Of a stretch of 64,000 nucleotides of DNA, positions 1 through 64,000 are shown in pieces. Both the position numbers and the translations under genes were made by a program. The notes under the pieces are model-generated. The model saw only the letters and a list, made by a program, of their open reading frames with translations. It did not search any database and was not told the DNA's origin. The stretch is from Diacronema lutheri (taxonomy: Eukaryota; Haptophyta; Pavlovophyceae; Pavlovales; Pavlovaceae): contig JAGTXO010000013.1 of the NCBI GenBank assembly GCA_019448385.1, forward strand, positions 890,607 to 954,606, written 5' to 3'. Within the stretch, counting starts at the first letter, position 1. Each line of letters opens with the position of its first letter.

Positions 1-85
1 AAAGTACGGCGCCTCCGTACTTTTCGACGAAGTGTCTAAAAGTACGGAGGCAAAGTATGAAACGTCGAAAAGTACGGAACTCCCA
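1..85. repeat. Cluster of inverted AAAGTACGG / CCGTACTTT repeats
   Basis: The 9-mer AAAGTACGG occurs at 1-9, 39-47 and 69-77, and its reverse complement at 15-23. The 15-mer CCGTACTTTTCGACG at 15-29 is exactly the reverse complement of 63-77, so the stretch can fold into nested hairpins. It lies at the window edge, just upstream of the prolyl 4-hydroxylase gene. It could be the end of a small inverted-repeat element or a regulatory array; the sequence to the left is not available. Confidence 0.6.
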
Positions 86-181
86 AGTAACTATGTTGTA
101 AAAGCCGACTGGATCCGCCCCTGATCACTGAGAGGACTTGGAAGTGCGCGCAATCGCGAAATCCTGAATCCTCCGACAAGA

Positions 182-1700
182 ATGGTGCCCCGGCCAAAGC
201 CAAAGCTTGCGAAGGCAAAGCGCGGGGTGCTGGGCGTGTCCACGGCGCACGCCATGCTCGGCATTGTCGCGGCGGTCGTTGCCGTCTATGTCTTCGCCCA
301 AACTGGCAGCTCTGCGGGTGGCAACCAGCCGGGCGAGCCGCCCGCGCGCTGCGCGGACGCGGACAGCAACTGCCCAGAGTGGGCGCAGCAGGGCGAGTGC
401 AACATCAACCGCGCGTACATGCACAGGCGCTGCGCCCTCTCGTGCGGGATCTGTGTCGACCACACCAGGCCATCCGCCAGCGCGCGTTCGACGACTGACC
501 GGCGCTTCATGTGCGAGCGCGACCCGGCCGAGAGGCCGACGCTCGCGCCAGGCACGATGGGGCAAGTCTTCCGCGAGGCCGTCGCGAACTTCCCGCAGTA
601 CGCGCCCACAGTCCACTCGACCGACCCGTGGGTCGTCACCTTTGACAACCTCCTCAGCCCCGCCGAGGCGCAGCGCCTTTTCGAGCTCGGCGCGAAGACG
701 CTCGAGCGCTCGGCGTCCGTCGCCGGCCTCGATTCGACGGGCAACTTCAAAAAGGCGGTGAGCGATGTGCGCACCTCGGCCAACAGCTGGTGCCTCGACG
801 CGGATTGCTCCACCGACCCACTCGTTCGGCAGGTCACCGCGCGGATCGCGAGCATCACGCAGTCCGATCCGAAAGCGTTTGAGCTGTACCAGGTGCGCGC
901 ACAGCTGGGGGCGCCCAACCGCCCGTGTGGCTTCGATCGTGGGGCCGCGCCGGGCTGAGGGGCCGAGGCCGAGCGCTCGTTGGCTGTTGGTGCTGGCTTG
1001 GCGTGGGCGGTGGTGGTGCGGTCGGCGGCGCCGTCGGCGGCGCGCGGCCGCCACGGCCGCCACGCGGCCGCATCGCCGACGGGCGGCTGCGTGCGCGCTC
1101 ACAGCCCGTCGTCTCGTCTCTCCACTCGTCTGGCGCGCTCGCCGTCCGCGCCTCGCCCCGCGCCAGGTGCTGCGGTACCACCCAGGCGAGTACTACCGCG
1201 TGCACCACGACTGGGTCGACGCGCACACTCAGTTCCCCTTTGGCCCGCGCGTGTTCACCTTCTTCCTCTACCTCTCGGATGTCACGGTCGGCGCCTGCGC
1301 GCGGCGTGCGCGGGCCAGGGCAGCGCGTGGCGGCGCGCGCGCGCACGCGGTGGAGTCGGCGAGCGCTGAGGCTCTCGCACGGCGCTCGTAGGCCGCCCGC
1401 GTGCGCGCGCACCTGGCGGCATGGCGGCAGTAACGCTGATCGGGCGCGCCCCTTGTTCCCCGTGCTTCTCGCCGCCAGGAGGGCGGCGGCACGAGCTTCC
1501 CCGAGCTCAACATCACCGTGATGCCCAAGCTTGGGCGAGCGCTCTGGTGGCCGTCCGTCCTTGAGTCCGCACCGGACATGCAGGACGGTCGCACCACGCA
1601 CGAGGCGCAGCCCGTCGTCGCCGGCACAAAGAAGGCGGCAAATGTGTGGATCCACCTCTTCGACTTCATGACGCCGTACAGCAAGGGGTGCGCGCCGTGA
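182..1700 (+). CDS. Prolyl 4-hydroxylase, membrane-anchored, with ShKT domain
   Basis: Three exons, 182-892, 1167-1286 and 1479-1700, give 350 residues. A signal anchor (about residues 20-43) is followed by a six-cysteine ShKT module (about 57-91) and a 2-oxoglutarate/Fe(II) dioxygenase domain. Iron ligands are seen in RVHHDW and RTTHEAQ, and the 2-oxoglutarate-binding lysine in AGTKKAANVWIH. All junctions are phase 0, and the second restores the family signature YLSDVTEGGGTSFP. The family hydroxylates proline in secretory-pathway proteins such as cell-wall glycoproteins, so an ER/Golgi lumenal location is inferred. The intron donors are gtgcgc and gtcggc. Confidence 0.9.
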
Positions 1701-1896
1701 GGCGCCCACGCGCGCCCTTGGTCCGCCAGCTCGCTTCAAATTGACCCTCCCTCTGTCAGACACTCAAGAGTCCAGCCACGCGTGGGACCTCGGTCCGCCA
1801 GCTCGCCTCGGTTCGAGTGTGTGTCTGCCCGACACTCAGAGCGAATTCTGAGACCATACCACAATTTTTAAGGCAGCTAATTTGCGGAGCGGAGCC

Positions 1897-2649
1897 ATGG
1901 TCGCGGCGTCGCCTGCGCGCGTCGCCGGCCGGGCGGTGAGCAGCGCCTTCCAGCTCGCGCCAGTCGCACATTCGGCGCCCGCAACAGCGCAGTTTGCGCT
2001 GGTTGCGTGCTTCATGCGCTTTTTCACGGGCTCCTTTGACAACGCGGCACAAGCGGCCGATGATGCCGCTGCGGGGCTCGGCCCGCGCGAAGGCGGCGGG
2101 CACGAGCACATCCGCTGCGGCGTGCAGCGCGTGAGCGCACCCGTGGAGGTGGGGGACGCGCTTCTCGCCGACTACCGCTTTCCGGCGCGCGGCGATGCCT
2201 CGTTCCGCACTCGCCTCTACACCGTGAGCGAGGAAATCGGCACGGCGAGCATTACGATGCGCATCTTCCGGCCAACTGAGCAGACGCTGGCCAAGTTGGC
2301 GCGCGCCGATTTTGATGCCGCCGCGTTGGAGTGGAGCGCCGATGACTTTGCGCACCACATCTCCGAGTGTGACGTCCGATGGACGTGGGTGCCTGCAGGC
2401 GGGCCCCTCGGAGGCGCGCACTTTGATGGCGAGCTCATCGCGGGCGACGCGACCGTCTTCAGCCCGATCCTGAAGCAGACAATCCGCGTGACTGACTCGC
2501 TGCAGCTGTTTGAGGATGCGCTCTGGATCAACGACCGCGGCTTCGACCCCGACGGCAAGCAAATCTACGGGAACTGGCGCAACGTTCCGTACAAGCTGCG
2601 CCGGTGCGCCGACGTCTGCTCGGCCGCACCGGTGGCGAACGCAAGATGA
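1897..2649 (+). CDS. CpeT/CpcT-family chromophore-lyase-like protein
   Basis: Single-exon gene of about 250 residues. The start is the ATG at 1897 in a good context (gccATGg). Family landmarks include FFTGSFDNAAQA near the N-terminus, YRFPARGDASFRTRLYTV in the middle, CDVRWTW, and a C-terminal GKQIYGNWRNVPYKLRR. CpeT proteins attach or chaperone bilins on phycobiliproteins; algae of the red-plastid lineage without phycobilisomes keep homologues of uncertain role. No strong plastid presequence is visible, although the first 45 residues are alanine-rich and poor in acidic residues. Homology is clear, but bilin lyase activity is only inferred. Confidence 0.8.
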   Translation: MVAASPARVAGRAVSSAFQLAPVAHSAPATAQFALVACFMRFFTGSFDNAAQAADDAAAGLGPREGGGHEHIRCGVQRVSAPVEVGDALLADYRFPARGDASFRTRLYTVSEEIGTASITMRIFRPTEQTLAKLARADFDAAALEWSADDFAHHISECDVRWTWVPAGGPLGGAHFDGELIAGDATVFSPILKQTIRVTDSLQLFEDALWINDRGFDPDGKQIYGNWRNVPYKLRRCADVCSAAPVANAR

Positions 2650-2959
2650 TGCGTCTGCCGAGAGCACAAGAGTCCGTCCGTCCTGTCCGCCCGCCCTTTC
2701 TCAGTGCCACAGTCACAACCTTGGCGCACAAAATGCGCCGGCCGCCTGGCTCGCTGTTGCCGAAGTCACAGCCACAGCATCGGCCGCCGAGCAAACGTGA
2801 GTAGAAGTGGCTGATGCGTGCCTGTGGCCCCGAGATGGCAGGTGCCATCGTTCACGCATGACGGGCTCGAGTTGGTCGCGGACACGAGATGGCAGGCGCC
2901 ATCGCACAGTCAGGACCCGCCCCCCCCCCCCCCCCCCCCTTCCCGTGACGACACGGCGC
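2650..2959. repeat. Convergent intergenic spacer with paired hairpins and C19 tract
   Basis: This is the spacer between the 3' ends of the CpeT-like and LZTFL1 genes. It holds a 20-bp element at 2831-2850 repeated with one change at 2885-2904; each copy is itself an inverted repeat (GATGGC...GCCATC). A run of 19 C follows at 2921-2939. I see no coding sequence. The hairpins may belong to the 3' ends of the two convergent transcripts. Confidence 0.5.
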
Positions 2960-3976
2960 TCAATCCTCAGCGGCCGCGTCGATGTCGCCCGTCGAAATGC
3001 CCGCCGCCTCGAGCTGGTCGCGGAGCGTCTTGACGAGCGCGTTTTTCTTGGCGAGCATGGTGCGCACGTTTTTAAACGGCGCGCTCGTCTCGAGCCGGCC
3101 GTTCAGCGCGGCCTCGCTCGCATGCAGCTTTGCGGCGAGCTCGCTCGCCTCCTGCCGCGCGCGCTCGAGCTCGGCGGTGATGGCGGGCCCGGCCGCCACG
3201 GCCGTGCCCTTCTCGCGCAGCGCCGCGAGCTCGGCACGCGCGCTGTCGCGCTCCTTGGTCGCAGCGAGCAGCTTAGAGCGCATTTCGTCAGCCATTGCAG
3301 CGGCGCCGCCGTGCGCCGTCGCGCTCCCGCCGGCCTTCGCCCGCGCCTCGGCGAGCTTCGCGTCGGCATCCTCGCGCTTTCGCCGCTCAGCCTCGAGCTG
3401 CTCGCCGAGCGCCGATTTGTCCTTGAGCACGGCCGTCAGCTGCGCTTGGAGCTTCATCGCCCTCTCGGCAGAGACCGCCGCTGACTCCTTGGCGGAGTCG
3501 AGGTCGCGCGCCGTGCCGCCGATCGTCGGCAGCGCACGTGCGATGGGCTTGCCGACGTGTGCGCGCACGGCGAGCGCCGCGCGCCCGCCCGATGCGGCGT
3601 CGTTCTCAAACGTTGCCATCGCGCGCAATAAGTCGCCGTCCTCCGTGCGTGGGATGTCGAGGTCTATGGAGGCGGTGCCGGGCGCACCAGGCGCATCGAG
3701 CTGCTCAAGCACCTGCACGAGCAGGAGCGCGGCCGAGTGCGAAACCTCCACGAGCTCGCGCCGGAGGCTCGCGCGCACCGCGTCTAGCAGGCCGTCGAGC
3801 AGCGTGCCTACCTCGTCGATCGTATACGTCTCGTCGAGCAGGCGCGTCTCCTTGAGCTCCTTGAACTCGGCCGCCACTTCGCTCACGATGGCTTCCCGCT
3901 TGCGCCGCAAAAAGGCGAGGTACTCACGCACGTGCTGCTGGCCGCTCTCCGCGAGGTCCGAGCTGCCGAACGCCAT
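2960..3976 (-). CDS. LZTFL1: Leucine zipper transcription factor-like 1 (LZTFL1/BBS17) homologue
   Basis: Single-exon gene of 338 residues starting at the ATG at 3976. The N-terminal part matches LZTFL1 closely: a YLAFLRRKREAIV segment, then FKELKETRLLDETYTIDEV (about residues 40-60) and an ELVEVSHSAALLLVQVLEQ helix. The rest is a long coiled coil ending in RTMLAKKNALVKTLRDQL, as in animals. In animals the protein binds the BBSome and regulates its entry into cilia. Length is near the animal homologue (about 300). It indicates a ciliated cell and lies close to a TMEM237-like ciliary gene. No targeting sequence is seen, so it is probably cytosolic. Confidence 0.88.
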   Translation of the reverse strand: MAFGSSDLAESGQQHVREYLAFLRRKREAIVSEVAAEFKELKETRLLDETYTIDEVGTLLDGLLDAVRASLRRELVEVSHSAALLLVQVLEQLDAPGAPGTASIDLDIPRTEDGDLLRAMATFENDAASGGRAALAVRAHVGKPIARALPTIGGTARDLDSAKESAAVSAERAMKLQAQLTAVLKDKSALGEQLEAERRKREDADAKLAEARAKAGGSATAHGGAAAMADEMRSKLLAATKERDSARAELAALREKGTAVAAGPAITAELERARQEASELAAKLHASEAALNGRLETSAPFKNVRTMLAKKNALVKTLRDQLEAAGISTGDIDAAAED

Positions 3977-4169
3977 GCGCGCCAGCCTGTGCGCTACGCG
4001 CGGATCAACGGTTGGCTCTAGGAAAAAAAGGGGGCGGGTGGTTCGGAGAAAATAAATAGGAGAGCTTTTAAAGTTTTTTTTACGACGGCGTGTCCGTCGT
4101 GAATCGTGATTCGTGATGTCCGTGGCGGTGGCGCGACGAGGGCATGCCCACCCCGCGCCGCGACGACGC
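3977..4169. promoter_or_regulatory. AT-rich spacer, candidate LZTFL1 promoter
   Basis: Between the LZTFL1 start (minus strand) and the end of the upstream minus-strand gene, positions 4018-4083 are unusually AT-rich for this window, with A and T runs and an AATAAATA core. On the minus strand this lies about 40-105 bp upstream of the LZTFL1 ATG. It is a plausible promoter, or a 3' processing region of the preceding gene. No further motif is recognised. Confidence 0.3.
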
Positions 4170-5795
4170 TCACTGACGCGCCACCGCGTGGCCCGGCCGC
4201 GCGCGCCGCGCCGCGCTCGCCTGTGTCGGGCCGCGCTGCCGCTTGGACGCGCCCGCCCTCGGCGGCCGATGGTGCCGCGGGACGAGCTGCTCGCACGCGC
4301 GCCCGTCCGGCACACCCGCCGCGAGCTGCTTTGGGCTCGCGTTGATCGTCGCGTACTTGATGACGGGAAAAAGCTGGCCGCACCCGCGGCGCGCGTCGAT
4401 CTCGGCGCGGACCGCCGCTGCGCGCGCGGCGAAGGGCTTGCCGAGCGCTGCGACGCGCGCATCGAACGCCGCGCGCACCGTGTCGTACACGCGCAGCGAG
4501 CACTCGTTGAGCGACGCGATCCGACCATACGCGCTCGAGCCTTCCGACAGCGTCGGGTGACCGTGCGAATTCATTGCGCCAATGGGCGGCAGAGCGCGCA
4601 GGCCGACCTCGTCGGCGACGAGCAGCACAGTCTCAGCCAGCCGTTCGGAGACGCCCACCACGTCAAAGATGCGCGCCAGCTGCGTGACGACGCGCGCAGC
4701 GATCTGCGCGCAGTCGATCCGGCCCGCAGCGCGCAGCGCTCTCAGGTAGCTCGCGCGCACGCGTAGCGCGTCGAGCGCCAGCTCGCGGTCGCGCGCCCAT
4801 GGCCCGCCGTCGAGCTTGGGCGCGATCTGCGCGTGCTCAATCCGATCGCCCACGGCGCGGCCCGTAAGCCACGCGCGCTTCGCCTCGCGGGCTGCCGGGT
4901 CGCGCCTCCGGGCGGCAAGGTCACTCCGCGCGTGGAGCAGCCGCGCGTGGAGCGCGCGCAGCTGTGCGGGTGCGCTCGGCCCGGGCGCGGGGAGGGGCAC
5001 GCCCAAGTTTGCCGCCGTGCCCTCGAAGAGCATCGCCTCCGGGTTGAGCTCGGCGAACTCGAGCAGCGAGACGTTGACATGGTCGTCGTCATTCACGAAA
5101 AAGTAAAAGTCGCTCTCGAGCAGCCGGACTGGCTCTCTCAGCACACTGAGCGAGAAGAGCTGGCAGCCGCGGAGCGCGCCAGTGGGGGCGGCGAGCGCTG
5201 AGACCGAGCGCGCGATCGGCGCCAGCGCATGCGTGCCGCAGTGCTTCTCCCACACGTGCAGTGTCGGCGCGTCGGGAGGCGGCGATGGCCCCTCTGCCCA
5301 GCGCGATGCGAACGCGTCGAGCGAGCTGGGGCACCAGAAGGGCGCGTTGCGCTGACCGAGGGCAGCTTTGTGCGCGTCGAACATGGAGCGGAGCGCCACG
5401 CCCGCGCACTTGCGCACGTGCTGGTGCACGAGCACCGTGCAATTGCATGGCTCCGTCCGAAGCGCGGCGCGCGCCTCCCGGCTCATAGCCTCGGCTATGC
5501 GCACCGGCACGCGTCGCGCGCAAGCAACTGTGGAACGCGGGCGTGCCGAAGCGGTGTCAAACGCGGGCACGGCTAGCGGCCGGCGCGTGCGCGGCGCGTC
5601 GCCGCAGGCACATGGTGCGCACGCGCCGCGCGCCGCGCCGGGGGCGAGCACGGGCGCTCGCACGCGCGCCTCGAGCGCGGGGCTGCTGCGGCGCAGCTCG
5701 CCAACAAGCAGCCCAATGACGAAACAGAGGAGGCCAAAGGCCAACCCGTGCGCGTTGAGCCACACTTCGTCGCCGCGTTCCTCAGCGGGCCGCAT
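4170..5795 (-). CDS. Type II membrane sulfotransferase-like protein
   Basis: Single-exon gene of 541 residues, using the ATG at 5795. A signal anchor (LNAHGLAFGLLCFVIGLLVG, about residues 13-32) predicts a Golgi type II topology. The two nucleotide-binding segments of PAPS-dependent sulfotransferases are seen: VHQHVRKCAGVALRSMF (5'-phosphosulfate loop, about residues 120-137) and SVLREPVRLLESDFYFF (3'-phosphate motif, about 216-232). The likely reaction is transfer of sulfate from PAPS to a glycan, as expected for an alga with sulfated polysaccharides. The acceptor cannot be deduced. The C-terminus is basic and low-complexity. Confidence 0.7.
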   Translation of the reverse strand: MRPAEERGDEVWLNAHGLAFGLLCFVIGLLVGELRRSSPALEARVRAPVLAPGAARGACAPCACGDAPRTRRPLAVPAFDTASARPRSTVACARRVPVRIAEAMSREARAALRTEPCNCTVLVHQHVRKCAGVALRSMFDAHKAALGQRNAPFWCPSSLDAFASRWAEGPSPPPDAPTLHVWEKHCGTHALAPIARSVSALAAPTGALRGCQLFSLSVLREPVRLLESDFYFFVNDDDHVNVSLLEFAELNPEAMLFEGTAANLGVPLPAPGPSAPAQLRALHARLLHARSDLAARRRDPAAREAKRAWLTGRAVGDRIEHAQIAPKLDGGPWARDRELALDALRVRASYLRALRAAGRIDCAQIAARVVTQLARIFDVVGVSERLAETVLLVADEVGLRALPPIGAMNSHGHPTLSEGSSAYGRIASLNECSLRVYDTVRAAFDARVAALGKPFAARAAAVRAEIDARRGCGQLFPVIKYATINASPKQLAAGVPDGRACEQLVPRHHRPPRAGASKRQRGPTQASAARRARPGHAVARQ

Positions 5796-5946
5796 GTGCA
5801 CCGGCCATCGTTCAAATATGAGTATTACAGGCGGTCAGCATGGGGCGTGCCGCGTGCCGCGTGCCTCGTGCAGCCGTGCACGGGGCCCAGTCGTGACGAA
5901 CGGAGCGAGCGAAAGAGCGCACTCATCATCGGGCCCCCCGAAGTCA

Positions 5947-6000
<54 letters not shown>
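5947..6000 (+). repeat. G54 homopolymer
   Basis: Uninterrupted run of 54 G on the plus strand, between the 5' side of the sulfotransferase-like gene and the 3' end of the TMEM237-like gene, both on minus. It would form G-quadruplexes if real. The length may be inexact, because such runs are easily mis-sequenced. Confidence 0.9.
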
Positions 6001-6003
<3 letters not shown>

Positions 6004-6041
6004 ATCTGAGAGCCCGTGACTGGATGGCGAGGGCCGGCCGG

Positions 6042-7451
6042 TCAGACGGCCATCGCCACGCCCGGTGACCGCGAGCTCGTGCCGCCCGCCGGCCGAACGT
6101 GGATGACGGGCACGACTGCGGGCGTGCGCGCCCCGACTGCGCGCGCCGCTGGCGGGCTCGCGGCGAAGAAGATGCTCGCGATGAAGAAGGCTGCGATGCA
6201 CAGCGTGTCGCGCGCGATGCCGAGCGAGCGGTAGAGAAGCGCGCGCTCGCGCGTGAACGCCGGGCACGTCACGAGGCCGAAGCGGCACAGGTCCGCCTCC
6301 GCGCTCGTCGGCACGTCCCACTGGACGAGGCTGGCGGAGATGAGGCCGTTCGGCTCCGCGTTGGGCGCGCCCGTCGCCTCGTTCACGCCCAGCCGGTTGA
6401 CGGCGTACTTGTAGTAGAGCGTGTGGTCGATCGGTGTTTGCAGCGTGCCGAGCAGCAGCGCCGCCACGTACAGCGCGAGTATCAGCCGCGTGCCGTCCGA
6501 GCCGCCCGTTGAGACGACGAGGCCGCGGCCGCCCGACGCGGCGACGACCGCCGTCGCCCCGGCCGATGCGGACGCGCTCGGCGTGTACATGACGTGCGCG
6601 TCGAGGACGGCGACGAGCGAGATGGTGATGAGCGCCTGGAAGATGGACTGCGCGCTCAGCGCGAGCGGCGCGTACACGACGAACGGCGTCGGCAGCGCGA
6701 ATGACGAGACCGGCGCGATTAAAAACAGGTGGAGGAGGGAGATGCCTGCGAGGAGCCCGCGCGCGATCGTGAGGACGGCGACGACGAAGCGCGACGTGAG
6801 GCGGAAGAGCGGATCGCCGGCGAGCTGCCGCGACGTGAGCAACGTGTCCTCGCCGCCGTCCGGCGGTGGCGGTGCGTCCAAGGCGCGCACGAAGCCGCCG
6901 TGCACCGGGTCCTCCGCGTAGCGGGATGTGGTCGGGCCCGCTGCACCTGCCTGCGCGCCAGCAAGCCCGAGGGTGGCGGCGGGTAGCGCGGATTCGGACG
7001 ACACACCGCCTTCGCCCTCACGCAACACGTCCTCCGCGTCGATGAGCAGCGCGTTCTCCCCGAGCAGCGGCTGCCGGTCGCCGCGCGACCAGAGCGGCAG
7101 CGCGCCGGGCGGCTGCGCGCCGGGCGCGAGGTCGGAAGCGGCGCTGGCGGGCTGCACGCCGGACAAATCGAGCTGGCGTCGCCGCCGCCGGCTCGCCCCG
7201 CCGTGCACGCCCCCCATTCCGCCGAACTCGGCTTGGGAGGGCGACTCGGGCTGCTGCGCTCCGCGCTCACCCTCATACGCGCCCGCCGGCCAACCGCCGC
7301 CGTCGTCGGCCGCGTCCGAGGCCGGGCGCCCGCGGCGTCGGCGGGGCTCCGCGCTGCCCGACTGTGCGTCGCGCGGCGCATCCTCTTCCGCCCTCGGAGG
7401 CGTCGCGCTCCCCTCCGCCTCTCCTCTCCGGCGCGCTCTCCTGTCGGCCAT
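6042..7451 (-). CDS. Four-pass membrane protein, TMEM237-like
   Basis: Single-exon gene of 469 residues. The first 210 residues are charged, Arg/Gly/Pro-rich and likely disordered. Four hydrophobic segments follow: around RGLLAGISLLHLFLI, the SIFQALITISLVAVLDAH region, RLILALYVAALLLGTL, and DTLCIAAFFIASIFFAA at the C-terminus. The long disordered N-terminus plus a C-terminal four-helix block, with QSIFQ and AVLDAH between helices 2 and 3, resembles TMEM237, a ciliary transition-zone protein. The similarity is topological with a few residues, so the family call is tentative. It is divergent from the WDR18 gene, with 100 bp between start codons. Confidence 0.5.
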   Translation of the reverse strand: MADRRARRRGEAEGSATPPRAEEDAPRDAQSGSAEPRRRRGRPASDAADDGGGWPAGAYEGERGAQQPESPSQAEFGGMGGVHGGASRRRRRQLDLSGVQPASAASDLAPGAQPPGALPLWSRGDRQPLLGENALLIDAEDVLREGEGGVSSESALPAATLGLAGAQAGAAGPTTSRYAEDPVHGGFVRALDAPPPPDGGEDTLLTSRQLAGDPLFRLTSRFVVAVLTIARGLLAGISLLHLFLIAPVSSFALPTPFVVYAPLALSAQSIFQALITISLVAVLDAHVMYTPSASASAGATAVVAASGGRGLVVSTGGSDGTRLILALYVAALLLGTLQTPIDHTLYYKYAVNRLGVNEATGAPNAEPNGLISASLVQWDVPTSAEADLCRFGLVTCPAFTRERALLYRSLGIARDTLCIAAFFIASIFFAASPPAARAVGARTPAVVPVIHVRPAGGTSSRSPGVAMAV

Positions 7452-7551
7452 CCAAACCTTTTTGAGGGCTTCAACCGCCGCAATCCGCCCATTTTCACAT
7501 TAATTTTTTGGATTGCCGTTCTGCTTGCTCTGTTGCCGCCGCGTGGACAGC

Positions 7552-9063
7552 ATGGCGGCGCTCGAGGGGCGCGCGCTGCTGACCACGTGCCCGTCGCAGC
7601 GCGAGGTGCACGTGTGGGACACCCGCGGCGGCTTGATCGCGCGCACGTACAAGGATTGCGCGACCGGCGCGCGCGGCCTCGCGGTCGTCGATGGCGCCCA
7701 CTTCGTCGCCGCGCAGGCGGGCAAGCCGCAGCTGCACGTGTACGCGTGGGCGCGCGAGCAGCCCGTCTTCCGCTGCCAGACGCCCGAGGAGCTGCGCGCG
7801 CTCGTGTGCACGTCGGACGGCGCGTACTGTATCGGCGGCGGTGTCTCTGGCCGCGTGTACCTCTGGGCGACCCGCTCCGGCGCGCTGCTGCTCGCATGGG
7901 ACGCGCATTTCAAATCGGTCACCGCCCTCGCGCTCACCGCCGACGACGGGCTGCTCGTCGCAGGCGGCGCGGACGCGCTCGTGACGGTGTGGTCGTTTGC
8001 CGATGTGCTTGCCTGCGCCGAGGCCGCCGCCGCCAACGCCTCGCGCGCGCGCGTGCCGAGCCCGGTGTGGACATGGTCCGCGCACTCGCTTGGCGTGACC
8101 GCCGTCACGGTCGGAGCCGCGTGCCCCTGCTCGCTCGTAGTCTCGGCGTCGCTCGACCAGACAGTGCACGTGCGCGAGCTGGCACGAGGCGAGCTACTCC
8201 ATGTCCTCCGCGCGCCCTCCGCCGCCCACTCTGTCGCGCTCTCGCCGTGCGAGCACGCGCTGTTCGTCGGCACGGCTGACGGCACCATTCACGAGGCGAC
8301 GCTCGTCTTGCGCGCGACGCACGACATGGACGGCGGCGACGACCGTGGCGGAGGCGGCGGCAGCGGCCTTGGTCGGCATGGCGGTGGCGGCGGCGGCGCG
8401 AGTGGCTTTGGCGTGGCGCCCGCCGCGCCGCCCATCGCTGCCGCGAGCGGCGGGTGCTTTGGCAGCGCGCGCCCGTTCGCGACGCACGGCGCGATCGTGC
8501 ACGGCGTCGCCGTGCTCGGCGCGGGCGCTGTGCTCGCTACGTGCGGCGCGGACGGCACCGTCCGCGCGTGGGACGTCCGCTCGCGCCAGCAGCTCGGCCG
8601 CATGAGCGCGCCGCACGCGCACGGTCCATTCGAGGCCCTGCTCAGCGTCCGCTGGCCGCCCGCGGGCGCGACGGGCGTCGCGGCGGCAGCGTCGCTGCCC
8701 GTGCTGCCGTTCAAAAAGTACATGGACGTTGCAAGTGGCGTGTCGGCCGGCGCGAGCGACGTGGACCTGCGCGCCTTGCTCGGCTGCGTCCTCGCCCGGC
8801 CGGCCGTGCGCGGCGCGCAGGCGCTCGGCGATGTGCTCGCCGGCTCGGCCGGCGGTGGCAGTGCGGGCGGCGGCACGGCCGGCGCGCGCGAGTCCGCCGC
8901 CGACGACGGCGAGGAGGTGGAGGCGCTGCGCGAGGGCGTACGCCGGTGGCAGGCCGTGGCGAACGAGCTGTACCGCGTGGCCGTCGCGGACATCCTCGCG
9001 GAGGTGGGCGCGCAGCCTGCGCATGAGCCGCCCGCCGATCGTGGCGCCCGCGCGGCCGCCTGA
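7552..9063 (+). CDS. WDR18/Ipi3-like WD40 protein (ribosome biogenesis)
   Basis: Single-exon gene of 503 residues starting at the ATG at 7552. WD repeats carry Ipi3/WDR18 signatures: VHVWDTRGG, GGGVSGRVYLWATRSGALL, AHFKSVTALALTADDGLLVAGG, DALVTVWSFADVL, then WSAHSLGVTAVTVG and SASLDQTVHVREL. A glycine-rich insert of about 45 residues (near 265-310) interrupts the repeats before a last GADGTVRAWDVRSRQQLG blade. The family works in the Rix1/PELP1 complex in pre-60S ribosome maturation in the nucleolus. An amphipathic C-terminal helix follows (about 470-495). The promoter is shared with the TMEM237-like gene. Confidence 0.8.
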   Translation: MAALEGRALLTTCPSQREVHVWDTRGGLIARTYKDCATGARGLAVVDGAHFVAAQAGKPQLHVYAWAREQPVFRCQTPEELRALVCTSDGAYCIGGGVSGRVYLWATRSGALLLAWDAHFKSVTALALTADDGLLVAGGADALVTVWSFADVLACAEAAAANASRARVPSPVWTWSAHSLGVTAVTVGAACPCSLVVSASLDQTVHVRELARGELLHVLRAPSAAHSVALSPCEHALFVGTADGTIHEATLVLRATHDMDGGDDRGGGGGSGLGRHGGGGGGASGFGVAPAAPPIAAASGGCFGSARPFATHGAIVHGVAVLGAGAVLATCGADGTVRAWDVRSRQQLGRMSAPHAHGPFEALLSVRWPPAGATGVAAAASLPVLPFKKYMDVASGVSAGASDVDLRALLGCVLARPAVRGAQALGDVLAGSAGGGSAGGGTAGARESAADDGEEVEALREGVRRWQAVANELYRVAVADILAEVGAQPAHEPPADRGARAAA

Positions 9064-9216
9064 ACGCCCGGGGCGGAGAGTCTCGTCTCTCGGACGGCAC
9101 CCACAGACCTACTGAGTAGTGAGTACTGACCCACAACGAGTCAGTGACCCACTAGCTCCCAGCCGGGTTTTGGGCTTTTGGCGCCAAGTCCACACAAGTT
9201 CGCGAAGGTTTGCCCG

Positions 9217-11740
9217 ATGGCCACACGGCGCAAGCGCGGCGCAACGCCTCCGTCGGATGCCGTCGAAGCGGTCGAGGCTGAAAACGACGCGGCGCGTCGC
9301 GCGCCGAAGCGCATAGCGACCGATTTCGCGTCGCCCGCGCGCGCCGACGCGCAGACGCTGCGGCGGCGAGGCAGCGCCGCCAGCCGGGACGCGCCAGCCG
9401 GAGCCGCGGAGGCCGTGACGCCGGCGGGCAAGCTCGGCGGCAATGCTGGCGCGACGCGCGAGAGCGGCAGCGCGAGCACGCGGCGGACGCGCCGCGCGGA
9501 CGCGAGCACGCCCTCTGCCGCCGCCGAGAGCGCAGACGTTGTGCGCGCGGGCGCGGGCGCCGGCGACTCTGCAGCGACCGACGCGCAGCTCGACGCGCCA
9601 CCGGCGCCCGGCTCCTCGGACGAGCCGGCGGCGGACGGGCTCACGGCGTACGAATGCGAGCGGCTCGCCAACCTCGAGCGCAACCGCACAATGCTCGAGT
9701 CGCTCGGCCTGCTGAGCGCGGCGGAGGCGGTGCGCGCGCAAAAGCGGCCGGCGCGCGCCGCGCCGTCCGCGCGCGGGCTCGCGCTGCCCAAGAAGAAGGA
9801 GGCGGCGCCGGCTGCGCCGGAGCGGCGGTCGCTGCGCGCGCAGGGCAAGACACCGGACGGCCAATTTGCCGCTGGCGTCCACGCCGAGGGCGCTGACGGC
9901 TCGGTCGTCGTCATGGTGGGTGGCGAGGCCATCCGCTATTCGGCTGCGGCAGCTGCCGCGGCCGCTCTCCGTGCCGAGGACGGCATTGCGCGACGTGAGG
10001 CGTTGGAGCGCCAGGCGCGGCTTGACGCCGACCGGCCGTTTTTCTCCGTCAACTGCACGCCGCGCACCGACGCCGCCTTCGTTCGCCTTCTTGCCGCCGC
10101 GGCGCCGTGTGCGCCGGCAGCGGCCGGCGACGCGGCAGAGCGCGCCGCCGCGCCGCCGCTGGGCGCGCTTTGCGCCCTGGCGCTGCGCGAGGGGCACGTG
10201 GCCAAGCTGACGCCACGCGACATCGTGCACCTCGGCTTCCAGCCGCGCTCCGACTGCCTCCTCCTCTGCGCTGCCGACAAGGCCGGGCACGTTGCGCTCT
10301 GGGACGTACACGGCACGGCGGACGCGCACGCGGGCGCGGCCGACGGCGACGGCGCGGTCGCGGATGAGGGCACGGGCGGTGCCGATGGCGCCGAGGGCGG
10401 GGTCGCAGGCGTCGGCGCGCACGAGGCGGACAAGGGCGCGCCCGATGGCGTGCTGCTGCTTAAACCCCACGATCAGTATATCTCTGGGCTCAAGTGGAGC
10501 ACGCACGTCCCTTCCCGCCTTTTCACCGCGAGCTACGATGGGACCGTGCGTTGCCTCGATCTGACGCGCGCGCCGTCGGCGAGGGACGGGGCGAGCGGCA
10601 GTGGTAGCGGCAGTGGCGGCGCAACCGGCGGCGGCTGTGCGACGGCGGCCTTTTCTCTCGTGTTGCACGCGCAAGACCACGAGATCTCCGCCTTCGAGAC
10701 GGACGCGTCGGGTGTGACCGCCTTCTTCGCCGACAATCAGGGTGCGCTGCTCGAGGAGCTACGCGGCGCGCGGCACGCACGCGCGGCGCGCACCTGTGCG
10801 TGTGCGCGCATCGCCGCCCTCCGCCTCACGCGCGCCTGCGCCCGCGTCCTGGCGGCCCCGCGCCCTGGCGCCGGCAGGCGCGCTTGGCGTCATAGACGTG
10901 CGCACTCGAGCGATGGCCGCGGGCTGTGCGCCGCTCGCTTTGCACGACCGAAAGGCGCGCGCCTTCGTGGCTCACACTTCGTCCCGCCCGCTGCGCGCGA
11001 TCCGCTCCCACACGCACGCCGCACGGCCCCCATCGCCATGCCCGCCTCGTGCGCTCTCCCGCCACGCGCATGCACCCAAACTGAACCCGCACGCGTATGC
11101 ATTCAAACTGAACCCGCCACGCGCATGCACCCAAGCTGAACCCGCCACGCGCACACATCGTCCACCCAACCACTCGCAGGTGAACATGCTGTCACTCGAC
11201 ACGGACGGCGTTCGCTTGGCCTCGTGCTCGACCGACTCGACCGTGTGCGTCTGGGACGTGCGCACGCTCGGCAAGGGCTGCAAGGCGGTGTACACCCTCG
11301 AGCACTCGAAAAGCTGCCAGGCCGCTGCGTGGGCGCCCGACGGCACGGGCAGGTTGCTCACGACGTGCTACGACGACACGCTGCGCATTTGGGAGCGCCT
11401 CCACATTCAGGGCGACGGGGCCGGTGCAAGCACAGAGCGCGGCAAGCGCAGCGCGGGCACGCGCGAGGCCGCGCCGGCGCTCCAGATTCGTCACAATTGC
11501 AACACCGGTCGTTGGATTGTGCCGTTTCGCGCAATCTGGGCGCCCGCAGCCGACGGCGTGATCGTCGGCTCGATGCAGCGGCAGATGCATTTGCTCGATG
11601 CGGGCACGGGCAAGCTCGTGAAGGCGTACGAGTCCGAGCTGATGACTGCGATCCCCGCGCGCAACGCCGCGCACCCGACGCTCGCCATACTCGCCGGCGG
11701 CACGGCGAGCGGGCGCGCGCACATCTTCCGCTGCGCCTGA
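9217..11740 (+). CDS. WDR76/Cmr1-like WD40 protein
   Basis: Three exons (9217-10741, 10878-10954, 11180-11740) give 720 residues. After a disordered, basic N-terminus comes the family motif ECERLANLERNRTMLESLGL (about residues 148-167). WD repeats then include LLLKPHDQYISGLKWS and FTASYDGTVRCLDL. Splicing restores FFADNQGALGVIDVRT and LHDRKVNMLSLDTDG, both expected for the family. Intron 1 is GT-AG; intron 2 starts with GC (aag|gcgcgc), a GC-AG intron supported by reading frame and homology. WDR76/Cmr1 binds chromatin and acts in DNA-damage response and protein quality control in the nucleus. Confidence 0.85.
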
Positions 11741-11936
11741 GGCATGCCTGCCTCGGGCGGGTGGGAGGCGTACGTGACGGCGAGCGGTCATGGTGGTGTC
11801 GCATCCGTGAGAGGGTCCTTCGCGCTCGGACAGGCGCGCGCCGCCCTCAGTCTCCTCAGTCCTCAGTCCGCAGTCTCGTCAGTCTCCCCAGTCCGCACTC
11901 GAAAAGCTCGCGCCGCATTTGAGAGCGCGCGCTGTC

Positions 11937-13430
11937 ATGGGAGTTGTGCGCGCGGCGTTGTTCGTCGGCGCGCTCGCGACCTCCGTCGGGGGCGCGCTGC
12001 CCGCGTCGACGGCGCCGACGGACGCGGCGGTGTATAACGCGGCGTGGACTTTCATCCTCTCCGCCGCCGCGCACGCCTCCGACGCCGAGACCGACCCGGA
12101 CAAGATGTGCCGCACAGCGCTTGCCGCGCTCATGAAGTGGCTGCCCGACGAGCGCGCGCGCGAGCGGATAAGCGCACTGGCGCACTCGCCGGTAGTGCAC
12201 GAGCGGCTCAAGTTTATGCCGACGATGGACGACTGCGCGATCCTTCTTTGGTACGTGCACGCCGCCGACGGCGTCGCGCTCGGCAAGCCCGTCTTACCGC
12301 CCGGCCTTGCGCCGGCCGCCGCGTTCTCCGCCGACCCGACGGCGGAGGGGCAAGCGGCAGCGGCGGCCCTGTGGGCCTCGCCCGCGCGCGAGAAGGTGCT
12401 CGCGGCGATCGACCGCGACTGGCTCGGCCACGCTGCTCCGCACCCGCCCGTTGCGAGCGCGCGCCCGTCCGCTGACCTTTTCGTGATGTCGGCATGCCCG
12501 TACGGGATCGCGTCCGAGAAGGTTCTCTTCAAGGAGGTGCTTCCGCAGCTGGGCGACACGATCGATGTGCGCGTGCGGCACATCACTTTCTCGCGCTTCG
12601 CCGGCGCAAACGGCACCGCCGTCCCCGCCGGCTACTGCGCGAGCCCGAAGCTTCTGTTGGGCAACAGCAAGCACTCCGCGCCGCTCGCCGCCGACGTCGA
12701 TGTGCCATGCTCGATGCACGGCTCGGAAGAGGCGAACGAGGACGCTCGGCAGATGGCGGTGTACGATTTGCATGGCGGCGACAAGCTGCGCCAGTACATC
12801 GTTGCCTTCAACGGCCAGGGCTGCGCGGTCGCGAAATACGCGGCGTGCTCTGCGAAGGCCGCCAAAGCCGCACAGCTCAATTTTGCGGACATCTCGCGCA
12901 CCGCGGCCGAGCGGTTGAGCGAGTACGCGGCGCAGAGCAAGGCGGTGGCGGAGGAGGTGGGCTACCCCGCGATCCGCGGCACCGACCTGTCGTCGCCCAC
13001 CCTCGTTGTGAACGGGCACGTCGCCGCGGCCGGCTCGCTCGACGGGCCGATGTACCTCGAGCGCATCTGCGCCTTCTATGAGCGCGACGCGATGCCCGAC
13101 GCGTGCACCGGCGGCAATGGCGCGCGCAGCACGAGCGCACTCGGCGCGTCCGCGCAGCAGCCCGGCCGCCCGTCGTCCGCCGTGCCCGCCGGCGCGTCGT
13201 GCATCAAGGCTGACGCGCTGCCGGACCTTGTGCCCCTCCCGGCGGTGCTCGCCGGCGCGCGCGACGAGCGGGCCCCGCGCGGCGTGACGGTGCCAGCGAC
13301 CGTCGCGGGTGTGCTCACGACGGGCGCGGCGCTCGTCGCCCTCCTCGGCGCATCCCTCCGCCGCCGCAGCGGCGCGCCCGCCGCGAACGCTGGGGGTGCC
13401 CGCGTGTCCGCGTCCGTTCCGCTCGTCTAG
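11937..13430 (+). CDS. Lumenal thioredoxin-like 'CPYG' protein, paralogue 1
   Basis: Single-exon gene of 497 residues with an N-terminal signal peptide (about 1-21) and a C-terminal membrane anchor (about 459-478), so probably a type I secretory-pathway protein. The centre holds a DsbA/thioredoxin-like fold signature, LFVMSACPYGIASE (about residue 184), where the usual second Cys of CxxC is replaced. Further on are CSMHGSEEANED and SPTLVVNGHV, the latter resembling the cis-Pro loop of thioredoxin folds. DDCAILLWY precedes the domain. It is clearly related to the minus-strand gene at 16638-18197. The function is not known to me; a role in disulfide chemistry is inferred only from the fold. Confidence 0.65.
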   Translation: MGVVRAALFVGALATSVGGALPASTAPTDAAVYNAAWTFILSAAAHASDAETDPDKMCRTALAALMKWLPDERARERISALAHSPVVHERLKFMPTMDDCAILLWYVHAADGVALGKPVLPPGLAPAAAFSADPTAEGQAAAAALWASPAREKVLAAIDRDWLGHAAPHPPVASARPSADLFVMSACPYGIASEKVLFKEVLPQLGDTIDVRVRHITFSRFAGANGTAVPAGYCASPKLLLGNSKHSAPLAADVDVPCSMHGSEEANEDARQMAVYDLHGGDKLRQYIVAFNGQGCAVAKYAACSAKAAKAAQLNFADISRTAAERLSEYAAQSKAVAEEVGYPAIRGTDLSSPTLVVNGHVAAAGSLDGPMYLERICAFYERDAMPDACTGGNGARSTSALGASAQQPGRPSSAVPAGASCIKADALPDLVPLPAVLAGARDERAPRGVTVPATVAGVLTTGAALVALLGASLRRRSGAPAANAGGARVSASVPLV

Positions 13431-13500
13431 ACGTTTTTCACTTTTGGGACCCTCTCACGACCCAAGGTCTCAACTGCGCGTGCGTATTGCGCGTCTATAA

Positions 13501-16427
13501 TCAGACGTGGTTGAAGTGCGGCGGCCGCAACTTGCGCCGCGGCGGCCGGCCGACAATCTTGATTACCGACGGCGTGATGACGGGGTTGTCGAGCAGCAGC
13601 CGCGGCGCGCTCTTCGCGCCGCTCAGGACGGCGCGCGAGTTTCGCGTCGAGCCGGCCGGCTTCGACGCCGGCGCGGGCAGCGTCGCGGCGGCGCGCGCGC
13701 CGTGGTGCCAAGCCGCGTCGAGCGCGGCGCGCGCGTCGGCGCTGAGCGGGCTCGCCTGGTTGAAGACGGCGAGCTCGCGGATCGTATCGGCCGAGTCGGC
13801 GTGCGCGCGCAGCCCATCGGCGAGCGCATACGCGCCGCTGTCGCCCAGCTGATTCTTGATCAAGGTGAGCACGGTGAGGCCTAGGCCGGGCTCGCGGCGC
13901 GCACCAAGCGCGCGCGCGAGGGCGCGCGCGCCAACGTCGCCGACGTGGCATGAGCCGAGGTCGAGCTCGCGAAGCGCAGAGCGCGCGTTGCGCGCGAGCG
14001 CGTCGCCGATCGCGACCGCGCCCGCATCGCCGATCGCGTTCTTCCGCAGGTTGAGCGTGCGCAGCGTGCGGTTGGCGGCGAGGCCGTGTGCGAGTGCGGT
14101 CGCACCGCCGTCGCCTACTCGCGTCGAGTTGAGGCTGAGGGTGGCGAGGGAGGCGTTGACCTCAAGCGCGCCGCCGAACGCGCTTGCGCCCACATCGCCG
14201 ATCGCCGAGCGCGGCAGCTTGAGCGTCTCGAGCGCCGAGTGCGTGCGCAGCGCGCGTGCGAGGGCGCTGGCCGCCGAGTCGGTGAAGGAGGTGTCTCGCA
14301 AGATGAGCACGCGCAGCGTCGCGTTGCGCGTGAGCGCTTCGGCGAGCGCGACGCCATGCGCGTCGACGAGCGCGCATGAGCGCATCGTCAGCCGCGTCAG
14401 CCCATTCTCGCCCGCGCCCGCGCGCGCCGTCAGCGCGTTAGCGCTCGTGCCGGTGGTCAGTATCGGCGGCAACGGCCCCCTGCCGCTGTTCGCCTCGGCA
14501 TGGTCGCCGTGCAGGAGCGCGCACAGCCTGGGGATGAGCGCGCCGCCGTGCACGTGGTGCAAGCTGAGCTCCTCGAGCACCGGCGGCAGCGCGGCACCGA
14601 GCTGCGCGCAGCGCTCGGCCGTTGGCCGATCGACGCACGCGACGGCGAGACGACGGAGGCGCGCGCGCGCGAGGTTGGATAGGTAACGCTTGAGGAGCGG
14701 CTCGGCACTCAACTCGCGCGAGGCGAGAAGGCTGGGGAGCGTGGGCGCGCCGAGGCGCGCGCGCAGCGTCGCGTCGACCTCCGCCTCGCGCCCGTGGAGC
14801 AGCTTGCGAATCCACGCGAGGTCCTCCGCGCTCGTCGCGCCGGCGTGCCGCACGCTCAGCACGCGCGCGCGCGCGTGGTGTGTCATCGGGAAGCCGCGCT
14901 CGCGCCGCGCCTTTGCGGCGGTGGCGATGAGCGGGCCGAGGAGGCGCACGTCCGCCTGCAGGCCGTCGACGAGGCCGACGGCGAGGCGGAGCGGCTGCCA
15001 TGTGAGCTGTTCGCCGCTGCTCGGCTTCGCCTTGAGCCACACGGCGGGCGATGCGTGCCCTGGCCGCTGCAGCGGCTGCGCTCGGCAAGCGCGGCGACGG
15101 CACGCGCGCACGGCGGGGCGGCGCGCGGGCGGCGCGCGGGCGATCAGGCGGAGGCGGACGCGGGGCGGACGCGGCGGTGAGCCGAGCAGCGCCGGGCCGC
15201 GCGGTGCGCGAACGGGCGTGCGCGGCTGCATGCGCACGCGCTCGTGCGTGCGCACCTGGTCTGGGTCGAGGGCCGTTGTAGTGTACACGTCGATTTTGAA
15301 GTCGGGCGGTAATTCGGTCAGCGCCGTGTAGAGCTCAAAAACAACGCCTGCTCGCGCCGGGGAGGGCGGGCGGCGTGTGCGTGGCGAACGCAGCGTGCGC
15401 GAAGGATTTGTTGGCTCGGCGACGCACGCGCGCTCCAGGCCTCGCGGCGCGCGGCGTGGCACGACGCGGCGCGGCGCGGCGAGGCGCGCACGTGCGCGCG
15501 TGAGCGCGATCGCGTCGCGATCGAGCACGTTGACGAGCCCCTCTGAGAACTGCATCGCCTTGAAGCGTTGCGTGTCGCGCACGGACTCGCACGCTCGCTC
15601 TGCCTCGACCTCTTCGCGCGACTGGCGCGCGGCGAATGCAGACACCTGCATTGTGTGGCAGAGTGGGGACCAGAGCGCGCGGCGCGAGCGTCAAGGGTCA
15701 GTGGCGCAGCGGCATGGCGGTGCGGCCCGCGTGCGTTCCCACGCACCCAGTAAGTCGTGTCGTCCGAGGTGCCGTGGTCGTGCGCGTGCTGCTCGAGGCT
15801 GCTGAGCAGGTCGTGCATCGGCTCACCCCACCAATGCGAAACAAACCACATCGGCTTCTGTGCGCCGGAGCCGATCATCTCAACAAGCGAGCGGTTACCG
15901 CCTGGTGCCGCGCGCGCCGAGCGCGCGCGCGCGCGCGTAAGCGGACGGCGGCGTGTTTGCGCTGCTGCGCTCTCGCGCGCAGCTGGCCGGACGAGAAGCG
16001 CGCTCGCACGCGCGCACGCGCGCGCGCGCGCGCGCGCACCGGCCGTCGCCGGCTTGACAAAGTTCTCGACAATGTCGCGCAGCGTCACCGTCTGAATCGT
16101 GAGCGCACTGCCCGCGAGGCGCGGGTCGGTCGACGTCCACTTCTCCTCGCGGCAGGCGGCGTACGCGCACGCAAAGACGTGCTGCAGCTGGCGTAGCGTG
16201 ATCGCTCGCTCGCTCGGGTTCGGGATGTCACACCCGCGCGAGCCGTTGCACAGGCGCGCGTACGGGCCCGGCGGGAACGGCTCCGTCTCCGGCACGCCCG
16301 CGACCACCTCGTTGTGCACGAGCACCTCGAGGTACTGAGGCGACTTTGAGGCCGAGCGCGTCTTCGTCGTCGCCTCCCCATCCCCCTCGTCGCAATTGGC
16401 GTCCTGCACGGACGCGCACGCACCCAT
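13501..16427 (-). CDS. SHWWGE-domain / leucine-rich-repeat protein, N-acylated
   Basis: Five exons on minus (16427-16040, 15901-15747, 15645-15492, 15347-15256, 15006-13501) give 764 residues. The start MGACAS fits N-myristoylation at Gly2 with a palmitoylatable Cys4, suggesting membrane attachment. Spliced exons rebuild a domain with MWFVSHWWGEPMHDLLSSL, TYWVSAFAARQ, LVNVLDRDAIALTR and VVFELYTALTELP, a module frequent in protist genomes. The C-terminal half has about ten ribonuclease-inhibitor/NLR-type LRRs (for example LRTLNLRKNAIGDAGA). The acceptor of the last exon is the least certain. No NACHT ATPase is seen. A sensing or scaffold role is inferred; it sits between two inverted CPYG paralogues. 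Confidence 0.75.
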
Positions 16428-16543
16428 CACCGCGTGCCCGCTCGCGCGAAGGTGCCACTTGATGACAACCCTGATGGCGCCCGCTCGGTATCTCAGGCCC
16501 TCTCTGAGCGCATCTGCAGCCCCAGATTCGTCAAGTTCTTGGC

Positions 16544-16569
16544 GAAGCCGGAAGGGCCCTTCCGGCTTC
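16544..16569. repeat. 26-bp perfect palindrome
   Basis: Positions 16544-16569 are a perfect inverted repeat without spacer (gaagccggaaggg and its complement). They lie between the start of the LRR gene and the end of CPYG paralogue 2, both on minus. It could be a 3'-end hairpin of paralogue 2, or a protein-binding site. Confidence 0.6.
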
Positions 16570-16637
16570 TGCAGAAATGAGTAACAGAAATGAACAGTTG
16601 TGAGGCGGCGGCAGCGGACGGGAGGGCGCTCACGGCC

Positions 16638-18197
16638 TCACGCAAGCGGCAGGCGGGCCAGCCGGCCGCGAGCGCCGGCCGAGCCGGTGCGCCGCGCACC
16701 GACGAGCGCGGCGACGAACGCCGCGCCAGCGAGCGCGCCGGCGAGCGCCGCCGCGCCGAGCGGCGCGCCACCGTGCGCGCGCGGCGCGCGCGTTGCGCCC
16801 AGCCCGCCAAAGAGGCCGGTCGTCGCGAGAAGGCCGCCAGCGCGCGCGTGCGCGCCACGCGGCGCCACGCGCGCCGCGCCCAGCTCGGGCTGCAGGCACG
16901 TCGGCGCGGGCGCGCCGGGCACGGCGCGCGGCGCAGGCGGCATGCTCTCCTCGAGTGCTTCGAGCGAGCGCGCGGCGCAGACATCAGGCGCGGCGCCATC
17001 GGCGAAGAAGCGACAAATCCGCCGCGCGTACCCGAGCGTGTCCAACGCTCCCGTCGCCGCCGTCGCGTTGTTCACGAGCAGCGTCGGTGATCCGAGGGGA
17101 GGACCTGTGCGCGCACGCAGCCACTCAAGCGATCGCGAGACGAGTGCAGCATGCGCCTGCGCGGCGTGCGCGACGATCGCGGCGTAGTCGAGCGACGCGT
17201 TCGCCGCGGCGCGCGGCGCGCACTCGTCCAGCTCGGCGGGCGGACACTCGAGCTCGTTGAGTGCTCGCACGTACTGCCACCACGCACCCATCCCCGACAC
17301 CTCCTGGATCGCGAGCTGCCGCAGGTCCTCGTTCGCCTCGGCGGCGCCGTGCATCGAGCATGCGTTGGGCGAGGTGCCCGCCTCAAAACCGAGCACGGCG
17401 AACACGTCGCCACCGCTCGCGTTGAAGGTGGCGGGCGGCGCGGCTGCAGCGCAGTAGCGCTCCGGGACCTTGTCCATCGGCAGGTCAAAGATGATGAAGC
17501 GCACGGACAGCTCAATCGAGTCGCCAAAGTGGGCGACGAGCGGGGCGAACGCTGTCTCCGCCGCGATGCCGTATGGACAGCCCGACATGACGGCGAGCTC
17601 GACGACCGGCCGCTCCGACACGAGCGGGCCCGCAACGCCCGGCGCGAGCGCACGGCGCGCGCCGAGGAAGCCGGCCTCGAGCTGATTTACGACCGCCGCG
17701 CGCACGGCGGCCGAGTCGAAGAGCGCGAGCGCGTCGCGCGCCGCGCTCGACGCCTTGCCATCTGCCGGCTCGCCGCCCAACTCCTCCTCCGCCGGCACGC
17801 GGAAGAGCACCTCGGGCAGCTGAGCGAGCGCGACCGCCTCGCCAGGTTCGAACGGGACCAACGTCGCCGTGCGGAAGTACCAGAGGAGCATGGCGCAGTC
17901 GTCGCGAAAGAGGATCTCGCTCAGCTTGGCCTGCACCACCGGCGAGCGTAGCGCGTCGCGATACGCCTCCCGCCGCTCGTCGGACAGCGGGAGCGTCGCC
18001 GCGCCGTTGAAGAGCAGCGCGCGGCAAAACTGCGCCGTCGCCTGCGCGTCGCCCTCGAAGAGGAGCGCAGCGGAAAGCGCGTACGACCAATAGCCCAACT
18101 CGACCTGCTCCGCGCTCGGCGGCACGTCAGGCAGCCAGCTCGGCGGCTTGCACGACGCGAGCCCGAGCAGCGCGAACAGCGCGCCGACGGTCCGCAT
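16638..18197 (-). CDS. Lumenal thioredoxin-like 'CPYG' protein, paralogue 2
   Basis: Single-exon gene of 519 residues, ATG at 18197. It shares the whole architecture of the gene at 11937-13430: signal peptide, DDCAMLLWYF, VVELAVMSGCPYGIAAE (about residue 203), CSMHGAAEANEDLRQLA, SPTLLVNNA, IC(R/A)FF/FY near the end of the domain, and a C-terminal hydrophobic anchor (about 478-500). The Cys of CPYG is kept and the second CxxC Cys is again absent. The first residues (LLGLASC) form a secretory signal. The two paralogues point toward each other with the LRR gene between them, consistent with an inverted duplication. Function unknown. Confidence 0.65.
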   Translation of the reverse strand: MRTVGALFALLGLASCKPPSWLPDVPPSAEQVELGYWSYALSAALLFEGDAQATAQFCRALLFNGAATLPLSDERREAYRDALRSPVVQAKLSEILFRDDCAMLLWYFRTATLVPFEPGEAVALAQLPEVLFRVPAEEELGGEPADGKASSAARDALALFDSAAVRAAVVNQLEAGFLGARRALAPGVAGPLVSERPVVELAVMSGCPYGIAAETAFAPLVAHFGDSIELSVRFIIFDLPMDKVPERYCAAAAPPATFNASGGDVFAVLGFEAGTSPNACSMHGAAEANEDLRQLAIQEVSGMGAWWQYVRALNELECPPAELDECAPRAAANASLDYAAIVAHAAQAHAALVSRSLEWLRARTGPPLGSPTLLVNNATAATGALDTLGYARRICRFFADGAAPDVCAARSLEALEESMPPAPRAVPGAPAPTCLQPELGAARVAPRGAHARAGGLLATTGLFGGLGATRAPRAHGGAPLGAAALAGALAGAAFVAALVGARRTGSAGARGRLARLPLA

Positions 18198-18237
18198 TTC
18201 CGTGCGAAAACAGGCGCCAAGCCTGTTTTAAAATCCT

Positions 18238-19473
18238 CTACCGCGACGTTTGCGCGCCCGGCTTGGGCGGCTCGCGGCTGACGCTCGCGCCCGCGCTCTC
18301 AGCTCGCGTCGTGCTCTGCGCCGACGTCGCCGCTACCGCCATTGCCGCCACCGCCGCCGCGCCCGGCCCGCCCGCGCCGCACTCGCCCGACCTGAGCTCG
18401 TCGAGCGACTCGAGCGACCAGCGCGGATCGCCGCCGTCGAGCAGCTGGGCGGGCCGCGCGCCCGCGTCGGCCGGCGGCGTCCTGTGCCCCGTCGCCGACA
18501 CGCCCCACACGCACAGCGCTATGCCCACGAGGAAGAGCACGCACTCGTCCGGCTGAAGGAGGAGGTCCGGGTACAGCGAGAAGAGAGCGAGCTCCTGCAC
18601 GGCCGTCAGCACGGTCTGCACGATGTAGTAGGCGGGGATAACGACGAGCGCCTCCTGCGTCGCCATGCCCGAGAAGAGCGCCACCATGTTGCCAAGCGTC
18701 GTCCCACCCGCGACAATGAGCGACGCCCAACCGACGGGGTGCAAGAACGCCTCGCCCGTCCTCCCGGCAAGCGACGAATTGGCGAGGAGGAGCCAAAGCT
18801 TCGTCGCGGTGAACGAGAGGGCACCCGTCACGCCCGCCAGCGCGCCGAACGCCAGCCCGAGCTGCGGCGACGTTGGCAGCCGCCCGCTCTCGCGCTCGCC
18901 GCGCTCGCCGATGATGCGCGCGGCCGCCGAAGCGCCCGCCGCGACAGACACGCCGACGGCGACGCCAAACGGCCGGCCGAGAATGAGGCGCGCCTCCTCG
19001 GCGGCAGTGTAGCTCTCCACGTCAAGCGACGGCGCGCTCACTACGACGAGTGACGCGCCCGCCGTCAGCAGCACGACCGCGAGGAGGTCCCAGCCGCACA
19101 GCCACGTCGACAGCCCACCATGCGCGGGCGGGCGCAAGCTGAACGGCTCGCCGAAGAGGTGGCTTGCGACGACGGCGTTGATGAAGGTGGAGCCGTTCGC
19201 GACGGTCGCGACGACCGACTCAGGCGCGAGCCAGAGGCCAATGACCTGCAGGCCCTGCCCGAAAGCCCAGCTGAGGAAGGCGAGCGCCCACGGCGCCGCG
19301 CGGCTCGCGCGCATCCGCCACGGCTGCCACTCGCCCTGGCCGGCGTGCTTCATGTAGTTGAGCCCGAGCACGGTGAGCACCACCCCGCAAAACGCGATCA
19401 TCGCCCCCTCGGCCGTCCGGCTGTCGACCCCGCGGAGGGGCCCGTCGTCGCCGTCGGTACGGCTGTCAGCCAT
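18238..19473 (-). CDS. NIPA-type (DUF803) magnesium-transporter-like membrane protein
   Basis: Single-exon gene of about 411 residues using the ATG at 19473; a later ATG (EGAMIAFCG, about 19404) is also possible. About nine hydrophobic segments have EamA/DMT-superfamily features of NIPA proteins: VVATVANGSTFINAVVASHLFGEPFSL (an inner-repeat signature), GALAGVTGALSFTATKLWLLL, and EALVVIPAYYIVQTVLT. The family transports Mg2+ or other divalent cations at the plasma membrane or endosomes. The C-terminal 80 residues are hydrophilic and low-complexity. It is divergent from the NUDT15-like gene with only 12 bp between start codons. Confidence 0.72.
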   Translation of the reverse strand: MADSRTDGDDGPLRGVDSRTAEGAMIAFCGVVLTVLGLNYMKHAGQGEWQPWRMRASRAAPWALAFLSWAFGQGLQVIGLWLAPESVVATVANGSTFINAVVASHLFGEPFSLRPPAHGGLSTWLCGWDLLAVVLLTAGASLVVVSAPSLDVESYTAAEEARLILGRPFGVAVGVSVAAGASAAARIIGERGERESGRLPTSPQLGLAFGALAGVTGALSFTATKLWLLLANSSLAGRTGEAFLHPVGWASLIVAGGTTLGNMVALFSGMATQEALVVIPAYYIVQTVLTAVQELALFSLYPDLLLQPDECVLFLVGIALCVWGVSATGHRTPPADAGARPAQLLDGGDPRWSLESLDELRSGECGAGGPGAAAVAAMAVAATSAQSTTRAESAGASVSREPPKPGAQTSR

Positions 19474-19485
19474 TGCGGATCCGGG
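19474..19485. promoter_or_regulatory. 12-bp space between divergent start codons
   Basis: The NIPA-like gene (minus, ATG at 19473) and the NUDT15-like gene (plus, ATG at 19486) leave 12 bp between start codons. Either the 5' UTRs overlap, or one of the two starts lies further downstream. No core-promoter motif is visible. Confidence 0.5.
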
Positions 19486-20126
19486 ATGGCCGCAGCTGGA
19501 GCGCCGGCGCAGGTCCGAGTCGGCGTCGGGTGCATCGTCATCGACGAGGCCTTGCGGGTGCTCGTCGGCCGGCGGAAGGGGTCGCACGGCGCAGGCAAGC
19601 TTGCGCTACCCGGCGGCCACCTTGAGCTCGGCGAGAGCTGGCACGCGTGCGCTGCGCGCGAGGTCTGCCGCGCGCCGCCAACGCACGTCCCGCGCGGCGC
19701 GCGCCGTGTTGGCCAACGACGGCGGCGCCGACGCGACGCCCGCCTGTGTGCCACGCGCCGCGTCGGCTGCCGGCGACGGCGGCTGAGCGTGGCTGCGCGC
19801 CGTCGCCCCACGCTCCACGCGAGCGCGCGCAGCTGCTCGAGGAGACTGGAGTCGCCGTCGGCGATGACCTGGCGCACGTCGCGACGACAAACGACATCAT
19901 GGTGGCAGAGGGCAAGCACTACGTCACCGTGTTCATGCTCGCGCGCCTGCCCGCGGGCGCGGTCGTGCACAACCTCGAGCCGCACAAGAATCACGGCTGG
20001 GAGTGGCTCACGTGGGAGCAGCTGTCGGTCATGCCGCGTGACGGCCTTTTCATCCCACTCGCGAACCTCGTCACGTCGGGGTTCATCCCGCCGCAGCCAC
20101 CGGCGAGCGTGCCGGCGCGCGGATGA
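19486..20126 (+). CDS. NUDT15-like Nudix hydrolase
   Basis: Two exons (19486-19662 and 19833-20126) give 156 residues. Splicing at gag|gtctgc and gcgcag|ctg reconstitutes the Nudix box: GGHLELGESWHACAARE joined to LLEETGV, that is Gx5Ex7REUxEExGU. The downstream GWEWLTWEQL and DGLFIPLANLV match the NUDT15/MTH2 subgroup, which hydrolyses modified nucleotides such as methylated or oxidised (d)NTPs. The intron falls exactly inside the catalytic motif. Probably cytosolic, since no presequence is seen. Confidence 0.88.
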
Positions 20127-20357
20127 GAGCAGGGGCCGTGCGCCCGCCCGGCACGTTACGGCCGGCCTCGAGCCTAGGTTGCGCACGACGTAGTTGCGCG
20201 CGCGGCATGCTCACCTGAAGAGCCGTGCGCGACGCCCAAACGGTGACCGGCGGTGTCAGCGCCTCTCGCTCCGTGTGCACTGTGCAGTCGTAGCCTCGTA
20301 GGCGAGGCCGGTGTGGCGTGTACACAGTCGATCCACCGTCTTTGGCCCGCGGGCGCG

Positions 20358-21917
20358 ATGGCGACACGTGCGTTTTGGCTCCTGATCGGCGTCAGCACGG
20401 TGCGGGGCTGGCACGCCGCGAACGTGCCGCGCCCGGCGGCGGCGCTGCCCCTTGGAGCCTTGCGCGCGCGTCCCGCGGCCGTCTCGCTCCCCTCCGCCTC
20501 CGCGTCGTCGCCGTCGGCGCCGCGGACGCTCTCGGACTGTGAGCGCGCATTCCTTCGGCTATACCCGAAGCCTGTCTACCCGCCGTACAGCGGGATCGTG
20601 GACGAGCTCTTCAGCAGCCTGGTGCTCACGCTCGCCGACAGCCGTTTCCAGTACTCGCGCCTCTTCGCGCTCGGCATGTACACGATCCTTTCGCAGGCGC
20701 TCGCCAAGCCGCCATCCATCGAGCGCGGCGTCGAGAACCGGCCGACCAACGAAGAGCTCGCGGCCGCCGTGTGCGCAGCGCTCGGGCTCGATTGGACGAC
20801 AATTGAGCGTGACGGCAGAGGTGCGCGCAGCGCGTCTTACGCTCTCGTCGCCGCGCCCAGCGCCCTGCGCCCACCGAGGGCCTATGACCGGGCACCGCGG
20901 CAACCTCACTCATTGCGCATGCTCGCGCGCGGCGCGGCCGTTGTCGTTGCGCGGCGCGCTCGCGTGTGACGGCCTGCAGCCATGCTCGATTGGGCGTCTG
21001 GGCTGTCCGAGGCCGAGCTCTTCGCCATCGCGCGCGGCACTGGCGCGGCCGCGACGGCGGAGGTGGGCGCCGCGGCAGCTGACAGCGCGCCGGCGTCGGC
21101 CGTGCAGGCGGAGGCCGAGCCGCGGACAGCGGGCGGAGGCGGGGCGGGTCCATTTGGCGCGATGCGCTCGCTCTTCGCGCGCGGCACACCGGGCACAGCT
21201 GACGGCGCCGGCGCGGGCGGTCGCGCCTCGAGCGGCGTGGGCAGCGCGGCGCGCGAGGGCGCGGAGGAGCTCCGCGCGCTCGCCTTGAACAAGTACGCGT
21301 TCTACCACCTAAGCATTGGGATCGCGCTGCACGCGCTCGTCATGCACTGCACCGTGCAGTCGAAGCCGCGGCGCGTCGCGCTCGCCGAGCTGAGCACCGC
21401 GCTCGGCCTCAAGGAGGCGAAGGTGCTTCGCGAGCACGATTGGTGGCTTGGGGCCCTCGAGCGCGTGCACGATTCGGAGGAGCGCCGACTCGTGCGCGCC
21501 GCGCAGCGCGCGCGCCGCGCAGCGCGCGCGAGAGCGGCGGGGGCGATGCGCCGTGCGCGAGGGTGGCAGGTGTGGTGCCACGATGGCGGTCGGCTGCACG
21601 ATGGCGGTCGGCTGCGCGCTGTCGCCTGCGCGCGCGCTGTCGCGCGGCCGCTCACGCGAGACGATCTGTACCCGATCGCGTGCCGCTGTCCTTTGCCCAC
21701 GCGCGCCGCTCAGGACGATGAGGTTCGCACGCTTCAGCAGGTGGCCACCAAGCTGCAGGTCGAGGCCGCAGAGGCGCGCCGCCTGGCCGACGAGGCTGAC
21801 GGCATTGCGTCGCCGCCACCTCCTGCCGAGGTCGCGATGGCTGCAGACCCCGTGGAGGGCGGCGCGCGCGCAGATGCAGGCGCTGCGCCAGAGCAGCCCA
21901 CGCCACCTGCGGAATGA
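20358..21917 (+). CDS. Thylakoid formation protein Thf1/Psb29-like
   Basis: Three exons (20358-20820, 20980-21464, 21714-21917) give 383 residues. The N-terminus (AFWLLIGVSTVRGWHA, then an Ala/Pro/Ser-rich stretch) fits a bipartite presequence for a secondary plastid. The domain starts with RTLSDCERAFLRLYPKPVYPPYSGIVDELF and continues with FQYSRLFALGMYTIL, as in Psb29. The intron-1 junction restores ERDGRAMLDWASGLSE. Thf1 supports thylakoid biogenesis and photosystem II stability. A glycine/alanine-rich insert (about 175-245) interrupts the domain. The second donor could alternatively be about 24 nt further on. The tail is a short coiled coil then an acidic, disordered end. Confidence 0.78.
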
Positions 21918-22017
21918 TGCGATGATCCGGAACTCACGGCAGCGATGTGGTGACTGACTCCCCTACTCTGTCGGTGATGAATCTGACCTCGAGAGCGGGC
22001 GCCAGCTGGCCAGTGGC

Positions 22018-23361
22018 TTACGCGCAGGGCCCGGCTCCGGCCATTCTGTCCGCAGGGGGGGCGCACGGGCCTCCGGCCAACGAGCCTCCGGCCACCTGAG
22101 AGGGTGCCGGCTCGGCGCGCGGCTCGACGCACCGCGCGCCGCGCGCACCGTGTTTGCGCCGGCCGCCCCGCGGGCGAGGCCTGCGCGCGCCGGCGCGGCC
22201 GCAGCCGTCCGCCCACAGCTCGACCACGCACGTGCCCTCCTCGGCGCGCACGAGGAGCTCGGGCAGCGCGGGCGCGGGCGCGGGCGCGGAGTGGGCGGCT
22301 GGCGCGGCCGCGAGCGGCTTGGGCGCGATGCGCCATACATGCCCGACATACGTGTGCTGCACCTGGATGCCGAGCGCGGGGATAACGCCGTATTCGTGCT
22401 CTCCGCCCGTCGAGTCGACCCACACGAGCACCGCGTCCCTCCCCGAGCCGTTTCGCAGCACAAGCTTGCTCGGCGCGCCATCGACGCCGACCGAACGGCG
22501 CAGCTCGTCGGGCGCGCCCGGCGCGAGGGGCGAGAGCGCGCGGCTCGGCTGGGCGCCGGCGGCCGCCTCGCGAGCGTACGCGCCGTGGCTGCCATCGTAC
22601 AGCGCGCCGAGTAGCGCGAAACCCGCCGGGTCGTACCGAGCGAGGCCGGCCGGCCCCGGCGCGGGCGTGCGCGCGCCGCCGTCGACGAACTCGCCGTGCG
22701 ACCCAAAGTACCACATGGAAAGTTCCGCCCAGTACTCGGAGGCGTTGGAGCCAGCGTACGCGCGCGAGCCGTCGGCGCGCGTCCACAGGCCCGCCGCAAC
22801 GGCCGCGGCGTGCGTCTCGCGTATCGTGTGCACGGCCGCAGCGGGCAGCCCGTAGTCCATAATCGCGTGCGCAAACTCGTGGGTGAGGATGTCGCGCCCG
22901 CGGTAGCACGGGTCGTCGTCAATGTTGAGCAAATTCTCCTCGCCGCACGAGGACTTGAGCCCACCCATCCCGCGCGAGCGCTGGTCGACGGTCACGCCGG
23001 CTTCCGCCGTGTACCCGCCGTCGACGCCCTTCATGTGCGCGTGCTCGGGCAGGTCGGACGTCACCTGGCCGCGGCCGATGACGTGCACCGCCGCGTCAAG
23101 CGTGAGAAGCCGCTCGATCACCGAGTCGGGCAGGCCGGCGAGCTGGCGCGAGAGGCGGTCGGCCGCGACGACCAGCGCCGCGTCCTCGACACACTTCGCA
23201 GCGCGCACCGGGATCCCGCGCACGCGCACCGCCTTTGCAAAGAAGGGGTGGTCGACCGCGACGATCTGGCGCGCGCACCGCAGCCGCTGGCACGCGCGCT
23301 CGGCGTCGGGCAGGAGCGGCGTCTTGCCCTGCCGCACGACGCGCGTCGAGCGCAGCTTCAT
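22018..23361 (-). CDS. Zinc metallopeptidase fused to a VHL-like beta domain
   Basis: Single-exon gene of 447 residues. A zinc peptidase signature HEFAHAI lies near residue 161, with NASEYWAELSMWYFG about 60 residues on as a likely site of the third ligand (a gluzincin-like pattern). No signal peptide is seen. Residues about 297-345 (LVLRNGSGRDAVLVWVDS, then EYGVIPALGIQVQHTYVGHVWRI) resemble the beta domain of the von Hippel-Lindau protein: an N-rich opening strand, VW.., and GH.W at the end. In animals that domain binds hydroxyproline peptides in an E3 ligase. The last 100 residues are low-complexity. The substrate is unknown. Confidence 0.72.
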   Translation of the reverse strand: MKLRSTRVVRQGKTPLLPDAERACQRLRCARQIVAVDHPFFAKAVRVRGIPVRAAKCVEDAALVVAADRLSRQLAGLPDSVIERLLTLDAAVHVIGRGQVTSDLPEHAHMKGVDGGYTAEAGVTVDQRSRGMGGLKSSCGEENLLNIDDDPCYRGRDILTHEFAHAIMDYGLPAAAVHTIRETHAAAVAAGLWTRADGSRAYAGSNASEYWAELSMWYFGSHGEFVDGGARTPAPGPAGLARYDPAGFALLGALYDGSHGAYAREAAAGAQPSRALSPLAPGAPDELRRSVGVDGAPSKLVLRNGSGRDAVLVWVDSTGGEHEYGVIPALGIQVQHTYVGHVWRIAPKPLAAAPAAHSAPAPAPALPELLVRAEEGTCVVELWADGCGRAGARRPRPRGGRRKHGARGARCVEPRAEPAPSQVAGGSLAGGPCAPPADRMAGAGPCA

Positions 23362-23510
23362 CCACGTCCAGCCACACGCGCACCTTCGGCCGCTCTTGCG
23401 GAGGGGGGGGACTCAAAAGTGAAGTCGAAACTACTCCGGAGGTTCCGAGCTCCCGACGGTTGTGAGTCAAGCGTGATGAAAGCGACAACGACCAACGTCA
23501 AGGACGAGTG

Positions 23511-24230
23511 TCACGGTGTCACGTCGACGGCGGCCTCGTACGTGAGCTCGGTGCTGCGCAGCACGTAGGCGCTGCGGCCGCTTGGCAGCGGGCGGCGTAG
23601 CGCGACGAGCTCGCGCGCGAGCGTGGCGAGCTGCGCGTCCGAGTCGGCGGCAGGCGGCAGCGCGGCACACTCGCCGAGGCGCGCCTCGACGCGCCGCGCG
23701 AGGAGCTCGCGGCACGCGTAGCTGAGGGCGGGGTGAAAGCTGCCGTGCGCGACGGCCTCGAGTGGCAACCATTCAGACGTTGTGTACTCCTGTGCATCAA
23801 GCCGCACGCGGCCCGCCTCGTCCGCGGTGAGCTGCGTGGAGAGCACGAGTTGCAGGTCGCATGTGCCGTTGGTTTGCGGCTCCTGCACCCGCCTGTCCCA
23901 TGCGAGCGAGGCAGCGCACACGAAGCGGATGCGCTCGGCTGGCACGTCTAGCCCGAGCTCGCGCTTCAGAATCCGCGCGCACGAGCTCGCAGGCGTGTCG
24001 CCCGGCAGCATGCGGCCGCCGATGAACCACCAGTCCGGCTGCGGGTGCACGCTGCGCTTGCCGACGAGCACGCGGCTACCGTCGACCGAGGTAACGAGCA
24101 AGTCGGTGCAGCCCTTAACGATCGAATCCAGCGCCTCGCCATACTCCTTGTCCCGGAGGAACTTGCGGTGCGACACGAACTCGCCCGTAGCAAAGTGCGG
24201 CACGCCCACCGCAACCATTGCCTCTGCCAT
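23511..24230 (-). CDS. Nudix-fold protein with divergent Nudix box
   Basis: Single-exon gene of 239 residues. The Nudix region reads [30 protein letters not shown] (residues about 68-97, given here in pieces: GGRMLPGDT, then [11 protein letters not shown]). The first box glutamate is aspartate and one of the paired EE residues is absent (RELGLD instead of REUxEE), so catalysis is doubtful. Flanking segments [17 protein letters not shown] and [11 protein letters not shown] fit the fold. It is divergent from the DUF1348 gene with 83 bp between starts. It may be a nucleotide-binding or weakly active hydrolase. Confidence 0.7.
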
Positions 24231-24313
24231 CGCTCAACTTTTCGCGGGCACCCTTCAGATCATTCAGCTTTGGCGTCCAACCTCGGCAGCCGCTGCGTCG
24301 GCGATCCTTTCGC

Positions 24314-24778
24314 ATGTCACGCCCGCCTCTGCCGCCGTTCAACTCGGAGACGGCCGCGCAGAAGGCGCGCGCGGCCGAGGACGCGTGGAATTCTCGCGAC
24401 TCGGACCGCGTGGCCCTCGCCTACACACCGAACACGCGCTGGCGCAATCGGAACGAGTTCCACGTCGGGCGCGACGCGGTGCACGGCTTCCTCACGCGCA
24501 AGTGGAGGCGCGAGCTGGAGTACCGGCTGATCAAGGAGGTGTGGGCGTTCACGGGCAACCGCATCGCCGTGCGCTTCGCCTACGAATTTCGCGACGACTC
24601 GGGCAACTGGTTCCGCGCGTATGGCAACGAGAATTGGCACTTCGACGAGCACGGGCTGATGGAGGAGCGGCACGCCAGCATCAACGAACTGCCGATCAAG
24701 GAGTCGGAGCGCCTTTTCCACTGGCCACTCGGCGCCCGGCCAGCCGACCACAAGGGCTTGAGCGAGCTCGGCCTGTAG
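24314..24778 (+). CDS. DUF1348 / SnoaL-like (NTF2-fold) protein
   Basis: Single-exon gene of 154 residues that matches the DUF1348 family over its full length: [20 protein letters not shown] at the start, [50 protein letters not shown], and a closing [13 protein letters not shown]. The family adopts the NTF2-like cone fold; its activity is not established. It is common in bacteria, fungi and some algae. The absence of introns and the close match to a mainly bacterial family would fit horizontal transfer, but that is inference. Confidence 0.88.
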
Positions 24779-25021
24779 CGCGCGGTGCACCGGACCGCGC
24801 CTCGCGCTCGCGCCGCCGGCTCGGGGCTGAGCATCGACAGCTCAGGGCCCCTCCTGTCGGCCAGCCCGCAGGAGCCATCGGCAGGGTCGCACGTTGAAAA
24901 GAGGGCGGTGCGTCGGCTTGAGGCGAGCCTCAGCCGCCTCTTGATCATTTGCTTTCACTTCTGGTCAGCAACGAAACGCAGCCAAGCCTCCCCTTCCCCT
25001 TCCAGGCCACACCGTGAGCCC

Positions 25022-25993
25022 ATGAACGTGGACAGCGCGACGAACGCGGGGCAGCGCGGCAGTCCCAGTGAGCCCGAGCTCAATCAGGCGGCGAAGGACA
25101 AGCTCGCACGCTACAAGGCGCTCGGCGCCGAGGCATTTGACCCGCTCGACAGCGCGTGGAACGTCAAGCTCCCGCGCGTCGCTTCGACGACGGCTGAGCG
25201 CACGCCGTATTTCACGGTGAACGACGTCGGCGCGATCACGTACGACCGGTCGGCCTTCATGAGCAAGCTCGAGTTCCCGACGACCTCGGCTCGCGCTTGC
25301 CCAAAGGTTGTGATCTCGCCCTCGGGCCCATACCGGCTCGGCAACACCGCCGAGCGCTACTTCTCGGACGTCGGCGTCAAGCTCGAGCACCCCGGCGGCG
25401 AGACTTTCCTCACGCATTTGATCGTGCCTGGCGCTGTGCTCGTCGGCGTGAGCGAGGCCCAGCGTGCCAGGGCGTGCGACGAGCAGCCGTCGTGCGCGAG
25501 CCGCTGCTTGGGCAAGGAGTTTTGCCGCCTCGGCCTTCCGCTCTCGTCCATGTTCCCCGTGCTCATGCCGATTCTGCGCCACACGGGCGTGACGGGGTCG
25601 ACCGTGATCAGCGACGAGTACGTTTGGATGAGCGCGGGTTGGGGCAACCGCTTCTGCCCTTGCAGGTTCGCCTACGTCAACGAGGAGCGTGAGCAGGCGA
25701 GCGTGACGGACCAGCTGGCGGTGCACGAGCTCCTCAAGGGCAAGTCATCCCTCGGCGTGGCGACAGTTGTCGTGTCCATCAACTTTGCGCAGACGACGAC
25801 GGACGAGACAGCCGACTTTGACTTCGATCGCTCGGATGCGCGCCTGAGCGTGGAGCTGTTCAACTTTTCCCACAAGAAAAGCGGCGACTGGACAAGCGGC
25901 GCGCCAACGGTCGCGAGCGCGGGCAGCGCCGTCGATGTACGAGCCGCGATGGCGGACGTGATGCCTGTCGACTCGACTCTCGAGCGGCTCTGA
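25022..25993 (+). CDS. Unrecognised 323-residue protein
   Basis: Single-exon frame starting at the ATG at 25022, with no family I recognise. It has no signal peptide or membrane segment. The N-terminal 90 residues are hydrophilic. The middle has ACPKVVISPSGPYRLGNTAE and a valine-rich stretch FLTHLIVPGAVLVGVSEA. A cysteine cluster (CDEQPSCASRCLGKEFC, then FCPC) could bind a metal or form disulfides. The final third (LGVATVVVSINFAQ, then RLSVELFNF) looks like beta strands. Amino-acid composition is balanced, unlike GC-driven spurious frames, so I consider it a real gene. Its 3' end is close (35 bp) to the convergent Myb gene. Confidence 0.65.
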   Translation: MNVDSATNAGQRGSPSEPELNQAAKDKLARYKALGAEAFDPLDSAWNVKLPRVASTTAERTPYFTVNDVGAITYDRSAFMSKLEFPTTSARACPKVVISPSGPYRLGNTAERYFSDVGVKLEHPGGETFLTHLIVPGAVLVGVSEAQRARACDEQPSCASRCLGKEFCRLGLPLSSMFPVLMPILRHTGVTGSTVISDEYVWMSAGWGNRFCPCRFAYVNEEREQASVTDQLAVHELLKGKSSLGVATVVVSINFAQTTTDETADFDFDRSDARLSVELFNFSHKKSGDWTSGAPTVASAGSAVDVRAAMADVMPVDSTLERL

Positions 25994-26027
25994 TGATTGC
26001 GAGCAGTGAAAATATGCACTGACTACC

Positions 26028-27824
26028 TCAGCGGCGCGGTGTGTAGCCCGCATGGTCGCCCCCACCGTTGGACATGCTCGACGAGCGGCGCTTTCCCGGA
26101 GAAACGCCAAGCGCATCGGCGAGGAAGCTGAGCGAAAATTCCTTGCCCAGGCTGACGAGCTTGTGGAAGGAGGAAGAGCCCGTGCGCTCGAGCGGAGGCG
26201 GGACGGCAAGGAATTGCGGCGAGGGCAGCACGCCGCCCGCGCCCGCCGCGTCCGTGCCGTTTGCATCCACAATCGGCAGCCCAAGCCTGCGCAGGTCGTG
26301 CTCGATTGACTCGGCGTCAATCCCGCCGCCCTCATTGGCGGAGAAGCCACGCACGAGCGACGGCGCGAGCGCCGGCACGCGCGCCGCGCCGTTTGGCGGC
26401 GCGGGCGGCGCGGCGTGGACGCCCGAGCTCTGCGCGTGCTCGGCAGACCCGCCGCCGGACATTCCGGTGGAGGGCATGGCCGCGGCGGCGGCGGCGGCGG
26501 CGGCGGCGTGTTGCCCGGACGCCGAGCCACCGCCGAGCGAGCGCAGCCACGAGAAGGAGAAGTCGCGCGACAGGTTGAGAAGCTTCTCAATCGAGCTCGA
26601 GTTTCGTCCAAGCTCGGCGGGCGGCGAGGGCAGCGCACCACGTTGCGCTTCCGGCCCAGCGCCCGCGCCGGCGCCTGCGCCACCGAGCACGACCGCGCCG
26701 CCGCTCGTGGCCCCCCGCGACGAGCCGGCGCTGCCGGGCAGCGGCGCGTCGATCCGCCCCTCCGCCAAAAGGCTCTGCAGCGCATCGAGTCCGATGCGGC
26801 CAGAGGCGGTCGGCTCTAGCCGCGCGCCGCCTCCCGACGCGCCGCGCGCGATGGGCGCCGGTTCAAAATTGGGCGGCGCGAGCGGCGGAGCGTTGAACGG
26901 GCACGTGTGCCCGCGCTTGGGCTGCCCGCACTTACGGCACTTGTACCCCGGCACCTGGTCGGGCGGGAGCGCGTGCACGTCGACCCCCTCGCCAACCATG
27001 GATTGCCGCCATGACTCGCCTTCTTCCAGACGCTTCCACCGGTTGCGCACGGCGTTGTCGGTACGGCCGGGCAGCGCTTTTGCGATCTGCGTCCACTTGA
27101 AGCCAAAGCGCTGCACGCCGTCGCGGATCAGCTGGTCCTCGTGTGGCGCCTGTGCAGACCAGGGAGGGAAGGGGTGGGGTGGGGTGGGGTGGGGAGCAGC
27201 AGCAGGAGCAGGAGCGCCGTGCGCGCGTCAGACGAGCGCGGCGCTGGTCTGGCGGGTGGCACGGAGCTGGTCCCACGCAAGAGGGCAAGTTGATGTAGCG
27301 TTCGTGCCGCGCGTACGCTATCGCACGTAGCGCATGGCTTGGGTTTCTGGCAGGGTGTCCGCGCGCTCGGGCGTGCAAGCGAGCGTGCGCGCGGCCGCTT
27401 TCGCCTGCGCAGCGCGGCCCACGGACCAAACCCACGCACGCCTCGCGCGCGCGCGCACCCATTCAATGAACTTTGCATCTGCGGCTGCGGCCTTCTTGCG
27501 CGCGGCGGCGCTGAGGCCGTCGGAGCTGTCGCCACGCGCCGCGCCGCGCGATGCACCAGCGGACTCGTCGCACTCAAGCTCGGAGGAACCATCGTCGCCC
27601 GTCGATGTGCCCCCGCTGCCCTTAGCGCCGCCCTTGCCCCCGCCGCCGTGGCCCGCCTTGCGCGTCCATTTGCTCTTCGACGCGTCGTCGCGCCCGTTTG
27701 ATCGTCGCTTGCTGCCGACGAGCGGCTCGGAGGAGGGATCAAACGGTGGCAGGCCGGGAACGCCGTTCGCGTAGCCAGCGTATTCGGGCGGCACCCCGTT
27801 GGCGAGGCTCTGCTCCGCGCCCAT
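26028..27824 (-). CDS. Myb/SANT transcription factor with CxxC zinc motif
   Basis: Two exons on minus (27824-27459 and 27149-26028) give 495 residues. The junction rebuilds a full Myb repeat: EW|APHEDQLIRDGVQRFG then KWTQIAKALPGRTDNAVRNRW (about residues 120-160). A short zinc-knuckle-like motif CRKCGQPKRGHTC follows (about 192-204), a pairing seen in protist Myb proteins. The C-terminal part is disordered, with poly-Ala and two related amphipathic motifs, EKLLNLSRDFSFSWL and HKLVSLGKEFSLSFL, which could bind a partner. Nuclear location and DNA binding are inferred from the Myb repeat. Confidence 0.82.
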
Positions 27825-28042
27825 TTGGTGCGTGGCCAGCCGCCCCTGCAGGGAGGCGAGCGTCCGATTTTCTGAACCACGTTTTGAAGTTGCATTTTTT
27901 TCTGATTTTCTGGCCACGGACTGATGTGCCACGTTGGCGCCAAGTTGGCGCCGTTGGCGGGAGGGCTGGCGCCTGCCTCGTGAAGTGCGTGTGCTCCCCC
28001 CCACCTGTGCCCTCTACGGTCAGCGTACGCGGCCGCGCGCGC

Positions 28043-30262
28043 TTACAGCGCGCCGTCCGCCGCCGCTTGGCCGCGAGCCACGCCGTCCGGGGTGCGCGCG
28101 CCGCCCGCGGCAGCCGGGTCGGCGCGGCTCTTCGCAGTGAGGAGCGCCGAGTACATGTCGAGCATGCCCTGCCGCACGTCTGTGAACGCAGACGGGAAGA
28201 AGCCGGGCCAGACGCGCTGCAGGAAGCCAAAGACGAGCACGTGCCCGAGCGGCGAGAGCGGCATAATCAGGATCACCGTGAACGGGACGAGCATCACGAT
28301 ATCCTTGCCCGTACGCCGGACCGCGCGCACCTCGCGCTGCGTGAGAGTATGCCCGCGCGCCGCGCGCAGCACGAGCATGGCGGCGAGGCGGATGTCCTGC
28401 GCAACGATCTGCACGCCGCGCGCGTAAAAGGCGAGGCCGCGCCGCAGCGGCTGCAGCGCGGCGCGCAGCGCGCTGCCGAGCGCCGGCCACGGCTCAGCGG
28501 TCGACACGGGCGGCTGCTGCTGCGCCTGCTCGTCCGCCAGCACGGCGAGGCCGAGCCGCGCGAGGAGAGCGATGGAGTCGCGCTGCGCCCCCTCGAGCAG
28601 CTGCGCCCGTGCCACCGGCGCGCTCGCCGACGAGTCCGGGAGCGCTCCCGCCGGCGCGCTCGCCGACGAGTCCGGGAGCGCTCCCGCCGGCGCGCTCGCC
28701 GACGAGTCCGGGAGCGCTCCCGCCGGCGCGGGCGCGCCAGCGTGCGCATCGGCCGCGCCCGCGCCCGGCGCGTCAAGCGCGCGCTGCGCGCTGGCGAGCG
28801 CGGCCTCGCACGCCGCGAGCTGCACGACCAAAGTGTTGAGCTGTTGCTGCGCGCCCTTTGCGCCGCCGCTGCTCGGCACGTCGGTGCCCGCGCCCGCGCC
28901 CCCGCCGCCGTGCGCGCCCTCTGCGGCCGGCGCGCCGTGCGCGTCCGGACTCGGCGCGAGGAAGCCGAGAATTTCGCCCTCCAGCGCCGCGTACGCACGG
29001 TCGAGCTGTACGGCGACCGTGGCGGCGGTGAGGGCGGCGGCTAGCGCGTCGAGCGCGGCGGGTGTAGGCGCGAGAGCGGCGGTGGGCAACGGGCGGAGGC
29101 CCTGTCGCTGCAGCACTCCCGCAAGAGCCTGTGCCGGCACCCAAATGCATCGCGTGATGGCAGGCGAGGCAAAGCAGGGGGGGGGGGGGGGGGGGGGGGC
29201 ATGCCGTGAGGTGGCGAGAAGGCGTGCATGCGCGCGGAGGGCGAGCGGACGGCGCAGCGTGCGCGCTTGAGCGTCGTGGCGACGCGCGACGCGGTCCAAA
29301 ACAGCGCGCGCCGCGCGCGCGCGCGCCGCGGCGCAGCGGCGCGCGCGCACGTCGGCGCGCGTTGTCGCCCCGCCGAGCTGCGCGCGCAGCGCGGAGACGT
29401 CGCGGCCGAGACGCGCGAGCGCGGCGGCCTCAGCCTCGAGCCCCTGCTGCAGCTCGTCCGGCCGTCGCCCGTTCAGCCGCGCCCACAGCTCGCGCCCAAA
29501 CACACCCAGGCGCGCGAGCAAGCTCGCGCCCTCGCCGCCGGCCGCGACGACGCCCGCGCCCGCAATCGGCGCGCGCGACGCGTTGCGCGCGGCGCGGAGG
29601 GCGGATGCGTTGGAGAGGCGGAGCGCGGGCGCGGCGTACGCCACCTCGAGCGTCAGCGGCACGTCCAGCCGCGAGAGCGGCAGCCGGAGCGGGGGCGCGG
29701 GCGGTTCAACGCCGCCGCCGCCTCCGCCGCTCGTCGCGCTCACCGCGCGCGCCGCGTCGCGCAGCGCGCCGGCATCGTAGCGCAGCCGGTCGGAGAGCGA
29801 GCGCGCCTCGTCGGGCGCGAGGATGCGTGCGCTCAGCTCGTCGACCACGATGCCCAGCGACGCGTCGAGCCGTGCGGCGATCGAGAGAAAGTCGAGATCG
29901 GCGAGGAGCGCCGGCTCGGCGTCAAAGTCGGCCGCCAGTCGGAGCGCGAACTGGGCCTCGTCGAGGTCGAGCTTGACGCGTGCGAGGAGGAGGAGGTCCT
30001 GCAGCCGACGCACTCGCCCGCTGCGCGGGATCGCGCGCAACGCCGTGCCCGCGACCTCGACTGCGCGCGACGTTGACGCGGCGGCTGCGATCGGCGCATC
30101 GCGCGCGGCGCGCGAGAGCCGCGCGCGCCGATGGCCGGCGGCGCGCGCGCGCTCGCGAAGCGAGCAGCCGAGCGGCACGCGCGGCGCGAACGACACACGC
30201 GCGGGCGCCGCGCCGCGCGACACCGCGAGCGCGAACGCGCAGAGCAGCAGGCTCCGCTGCAT
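28043..30262 (-). CDS. LETM1-like membrane protein, probably plastid-targeted
   Basis: Two exons on minus (30262-29291 and 29128-28043) give 685 residues. The start MQRSLLLCAFALAVSRG plus an Arg/Ala-rich stretch is a typical bipartite presequence for a secondary plastid. The C-terminal region matches LETM1-like proteins: LAFYARGVQIVAQDIRLAAM, LTQREVRAVRRTGKDIVMLV, PFTVILIMPLSPLGHVLVFG and RVWPGFFPSAF (about residues 555-650). LETM1 relatives act in cation homeostasis and membrane protein assembly. The intron carries a 23-nt C run (sense strand) about 49 nt before its acceptor. A 36-bp minisatellite encodes (APAGALPDSSAS)n near residue 470. Confidence 0.78.
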   Translation of the reverse strand: MQRSLLLCAFALAVSRGAAPARVSFAPRVPLGCSLRERARAAGHRRARLSRAARDAPIAAAASTSRAVEVAGTALRAIPRSGRVRRLQDLLLLARVKLDLDEAQFALRLAADFDAEPALLADLDFLSIAARLDASLGIVVDELSARILAPDEARSLSDRLRYDAGALRDAARAVSATSGGGGGGVEPPAPPLRLPLSRLDVPLTLEVAYAAPALRLSNASALRAARNASRAPIAGAGVVAAGGEGASLLARLGVFGRELWARLNGRRPDELQQGLEAEAAALARLGRDVSALRAQLGGATTRADVRARRCAAARARAARAVLDRVARRHDAQARTLRRPLALRAHARLLATSRHAPPPPPPPCFASPAITRCIWVPAQALAGVLQRQGLRPLPTAALAPTPAALDALAAALTAATVAVQLDRAYAALEGEILGFLAPSPDAHGAPAAEGAHGGGGAGAGTDVPSSGGAKGAQQQLNTLVVQLAACEAALASAQRALDAPGAGAADAHAGAPAPAGALPDSSASAPAGALPDSSASAPAGALPDSSASAPVARAQLLEGAQRDSIALLARLGLAVLADEQAQQQPPVSTAEPWPALGSALRAALQPLRRGLAFYARGVQIVAQDIRLAAMLVLRAARGHTLTQREVRAVRRTGKDIVMLVPFTVILIMPLSPLGHVLVFGFLQRVWPGFFPSAFTDVRQGMLDMYSALLTAKSRADPAAAGGARTPDGVARGQAAADGAL
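28616..28727. repeat. 36-bp minisatellite, three copies
   Basis: A 36-bp unit is repeated almost perfectly three times inside the LETM1-like coding sequence and keeps the reading frame, adding 12 residues (APAGALPDSSAS) per copy. Copy number is likely polymorphic. Confidence 0.8.
29177..29199 (+). repeat. G23 homopolymer within the LETM1-like intron
   Basis: Run of 23 G on plus, hence C on the sense strand of the LETM1-like intron (29129-29290), about 49 nt upstream of the acceptor; it may act as the polypyrimidine tract. Confidence 0.85.
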
Positions 30263-30584
30263 GACACCCAGAGGTCAAGGTCACGCCAAAACTTCGACGC
30301 TCCTCTCTTCCCAAGCGGGAGGGAGGTTCATGACGTTTTTCAACGCGCTCGCCGCTCGTCACTCGTCGCTGCAGCGTCCGCCGCTGTCGTTGCCAATCAA
30401 CGCACAGGCGACGCTCCGGCGGCTGTTGCGGTACGACGGAGGCAGCGCACGAGGCCCTATCGCTCGCGGCGGGCGAAGGCGCCAGTCTCGGCACCGCGTC
30501 AACTTGGCAGCCGCGCCGCGCCGTCCCCGTCTCGCCGAGTCCCGTTGCGGCCGTTGAATTGTATTCCCAGCACGAAACAGCAGA
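30263..30584. promoter_or_regulatory. Divergent promoter region between LETM1-like and TRPM2-like genes
   Basis: These 322 bp separate the LETM1-like start (minus) and the TRPM2-like start (plus). I see no open frame with coding character, no TATA-like box and no repeat; it must contain both promoters. Confidence 0.45.
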
Positions 30585-33500
30585 ATGGCCCGGGTGCAAA
30601 TCGCCAATGCGAGGCGCCCGGAGCCCGGCGAGACGGATGACCCGCTCGCCGAGCGGCTGCGCGTCTGCCAAATGCGCTTTGCGTCGGTCCATTCGTCCGA
30701 GACGCAGCAGGCCGGCGATCTGCGCGAGCCCGCCAAGGTGGCGATCGTCAACTTTCGAGGGCCTGTGCCTGACGACCTACCCGGCCGGATCGCGACGCTC
30801 CTCGACAAGGAGTGGCTCGTCGACGAGCTCTTCGGCAAGCCGACGGTTGCGATCATCGTGACCGGCGGCGCACAGGCCTTCAAGATGTTGCCGCGCGTCG
30901 AGCGCGTCTTCCGTGAGGGCCTCGTTAAGGCGGCACGCGCGACGAACGCGTGGGTGTTCACGGGCGGCACGTCGAGCGGCGTGATGAAGTACGTCGGCGA
31001 GGCGCTCGCGAGCCACCCGGACATTCCGTGCATTGGTATGCCGCTCTTTGGCAACGTGCTCGGCCATGAGCTCATCGAGAAGAAGGCATGCTCGCTCGAC
31101 GAGATGCGCGACGCCAAGGAGCAGATGGTCGAGTATGCGCCGACCGAGGCGGACAACACGCTGCTCGGCGCGGCGCTCGAGCCGCACCACACGCACTTTT
31201 TGCTGCTCGACAACGGCGAGGCGGGCGCCAAGGCGTGGGGCATGGAGATCGAGTTTGGGCTGCGCACGCAGCTTGCGTACTGCGCGCACGACAAGAACAA
31301 GGACAACCGCGTGCCCGCCGTGCTGCTCGTCGTGCAGGGCGGGCCAGGCACGCTCAAGACGGTCGTCAAGGCGGTGGAGAAGGGGGTGCCCGTCGTCGTG
31401 ATCGCCGACTCGGGCGGCTGCGCGTCGGCGATCCGCGACTTCCTCACGCGCGCGCCCGGCGCCAGGGAGGACATTGCTGCTGCCGAGCGGGAGCTTGCGG
31501 CCTTGGCCTCCGAGCTCGACGCGGCCAAAAGTGCGCTCAGCGCGGCGACGGCCAAGGCGGAGACGGGCGCCAAAAGCGGCGGCGCGCGCGAGCAGGCGCT
31601 CTCCGAGCGGCTCGCCGCGCGCATCGCGGTGCGCGAGGCGAAGAAGCGCGTGGACCGCGCGGACGCCATCCTGCTCGGCCTTGAGCAGAAGCTGCTCAAA
31701 CCGGCGGAGCTCACGCTCGGCTTTGGCAAAGCGAGCACCGTGCGCCAGCTCCGCGGCATCCGCGCAAACGAGCGGCTGATCGAGCTCTTCGAGCTCTCGC
31801 AGAACGCGACGGCCGACATCTCCCAGAGTATCCTCTCCGCGGTCGCGCTCGACGAGAAGCTGCCGCCGCACAAGATGCTCGAGCTCGCCATCGTGTGGAA
31901 CAACCTGCAGATGATCGGCTCGATCCTCGCGGGCGGGCGCGGGCGCGCGTTGCACGGCCGACTCGCAGCGGGCGGCGCGGGCGGCGACGGCGGCGACGGC
32001 GGCGAGGTGGCGCGCGGCGCGCCGGAGGGAGGCGCACAGTGGGATTCCGCGCGGTACTCGCTGCAGGCGGCGCTGCAGCTCGCGCTCGAGCTGCAAGCCG
32101 CGGACGTGGTCGCGATGCTCCTCTCGAACGGGGCCGATGTCGCCTCCGTCCTCCTCTCGCGCCTCTACCTGCTCCGCGAGAAGAACCGGTTTCGTCTCTT
32201 CGCAAACATGCACACAAGCGCACTGCGCGACCTGCGGCAGTGGCGGCGGGACGAGCGCGGCCTCAACCGCAAGGCGACTAGTTCTCGCAAGCCCGGCGGC
32301 TGGCTCGGCCGGCTGCACGCCGTCGCGAGCTCCGTCGCACCGGACAAGGGCGCCAGTCCGGGCATCAATTTTCGGGCGAGGGCTGCCGAGGCGCACCGCA
32401 TGTTCCTCAGGGACCGCGAGCTCCTCCTCACCGCGGGCATCCTCACGCGCGAGCAGCTCCACGCGATCCAGGACGCGAACCGCATCTTCACGCGCAGCGC
32501 GCGCTCGTTCAAACCGTTCCTCGAGGAATGGCTTGATGCCGACGCTCATGGCCTCAGCTTCGACGACGAGCGTCGCAACAAGCTGCCGCAGCTCAAGCCG
32601 CGCCTCTTCTTCGGCGGCGCGGCGCACCTCTCTGCCGAGCAACCGTCGGTCGCGCGCGCCTCGGCCGCCGGGCGGCAGCGCGCGCTGAGCGCAGGTGGGG
32701 CTGGCGCGCGCGGGCGCGCGCTCCAAGCGCCGGGTGAGGGCGGCAAGCTGGCGGCGCGCCTGTCGGCTGCGGCGAGCGCCGGCGCGGAGTCGGTGCACGA
32801 TATGGACGTCGATCCATCCGCCATCCCCACGACCGGCTGCCGGATTGACGACATCTTCTTCTGGGCCGTGCTGATGGGCGACACGCAGCTTGCGGACGTC
32901 CTCTGGAGATTCTCGCGCACGCACCTGCGCCTCGCGCTGCTCGCGGCGGACATCTATAAGACGATGATGGAGGAGTCGGAGCAGGGGCGCAAGCACAAGA
33001 ACGAGATCGAGCCGATGCGCGCTTACTGGGAGACCGTCGCGACGGATGTCCTGGAGGCGGTGCGGCCGGCGGCGACCGACCACCGCACGCCTTTCCTCGT
33101 CGCCAAGGAGATCCTCGAGTACGAGCTGAGCGAACCGCCCGCGAGCGCGCGCGGCGCGCGCGGCGAGAACGTGCTGGCCCTCGCGACGCGGCTGCAGGCG
33201 AAGCAGTTCATCGCGCACCGTTACTGCCAGCTGATTATGGCCAAGACGTGGGCGGGCCAGCTCGACGGTGCGAGCGCTCTGCCCCTCCAGCTCGAGGATG
33301 ACACCGTGCCCAATTGGAAGATCATTCTCAAAGGCTGGTGCCCATGGACGTTTGTCGACGACCTGCTCGAGCGGTCAGGCCTGCAGCTCTTCGCAAAGAT
33401 CGTGCCCAGCAGCCTCGCCGAACGCGCGGACGGCGCGGCCAGTGCGGACGACGCCGACGCCGGCGACGATGCGGTCGAGACCGCCAGCGCCGACGGCCTC

Positions 33501-36500
33501 GGGTCCGGCGACGCGTACGGCGGCGCCGACGAGGCCGAGGCCGAGCGCCATGGCATCTCGGGCCTGCGGCACATCTACTCGATCCCCGCGGTCAAGTTTT
33601 GGATGCGCACGACGCTCACGCACGGCGGCGTCGCCTTTTTAAAGTCGGCGCTGGTGCTCGGCACATCGATCACGCAGCCGCACGGCCTGTCCGCGCGGCC
33701 TGGGCCGGTGCAGGGCTGCCTCGAGGTGCTCTTCGCCCTGTGGGTCCTTGGCGTCACGCTCGATTGGGCCGAGGCGAGGCCCGCGCGCGAGGCGTGGGCG
33801 CGCACGGGGCTGCGGCCGGCGTGGACATACGTCGACTCGGCCTCGCTCTTGTTCCAGGGCATCGTCGTCTGCCTGCGCGTCGGGTACGTCGCGGCGGGCG
33901 AGTATGACCTCGCCGCAGCCGCGGCACGCGACGCTGGCAGCGACGCGAGCGCGGCCTTCGCGTTCGGCGCGACGCCGGTCGCGGGGTACGGCAGGCAGGA
34001 CGTGGGGACGGCGTGGTTCTTCCCGATCTTCCTCGCCTTCTCGTCGCTCTCGTGCTTCTTCCGCTTCGTGATCGAGACGCTGCTCGTCTTCCCGCGGCTC
34101 GGCGTGCTCGCGATCTGCACGCGCGAGATGCTCGCGAACAATTTAATCCAGTGGGGCGTGATGATGGTCATCGTCCTCTTTGCGTTTGGCCTCGCCTTCT
34201 CCGCCCTCGCGCCCGACTACCCGCTCGACCCGGCGACGCGCGGCTGCTATCTGGCTGACCTCGATGACGCGTGGCGGCAGCGGCAGTACGGCCCCGACTT
34301 CCGCGGCGAGCCTGCGTGCGACCAGCGCTTTGCGAACGGCCCGTGGTTCATTTCGGTGCGCGCGCGCCGGCGTCGAGCCCGTGGCGAGCCTGTGCACGCG
34401 GGACACGGCACGCCACGCGTGCCGCGCGCGCGCCGGCTGCTTTCTCCATCGGCGCTGCAAGGCGCTTCGATCGTCGCGCGCTCGACTCTGACGGGCTGCG
34501 CGGCGCGAGCGCGCCTGCCCAGCGACCGCTGCGCCCGCGGCGCATTGGGCCACCGCCCGCGCGCTCCACGCGCCACCGCCCTCGCCCTCGCCCTCGCGGT
34601 GCGCTCGCGCTCACTGCGCGAGCTGCCGCGCCTACCGCCGCGCCGCGTGAGCGACCTTCCTCCTCCCCGCAGGTGTGGGCGCTCTTCGGCGACTTTTCGA
34701 TCGACGCGCTTGAGCTGCAACGCGCCCTTCTTCCCGCGCTCTTCCTCGTCGCGTTGCTCATCATCGCACAGGTGAGGCTGCGCGACCAACCGACGCGCAC
34801 GTGCCGCAGGGGCCGGTGGGCGCGTAACGGCCACCGCTATCGTGCAGCACTGTCCTGGTGGGCATGCGTGCAGCACCGTCCCGATAGGGCGCGCGTCGTC
34901 CTGCACCCGCACGTCGCCCCCTCGCGCGAGCCGCGTGCAGGTGCTGCTGCTCAACCTGCTCATCGCCATGATGACGGACACGTACACCGACGTCAATTCG
35001 CGTGCCTTGATTGAGTGGAAGTGCGCGCGCGCACGCGCGCGCGGGAGCAAAGCAGTGGCGCGCCGAGTACGCTTTGCTTTTTTGCTCTGGCTGCGTGCGG
35101 TCGTGAGGCTTCCGCTCCGTACACCCGTTGCCAACGGCGGTCCGTGCGCGCGCACCGTCAGAAGGTGACGCGCGCGTGCCGCGCCGTGCCGTGCCCGACG
35201 CACGTACACAGGTACGAGCACATGCTTCTCGTGAACTACTATGCGAATTCGGCGGGACCCACGCCGCCGCCGCTCAACCTCGTCGTCGCGCCCGTACGCG
35301 CGGCGTATGACTTCAGCAAGTGGGTACGCGCGGCTGGGGTCGGCGGCGATCCGGCGGCCGAAGCAGAAGCGGAGGCGATGGTAGAGGCGGCGCGCAGGAG
35401 CGAGTCCCTCAGGGCCGGCGCAGGCCGCGTGCCGCTCGGCCAGGAGAGCCGCGACGAGACGCGTGCGTACCACACGTACTTGCAGCAGCGCGACGCGCGC
35501 GAGACGGCCGAAGTCGGCGCGCGCGTCGACTCCGTCTCGCGCTCTGTGCAGCACCTCGAGTTCAAGCAGATGGAGGACCGCGAGGCGCTTGACGAGCACA
35601 TGAAGGACCTCGTCAAGGAGCTTGGGTGGCTCAAGCAGCAGGTGTCCAAGGTGCCGCGCGCCAGCGCCGTCAGCCGAGGCCAGCTGCACGGCCTTGCGCG
35701 CTCGGGCCGGCAGCGGCGCAAACTCCACCAGCTCGCTCGGTCCGAGGCGAATCCCGAGTACGTCGGCAAGCGCGCAGCCGTTGCGGACTGGCGTGTGCCG
35801 TGGGAGGTGGAGTGGCCTTCATACGAGCCCGTCGAGTTCACGCACCCCGTCGTGGCTTCACAGCCCGTGTGGGCCGACCCGCCGGACGCGAGCGAGGTCC
35901 GCGCTCCGTCGCCCGACGCCGCGCGGCCTCGCATGCGCCCCCTTCCCACCTGCCCCGCGCCCCCTCCCACCCCCCACCCCCCGCGCCCCCGTCCTACCTG
36001 CGGCACGCCCGGCCGTGCGCGCTCCGCCGCGACGGCGGCGATGCGCCGCGCCACTCGCGTGCCGACGCGCCCGCTTCCGACCGTCGCTTTTGACGCGCGC
36101 TCGCGCGCTGACTCCGCCCACCGCGCGCTGTTGGCCCTGCGTGGCCAAAACCCAAGAAAACCCTGAAAAAACACGTTATGTGCCCGCGCGCGCGCAGGTG
36201 GATTTTGAGAGCCGCCGGTCGTTCGAGCAGGCGATCGTGTGCTCGCCCATCGGCAGGCCGCTCAACCCGCGCGGCCGCACGGGCATTTCCGGCCGTGGGC
36301 TGCTTGGCAAGTGGGGGCCCAACCACGTGCGTGCGCAAGACACCGCGCGCGCGCGCACGCGCGGCCTGCGCCGTTCACTCGCGCTTCGCCCACATGCGCG
36401 CCACCACCTGCCTGCCCTACGGCCGCCGGCCGCACAGGCTGCAGACCCGATCGTTGTGCGTCGCAAGCCAATCGTGCCTGGCGCCGTGTCGCATGAGACG

Positions 36501-37013
36501 GCAGACATCGCAGGCGGAGTGCTCTTCCAGATGGTCGCTATTCAGCGACGCGACACGGAGCAGTGGGCCATCCCCGGCGGGATGGTCGACGACGGCGAAC
36601 TGATCAGCGAGACGCTGCGCCGCGAGTTCACCGAGGAGGCGGGCGCGCTCGCCGATTTGCACGACCAGGCCGACCTTGAGGACGCGCTCGACGAGGTCTT
36701 CAGCGACGGGCGCGAGATTTATCGAGGGTACGTCGACGACCCGCGCAACACGGACAACGCGTGGATGGAGACGACGGTCTACCTCTTCTACATCAACGAG
36801 GCGCTCGCAGCGCGGCTCACCCTATCTGGCGGCTCGGACGCGCTCAAAGCGCGCTGGCTCGACATTGACGCCGAGCTCCTCAATTCAAACCACACGCTCT
36901 ACGCCGACCACCGCGACTTTGTCGAGCGCGCGCTCCAAGAGCGCGAATATCTCGGCCTTGGCGTCGCGCCGCTCAGCGCGCCCAAGCCGCCAGCCAAGCG
37001 CTCGGCCGCGTGA
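30585..37013 (+). CDS. TRPM2-like cation channel with C-terminal NUDT9-type ADP-ribose hydrolase domain
   Basis: Six exons (30585-34355, 34673-34771, 34941-35020, 35212-35896, 36198-36326, 36438-37013) give 1,779 residues with every junction in phase. The N-terminal TRPM SLOG domain (about 45-290) has VTGGAQAFKMLPR and WVFTGGTSSGVMKYVGEAL. Six membrane segments (about 995-1310) follow, with a pore region around VWALFGDFS and the TRP signature LLLNLLIAMMTDTYTDV. A coiled coil spans about 1420-1470. The NUDT9 domain (about 1500-1779) has GRPLNPRGRTGISGRGLLG, GPNHAADPI and the Nudix box GGMVDDGE...LRREFTEEAG with its acidic residues intact. It is probably an ADP-ribose-gated Ca2+ channel that can hydrolyse its ligand. 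Confidence 0.9.
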
Positions 37014-37228
37014 GGGCGGCGCGCGGGCCCGCTTCGTGGCACCGCGCGCGATGTACATCGCGAGCCGTTCAGATGATTCAAACCCCGCGGATCGATTGTG
37101 ATCCGGCACGCGCACGCGAGCGTAGATCCGTGGGTCACATCGCTGGTGACCAGAACAAGACAATGTTTCGCCTGATGGTCGCAGACTCATCTCGTCCTCG
37201 TGCGTGCGCCCACGGCTCGCCGTACGCA

Positions 37229-37808
37229 TCACGCCGACGATTCCGCATCCATCAGACTGAGCGCACGCTGCTTTGCCCGCATGAGCTGCTTGTTCTTGGC
37301 ATCCTGCGCACGGCGGCGAGTGAACGTGGAGCGAGCGCGCGTCTCGGCCCGGGCCGACGAGAGCGCACTCGTACGGCGACGCTGCACAAGCTGGGCAGCG
37401 CGAGCAGCCGCGCGCATGCGGGTGTGCGCACGAGGCACGCGCGCGGCGTGCGCGCGTGGCTGCACACGCGATGCGGTGGCCGTTGCAACTCGGTGCGGTA
37501 GTCGCGCCCAAGCCTCGCGTGCGCATCAAGAAGGCCCCCACCCGGCGACGCACTGCACGACTCGGACCGCGCACGCTTGCTCGTGCCAGCGGCGACCGCG
37601 GCGCGCACCGATTCCACCTTGTTCCGGCTGCAGAACGCAAGGTACACGTCGTAGTTGACGAAGCAAAAGTACGAGACGCCAACGGCGCCCATGAAGTTCC
37701 AGAACTTGATGGTCTGCGCGCGGCGGCGGGGCGCGCGGGCGAGGGCAATGAGACCAATCCCTCGCCCGCGCGGGCGACTGATGCGTTTTGCGGGCGTCGC
37801 ACCGCCAT
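37229..37808 (-). CDS. 66-residue single-pass membrane protein, three short exons
   Basis: Three exons on minus (37808-37779, 37713-37618, 37303-37229), all phase 0, encode MAVRRPQNAS, then a hydrophobic segment around FWNFMGAVGVSYFCFVNYDV, then a charged tail DAKNKQLMRAKQRAL ending SSA. Splice sites are tca|gtcgcc with cgcag|acc, and aag|gtggaa with gcgcag|gat. The basic N-terminus, one aromatic-rich helix and a basic tail resemble small mitochondrial inner-membrane or respiratory-assembly proteins, but I recognise no family. Balanced composition and perfect phase make it more likely real than chance. It is convergent with the TRPM2-like gene, 215 bp apart. Confidence 0.55.
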
Positions 37809-38111
37809 CGCGACGAAAGCGTCCCGAACTGCTCGGGGTCTTTTTACAGAGTTGAGCACTCTTTTTGCCTTTTTGCCTTTTTCACACCAACGAGTAATAA
37901 CGTCGCCGGTGCGCGTGCGCCTCGACCGTCGCGCTCGAGGGGACGGGGCTTGCGGCGGTCGACGCGCTCTTCTGGGCGGAGGAGGCGTCGCAGTGCGTGG
38001 CTGGCACCCCGCCGAGCGCGGCGGACGGCGGCCGCACCTGCCAGCTTGATCGCCGTGCTGCGGCGAGGCGGTGCCGAGGGCGCGGCCGCGCTCGGCGCGC
38101 CTCGTCAGCTC
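37809..38111. other. Spacer upstream of the small membrane-protein gene
   Basis: This lies between the end of the FTCD-domain gene and the start of the 66-residue gene, both on minus. It contains three TTTTTGCC-type units at 37862-37882 (on minus, A-rich GGCAAAAA repeats) about 55-75 bp upstream of the small gene's ATG, possibly promoter elements. Nothing else is recognisable. Confidence 0.35.
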
Positions 38112-38975
38112 TCAGCGCGCGCCGCGCGCCGCGTCTGCCGCGTCCGCCTCGGCAAGCCGCTCGCGAATTTCCGCGACGGAGAGGCCAATCGTGTACTCCG
38201 ACACGACGCTCGTGCCCGCGCGCGCGGCCGCGGCGTCGGCGAGCGCGCGCACGACCGCAGGCGTCGTCTCGTCGGGCGCGAGCAGGTTGCACGCCACCTC
38301 GAACCTGCCGCCCTCGTGCGCGAGCGCGAGCGCCTCGACGCCGGGCGGTCCTCCCGAGCGCGTGCGCACGGCGTCGGCGACGGCACGCGCGGCGTCGCCG
38401 TCAGACGTGGCGAGCGCCATGTTGAAGTTGAGCACGAGCGGCACCGCACCGCAGCAGCACGCGCCCGTTCGCGCGCTCGGCGGCTCAAACGGCGCCGAGC
38501 CAGCGGTGGCGTCGGGCAGGTCGGGCGGCGCGGCCCAGCCGTTGGACGGCTTGAAATAGGGCGTGAGGCGGCGCGTCGCCGCGAGCGTGCGCCCCTCTGC
38601 GTGCGCTGCGCCGTACAGGTAGACGGGGACGACCGGCGCGATCGCCGCGCCGATCCCGCGCGCGACGTCGGCGGCACATGCCATCGGCGAATCGACGGGT
38701 GCGACGGAGATGTGGTCGACGACGCCGATGCGCGGGTGCGTGGCCACGTGCTCGCGCAGGTCGAGCTCGCCGAGCGCCGCGTGCGCAATCCGCACCGCCG
38801 ACGCTCGTACGGCGCTCGGCTCGCCGGCGAGCAGCAGCGACGTGCGCGCGTACGGCTCGTCAGTAAAGACGGTGAGGAGGCGCGCGCCGGGCGCACCGCC
38901 AAAGGCAAGCTGCTTCAACCGGCGCAGCACTGACGACGCCGACGTCGAGACGTAGACCACCGCCGCAACGGTCAT
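38112..38975 (-). CDS. Formiminotransferase N-terminal-domain protein (FTCD N-like)
   Basis: Single-exon gene of 287 residues starting at the ATG at 38975. It matches the N-terminal subdomain of glutamate formiminotransferase: AAVVYVSTSASS at the start, LLTVFTDEPYARTSLLLAG, REHVATHPRIGVVDHISVAPVD, ARGIG, and PVYLYGAAHAEGRTLA. A second part (VPLVLNFNMAL, ACNLLAPDETTP) corresponds to the C-terminal subdomain. No cyclodeaminase domain is present. The enzyme family transfers formimino or formyl groups to tetrahydrofolate in histidine and one-carbon metabolism; stand-alone eukaryotic forms exist with uncertain substrates. No targeting sequence is seen. Confidence 0.82.
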   Translation of the reverse strand: MTVAAVVYVSTSASSVLRRLKQLAFGGAPGARLLTVFTDEPYARTSLLLAGEPSAVRASAVRIAHAALGELDLREHVATHPRIGVVDHISVAPVDSPMACAADVARGIGAAIAPVVPVYLYGAAHAEGRTLAATRRLTPYFKPSNGWAAPPDLPDATAGSAPFEPPSARTGACCCGAVPLVLNFNMALATSDGDAARAVADAVRTRSGGPPGVEALALAHEGGRFEVACNLLAPDETTPAVVRALADAAAARAGTSVVSEYTIGLSVAEIRERLAEADAADAARGAR

Positions 38976-39272
38976 CCCGCTCACCCGCGTGTTCAATTGG
39001 CGGCAGCCATTGGCTGCGAGAGAACCCGCGATTTGAGAAGCCTGCGGGCGCAACAAAGGTGCAGGGATCAACCAAGCCCTTTCCGGGTTCCGCCTCGCGG
39101 TCGAGTTGGTGCGGCGGGGCGCGGCGAGCGCAAGGCGGGCGCCGCGGCGCGCGCGCAGGTCGATGCTCTCGTTCGCCTATGCTCACGCGCCGTGCCACGC
39201 CTCGCGCACGACGCCTGCGCGCGCCGCGCGCGCCGTACCGACCGCGCGCGCAGGACAGGAGAGGGCGTCGTG

Positions 39273-40181
39273 ATGAAGTTTGGAAAGGTGTTGCGCGAGA
39301 CGGTGCGGACGCGGATGCCGGCGTGGTCCGAGTACATGGTGCAGTATAAGGCGCTTAAGCAGCTGCTCAAGCAGCTCGCCGAGGCCCAGGGGCGAGCAGA
39401 TGATGCGGGACACGGTGCGCGCGGCTTGCGGGCGCGCGCACGCAGCTCGCTGGGCGTGCCCTGCTAGGGCCCGCTGGGCGCGGCCCGTCGGCGAGGCAGC
39501 CACGCTTTGGTGACACCCGGCTGCCACCTAGCCTCGTCTCTCCGCCCGCCTTCCCTGCCCGCAAAACCCTACCGCCGCCCCACTTTGCTCAGCCGCCGCT
39601 CGTCTGCTCACGCGCACCCGCGCCGCGCACCCCTCGCCCCGCGCTCGCGGCGCGCATGCGCAGATGACGAGGAGGAGATAGCGGACGACCCTCTGGCGCG
39701 ATTCACCGAGCGGCTGGATGTGGAGGTCGAGAAGATCAACGACTTTTACATGGACCGCATCGAGGAAGGCGTGATCATCCTGCATGCGATGACGCAGCAG
39801 GTCGACGCGCTCATCGCGTCGAGCTCAAACGACGTGCCTCAAATCTCGGCGATCCAGCGCGCGCTCGTGTCGTACCACTTCAATCTGCTCATGCTGCAGT
39901 CATACGTTGCTCTCAACTTCTCCGGGGTCGTCAAAATCCTCAAAAAGCTCGACAAAAAGTTTGGAACTGCCCACCGGAAAGCCTACCTCGAATCCATCGT
40001 CGGCCTCCCCTTCTACAACTGCGCGGCGCTCGGGCAGGTGGTCGAGGACACGGAGACGCTCTTCGCGCGGCTCGACGCTGCCATGGGCAGGGCGAGCGCG
40101 CGGCTCAAGGTGCCGTGCGCGGTGCCCGGCAGCGAAGCCGTCGAGGCGAGGCAAGGCGCGCCCATGGCCCAATCTGTGTAG
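39273..40181 (+). CDS. SPX-domain protein (phosphate/inositol-pyrophosphate sensing)
   Basis: Two exons (39273-39414 and 39664-40181) give 219 residues. The N-terminal SPX helix MKFGKVLRETVRTRMPAWSE with YKALKQLLKQL is followed, across the intron (cacg|gtgcgc to cgcag|at), by DDPLARFTERLDVEVEKINDFY and the lysine surface cluster NFSGVVKILKKLDKKFG, which binds inositol polyphosphates. It lacks any EXS, RING, MFS or VTC domain, so it is a stand-alone SPX protein like plant SPX1-4. Those regulate phosphate-starvation transcription factors through inositol pyrophosphates. The exact donor is set by frame and could be ambiguous. Confidence 0.82.
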
Positions 40182-40397
40182 CGGGGCGGGCGCGCTGGCG
40201 GCCGCGGCGAGGCGGCGCGGCCGACCGGTCCGCCGTCTCGCCACGGGCGGAGCGCGGAGGCGCTGGCGGAGCGCGGCGAGCGCTCCGCGTGGCCTCTCGG
40301 CCATCGCCGTGCGGCAAGGCGCGCGCCGGCTGCCGGGTCCGGCGCGCGGCGCGCTCAGCGTGCTTCAGCCTCAAAGTCGATCTGATTCTGTGCGGGG

Positions 40398-40460
<63 letters not shown>

Positions 40461-40562
40461 CGTGCACGTAGCGTCGGTCCGAAGTCAGAGCGACGACCCC
40501 GTGCATGCCGGCGGCGGGGACGTCCGGGACGGGAAGGACCTGGCCGCAGGACGTATGGCGGT
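40182..40562. repeat. Spacer with G58 homopolymer
   Basis: 381-bp spacer between the SPX gene and the MAPEG-like gene. It contains an unbroken run of 58 G at 40403-40460, the longest in the window, about 100 bp upstream of the next gene's start. The rest is GC-rich without recognisable features. Confidence 0.8.
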
Positions 40563-41330
40563 ATGGGTCGACGCCCTGATTTCGGCCTGATGTTGCGTGC
40601 GCCCTTTCGCTCGCTCCGTTTGTCCAGCCTCGGCCCCGTGCGCGCCCCTCCTGCTCACCCGCCTGTAAGCGTCGTTAGTAGGTATGGGGCCCGAGAGGGA
40701 GGGGCAAAAACGGAAAATCGTCGCATCGCACCCGTCCGGTTTGCCGTGCGCACGCTCGGCCGCGTGCACGACGCTGGCCCCGCTCGCCTGTTGGCTCTCG
40801 TGGCCGCACTCGGCGCCTTCGCCGTTGCGCTGGCCTTCACACCAGCAGTTTTTCGTCCTGTAAGCGGCTCGATCGAACATCGACTCGCGTTTGCGGCGTC
40901 CGCGCACGGTTGGGTCTTCGCGGCGCTCGCAACATGCGCGGGTGCACCCGAGCTCCGGTCAGTCGCGCCAGGCTCGCAGCAGGCGCAGGTGCGCGGTGTG
41001 ATGATGCAGATGACGCTCGAGCAGGTGGTCCTCGCCGTTGGCGCGCAGGCCGGCTGCGCGCTCCTCCTTCCGCTCCGCGTGCTGCCGATCATCCCAGTTG
41101 CGGCCGCGCTCGCATGCGCAGGCATGCTGCTCTTCTGGTGGGGCTGCGCGTGCGGCGCGACGTTCCGCATGGCTCTTGGCTTCAACCTCGCTTTCTATCC
41201 GTCGGTGATGCTCATCTTCCTCCCTCTCGCCCATCCGCTCGCGGCTCGATCCGGTTTCCCTTTCTTGGTCGAGCCTGCCGCGCTCATCGCCGGCGACTAC
41301 GTCGTGAGCGTGACGCGTGTCGACGTGTGA
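40563..41330 (+). CDS. Multi-pass membrane protein, MAPEG-like
   Basis: Single-exon frame of 255 residues from the ATG at 40563 (246 from the ATG at 40590). After a hydrophilic, basic N-terminus come four hydrophobic segments: LLALVAALGAFAVALAF, LAFAASAHGWVFAALAT, the stretch around AGCALLLPLRVLPIIPVAAALACAG, and a C-terminal SVMLIFLPLAHPL. The centre (QMTLEQVVLAVGAQ, then WWGCACGATFRMALGFNLAFYPS) is reminiscent of the NTLEQ...R..GY pattern of MAPEG proteins (glutathione and eicosanoid membrane enzymes). Several hallmark residues differ, so enzymatic function should not be assumed. Confidence 0.55.
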   Translation: MGRRPDFGLMLRAPFRSLRLSSLGPVRAPPAHPPVSVVSRYGAREGGAKTENRRIAPVRFAVRTLGRVHDAGPARLLALVAALGAFAVALAFTPAVFRPVSGSIEHRLAFAASAHGWVFAALATCAGAPELRSVAPGSQQAQVRGVMMQMTLEQVVLAVGAQAGCALLLPLRVLPIIPVAAALACAGMLLFWWGCACGATFRMALGFNLAFYPSVMLIFLPLAHPLAARSGFPFLVEPAALIAGDYVVSVTRVDV

Positions 41331-42101
41331 CGCGTGCAGTGCCTGGTCGAGCGCGGGCGCGACCGCGCCGTGCAAGGGCTCTATGCGTGGCGTTTTAAGG
41401 CCGTTTGATGGGGTCAGATCGACCCGCCGATGACTCCTGCACGGTCAACACAGTCCAACATAGGTGGGGCGCCAATCCGGATCGACATCGGCGATCGACA
41501 CTGGAAGCAACTCGATCCCGCCGTCGCCGGACCCTCTCAGTGGAGAGCCCAGGCGTCCCTCGCGCCCTCTCGGCTCGCGCCGACAAGGGCGCATTATGTA
41601 CCATGTCTCCTCGCCGGCAAGCTCGGTGCCAGCGGGGGTTCAAGCAGGCGCAGAGCGCCACCCACCCGAGAACAAAGTGGGCGACATCGTATATAAGTAT
41701 AGATGGTCAAGCCAAATCCGATCAGGGGCACGATCGCGCCCCGAGTGCAGCGCGGGCCGTTCGGAAGGACGTCCTTGTGAGGGAGCTCTTCGCGTTTGGC
41801 GAGCGGGGGAGCACGACGCGCAGCGTTGCTGCGGCGGCGTGCGGGCGGCGAGCAGCGGTCGGGCTGCTCGCGACGAGGCCGGAGCAGACGGCGCCGTGGC
41901 CGCCGGCGCAGGTGACGCGCGCCGACGAGCCGTAGCGAGCGTCCGTGATCCGCACGGCGGTTGGAGCGGGCCGGCTGGTGCGGCGCGCTCGGCCACGGGT
42001 GGCGGCGTGCACGGTCGTGCCGCGCGCGGCACGCGTCGCCAGCCGCGCGCGACCTGGGCAGAGCCCGCAAAGCGTCGACCGCTGCGCGGCTCGGCCGTGC
42101 G
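41331..42101. other. 3' flank of the Fanzor gene; candidate guide-RNA / element-end region
   Basis: These 771 bp lie directly downstream of the Fanzor stop on minus. No coding sequence is convincing. It contains a small hairpin at 41411-41425 (GGGTC-AGATC-GACCC), a strikingly AT-rich island TATATAAGTATA at 41690-41701, and repeated GATCGACA words near 41483-41500. Fanzor and TnpB guide RNAs usually start in or just after the 3' end of the nuclease gene, so this is where an fRNA and the element's terminus would be expected. That placement is inference. Confidence 0.35.
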
Positions 42102-45100
42102 TCAACGCCGGCCGCGCTTCGGCCCGCGCGCGCTGCCGCCGCCGGCACTGGCGCTGGCAGCTCCGCGGGCGGGGGTGCGGGCGCGAGAGCCGCCGCCGCC
42201 ACCGCCGCCGCGCCCGCCGCCGTCGTCGCCACCGCCGTCGCCGCCGCCGCCTCCCCCGCCGTCATCGTCGTCGTCGCCGCCGCCGCCTCCGTCGCCGTCG
42301 CCGTCGCCGTCGCCCTCGCCGCCGCCGCCGTCGCCGCTGCCATCGTCGTCGTCGTCGTCGTCGCCCTCGTCGTCGCCCTCGTCGTCGCCGTCGCACTCGT
42401 CGTCGCAGTCGTCGCCCTCGCCGTGCACCATGCGCTCCTCACGCTCCCACACCTCGCCGCGCGCCCACCAGGCGAGCACGAGGGCAAAGCGCTCAGGCGT
42501 CGACGTGGTGTCGCGCCCGGCCGCGTGCGCCGCCATGTCGTGCACGTCGTAGAAGATGTTGCGCGCGGCGTTGTAGTCGCGGTGCACGGGCTTCTTGCCG
42601 CCGTTGCACGCCGGGCAGATGACGAGCGCGTGCACCGTGCGCGTGCCGCCCTTTGCCACGGGCAGGCGCGGGTTCTGCGCGAGCTCCGCGCCGCAGCGCT
42701 GCAGCCTGCCGCCCTTGGCGAGCCGCGGCATCGAGCAGTGCATCGACGTGTACGGCTCGGGCACGAAGACGGCCGCGACGCCGCGCCGCCGCAGCTCGCG
42801 CAGCAGCCCCACCTGGAAGGCGGGCGGCGCGCCCTTGGGCTGCGCGCCCTTGTGGTCGCGCAGCCACTTGCCCACGCACACGAGCAGCCGGTCGCGCGTC
42901 ACGCCGTCGACACAGTGCGCCGCGATGAGCGCCTCGGCGACGCGCGCCGCGTTGGACCGCCCGCCGCTGTCGCGCCGCCAGCGCTCCTTCCGGCGCGCCG
43001 GCGCGTCGTACACGTGCTCGGCGGCGCGCTCGCGCACCCGCGCGCTCTCGCGGTGGAAGGCGATGTATTTGCCCGCGTCGAGCACCTTGGCGCTGTGCGC
43101 CTCGCCAAGCCGCGCCTCGTCCGCCTCCACGCTGAACTCCTCGCCGCGCCCGTCGGTGCGCACGCGCCGCCGCGCCGCGTTGGTCTTGGCCGTCTCGCGC
43201 GCAAAGCCCGCGGCGCGCGCGCGCGCGCGCTGCGTGAACTGCCGCCAGACGGCCGCCCGCCCGACGTGCGCAGAGTAGGTGGTGATGTTGCCCATGTTCG
43301 GGTCGGCCGCGACGACGACCGCCGCCTCGACGTCGATCGCCCGCCGCAGCTCGGAGCCGAGCGCGACGGCGATGCGCCCGTCCGGCCGGCGCCAGCGGTG
43401 CAGGACGCCCGAGCCGCCGGCCGGCGCCTGCGCCTTCGGCACGAGGACGGTCCCGACGGCGTGCACGGCGACGCCATCTGTCACCACCGACTTGACGGGC
43501 TGCCGGCCCGGGAGCGGCACGCGCGGCAGCGGCGCGAGGCCAACCCACGAGCGCCGCGCGTGCCACGGCAGATCGGCCGGCGGCCGCTCGCGCCCGGCGT
43601 AGTCGAAGACGCGGTTGGAGATGTCGAAGCGCGTCGCAAAGACCGCGTACCTGACGCGCACGTCCGACATCGGCGGGGTGTTGCCGTTTGTGCCTGTCCA
43701 CTTGATCGGCTCGCCATCGTGGTCGCGCAGGTCCAGCGCCTTGAGCCGCGCGCGCAGCTCCTTGCGCTCGTCATCCGAAAGCGTCACCCAGATGGCGCTC
43801 GCGGCGAGGCGCACGTTGCGCGGCACCTGCGCGCAGCGCGCGGCGCGCGAGCGCGCGGGCGCGTGACCAACCTGGCCGCGGGGCGGCGCGCACGGCGGCG
43901 GCGCGCGCGCTTGGGCGCTCGGCGGCGGCAGCGGCAGCCACGCCTCGCGCGCACATTGTGCGTGCGCAGCGGCGCCACATTGTACCGCGGCGGCCGTCCG
44001 GTCAGCTGCGTGTGGATGTGCGCGAGCCGGCAGAGCAGCGCCTGCCCCTCGGCCACGTGCTGCAGGGTGCGGATCTGCACGAGGAAGTAGCGCGTCGTGT
44101 GCCGGTCGTAGTTCCACCTTTTCGTGGGCGTGCACTTGTAGTCGATCTTGTGGAGGACCATGTCGGGCAGGTGGCGGTCGAGCGCGGCGGGGCAGCCGAC
44201 GCGCGCGCCCTCCACGTCGCCGCGCAGCAGCCGCTCGCACAGCTCGCGCACGCGCGCGTTTCGCTGCATCTCGGGCAGCGCGACGAGCGCCTCGTCGCGC
44301 TCGACTGCCGCGCGGACGACGTCGCGGAGCAGCCCGTTCACGACGCGCGATGGATGCATCAGGCACGCGGTGGACACCTGCGTCGCCTCCGCCTCGAGGA
44401 TCTCCGTGAGGCCCACCGCGCAGACGGGCTGGACGCCCTCGGCCATCTCGCCGACGGCGCGCGCCGTCGCCGCCTTGGTCTGCGCGGCGGCTTGCTCGGC
44501 GGGCTTGCCTCGGGGCGCTGCACCGTACGTGCTCTCGTCCTTGTGCCAGCCGATGGCCGAGAAGATCGCACGGACGGTTCCCTTGTCCATCGTGGTCGAC
44601 GTGTGCACGCTGGTCGACGGGCCGCCCGACGCCGCGCCGACGGCCTGCGCGCTCGCCACCGCAGCCTCGTCGCGCACCACCTTGTTGATGACGCGGTACG
44701 CCTGTGTCGTGAGCCTGTGCACGGCCGCCGCGATGCGCTGCAGCTCCTTCCGCGCACCGGGCTGCGCCGTCACCGCCTGCGGCCCCGCGTTGAGCGTCGA
44801 GCGCTTGACCACGAAGCCCGGGAGCACGCTGACGCGCGTGCGCGCCGTCGCGCCGCCGGCGGCGCGCGCGCTCGGCGCAGCGGGCTCGTCCACGCGCGCG
44901 CGCTCGACGCCGCGCGCGCGGGGAACGCTCGGCGCGCGCGCGCCCGCGGCGTCGCGCGCGCTCGCGGCGGCACCCGCCGCGGCGCGCTTGCCCGCGGCGC
45001 CCGACTCGCCGTGCGCGCGAAGCGGCGCCGACGCCAATGCCGACGCCGCGCCCGCGCCGCCGCTGCCGCTGCCCGATACGCCCGCGCGCCGCTTCTGCTC

Positions 45101-48100
45101 GTCGCGCGTCTTGCGGAACTGGGCGACGAGGTCGCTGCTCACGTTGGCCTCAGGCTCCCACGTGTCGGCGCTCTCGTCGTAGCCCCGCCACCTGATCCGG
45201 AACTGGAACGTCACCTTCTTGCCCGCCTTGCGGCGCTCGTCGACGACCGCCTCGACCTCGTACGTGCGCGCCTCCTCGTCGACGCTCGCGCCCGCCGCGC
45301 TCGCGCCCGTGTCCGGCCACCCAGCGACCGTGCCGCCCAGCCTCTCGGCGGCCGCGCGCAGCTGCCGCTCGCGCTGGGCGGCCGCGGCGCCTCGCGCGAC
45401 CAGCGCGGGCAGCATGCCCGCGCCGCCCGCGAGGCCGTGCGCGCCGACGCTGGCGGTCATCAGCGCGTCGAGGCACGCGAACGTTGCGAGCGCACGCGCG
45501 CCATCGTCGCCGCCGCGCGGCTGCGAGCGCACGACGGGCGATGGCCGCGGCTCCCCCTCGGCCGCGAGCAGCGGCCAGATCGCACTGGCCAGCGCGACGG
45601 CATGCGCGCCGACCGCGACGGCCACGTCCGCGTCGAGCGGCGCAAAGTCGTAGCGCACGAGCGCGGCCGGGCGCGAGTCGTCCGTCGGCCGGTCGGCGAC
45701 GAGCAGCCCGACCGGGCGCGGCGGCTCGCCGGACGGCGCGGCGACGGGCACGCAGAGGAGCACGACGAGCAGGCGCGGCGTGCCGCCGAGCAGCGCGCGC
45801 GCGGCATCCGCCCCGTCGGCTCCGCCGCGCGCGGCCGCGGCGAGCAGCTCGGCCGCGCGCGTCGGGCCCAGCGCCGTGCGCGCGTCCTTGCGCGCGCGTG
45901 CGCGGGCCGTGTACGCGGCGCAGGCGTCGTCGAGCACCGCCGCGCTGGGCGCGGTGCCAGTCGTCGCCCACGCGCGCAGCGCGTCGCGCACCCGCGTGAC
46001 GATCGCCTGGTCGACCGCCGCCTCGCCGGCAGCGTGCGCCGGCGCGCACGCCGGCGGTGCGGCGGCAGGCGCGAGCGCGGGCGCGCCGTCGGCGCCGTCA
46101 ACGCCGACGGCGCCGTCGGCGCGCCGCCACGCGAGCTTCGCCTCGATCTGCTGCCGGACGGCGTGGCAGTGCCGGTCGATGCCGCGCGCGTCGTCGAGCG
46201 CGGCCAGCGCGTCCTCAGCGGCGGGACGGCCGCTCGCGTCCGCGACGGCCTGCAGGCAGAGCAGCGCGGCCGCACGCGCGTTGCACGCGCTCTGCGGCTC
46301 GGGCGCGAGCGCGAGCTCGAGCTCGAGCGGCGACGCGCCTCGCGCCGCGGCGATCGCGTCCATCAGCACGTCCAACCGCTGCACCAGCGCCCTGTGCGCG
46401 TCGCGCGGCGCGCCCGTCGACGGCGCGCGCGAGCGCGTCGCCAGGAGCCCGAGCGCGCGCGCCGGCGCGCCCGCCGGCGTGTGCAGCACGAGCAGCGCCG
46501 CGCCCGCCAAGCTCGCGTTGCGCGTGACGAGCGCGAAGATGCGCGTCGCCTCGTGCGCGCCCACCGACGCCCAGATCGCAGCGCGATCGGCGTCCGTCTG
46601 CGCGTCGCACAGGTCGCGCACGTCGTCCGGCGCGAGCAGCGCGCCGCCGCCGGCGGAGCGCGCGACGATCGCCCGCGCCTCCGCCACGAAGACGGCCTGC
46701 GGCAGGTCGGCGTGGCGCGCGTCGACGATGGCGCGCGTCGCGTGCACGCCGAGCTCCACGCCGCGGTAGAAGGCGCGCGCGTTGGCCGCGCGCGCGTGCG
46801 CCGGCCGTCCGTCCGCGTTGCGCCTCGCGCGCGCCTGCTTGCTCGTGCGCGCGAGGCCGTCGCGTGGCGGTGGCGGCAGCGTGGCGAGGAAGCGCGCGGC
46901 GGGCGGCGGCGCGCGCACGCCGCGCTGCCGCCGTGCGATGGCCGCGAGCCGCCGGCCCGCCGCGCTGCCGCCCGCGCCGACGTGCTGCCGGCGGCCGAGC
47001 GCCGCCGGTGGCGGCGGCGGCGGCGGCGCGGCGGCGGGCGGCGGCGCGACGGCGGGCGGCGGCGCGGCGGCGGGCGGCGGCGCGGCGGTGGGCGGCGGCG
47101 CGGCGGCGGGCGGCAGCGGCGGCGGCGCGGCGGCGACGGCAGCACCAGTCGGCTTGTCCGCCCACGCACCCGAGACGCTGTCCCAGGCCTTGCCCGGTGG
47201 CGCGCGCCCACGCGGCCGCGGGTGGCGGGCTCGAGCGGCGGGGGGCGGGCGGCCGGCGCGCCAGTCGAAGACAGGTGCAACCGTGGCGGCAGGCGCCGAG
47301 TGCAGCGCGTCGGTCACAGAGCGCGTGGTGCGCGCGGCGACCGTGGCGCGCATGGCGGGCGGGCGGTGAGCAGCGCCCGCCGGCGCGCCGGCGGGCGCGG
47401 CAGCCGGCGCGCCGGCGGGCGCGGCCGCCTCGAGCCCGGCGGAGGCGCCGCGCTTGCGCTTGCGCGTGCCGCCGCGCGTGCGCCTGCGCGCGCGCCCGCC
47501 GCGCGCCCGTGCGGCCTGCGCGTCGCCAGCCGCGTCGCCGGCCGCGTCGCCGCGCCGCACGTAGACGATCGCGAACGCCTCCTCGCCGGTCCCGTCGACG
47601 CCGCCGCGCGCGCGGCGTAGGACCGACCGCCACTGCAGCCGCCGCGCGCGGCCGGGCTCGCACGCAAACCAGCGCCCACCGCGCCTGACGACGGCCACAA
47701 AGTCGTCGTCGCGCCGCCCGCGCCGGCGCGTGCGCAGCAGCACGCACTGCACGTCGAGCCAGCCCTCGTGCCAGTCGGCCGTGCTGGGGGCGACGCGAAT
47801 CGACTGCGGGAGCTCGACGCCAAAGCCGGCGAGGCGCACGATGTGCGCGACGATGACGCTCGAAATGGCGGGGGCGCTCGACGGGTCGTCCGCTGCAGCG
47901 AGCACCGCCTCGCCCCAGTGCTCACGCGTGACGCAATCCGCGTCCTCGACGTGCACGTGCGCCACGCTCGCGCCGAGCTGGTGCAGCAACGCGCAGATGT
48001 CGGCGTCGACCGTCCTCTCCTCCTCGGCCGCCTCGGCCGTGCCGCGGGCGGCGGCGTCGCCCGCCGGCTGCCCGAGGTACGCGATCGCCCGCTCGACGGC

Positions 48101-51100
48101 CGCGCCCTCCGCACGCGCTGCGCTGTCGATCGCCGCATTGCCGACGGGCGCGCGCAGCGCCGCGATCGCGTCTTGCAACGCCGTCGCGTCGCCCGTCGCC
48201 GCCGCCGCCGTCACCGCCGCCGCGCTCGCGGTGCCGTGCGCGACGGCGTGCAGCGCGGCGGCGCGCGCGGCGGGGATGCGCCCGTCCAGCGCGAGCACGA
48301 GCGGCGGCCCGGCCGGCGTCTGCTGCCGCCGGTGCCGCCGGCTCGCAGCCGGGTGGTCGGTGCGCGCGCGCTCGAGCCGCGCGCGCCGCTCGACGACGCG
48401 CGCCCAGAAGGCCTGCACCCTCAGCTGCGCGAATGCAAGCCAGCCGGCGCCGCGCGTCACGACGTGCACGACGATCCGGTCCTCGTGCCTGAGGTACTGC
48501 ACGTAGAGCGCTTTGCTCACGCCGAGGACGTGCATGCCGAGCTGCAGCTGATCGCGGTGCGGCTGCGGCGGCCCGTCCTCGTGCGCCGTGGCGCCCGCCT
48601 TGGTGAGCGTCTTCACCTCGACGAGGACCTGCTCGTTGTTTTCGGGGAGGATGGCGAGCCCGTCCGGCGAGAAGGCGAACGGCGCGCTCTTGTCGTGCGG
48701 GTCCGCACGCACCATCGGCAGGTTGCACACGACGGTGATGCCGTACGCGGCCGCCAGCTTGCGCAGCGCGACGGCCTCGCCGAGGATGCCCGCGGTCGTC
48801 GCCTTGGTCCGCACCTCGCGCCGCCGCCGGTGCACGTACTCGTCGGTGAGCGTCTCGTGCGCGACGCCGGCGTTGTCGTTCACGACGTCGCCAACCTTGC
48901 TGCCCGTGACCTCCTCCCATCGCTCGTCGTGCCAGCGCGGGCTGCGCTGCGCGGGCGCGCCCGCGCCGACGGCGTCGAGCACGCGGCGCAGCGCTGTGCC
49001 GTCGGGCGCAGCAGGCACGCGCGCGCGGTCCTGGGCCTCGCGAGCGTCGAGGACGCGGCCCGTAGTGGAATCTTGGGGTAGGTCGAGCTTGCTCGCCTCG
49101 CCGTAGCGGCTCTCCAGCTGGCGCGGTGCGTCGGCAGGGCCGCCGTCCGTGCGCGCACCCGACGCGCCCGCCAGTGCACGCGGCGCAGCGTCCGAGGCGC
49201 CCGCCGCGCCCGCGCCGCCGCCAATCGCGCCAGCGCACGCGCGCGCCGCGACCTGCGGACGGCCAGCCGCAGGGACCTCGTCCGCTCGGCCGGCCGCTGC
49301 GTCGGCCGTCCGCTTGGCCACCTCGCGCACGTCTCCGAGCGCGAGCGTGGCTGGCGCCGTCCAGCTCCCGTTGCGTTTGTCCCAAAATTTGAGCAGCCCG
49401 CCAAGGAAGGGCGTGCCCGTCGGGCGGTCCTCGGGCACCTCCGCCAGGATCGCGTCGACGCGCAGCGCGGCCGCCACATCGCAGAACGCGCGCGCGGCGC
49501 GCGCCATCCGCTCGGCGCGCGCGCCGCCGTCGTCCGCCGCGCGGCGGATGGCGTGGCTCACGTGCGCGACGCGGAGCGAGACGACGGCGTGCGCCGGCGC
49601 GTCGGCGCCCGTGCCGAGCGTGTGCCGCCGGATGGCCAGCTGCCCATCGCCCATGCGCGGCGGCAGCGACGCGCACGCCGCGACGGTCGTCGTGCCGGCC
49701 GCGCTGTCGCACAGCCAGCTCGCCTCGCCGCCGCCCGCAAACTCAAAGGTCGCGAAGCCCTCGCGGCCGAAAAGCGCGACGAAGTGGTCGAGCACCGCCT
49801 TGTTGATCGCGCGCGCCGCCGGCCGCGTCGATGCGCCGCGGGCAGCGCCACCCGCCGCGCCGCGCGCATCGCTGCACGTCGCAGGGCAGGTGCAGCCGGA
49901 CGCGCGCACGCCGTCCGACCGCGTCCGCGGCAGCTCGAGCTCGCGCACCTTGGGGCAGAACCAGAGCGGGTTGGACGCCTCGAGGCACAGCACGACGAGC
50001 CGCCCGTCCGTGCCGGCCAGCGCGCGCGCGTCGCGCAGCAGCTCGACGGCGAGCTCGGACGTCGCCGCGTGCACCGCCGGCTCGCCCGTCGCGCGGTCGG
50101 GCGGGAAGAGGCCGCCGCCGACGAGCGGGCTGGGGCAGCGGCCGAGCATTACGAGCAGCGGCGGCGGCGGCGTCTGCGGCGCCTGCTGCCCGACCGCAGC
50201 CGCCGTCAGCCCGGCCAGGTCGGAGCTCGTGCGGAGGGCCTTGAGCGCGACGCGCGAGCCGGTGCCCGCCTGCTCGGAAAACGTGGCGAGCATGGCGCAC
50301 GTGCTCGCCCTCGCGCCGCACTGCCAGCTGACGCGCGCGAGGAGGCCTTCCAGCGTGTCGTTTTCGCGCGGCCGCGTGACCGCGTCGAGCGCCGCCGGGC
50401 CGAGCTGGAGGCTGCCGGGCGTGACGCACAGCACCGCCTCGTGGTAGGCGCGCAGCAGCTCCCTCGGCAGCTGCTCGGCGGGCGTCGCCGCCTGCTCGCC
50501 CACCCACCGTACACCGTGGCCGCCGTCGCCCGCGCCCGCGAGCCGGACCGCCGGCCCGCCCGTGATCGCCGAGGTCGGTGGCGTGCCGAGCGCGTCGACG
50601 AGCGCGCGCACGGGCGCGACACGCCTGCGCGCAGCGTCCGCGCCGACGGCGAGCGCGGCGATCTGAGCGCCCTCCCATGCGCGCTCCCTCGCGTCGTCCC
50701 GCGCGGCCGCCGGCGCGGCGCCCGGCCGCGCGCCGGGCGGCACCGCGCACGCCGCCGCGACGACCTCCGCGCGCGCGCCGGCGGCGTCGGGCGCGTGCAG
50801 CTGCGCGAGCGCGCCAAAGAGCGCGGCGGCCGAGCGGTAGCGGCCGTGCGCCGCGACGAGCGCGTAGAGCACGCGCAGCGCGGCCACGCCCGCCTGGTCG
50901 GGCGCGTCGCCAGCGATGCGCCCGACCTCCCACGTGCGCGTGGGCGGCGGGCTGCCGTCGGCCGGGTCCGGACGCAGCGCCCACGCGCGCTCGACGATCG
51001 CGTTGAACACGTCGCGCGCGGCGCCCTCGTCAAACTCGGCGGCGCCCGCCGCGTGCGCGCACCACCCGTGCACGCGCGACGTGGGCGCATCCACGGCGCG

Positions 51101-52643
51101 CTGCACGACGAGCACCGCCGGCCGGTCGACGCAGCCGAGGCTCACCGCCGCGTGCTTGCCCTCGAGCAGCGCCGCCGCCGCAGCCTCGACCAAGGCGTCA
51201 CCAGGCGCGTCGCCGACGACGACGGCACAGCCGTCGCCGTACTCGGCCTGCATCGCGGCGACGCACGACGCGACAAAGTCGCCGCCCGCGGCCGCCGCGT
51301 GTCGCGCCGCCAGCATCCGGCGCGCGATGGCAAGCCAGACGTACTCGGCCGGCGCGCGCGCGGCGCGCGCGCGAGGCGCGCCGGCCGCGCCGCGTGCGCC
51401 AGCGCGTGCGCCTCCAGCGGCCGCAACGGCCGAGGCGGCTGGAGCGGCGGTGAGCGTGCGCCGCGCGCGCTTCGCCGGCCGCGCGATGGGCGATGCACCC
51501 GCCGTCGCACCGCCCGCAGCAGCCGGTGCGGCCGCCACAGCGCCCGCCGCGACGCCACTCGTCACGACGCCCGTGGCGGGCGGCGCGGCGTCGGACGCGG
51601 CCGCCTCGACGGGCGTCGCGCAACTACCGCCAGCGGTCGCGGACGCGCCCGGCGACGCGTCGGCGAGGAGGTGGCGCAGCACGCCGCGCGCGAGCGCGAC
51701 TCGCACGGCGAGCGTCAGCGCGCGCAGGCGGTCGGAAGGCGAGGCGTCGCGCTCGGCGTCGGCGGACGTGGCGGCAGCAGGCGGGGCGGCGGGCGGCGCG
51801 GCGGCGGACTGGGCGGCCGCCGGCGCAACCTCGTCGGCCTTGGCCAGCCAGACGAGCCCGGCGACTGCGAGCACGACGCTGTACGCGCCGACATCGTCAC
51901 CCGCAACGCGCGCCAGCCGGGCGTGGGCGTCGGCCTCGGACACGGCGACGCGGAAGAGCACGTCGTCGCGGGCAGCTTGCTCGGCAAACTGACGCAGCTG
52001 CTTGGCCATCGTCACGCCGGCGACGCACGCCTCGCCCGCCTCTGCCTCGACCTGCTCGTCCTGGCCGATGGCGGACGCGCCGGCCTCGGCGCCACCGTCG
52101 AGTGTCCGGCGGCGCTCGAGGGCAAAGCCACGCACACAGACGCTCTGGAGGCCGCCGAGCGCGCCCGCCTTCTCGTGCAGCGCGCACGACAGCTCGACCA
52201 CCGAGTCCACGCGCGTCGCGGCGGCGCCCCCCCGCTCGCCGCGCGTGGGCGCGCGCACGACGAACACCGTGAATTGCGCGCGCTTCGCCGCGCGCGCCGA
52301 CGCGCACGCGTGCTTCAGGAGCCGGCAAAGCGCGGGCCTTTGCGCCGCTGCGCCCCGCGTGCACAGCAGCAGTTGGCCGCGCTCGTCGCCCAGCTCCTGC
52401 TCGATGGCGGCCTCGAGCGCGTCGTCCGTCAAATCGCCGTGCTCCGTCGAGGCGAGCGCGCGCGCAGCCGCGAGCGCCAGCTCGCCTGCGCCCGCGCGCC
52501 GCCGGCGGCGCGCACCGGCGGGCGCGTGCGGCGCCGACGCGTGTGACGACGCCGCCGCGTCCGCGCGCGCACACGCGGCGCGCAACGCCTCACGCGCCGA
52601 GGCGGCCGCGCGCGCCCTGGGCGCGAGCCTCAAGAACGTGCGC

Positions 52644-52730
<87 letters not shown>

Positions 52731-53868
52731 TCGCCCGCGTCGCCGGCCGGCGGCGGCGGTGGCGGCGGTGACGGCGCGGCCACGGCGGCGGCAGCAGCGG
52801 CGGCGGCGGCGGTGGCGGCGGCGGCGGCGCCCAGCGCGGGCGGCGGCGGCGTGGCGGCGGCGGTGGCGGCGGCGGTGACGCCAGCGGCGGCCTTGGCGAC
52901 GCGCGTCTGCGGCGGCGCTTCGGCGCGATCGGGGCTGCCCCCGCCACGCACCGCGCTCGTGCCCGCGCAGACGCCGCCCGGCGCACGATCGCTGGCCGCG
53001 CCGGTCAGCGCGACGCGGAGGCGCTCGCCGACAGCGTACATGTCCGCCACGCTGAACGTGCGCGGCGCGGACGAGCAGCCCGCCGCGGCGAGCGCGTCGT
53101 TGAGCGCGCCCACTATCGCGAGGCCGCACGTCGCGCCACGCTGCGCCGCCTCGTCGAGCAGCCGCGCGCGGCGCACGCGCGAAATGTCGAGACCCGCCGC
53201 GTGCAGCGTGGCAGTTATCGCCGTGGCGAGCACGAGCGCCCGCCTGCAGGGCGACGCGAGCGTGTCGACGAGCACCGCGTCGTAGCGACGCTCGCCCGCG
53301 CGCGCGACGCGCACAAGGCGCAACGCGGTGAAATGGCCGGAGGCGAGCTGCGCGCCGTCGTCACCGCCCGCGCCGCCGCGCTCGTCCGACGGGCTCCACA
53401 CGCCGATGACAGCCTGCGTCGTCGCCTCGCTGCGCAGGCGGTGCAGCAGCGCGGCGCGCTCGGCGCCGTCCTGGAACACCGCGGGTTGCGCGGCGAGCGG
53501 CACGTGGCAGACATGCCCGCCGCCGGCCTGCCCGTGCACGCGTAGCACGACCTCGCAGCACGCGTCGACGGTTGAGGCGAGCATGTCGCCGCTGGCGATG
53601 CGCTCCACCTCTGCCTGCGGGAGGCCGGCGCTCGCGGCGGCGGAGGCCAGCCGGCGCGCAGCCGCGTCGCCCGCCCACGCAAGCAGCGCCGAGTTGGCGG
53701 GTTGGAGGGGAAGCTCAAGGGCGGCTGGTTCGGTGGCGGTAGCCTCGTTGGCAACGGGCACGTTGGCGGTGCGCACGTTGGCGGCGGGCGCGGCGGCGAT
53801 GGCTGGTGGGGCGGAGGACACGCCCGCGGCGGCAGGCGCGAAGGCGGATGGCGCGGAACTAGTTGCTC
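42102..53868 (-). CDS. Fanzor-containing giant protein, downstream half (Ulp1-like, YqaJ, chromodomain, Fanzor)
   Basis: Two exons on minus, about 53868-43955 and 43826-42102, join in phase 0 (aat|gtgcgc to gcgcag|gtg) to link NVAPLRTHN with VPRNVRLAAS, as expected for a Fanzor N-terminal domain. Domains in order: Ulp1-like cysteine protease (53.6-53.1 kb), Ala-rich linkers, YqaJ-type PD-(D/E)XK nuclease (48.9-48.5 kb), chromodomain (45.3-45.1 kb), Fanzor (44.8-42.4 kb) and an acidic D/G repeat tail. No in-frame ATG occurs before 53584, inside the first domain, so translation probably enters from the upstream half, whose frame it shares across one TAG (53891-53893). I regard it as a mobile-element protein; a separate gene cannot be excluded. 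Confidence 0.72.
42190..42430. repeat. Triplet-repeat tract encoding the Asp/Gly tail
   Basis: Degenerate (TCG/CCG)n trinucleotide tract; on minus it encodes the Asp/Gly-rich C-terminal tail of the Fanzor protein (runs of D and G with interspersed E). It is length-unstable by nature and is not needed for the nuclease fold. Confidence 0.75.
42480..44800 (-). other. Fanzor (eukaryotic TnpB/IS605 OrfB) nuclease domain
   Basis: C-terminal part of the giant protein. The N-terminal half begins near TLNAGPQAV with LQRIAAAVHRLTTQAYRVIN and ends at TGRPPRYNVAPLRTHN before the intron (43827-43954). RuvC motifs: VVVAADPNMGN (Asp codon 43302-43304), VFVPEPYTSMHCS (Glu codon 42756-42758), and PVHRDYNAARNI (Asp codon 42576-42578). 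Cysteines in MHCS, LQRCG and ICPAC form the zinc finger between the last two. At the usual RuvC-II position (LLVCVGKW) there is no Glu; the Glu before YTS, about 40 residues on, would serve instead, which fits the rearranged active site described for Fanzor. Activity as an RNA-guided DNA endonuclease is inferred. Confidence 0.85.
45115..45275 (-). other. Chromodomain
   Basis: A complete chromodomain lies about 105 residues before the Fanzor domain: TYEVEAVVDERR, then FQFRIRWRGYDESADTWEPE and LVAQF. The aromatic-cage positions of HP1-type domains are all present (Tyr of TYEVE, Trp of RWRGY, Tyr of RWRGY). Such domains bind methylated histone H3 tails and, in chromovirus integrases, steer insertion to heterochromatin. 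Confidence 0.88.
48480..48930 (-). other. YqaJ-type PD-(D/E)XK nuclease domain
   Basis: Residues visible on minus: RWHDERWEEVTGSKVGDVV, then AGILGEAVALRKLAAAYG (the conserved Glu), FAFSPDGLAIL (Asp), VLVEVKTLTK (the ExK pair) and HRDQLQLGMHVLG (Gln). The order and spacing match the lambda-exonuclease/YqaJ recombinase family, which resects DNA ends for single-strand annealing. All catalytic positions are intact. It is in the same frame as the chromodomain and Fanzor downstream. Confidence 0.82.
52637..52728. repeat. (GGC)n tract encoding poly-alanine
   Basis: About 30 GGC/GCC triplets, encoding a poly-Ala linker between the Ulp1-like module and the following segment of the giant protein. Confidence 0.85.
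53090..53600 (-). other. Ulp1-like (C48) cysteine-protease module 2
   Basis: Catalytic-type residues in canonical order: His in SGHFTALRLVR, Asp in YDAVLVDTLAS, and Gln/Cys in EAAQRGATCGLAIVG. The spacing (H to D about 23, D to C about 47) is close to Ulp1. Ulp1-like proteases of transposons are thought to cleave ubiquitin-like modifiers or the element's own polyprotein. Confidence 0.65.
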
Positions 53869-54095
53869 CTGCACTCGCCTCCCCGCCCCGCTAGCCGCTG
53901 CCGCTGTCGCGTCCGCCACCTCGGCGTCGGTGAGGCTGTGCAGCTAGTGGGGCGGGAAAATCGGCGGCAGGCGCGAAGGCGGATGCAGCAGCGGCTAGTG
54001 CGGCGGGGAAAACACCGTCGGCGGCAGGCGCGAAGGCGGATGCAGGAGCGCCCAGCGGGGCGCAGAAAACACCGTCGGCGGCAGGCGCGAAGGCG
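53828..54095. repeat. 57-bp tandem repeat flanking the in-frame TAG
   Basis: A 23-bp core starts at 53963, 54020 and 54077 (exact 57-bp period; the last copy is truncated), with a further copy at 53828 beyond the TAG stop. On minus each copy encodes SAFAPAADGV-like sequence in the same frame on both sides of the stop, which argues that the two halves were once one coding sequence. Confidence 0.75.
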
Positions 54096-57000
54096 ACAGC
54101 AGCAGCGGCCAGTGGAGCGGAGGCGCAGGGCCACGCGCGCGCCAGCCGTGCAAGCCCAAGCCGCGCGCGAGCGACGCACGCGCCGATGGCCGAGGCGGCG
54201 GCGCAGGCCACGACGTGGCCTGGCACCGGTGTGGCCAGCCGCTCGCGGGTGTGCACGTCGAGCCGCGCCCCACGCCAAGAGCGGCGGCGCGCTGAACGGA
54301 GGCGCGCGACCCCGATCGATCCGCCCGCGCACGCGCGCGCCGGCTCAGTGTGGCCAACGCGCGCCGCTATGCAAGGCGCGCGCGCGATAACGGCGGCTGT
54401 CGGCCGTGGCGTGCGCGTGGCGGCGCCGCGGCGACGGGCGCGGCACACGAGCCGCTCGGGCGCGCCGCCGCCGCGCGGCACGATGTCGAGCAGCACGGTC
54501 ACGCCGCGCGCGCGCGCGACCGCCGTGCACGCGAGCCGCACGGGCAGCGGCGGCCCGTCCGGGCGCGCGAGCGCCGCCACCTCGGCGTCGGTGAGGCTGT
54601 GCAGCTCGCGGCGCGCGCGCGCGAACGCGGCGATGTCCGCGCGCAGCTCCGCGTCCGTGCCGAGCGCGGCACGCGCGTGCACGGGGAGCGACGCGCGCAG
54701 CGCGTGGAGCACGCCGCCGCGCGCGCCGCGCGGCGCCGGCGCGCGCTCGCGCTCAGCGCGCGCGGCGCGCGTGAGCTCGCGCACCGCGCGCGCGAGATTG
54801 CGCCGCGCGGCCGCGACGGGAGGGCTAGGTGCGCGCGCGCGCCGGTTGTAGCGCGGCCGCGCCGAGTCGAGGGGCGGCGGACGCGGTGCGTACGCCGCGG
54901 CGCGGCCCGCGCGCCAAAAGGCCGGCGGCGGGCGCAGCTCCGTCGCGTCGACCGCGGCCGCGAGCGCGCCGAGCGCGGCGTCGCTGTCGCCCGCCGCGTC
55001 GGCCGCGTCGACGAGCACGAAGAGCGCGCCGAGCGCGCGCGACGCGGCCGCCTGCGCGGCGGTGGGGCGGGCGCAGGCAGCGACGCATGCGGCCGCCATG
55101 CCGCGCGCCGCGGCGAACGCCGGTGACGTGACGGCCGCGCCGATGGCAACGGCGGCGGCGGCGACGGTCGAGGCGGCAGCGCCGGCGATGGAGGTGGCAG
55201 CGGCGGCGGCGCTTGCCATCGCGCGGCGCGCGAGACGCGAGGCGCCACCGACCGCCGCCGCCGCAGCGCGCGCTGCGCGCGCGCCGGTGGCGCGCATCGT
55301 CGCCGCGCCAGGCGCCGCCGCGCCGACGCCGCCGGCGCCCGCGCCGTCGCCGCTCTCGGCCGTGCAGGGCTCCGATGGCGAACCCGGCGTGCGCTGGCGC
55401 GTGATGCGCGCGCCGAGGCGCGCGCTCCGCGCCGCGCGGCCGGCGACGTCGAGGAAGCGCCGTGCGCGCGCCGCGCGCAGGCCACGCGCGCGCGGCGGCG
55501 CACCGACAGGCGCCGAGCGCCGCGGCGCGCACGCCGGCGCGTCGCTGTCGGGTTGCGCAGCGCGCGCGCGGGAACTCGGCGCGGCGTGTGCGGGCGGCGG
55601 GCGCGCGCCCGCGCGGCGCAGAGGCGCGAGGCGCCGGCCGCAGACGAGGCGTGTGCGCAACCAGGACGGCGAGGGCCGCAGGGCGCCGTCGACGTCGCGC
55701 ATCGGCGGGCCGCGAGCCCGCCGCGCAGCCGTGCGGCGCGCGCGAGGCGCTCGGCGGCGCGCGCGCCGCACGGCGCGCGCGGCGGCGCGCACGCCAGCGA
55801 CGGCTGCGGCCACGCCGCGCGCCAACACGGCCGCGGCGTGCGCCATCGCACCGAGCACGGCGCGTGGCGCGCCGAGCAAGCGCAGCAAGCGCGACGCCGT
55901 CGCGCGCGCCGGCGCACCGTGTGCAGGGGCCTCGCCAGCGCCAGCACCGACGCCGCCATCGCCGCAGCCGCAGGTGGCGTCGCCGCCGCCGCAGGCGTCG
56001 CGACGGACGCCGCCGCCGCCGAAACAATCGCCGCACACGTCGCCGCCGACGTTGCCACCCCAGCCGCCGTTGCGTGCGCAGGTGGCTGCGGCGCGTGCGT
56101 GCGGGAGGCGTGCCGTGCGGCGCGCATCACACGGGCTGCGCGACGCGAGCGACGCCGCCGGGGTCCCCGCTGCGCCAGGCGCGCCGTGCGCGCCAGCCTC
56201 GCCGGCCTCGCCGGCGCGCGGTCGCGCGCTCGCCTCGACGTGGCCGCCTCCGCCGCCATCGCCGCCGTCGAACCGGGCGGCGGAGGGCTGCCGCTCGAAC
56301 CGCTCGTCGGCGTCGGCCGCCACCGCCGCCTCGCGCTCCGCCGCCGCGGCGGCCGCACGGCGCGCGTGGCGGAGCGCGCGGCCGCCGTCCGCTGCGCGGC
56401 GTGGCGGCGCGGGCGCCGCCTTCGGCGCGCGCGGCCCCTCGGCGCGCTCGCGGAGCACGGCGAGCGGCGTGCCCGTGGCGACGCTCGTGCAGACGCGCCG
56501 CAAGGCGGCGCTTACGCACGCGTGGACGACGCGCGCCGTCCGCTTGTCGGCGGCGCGCGCGGCGCGGCGCGCGGCCTTGGCGGCGGCCTTTTTGGCGCGC
56601 CTCCGCTCCGCCTGCTCCGACAGCGCGCGCGCCTGGCGCTCGGCTGCGAGCGCGTCCTCGGGCGAAACGGTCGGCCTCGGCGGCCGCGCGCGCGCGCTGC
56701 GACGCTGCGCGCTGCGGCGGTCGGACGGCGGCTGCCGCGGCGGCGAGGACGGCGGGCGCGAGCTCGGCGTGGGCGACCAATCGCCGCTGACGGTTGCGAG
56801 CGGCGCAAACGGGTTGTCGTCCCCGCGCCCCGCGGCGTGCGACAGTGCACGCGGCGTCGGGCGCCGGCCGACCGCTGGCGGGCCCCACTCGGACGGCGGC
56901 TCCGAGGGCGAGCGCGCCGTCGGCGCCGCGCGTTGCGCGGCCGGCGGCGCCTCCCGGTCCAGCGCCGCCTGCTCTCTCGCCGCGGCCTGCTCGTCACCCT

Positions 57001-60000
57001 CCGGCACGCCACGCGGCGCGAGCACCGCGGTGGCGCAGCGCGTCGCGTTGAGCAACGCCGCCTCCATCTGCCGCACGCTGGCCTTGGCGCACGCCACACC
57101 CTGTCTCGCCCGGCGCAGCGCCTCGTGCGCGCGGCGCACTTCCGCGTCGGCATCTTCGCGCATGCCAAAGTGCGCCTGTTGCAGCCGCAGGTCCGCAGGG
57201 CGCCCCTGCGCGCGAGGGGCACGGGCGCGGCGGCGCGCAGGTGACGGAGCTGGCGCGCCGTTCTGCGCTGCGCGCACGCCAATCGACGGGCGCGCGCGCG
57301 GCGGGGCGCGCGCGCGCGCGCGCGCGCGCGCTGCCTACCCAGCCGCCGGCCGGCTCGCGCGAGCGCGCCAGCTGCTCCGCCGCCTCGGCGTCGAGCACGC
57401 GCTGCTGCGCCTCCTCCTCGCCCAGTGCAGCGAGGTGCAGCCGGCGGGCTGCCTTGCGGCAGTTGCCCTCCGCCTTGCCCACGGCCTTGCGCGCCGCGTC
57501 GACGGGGTCGTCGTTGGCTCTGGCGCGCCTGCGCTTGCCCTTGTCGGCGGGCGGCGGCTCGGCGCGCTGCAGCGTGCCGAGCGCGTCGTCGGCTCCGCGC
57601 GCGGCCGCCCGCGGGCGGCGGGCCCCAAAAAGCGCACCGGTCGCCGTGCGCGCCGCGCAAGCAACGACCAGCGCTGACATGCCGGCGAAGACCGCACCGC
57701 CCAGCGCCACGGTTGCCACGATGCGCAGCGTCCCGTGCGCAAGCTGCGCTGCCTCCGCCGCTTTGGCGGCCTCGCGCGCGCGCGCATTGGCGGCTCTCAT
57801 CTCGTGCAGCAGCCCGGCCGCGCCGCTCGCGCCGTCGCGGCCGCGCGCGAGCTCGCACAGCACCGCCGCCGCGCGCCGCGTGGGCTCGTGCGCGAGCAGC
57901 TGCGCGCCGCCGTCGGGGCGCAGCTTCTCAACGAACTCGACAAACGTCGCGTCGCGCCAGAGGGACATGCGGAAGGCCCTGTGCACCGCCCCCTCCTGCT
58001 CGCGCATCCGCCGTGCCGCCCGCCTGCCGTCGCGCGCGTGCGCGTGCGCGGCCGCGTCGACTCCCGCGACGCCGCGCTGCGCGTCGCGCGCGGCCGACGA
58101 CGGCGCCGCCGCGCTGCCCGCCAAGGGCGCCGCAGCGGCGACGCGCGCGTGCGGAGCGACGGGATCGCCGGCGGCCGGCGGCTCGGCGCGCTGCGGCGTG
58201 CCGTTTGCTCCGCGCGCGGCCGTCCCGGGGGAGGTGGCCGCGATGGCGCCGCCAGCCGCGCCGCGCGCCAGCCACGCGCATAGGCTGCCGACGAGCTCGC
58301 CGAGACCCCCGACGGTCGCCGCGGCGGCGAGTGCGCCGGGCTTGCCGGCCGACAGCGGCTCGCGAGCGTCGTCGTCGCAGCCGCCGGCACCCGTCTTGGC
58401 GAGTGCGTCGCGCTCGCCCTCGACGCCCGCCACGACCGCCGCCCCTCCGTCGTCCGCCGCGCCGGCCGCGCGCGCGGCCGGGCGCAGAGGAGGCGTGCCG
58501 GTGCAGCCGTCGCCGCTCGTCTTCGCCGTTTCCTCCACTTTGGTCACTTCGTCGCCACCTGCGCCATCTCCGACGCCGGGGCCCTTGGTCACGCTTGCCG
58601 CCATGCGCGCCGTGCCCGCCGGCCAGCCCGCCGACTGCTCGAGCGCGGCGGCGAGCGGCGCGACGCGCGTCGACTCGGGCGCGCTCTCGTCATCGGGCTC
58701 GAGCGCGTTGTGCAGGCGCGCGAGCGCGCGCTCGACGGCCGCGGCGCCACTGCCGGGGGCGCGGCTCGCCGCGCGCACCGCGCGCCGCCAGGCCGGCGCG
58801 AACATGAGCGCCGGCTCGAGCGCCGCGAGCGCGCGCGCCTCGCGCGCGTCGCTCGCGCCGAGGCGCGGCGGCACGCGCGCGGCTCCGCGCGGCGCGGTGC
58901 CTCGGAAGCGTGGGCTCAGCGTGTAGGCGAGGTGCTGCGGCACGCCGCGCGCCTCCGCGCGCGCGCGTCCGTCCTCGACCTCGCGCCGCGCCTTCGCGAT
59001 CGCCGGCGTGGCGCGCGCGAGCCAGTCGGGGTCGGCGGGCAGGTGGATCACGACGAGAATCGGCGCCCAGTCCAGCCGCGGGTTCTTGTGACGGTCGGGC
59101 ACGACCCACACGAGCAGCACCGTGCCCTCCGCGCCGCACGCCGCCTCGTAGATCCTGGGCTGCGAGCGCCAATCGGGCCTGACGCGCAGCGCCCGCGCGT
59201 GGTCGATGGCGGCGGCGCGGTCGCCATTGAAGTGAACCGTCGTCACCTCGCCGATGACGGACCGGCCGGACCGCCAGCAGAACACCGCGTCCGCCGACCC
59301 GCCGGCGATGGCCGCGAGCGATTCGGGCGCGGCGAGCCGCGGCAAGCCCTCGAAGGCGGCAAAGTCCTCGTGCGCATTGTACACGCCGCCCCAGCCGTCG
59401 TGCGCGTACGCGCGCGCGGCCGCTCGTACCGCGCGCGGCTGGTTCTCCACGCCCGACGTCATGTGCCATGTCGTCCCCGCGAAGCCGGGCTCGCCCAGCT
59501 CGGCCCGCACGACGGTACCGTACCCCGCGCCCTGCGTCGGGGCGGCGAGGTGGTGCATGCCCGCGCCGGTCACGCCCTCCGTGCGCTGCCGCGTGACGAT
59601 CGTGCCCGTCGCGTGCGCGAAAAGCGTGTCGACCACGGCGGGCGCGCGCCCGCTGTTCGCCCGTGGCCGCGCCCTGCCCGCTTTTAGCTGCTCGGGGTCC
59701 TTGGCGTCGTACACGCGCGCGTCCGCGTCGCCCTCATCAGGCGCAGTGTAGACGCAGCGGCGTTCGAGCGGCGCCGAGCCACCGCCGTCCGCCGCCGCCG
59801 GCGAGGTTGGCGCCGCGCCCGCCGCCACCGCGCTCGTCGCCGCCGTGCCCGTCGCCACCGCCGCAGCCGCCGCGCCCGCGGGGTCGTCGTCCCCGTCCTC
59901 CGCGCCCTCCCCGTCGTCAGCGGTGGTGGCGTCGCCATCGTCCCCGTCGCCCTCGCCCCCGCCGAGGCTGCTGAATGGTCGGGGCCCCCACGCCGAGGCG

Positions 60001-61013
60001 GCGCGCCGCTGCGGCGCACGCGGCGGTGGCGCTCGCGACGGCGGCCTTGGCGCCGCCGCGCCGCGCGGCCTGGCCGCCGTCGACAGCGCGCGGCCTGCAG
60101 CGCCCGTGAGCGCGTCGAGCGCGGCCGTGCGTGCGATGCGGTCGTCGGGCGCGCGCAGCGCCGCCTCGACGGCCTGCAGCAGCCCGTCGGGCGCGGATCC
60201 GCCGACACTGGCATCGCACGCCTCGGCGAGCCGCGCGGCCTCGGCGAGCCGCGCGGCCTCGCGGGTGAACGGGCCGAAGCGCCTGGCGCGGTCGCCGAGC
60301 AGAGCGCCGATGGCGGCGCGGAGCGTGCGCGCGCGGGTCTCCTCGTACGCGGCCGTCGTGAGGCGCGCGAGGCGCGCGTCCAAAGCCTTCTTGATGTCGA
60401 CAAGGACACTCGCGCGGCGGCCGTAGAGCGTCAATGCGCTCGCCACGACCTCGGCCGCGACTGTTGCCGCGGCGAAGCAACACGCGGCCCCACTCTGCGG
60501 GGGCGCCTTGAAGGCATCGATGGGCGGCGCTGTTCTGCCGATGCGCTGCGCAAGCTTCTTGATGAGCACGCCGGCCGCCGTGGCGTACGCCGATTCGCCG
60601 TTGCCCAAGGTGCGCGAATCGGCGAGCAGGGCGAGCGCGGCGCCGGGCGGCGCGCCGCGCTGCGCGGGCGGCGCGAGGAGCAGGTACGCCGCCGTCCAGT
60701 GCACGAGGCCGCTGGACGCGCGGAGGCAGAGCGGTAGCACGACCACGAGCACCTGCCCAAACCGGTCCGCATCCGCGCATGCTTTGCGCAGGTTGCGCAG
60801 CGCCACCTTGAGCGCATGCTGCGAGCACCCCGTGTCGCCCACCCTAACCCTGCTCGTGCCGAAATCCGCGTAACGCAGCAGGGCGATGAGGCAAGTGGAT
60901 GGGACCACGTGGGGGTGGGTATCTCCCGGCGACAGAATGGTGCTGAGGGCCAGCGAGAAACTGTCCGAGCCGCCCCGCCCGCCGGGCAAAGCGTCCTTCA
61001 CGGAGTCCTCCAT
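53891..61013 (-). CDS. Giant protein, upstream half (Ulp1-like, nuclease-like, coiled coil)
   Basis: Two exons on minus, 61013-57339 and 57205-53891 (or 53920 if spliced onward), join in phase 0 at ctgg|gtaggc and gcgcag|ggg, linking two parts of one coiled coil (EGNCRKAARRLHL to HFGMREDADAEVRRAHEAL). Residues about 84-190 form Ulp1-like module 1. Residues about 500-650 resemble a YqaJ/restriction-like nuclease with a damaged motif. A membrane segment (LRIVATVALGGAVFAGMSALV) lies near 1098-1120, then Ala/Arg-rich sequence with a second hydrophobic stretch. A candidate 51-nt intron (53869-53919; gag|gtggcg to gtgcag|ga) would bypass the TAG and fuse this to the Fanzor half, giving about 6,199 residues. 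Confidence 0.62.
53914..53945. repeat. 32-bp duplicated segment
   Basis: These 32 bp are identical to 54575-54606, where they encode LHSLTDAEVAAL in frame. The copy at 53914 is read in a different frame and supplies the donor of the candidate 51-nt intron that removes the TAG. Confidence 0.85.
59080..59500 (-). other. Degenerate PD-(D/E)XK nuclease-like domain
   Basis: In the upstream half, MTSGVENQPRAVRAAARAY, then SADAVFCWRSGRSVIGEVTT and later VLLVWVVPDRHKN follow the same pattern as YqaJ nucleases (Glu; Asp; ExK). The lysine of ExK is replaced (EVT), so it may be inactive and structural. The assignment is by pattern only. Confidence 0.4.
60440..60770 (-). other. Ulp1-like (C48) cysteine-protease module 1
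   Basis: Near the N-terminus of the upstream half: SSGLVHWTAAYLLLAP (His), ALALLADSRTLGNGE (Asp, with the following Ser typical of Ulp1), and KAPPQSGAACCFAAATVA (Gln and Cys). H-to-D and D-to-C distances (about 27 and 46) agree with Ulp1 folds. This gives two such modules in the giant protein. Confidence 0.65.
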
Positions 61014-61532
61014 CTGCAGACTGTGGGCACGTCAGTGTCCGGATGGCGGCCCGGATGATACTTGGGAGAATTTACATGATGCCCTGGAGAATGCCCCGCT
61101 CTCCCACAACCAGGACCCGCCAGCGCGCCGAGCCTACTCGTTTGCCCGCGCAGCCTCTCTTTGCGCGCCCGAGCGCGGCCTCCGAGCGCGGCCAACGTCC
61201 TCCGGGGGCGTGCATCGTGGCTGCTCGGAGGGGCTGCGACGCGGCGAAAGCTCGCTGCGCGGCCGCAACGTGAGCGCGCGCGCGCGGCCGCGCGCCGGCC
61301 TGCGCTGCTCTGCACGGCCGCGCGCCGGCCTGCGCAGCCTCGTCGCGCAGCGTGAGCGCGAGCGCGCGCGAGGTGAGCTCGGCGGATGGGTGCGCGGCGG
61401 CGTTGGCGGCGGGTGCGGCGGCAGGCTGGGCGGCGGGTTTGGACGGAGAGTGTCGGGGAAGAACGGGGCGCATCCTGGCTGGGAGTTGGACGGCGCCCAC
61501 CACGCGCTGGCGGATCCTGGTTGCCACCACCA

Positions 61533-61557
61533 CCCCCCCCCCCCCCCCCCCCCCCCC
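61533..61557 (+). repeat. C25 homopolymer
   Basis: Run of 25 C on plus, about 520 bp upstream of the giant gene's start codon (G on its sense strand). Confidence 0.85.
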
Positions 61558-62924
61558 GGAGACGAGGACCAGGGGCATGGCCGACTCGCTGCGCCGCACA
61601 GCGCGCGGCGCGCGGCATGCTGCGCGACCTCAAGCACATCCAGCCGCGCTCCGCCCACGCAACGCGCGCAATGCCGCGTTGCACTGCAGGTGTGCACGTG
61701 CGGCTCTCACGCGCACTGTGTTGCACGAACGGCATCACGCCACCGAGCTGCGTCCGGACCACGCGCCGCGCGCAGGCGACCACACAGGGGCGCGCCGCGC
61801 CGCGCGTGCGCGCCCCTCGCAACCGTTGCAGCACGCTCTGCCTTGCACTGCGCCGAGCCGCCGCGCGCTGTGCGCGTGCATGCAGGGCGCACGCGTGCGA
61901 CGAAGCGCGCGCGCGGCGAGGCGCGCGGGCGGCTCGCTGCGCGGGCGGCAACGCGCCCAGCTGCGCCCAGGCCAGGCGCGCGCCCGCGAGTGCCACCGGG
62001 ACGCACTGCCCCCGCCGGGGTCGCCGCGCGCTCTGTGTGTGCGCTCGCGCGCTGCGAGCGCGGCGGAACGTTCGTGCATGGCGCGAAGAGCGCGGCACCC
62101 GAAGACGGCTGCCCCGAGCCCGCGCCGGGTGGCAGCGAGCGGCGGCACCTCCTCGGCGAGCCCGCCCGCGCCTTCCCCTCCACGTGGCGTTTTGAGGCAG
62201 ACGGACACGCGCCCACACTGCGACTGGGCACGCTGCTCGAGGCAGACACGCACCCAACGCGCGCGCACCACGCGCCCGCGTCGGCGGGCCGGTGTGAACG
62301 AGCGAGAGCTCGGTGTCGCCAACGGGGGCACGGGCGCGACTTCGGTCCGCCTCTCGACGGACGCAGGCGACGCTGCCGGGAACTTCCCCGACGCCTGCAC
62401 ATCCAGGGCTTCGAGGTACAGAGCTGGGCAACAGTGCCGCTCGTCACCGATGAGGCGGCCAAGCTCGCTATCCTTGCTGCCCTCGGCTCCACCAAACAGC
62501 CGGGCGACCCAACGGTTCGTGATCGCCTGGCCGCCAGGTGCGAACCGCGCCCGTGCAAGCGCTTCACCCGCATTCTCCGCCCCGCTGCGGACGTCCGCCT
62601 GCCGGCCGCGAACACGGCCGGTGCGCGTTGCCGCCTGGCCCAACACGAAAACCCGCCCGCCCCCGAGGCCGCAGGTCCTACCTGCCCAAGCGCAGCCCAA
62701 CGGCACGCAGACAGCCCGCCTTGGCAACCGACTCGTGCGCGAGCGCTCCGCCCTCCACAAGAGCCTGCCCCACGCCACCGCCGACGCGGAGCCAGCGCAG
62801 CCGACGCCCCTCCGCGACGCTCGCGCCGCAAGGCGCAAGGGCCCCGGCGAGACGGCGTCAACCAAGCCCGCCGCTGGCACAGCGCCGGCACCCGGAGCCC
62901 ACCCCAAGCCCCGCGCACGCCTCG

Positions 62925-62958
62925 CCCCCCCCCCCCCCCCCCCCCCCACCCCCCCCCC
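62925..62958 (+). repeat. C23-A-C10 tract
   Basis: Run of 23 C, one A, and ten more C. Confidence 0.85.
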
Positions 62959-63361
62959 GATCGGCGGACCGATTGCGTTTTGGTGCGCCAGGCTCAATGC
63001 GCCATCGCAGTGGCGGGCCCGCAGACGCAGACGCTGACATGCCCAACGCTGGGCACTGAGGCCGCAGGCCGGCCCTCCTGGACCTGGCGGGCGAGCTGCC
63101 CGCGCAGCGGCCACGCGAGCCTCGCACTGACCGTGGCGGTCGCTGCCACCGTGATAGCTGCGGGTGCGGCGGCCTTGGCCCCAACCCCATCATCCGTCTT
63201 CATCCCCGCCCTGCTCGCGCTCGCGGCCTACGTCGGCAATCCCTGCACCGGGATCCGCCCCGCGAAGTCCACACAAGACTTATCCGTGCTGCACGCCAGC
63301 CGCGCGCGCCGACGCGCGCCGCTCCCACACGCTCACCTCCGTTTCCGCGGGCGGCCCAACG

Positions 63362-63407
63362 CCCCCCCCCCCCCCCCCCCCCCCCTCCCCCCCCCCACCC
63401 CCCCCCC
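63362..63407 (+). repeat. Interrupted poly-C tract
   Basis: 24 C, T, 10 C, A, then 10 C; an imperfect C homopolymer. Confidence 0.85.
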
Positions 63408-63945
63408 GGCAGGCGGCCATCGAGCCGCATTAGCACACCCGCCCGGGGCCTCCCGCCGCACCCGCAGCGGCTCGGCGCCTTGAATCCTCCCGTCCCCGGG
63501 GTGAGGCCTTCAACCCGGGCCCAGCGCGCTCCGACTGCCTCACGCGCGCCAGCGCCAACCTCGGCGGCATGGTAGACCCCGAGCGAAAAGCCGCACTTCT
63601 CGCCGTCCTCGTCAGGCGCAAGTACGTTATCCTGCTCCTACTGCCGACGCGGCTCCCGCGCGCGCGGAACTACTACGCCGGGCAGATCGCCGCAGACGCA
63701 CGTGAGTGCACACGTGCGGACAAGGCGCACACGCTCGACGTCCAGTTAGCGCACGTGCACTGTGCGCGCCACTGGTCACATTTGAGCGTCCGTGCTCGCC
63801 CACAGCGTCGCCATCCACAAGATGCGCGCTGGAGCCATCCAAGCAGGGCTCTGCCTGCTCGGCTTCCGCAAGGCAATTTGGCCGCGGACAGCGGACAGCG
63901 GACGGCGTGCGCGTGCGAGGTGCGAAAGGAGGAAGAAGGTAGGGG

Positions 63946-63949
63946 AGTT

Positions 63950-64000
<51 letters not shown>
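63946..64000 (+). repeat. (TG)n followed by terminal poly-G
   Basis: A short TG dinucleotide repeat runs into at least 37 G that continue to the window edge. Confidence 0.85.

Follow-up and report, generated by a model that had tools for sequence, protein, structure and literature searches.

The Fanzor nuclease encoded on the minus strand of a Diacronema lutheri contig raised the question of whether a Fanzor can form the end of a giant multidomain protein and, if so, what kind of element carries such a gene. The window, which is the whole stretch of 64,000 nucleotides that was analysed, ends together with its contig at position 64000 and contains the last 22.3 kb (41697..64000, minus strand, as are all features described below) of a mobile element of approximately 31 kb. 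The 3' end at 41697 was defined by the boundary seen at eight loci, and comparison with other copies places the 5' end approximately 8.8 kb past the contig end. The genome of the alga contains about 200 closely similar copies of this very large element; exact matches amounted to 193 for the 3' end, 190 for the 5' end, 142 for the first 30 nt of exon 1 and 224 for the Fanzor active site. Near-identity and high copy number support our main reading, held with moderate confidence, that the window contains the 3' two thirds of a giant DNA mobile element which encodes one protein of approximately 6,200 residues and would be copied in an RNA-guided manner. The element apparently was amplified recently. 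The D. lutheri assembly was made from PacBio reads with CANU, and since 48 kb is given as about twice the read N50 (PMC8379373, in the part of the paper available to us), repeats of 31 kb may be assembly mosaics.

Both ends of the element are sharply defined. CTATAC terminated 14 of the 15 3' ends read, in line with the main reading, and CTATATAN was found directly before the 5' end in 150 places, compared to 190 places for a slightly extended 5'-end pattern by itself. When no more than one mismatch was permitted, the best inverted match between the first 41 and the last 90 nt had a length of 10 nt (GCGCGG(T/G)CCG, 9 of 10 positions identical) and was located near the 5' end and just ahead of a 3' hairpin. 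The part of the element upstream of the window contains coding sequence for PIF1-helicase and ubiquitin-hydrolase (UCH) domains, in favour of the main reading. The copy on contig 9 matched PF05970 in two frames (E 1.9e-15 and 1.8e-24) and Pif1_2B (6.2e-13), and 148 of the 150 places scored among 414 genome candidates for a PIF1-type helicase had 84–92 bits; the PIF1 pieces lie in different frames, so that an intact helicase is only putative, which is a point against the main reading. The helicase and Pif1_2B domains and the inverted match would suit a Helitron2-like rolling-circle element with a captured Fanzor, as in Chlamydomonas, where Fanzor1 in non-autonomous Helitron2 elements is already published (PMC3627910, in the part available), and with Rep supplied from elsewhere in trans. 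However, the Rep domain PF14214 was found in one place in the genome, on contig 63 and outside of these elements, with no CTATATAN 5' end there among the matches listed, and the Rep motif, searched by pattern, was absent from the stretches tested. Furthermore, the terminal hairpins did not clearly outperform shuffles (z -0.01, -0.80 and -1.29) and the ends differ from TC...CTRR. We consider a Helitron2-like origin a serious candidate, though with somewhat less than even chances.

In the ORFs scanned, profiles of Rep, transposase, integrase or recombinase were not found, which also counts against the main reading. The same result argues against a TATA-targeting transposon or recombinase element, of the tyrosine-recombinase or cut-and-paste kind, whose transposase would be hidden in the giant protein. 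Such an element would explain CTATATA at 150 5' ends and CTATAC at the 3' ends; in the six copies with both ends read, inspection by eye revealed three that fit a TATAC duplication, two with TATA only and one with neither, and no duplication beyond the TATA motif. This explanation is, in our view, unlikely.

Returning to the main reading, the preliminary description had proposed a gene of four exons with 6,200 codons. The four segments indeed have GT-AG edges and matching phases, and their 18,600 nt correspond to 6,199 residues and one terminal stop. Exon 1 (57339..61013) begins with the first ATG that follows a stop codon upstream and is followed by intron 1 (57206..57338, 133 nt, GT-AG, with a GC dinucleotide run), exon 2 (53920..57205), exon 3 (43955..53868), intron 3 (43827..43954, 128 nt, GT-AG) and exon 4 (42102..43826), which encodes the C-terminal part of the Fanzor. 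Edges, phases and sum thus agreed, but the 51-nt intron 2 (53869-53919) had to be given up: it is part of a copy-specific rearrangement (53848..53939) with one in-frame stop (53891-53893), and other copies are open there. In the copies on contigs 7 and 9 the frame of the SAFAPAAD repeats is unbroken at this position, and when 40 of 332 candidates were scored, the version of the window was found in full length in two of the 64 matches listed; both lie in elements close to the end of a contig. The contig-7 copy contains exons 2 and 3 as one unbroken ORF of 4,504 codons, of which exon 2 is the N-terminal part; with introns 1 and 3 only, exon 1, the middle exon and exon 4 amount to 6,204 codons. 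This copy bears out that the Fanzor is the C-terminal end of a candidate protein of approximately 6.2 kilo-residues, and the main gene there probably comprises three exons. Intron 3 was identical in 8/8 loci.

The coding capacity was compared with 100 dinucleotide shuffles of 42102-61013. The exon-3 ORF has 3,368 codons, whereas the longest shuffle ORF had a mean of 891 and a maximum of 1,373 codons; the ORFs of exon 1 (1,345) and exon 2 (1,147), each alone, did not exceed this maximum. When the gene was divided into 21 blocks of at most 300 codons, the proposed frame scored best among all six in 19 of them; an antisense frame came out ahead in the other two, which start at 54505 and 52966. 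A sliding codon score, for which part of exon 3 served as training set, moved from the exon-1 to the exon-2 frame across 57206-57338 and from the exon-3 to the exon-4 frame across 43827-43954; around 56660-56930 it was weak (approximately 0). At the level of the annotated protein (KFE25_006464), a diverged copy reads LRTHN-VPRNVR, as if spliced at the proposed intron 3. In addition, 37 of 57 distances from exon 1 to the Fanzor differed from that of the window by a multiple of three, in favour of the main reading.

Alternatively, exon 1 and the rest could be separate transcription units, with the Fanzor translated from an internal start and the open frames reflecting dense coding in DNA with a GC content of 75–83%. 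That the ORFs of exons 1 and 2 are singly within the shuffle maximum is compatible with several genes, as is a shorter form of the element (see below) in which another N-terminal region precedes the Fanzor part; moreover, the prototype Fanzor is a single protein of 633 residues (PMC3627910, available part). On the other hand, the exon-1 frame scored negative past the donor, and since the coding signal extends to the donor and is back at the acceptor only 133 nt further on, there is no space for a normal intergenic region. The contig-7 ORF runs unbroken from exon 2 to the N-terminus of the Fanzor, and there is no methionine from residue 5139 to 5414, i.e. between chromodomain and Fanzor. We regard several genes as a doubtful explanation.

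The 6,200-codon unit is not a constant of the family. It was ruled out by a shorter form of approximately 21.6 kb, which has the same 3' part but a different N-terminal region and no exons 1-2. Of the first 100 of the 224 Fanzor sites, 57 had the exon-1 start 18.3–19.6 kb upstream, 23 had no exon-1 start but a 5' end and 20 had neither in the ranges tested, the latter counting against the main reading, as do the forms without exons 1-2. Two of these 20 (contigs 5 and 40), which were partly read, are truncated at the 5' side; stand-alone Fanzor pieces may exist, since the other 18 are known only from pattern matches. Between long and short form, dS was 0.043 and dN 0.025 over 1,516 codons and net indels preserved the frame, in favour of the main reading, but this comparison rests on residues 2381–2880; later blocks had 0–3 synonymous and 0–5 nonsynonymous changes each. 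In exon 1 of recent copies, 14 nonsynonymous changes were found against 1 synonymous change, so purifying selection was not visible there, which speaks against the main reading.

The domains of the C-terminal half were largely as the preliminary description had proposed. The YqaJ nuclease (48380..48958) was identified as a YqaJ/RecE/lambda-exonuclease-type domain by PHROG_434 (E 2e-14, 193 residues); TIGR03033 (E 2.1e-5) and PF09588 (E 0.022) also matched, each below its own cut-off. The chromodomain (45110..45262) matched PF00385 (E 4.5e-12) and chromodomain sequences of the PDB (best E 5.5e-9), and Y, W and Y were found by eye at what we take to be the positions of the aromatic cage. The Fanzor was confirmed by its zinc-binding domain (PF07282, E 1.7e-6, 28.5 bits with a cut-off of 26.3); NF040570 (guided TnpB) scored 13.9 bits, its cut-off being 100, which counts against membership in the Fanzor/TnpB family. 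In exon 4, the RuvC-like residues D5800, E5982 and D6042 were seen by eye, together with a four-cysteine zinc finger. The C-terminal Fanzor/TnpB motif D-X(125,275)-[TS][TS]XX-C4 zinc finger-X(5,50)-RD (PMC3627910, available part) was present (RD6042; D5800 is among six candidates for the first D), but is weak alone because 2 of 200 whole-protein shuffles matched as well. A search of PDB sequences with the Fanzor yielded three matches, none of them significant, including Cas12f1 (E 0.42) over the C-terminal part, and PADLOC gave two weak matches for exon 4 (E up to 0.01). Chromodomain and Fanzor are in one frame which was open in 8/8 loci read. At the sequence level, a single frame in the C-terminal half holds the RecE-type exonuclease, the chromodomain and the Fanzor together.

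The two Ulp1-like proteases and the degenerate nuclease of the preliminary description could not be substantiated. The first (60444..60755) and the second (53120..53335) candidate stretch each have an H/D/Q/C pattern by eye, and in the second these residues are kept in the shorter form. A Pfam match to Ulp1/C48 proteases was not obtained at E 1, nor at E 5 for exons 1-2, and PDB sequences gave nothing convincing; the assignment by profile was dropped on the present evidence. Release of the parts through self-cleavage, as suggested in the preliminary description, would be hypothetical. The degenerate nuclease found no profile support, and a repeat shared among 11 candidate segments was not detected by HHalign (best probability 4%).

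Exonuclease, PIF1 and Fanzor genes are also found in large DNA viruses, and the gene content of the element overlaps with theirs. That the element is an endogenous virus in decay, or derived from a virus, is nevertheless highly improbable, despite viral Fanzors on record (PMC3627910, available part): capsid, packaging ATPase and polymerase profiles were not found in the ORFs scanned, the scans of IMG/VR with exon 3 and exon 4 gave 2 and 1 pattern matches of which tblastn confirmed none as a relative, and sharp ends and high copy number suit a transposon.

As in TnpB elements, the gene lies near one end of the element; here 405 nt separate the end of the Fanzor gene from the 3' end. We infer that this tail (41697..42101), which follows the Fanzor stop codon and runs to the element end, is a candidate omega-RNA scaffold with the guide coming from the flank. 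It had no variants between the window and the copies aligned, but its fold was not exceptional (z -1.13; 12 of 100 shuffles as good), in disfavour of the main reading, and an Rfam scan of the window at gathering threshold gave no hits. According to the main reading, the omega-RNA would be derived from an RNA running across the 3' end of the element into the flank, and the chromodomain would keep the complex on marked chromatin. The Fanzor would then cleave an unoccupied target site on the sister or homologous chromosome, with the 5' flank CTATATA as TAM-like site and the 3' flank as guide; the fused exonuclease would resect the break, and repair would copy the element in. First insertions could proceed via the PIF1 helicase encoded upstream and a putative or trans-acting recombinase. 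The roles of omega-RNA, TAM and homing we only infer, and a full RNA-guided homing mega-transposon, whose giant protein reads chromatin, cuts and resects while the element keeps and spreads itself by cutting unoccupied sites and by recombination, hardly needing a classical transposase, if at all, is quite improbable. The cut-and-copy idea becomes testable, because one locus predicts the guide, the target motif and the enzyme for resection. A high-copy, sharp-ended element that combines a Fanzor with a chromodomain and a phage-type recombination exonuclease in one frame would allow the study of RNA-guided cutting in the maintenance and spread of a giant jumping gene, and natural chromodomain-Fanzor and exonuclease-Fanzor fusions would be of interest to genome editing.

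Taken as a high-copy element with a giant fused gene, it is probably a new variation on the Fanzor-carrying transposable element. The Chlamydomonas Helitron2/Fanzor1 elements likewise have an intron-bearing Fanzor within an algal DNA element, and their short asymmetric terminal repeats and 3' hairpin have weak counterparts here; the coding content described there is the Fanzor1 exons (five or ten), whereas here the Fanzor ends a predicted protein of approximately 6,200 residues that also has an exonuclease and a chromodomain, in a 31-kb element (PMC3627910, available part). The words YqaJ, Ulp1, protease, chromodomain and fused do not occur in its main text. TnpB-type elements, discussed in the available part of PMC10432273, share the C-terminal nuclease motif, a conserved motif at the opposite flank and the near-terminal position of the gene, which leaves space for an end-proximal guide RNA; unlike them, the element described here is eukaryotic, has introns and fused domains and no TnpA was seen, and its guide RNA is only predicted. 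Regarding Fanzor endonuclease activity, the same part says that something "remains unknown" and considers that it might assist transposition. Burro, giant Gypsy-like elements of planarians, have a polyprotein ORF1 of 4,873 or 5,140 residues with accessory domains but are retrotransposons, and the word Fanzor is absent from the available text (PMC6431247). Phage-type RecE/lambda exonucleases resemble the YqaJ domain over the 193 residues matched by PHROG_434; here this domain is within a giant fusion and in the same frame as the Fanzor. A fusion of this kind was not reported in the titles or abstract openings searched, and none of six words sought occurred in the available part of PMC10711439. 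Protein searches with residues 2700–3304 and 1–2700 of exon 3 gave no match at E 0.001 among 2,533 and 2,509 scored candidates, respectively, of 1,817–5,782 residues, a range that excludes a 6,200-residue record. Of 8,000 candidates scored with the Fanzor, two matched: KFE25_006464 and an ENA protein of 570 residues that is 99% identical to exon 4.

The window forms one terminus of contig 30 in a 43.49 Mb genome of 103 contigs. The main text of the published D. lutheri assembly, in which 103 contigs, 43.503 Mb, 73.25% GC and a repeat content of 22.9% are given, holds no word starting with "transpos" (PMC8379373). From 41697 to its end at 64000, the window belongs to a mobile element. Eight genomic copies align with the window as far as a shared 3′ boundary at 41697 (± 2 bases) and then diverge. 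Exact matches in the genome numbered 193 for the element 3′ end, 190 for the 5′ end, 142 for the start of exon 1 and 224 for a 30-mer of the Fanzor active site. The long form amounts to approximately 31 kb, its 5′ end lying about 8.8 kb past the window. Were every one of the 142 exon-1 copies complete, together they would occupy ~ 4.4 Mb, or about a tenth of the assembly, which is an upper estimate because truncated copies enter at whole length. Position 1 of contigs 1 and 12 is exactly the element 3′ end, which agrees with assembly breaks at these repeats.

The preliminary description had proposed a protein of about 6,200 residues, ending in a Fanzor (a TnpB-related RNA-guided nuclease) and encoded by four minus-strand exons (61013-57339, 57205-53920, 53868-43955 and 43826-42102). 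Its arithmetic is exact: the segments have GT-AG edges and agreeing phases, and their 18,600 nt encode 6,199 residues, closed by a single stop codon. At 3,368 codons, the exon-3 ORF is much longer than expected by chance: across 100 dinucleotide shuffles of 42102-61013, no ORF exceeded 1,373 codons. The exon-1 and exon-2 ORFs, each taken alone, fall within this bound. When codon usage was modelled on two host ORFs within the window, the asserted frame ranked first in 19 of 21 blocks and an antisense frame in the remaining two. The 51-nt intron 2 was rejected: the contig 7 and contig 9 copies read unbroken and repeat-rich through the site, and the window variant was full length in only two of the 64 matches listed (40 of 332 candidates scored). 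Both are in elements near contig ends, so the variant may be an assembly fault. In the contig 7 copy, a single 4,504-codon ORF spans the region, and exon 1 (3,675 nt), a middle exon without stop (13,215 nt) and exon 4 sum to 6,204 codons; since this copy is near-identical to the window elsewhere, it is a second witness for the middle exon only.

When codons were scored with a portion of exon 3 as the training set, the signal passed directly from one frame to the next at introns 1 and 3, which argues against separate genes. The intron-3 junction is also read across by KFE25_006464, an annotated protein from a diverged copy. This host protein starts with a Fanzor fragment across that junction, followed by SAM domains, and may represent either a gene fusion or an annotation error. 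The distance from exon 1 to the Fanzor differed from that in the window by a multiple of three in 37 of 57 copies (other classes, 13 and 7), which is supporting evidence only, because intron 1 includes a run of GC dinucleotides and the coding sequence contains codon-sized repeats.

Profile searches supported the chromodomain, the YqaJ nuclease (as a RecE-type exonuclease) and the C-terminus of the Fanzor. The Bao and Jurka motif for Fanzors was found, with chance matches in 2 of 200 shuffles. The stretch from the chromodomain to residue 5414, which lies within the Fanzor, contains no methionine, and all eight loci read have an open frame joining the two domains. Two of these loci, on contigs 68 and 69, have a common 3′ flank and could derive from a single insertion. 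The two proposed Ulp1-like proteases stay candidate domains, recognised by eye from an H/D/Q/C pattern; neither profile searches nor PDB sequences gave a supporting match. Upstream of the window, the contig 9 copy carries PIF1 and Pif1_2B domains, distributed over two frames, of a putative and possibly broken helicase gene, and a ubiquitin C-terminal hydrolase was matched in one short and two long copies.

A short form of ~ 21.6 kb is present on contigs 34 and 101 and, truncated at its 5′ end, on contig 5. It has the ends and the 3′ part in common with the long form, with different sequence in place of 53.7-64.0 kb. Its main ORF has distinct N-terminal residues and merges with the common part at around residue 2,381. 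The sequence of this form was read on either side of its middle, which corresponds to about 45.3-49.1 kb of the window. An inverted repeat pair with TGTAGGG units within the element 5′ part (8024-8890 of another genome stretch, L029) lies near the point where the forms start to diverge. Between long and short form, bare estimates over 1,516 codons were dS 0.043 and dN 0.025; in the block that diverged most (residues 2381-2630) they reached 0.19 and 0.086. Each block after 2880 had 0-3 synonymous and 0-5 nonsynonymous changes, and net indels preserved the frame. Copies compared with the window had 14 nonsynonymous and one synonymous change in exon 1, seven and three in exon 2 and none in exon 4, and therefore no constraint is visible there.

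CTATAC was terminal in 14 of 15 3′ ends read, the remaining one lying at a contig end; five of six 5′ ends read started with CTATATA and one with TTTACAT. CTATATAN stood ahead of the 5′ end at 150 places genome-wide, compared with 190 places for a slightly longer 5′-end pattern taken without CTATATAN. In six copies with both ends read, inspection by eye showed no duplication outside the TATA motif; TATAC fitted three, TATA only two and neither one. A 3′ hairpin and an asymmetric inverted repeat matching at 9 of 10 positions are reminiscent of Helitron2, but the hairpins were within the shuffle range. A Rep domain was found at one place in the genome, on contig 63; therefore, we did not file the element as a Helitron. 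That single Rep match (PF14214, E 8.3e-23, motif FFTFTANPAW; 35738-36019, stretch L039) might supply Rep in trans.

The sequence shows a repeated element, its ends, its domains and a common frame. Beyond this, we propose that the giant protein would be made whole. The 405-nt tail could serve as omega-RNA, with a guide taken from the flank, and CTATATA as target motif. Empty sites would be cut and then resected by the fused exonuclease, favouring copying of the element, while the chromodomain might steer the protein to marked chromatin. The ubiquitin hydrolase, and the proteases if real, may process the protein or counter silencing. Fanzors within algal Helitron2 elements (PMC3627910) and giant transposon polyproteins (PMC6431247) are already in print. 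Searches of Fanzor with haptophyte, transposable element, YqaJ, Helitron and chromodomain revealed, among the titles and abstract starts listed (20 of 36 in one case; subscription papers and some preprints lie outside this scope), no report of a Fanzor fused to a chromodomain or YqaJ nuclease, and no paper joining Fanzor with YqaJ.

The window also contains a 1,405-codon TRPM-channel-like ORF (30558-34772, plus strand; LSDAT/SLOG E 1.8e-41, TRPM2-like domains) and two minus-strand ORFs, one with leucine-rich repeats (13504-15690) and one whose LETM1_RBD match is weak and below the cut-off (28046-30274). A 61-nt inverted repeat (84%) has a long poly-G tract near each of its arms (5875-6001 and 40403-40644); these tracts may be the ends of another mobile element.
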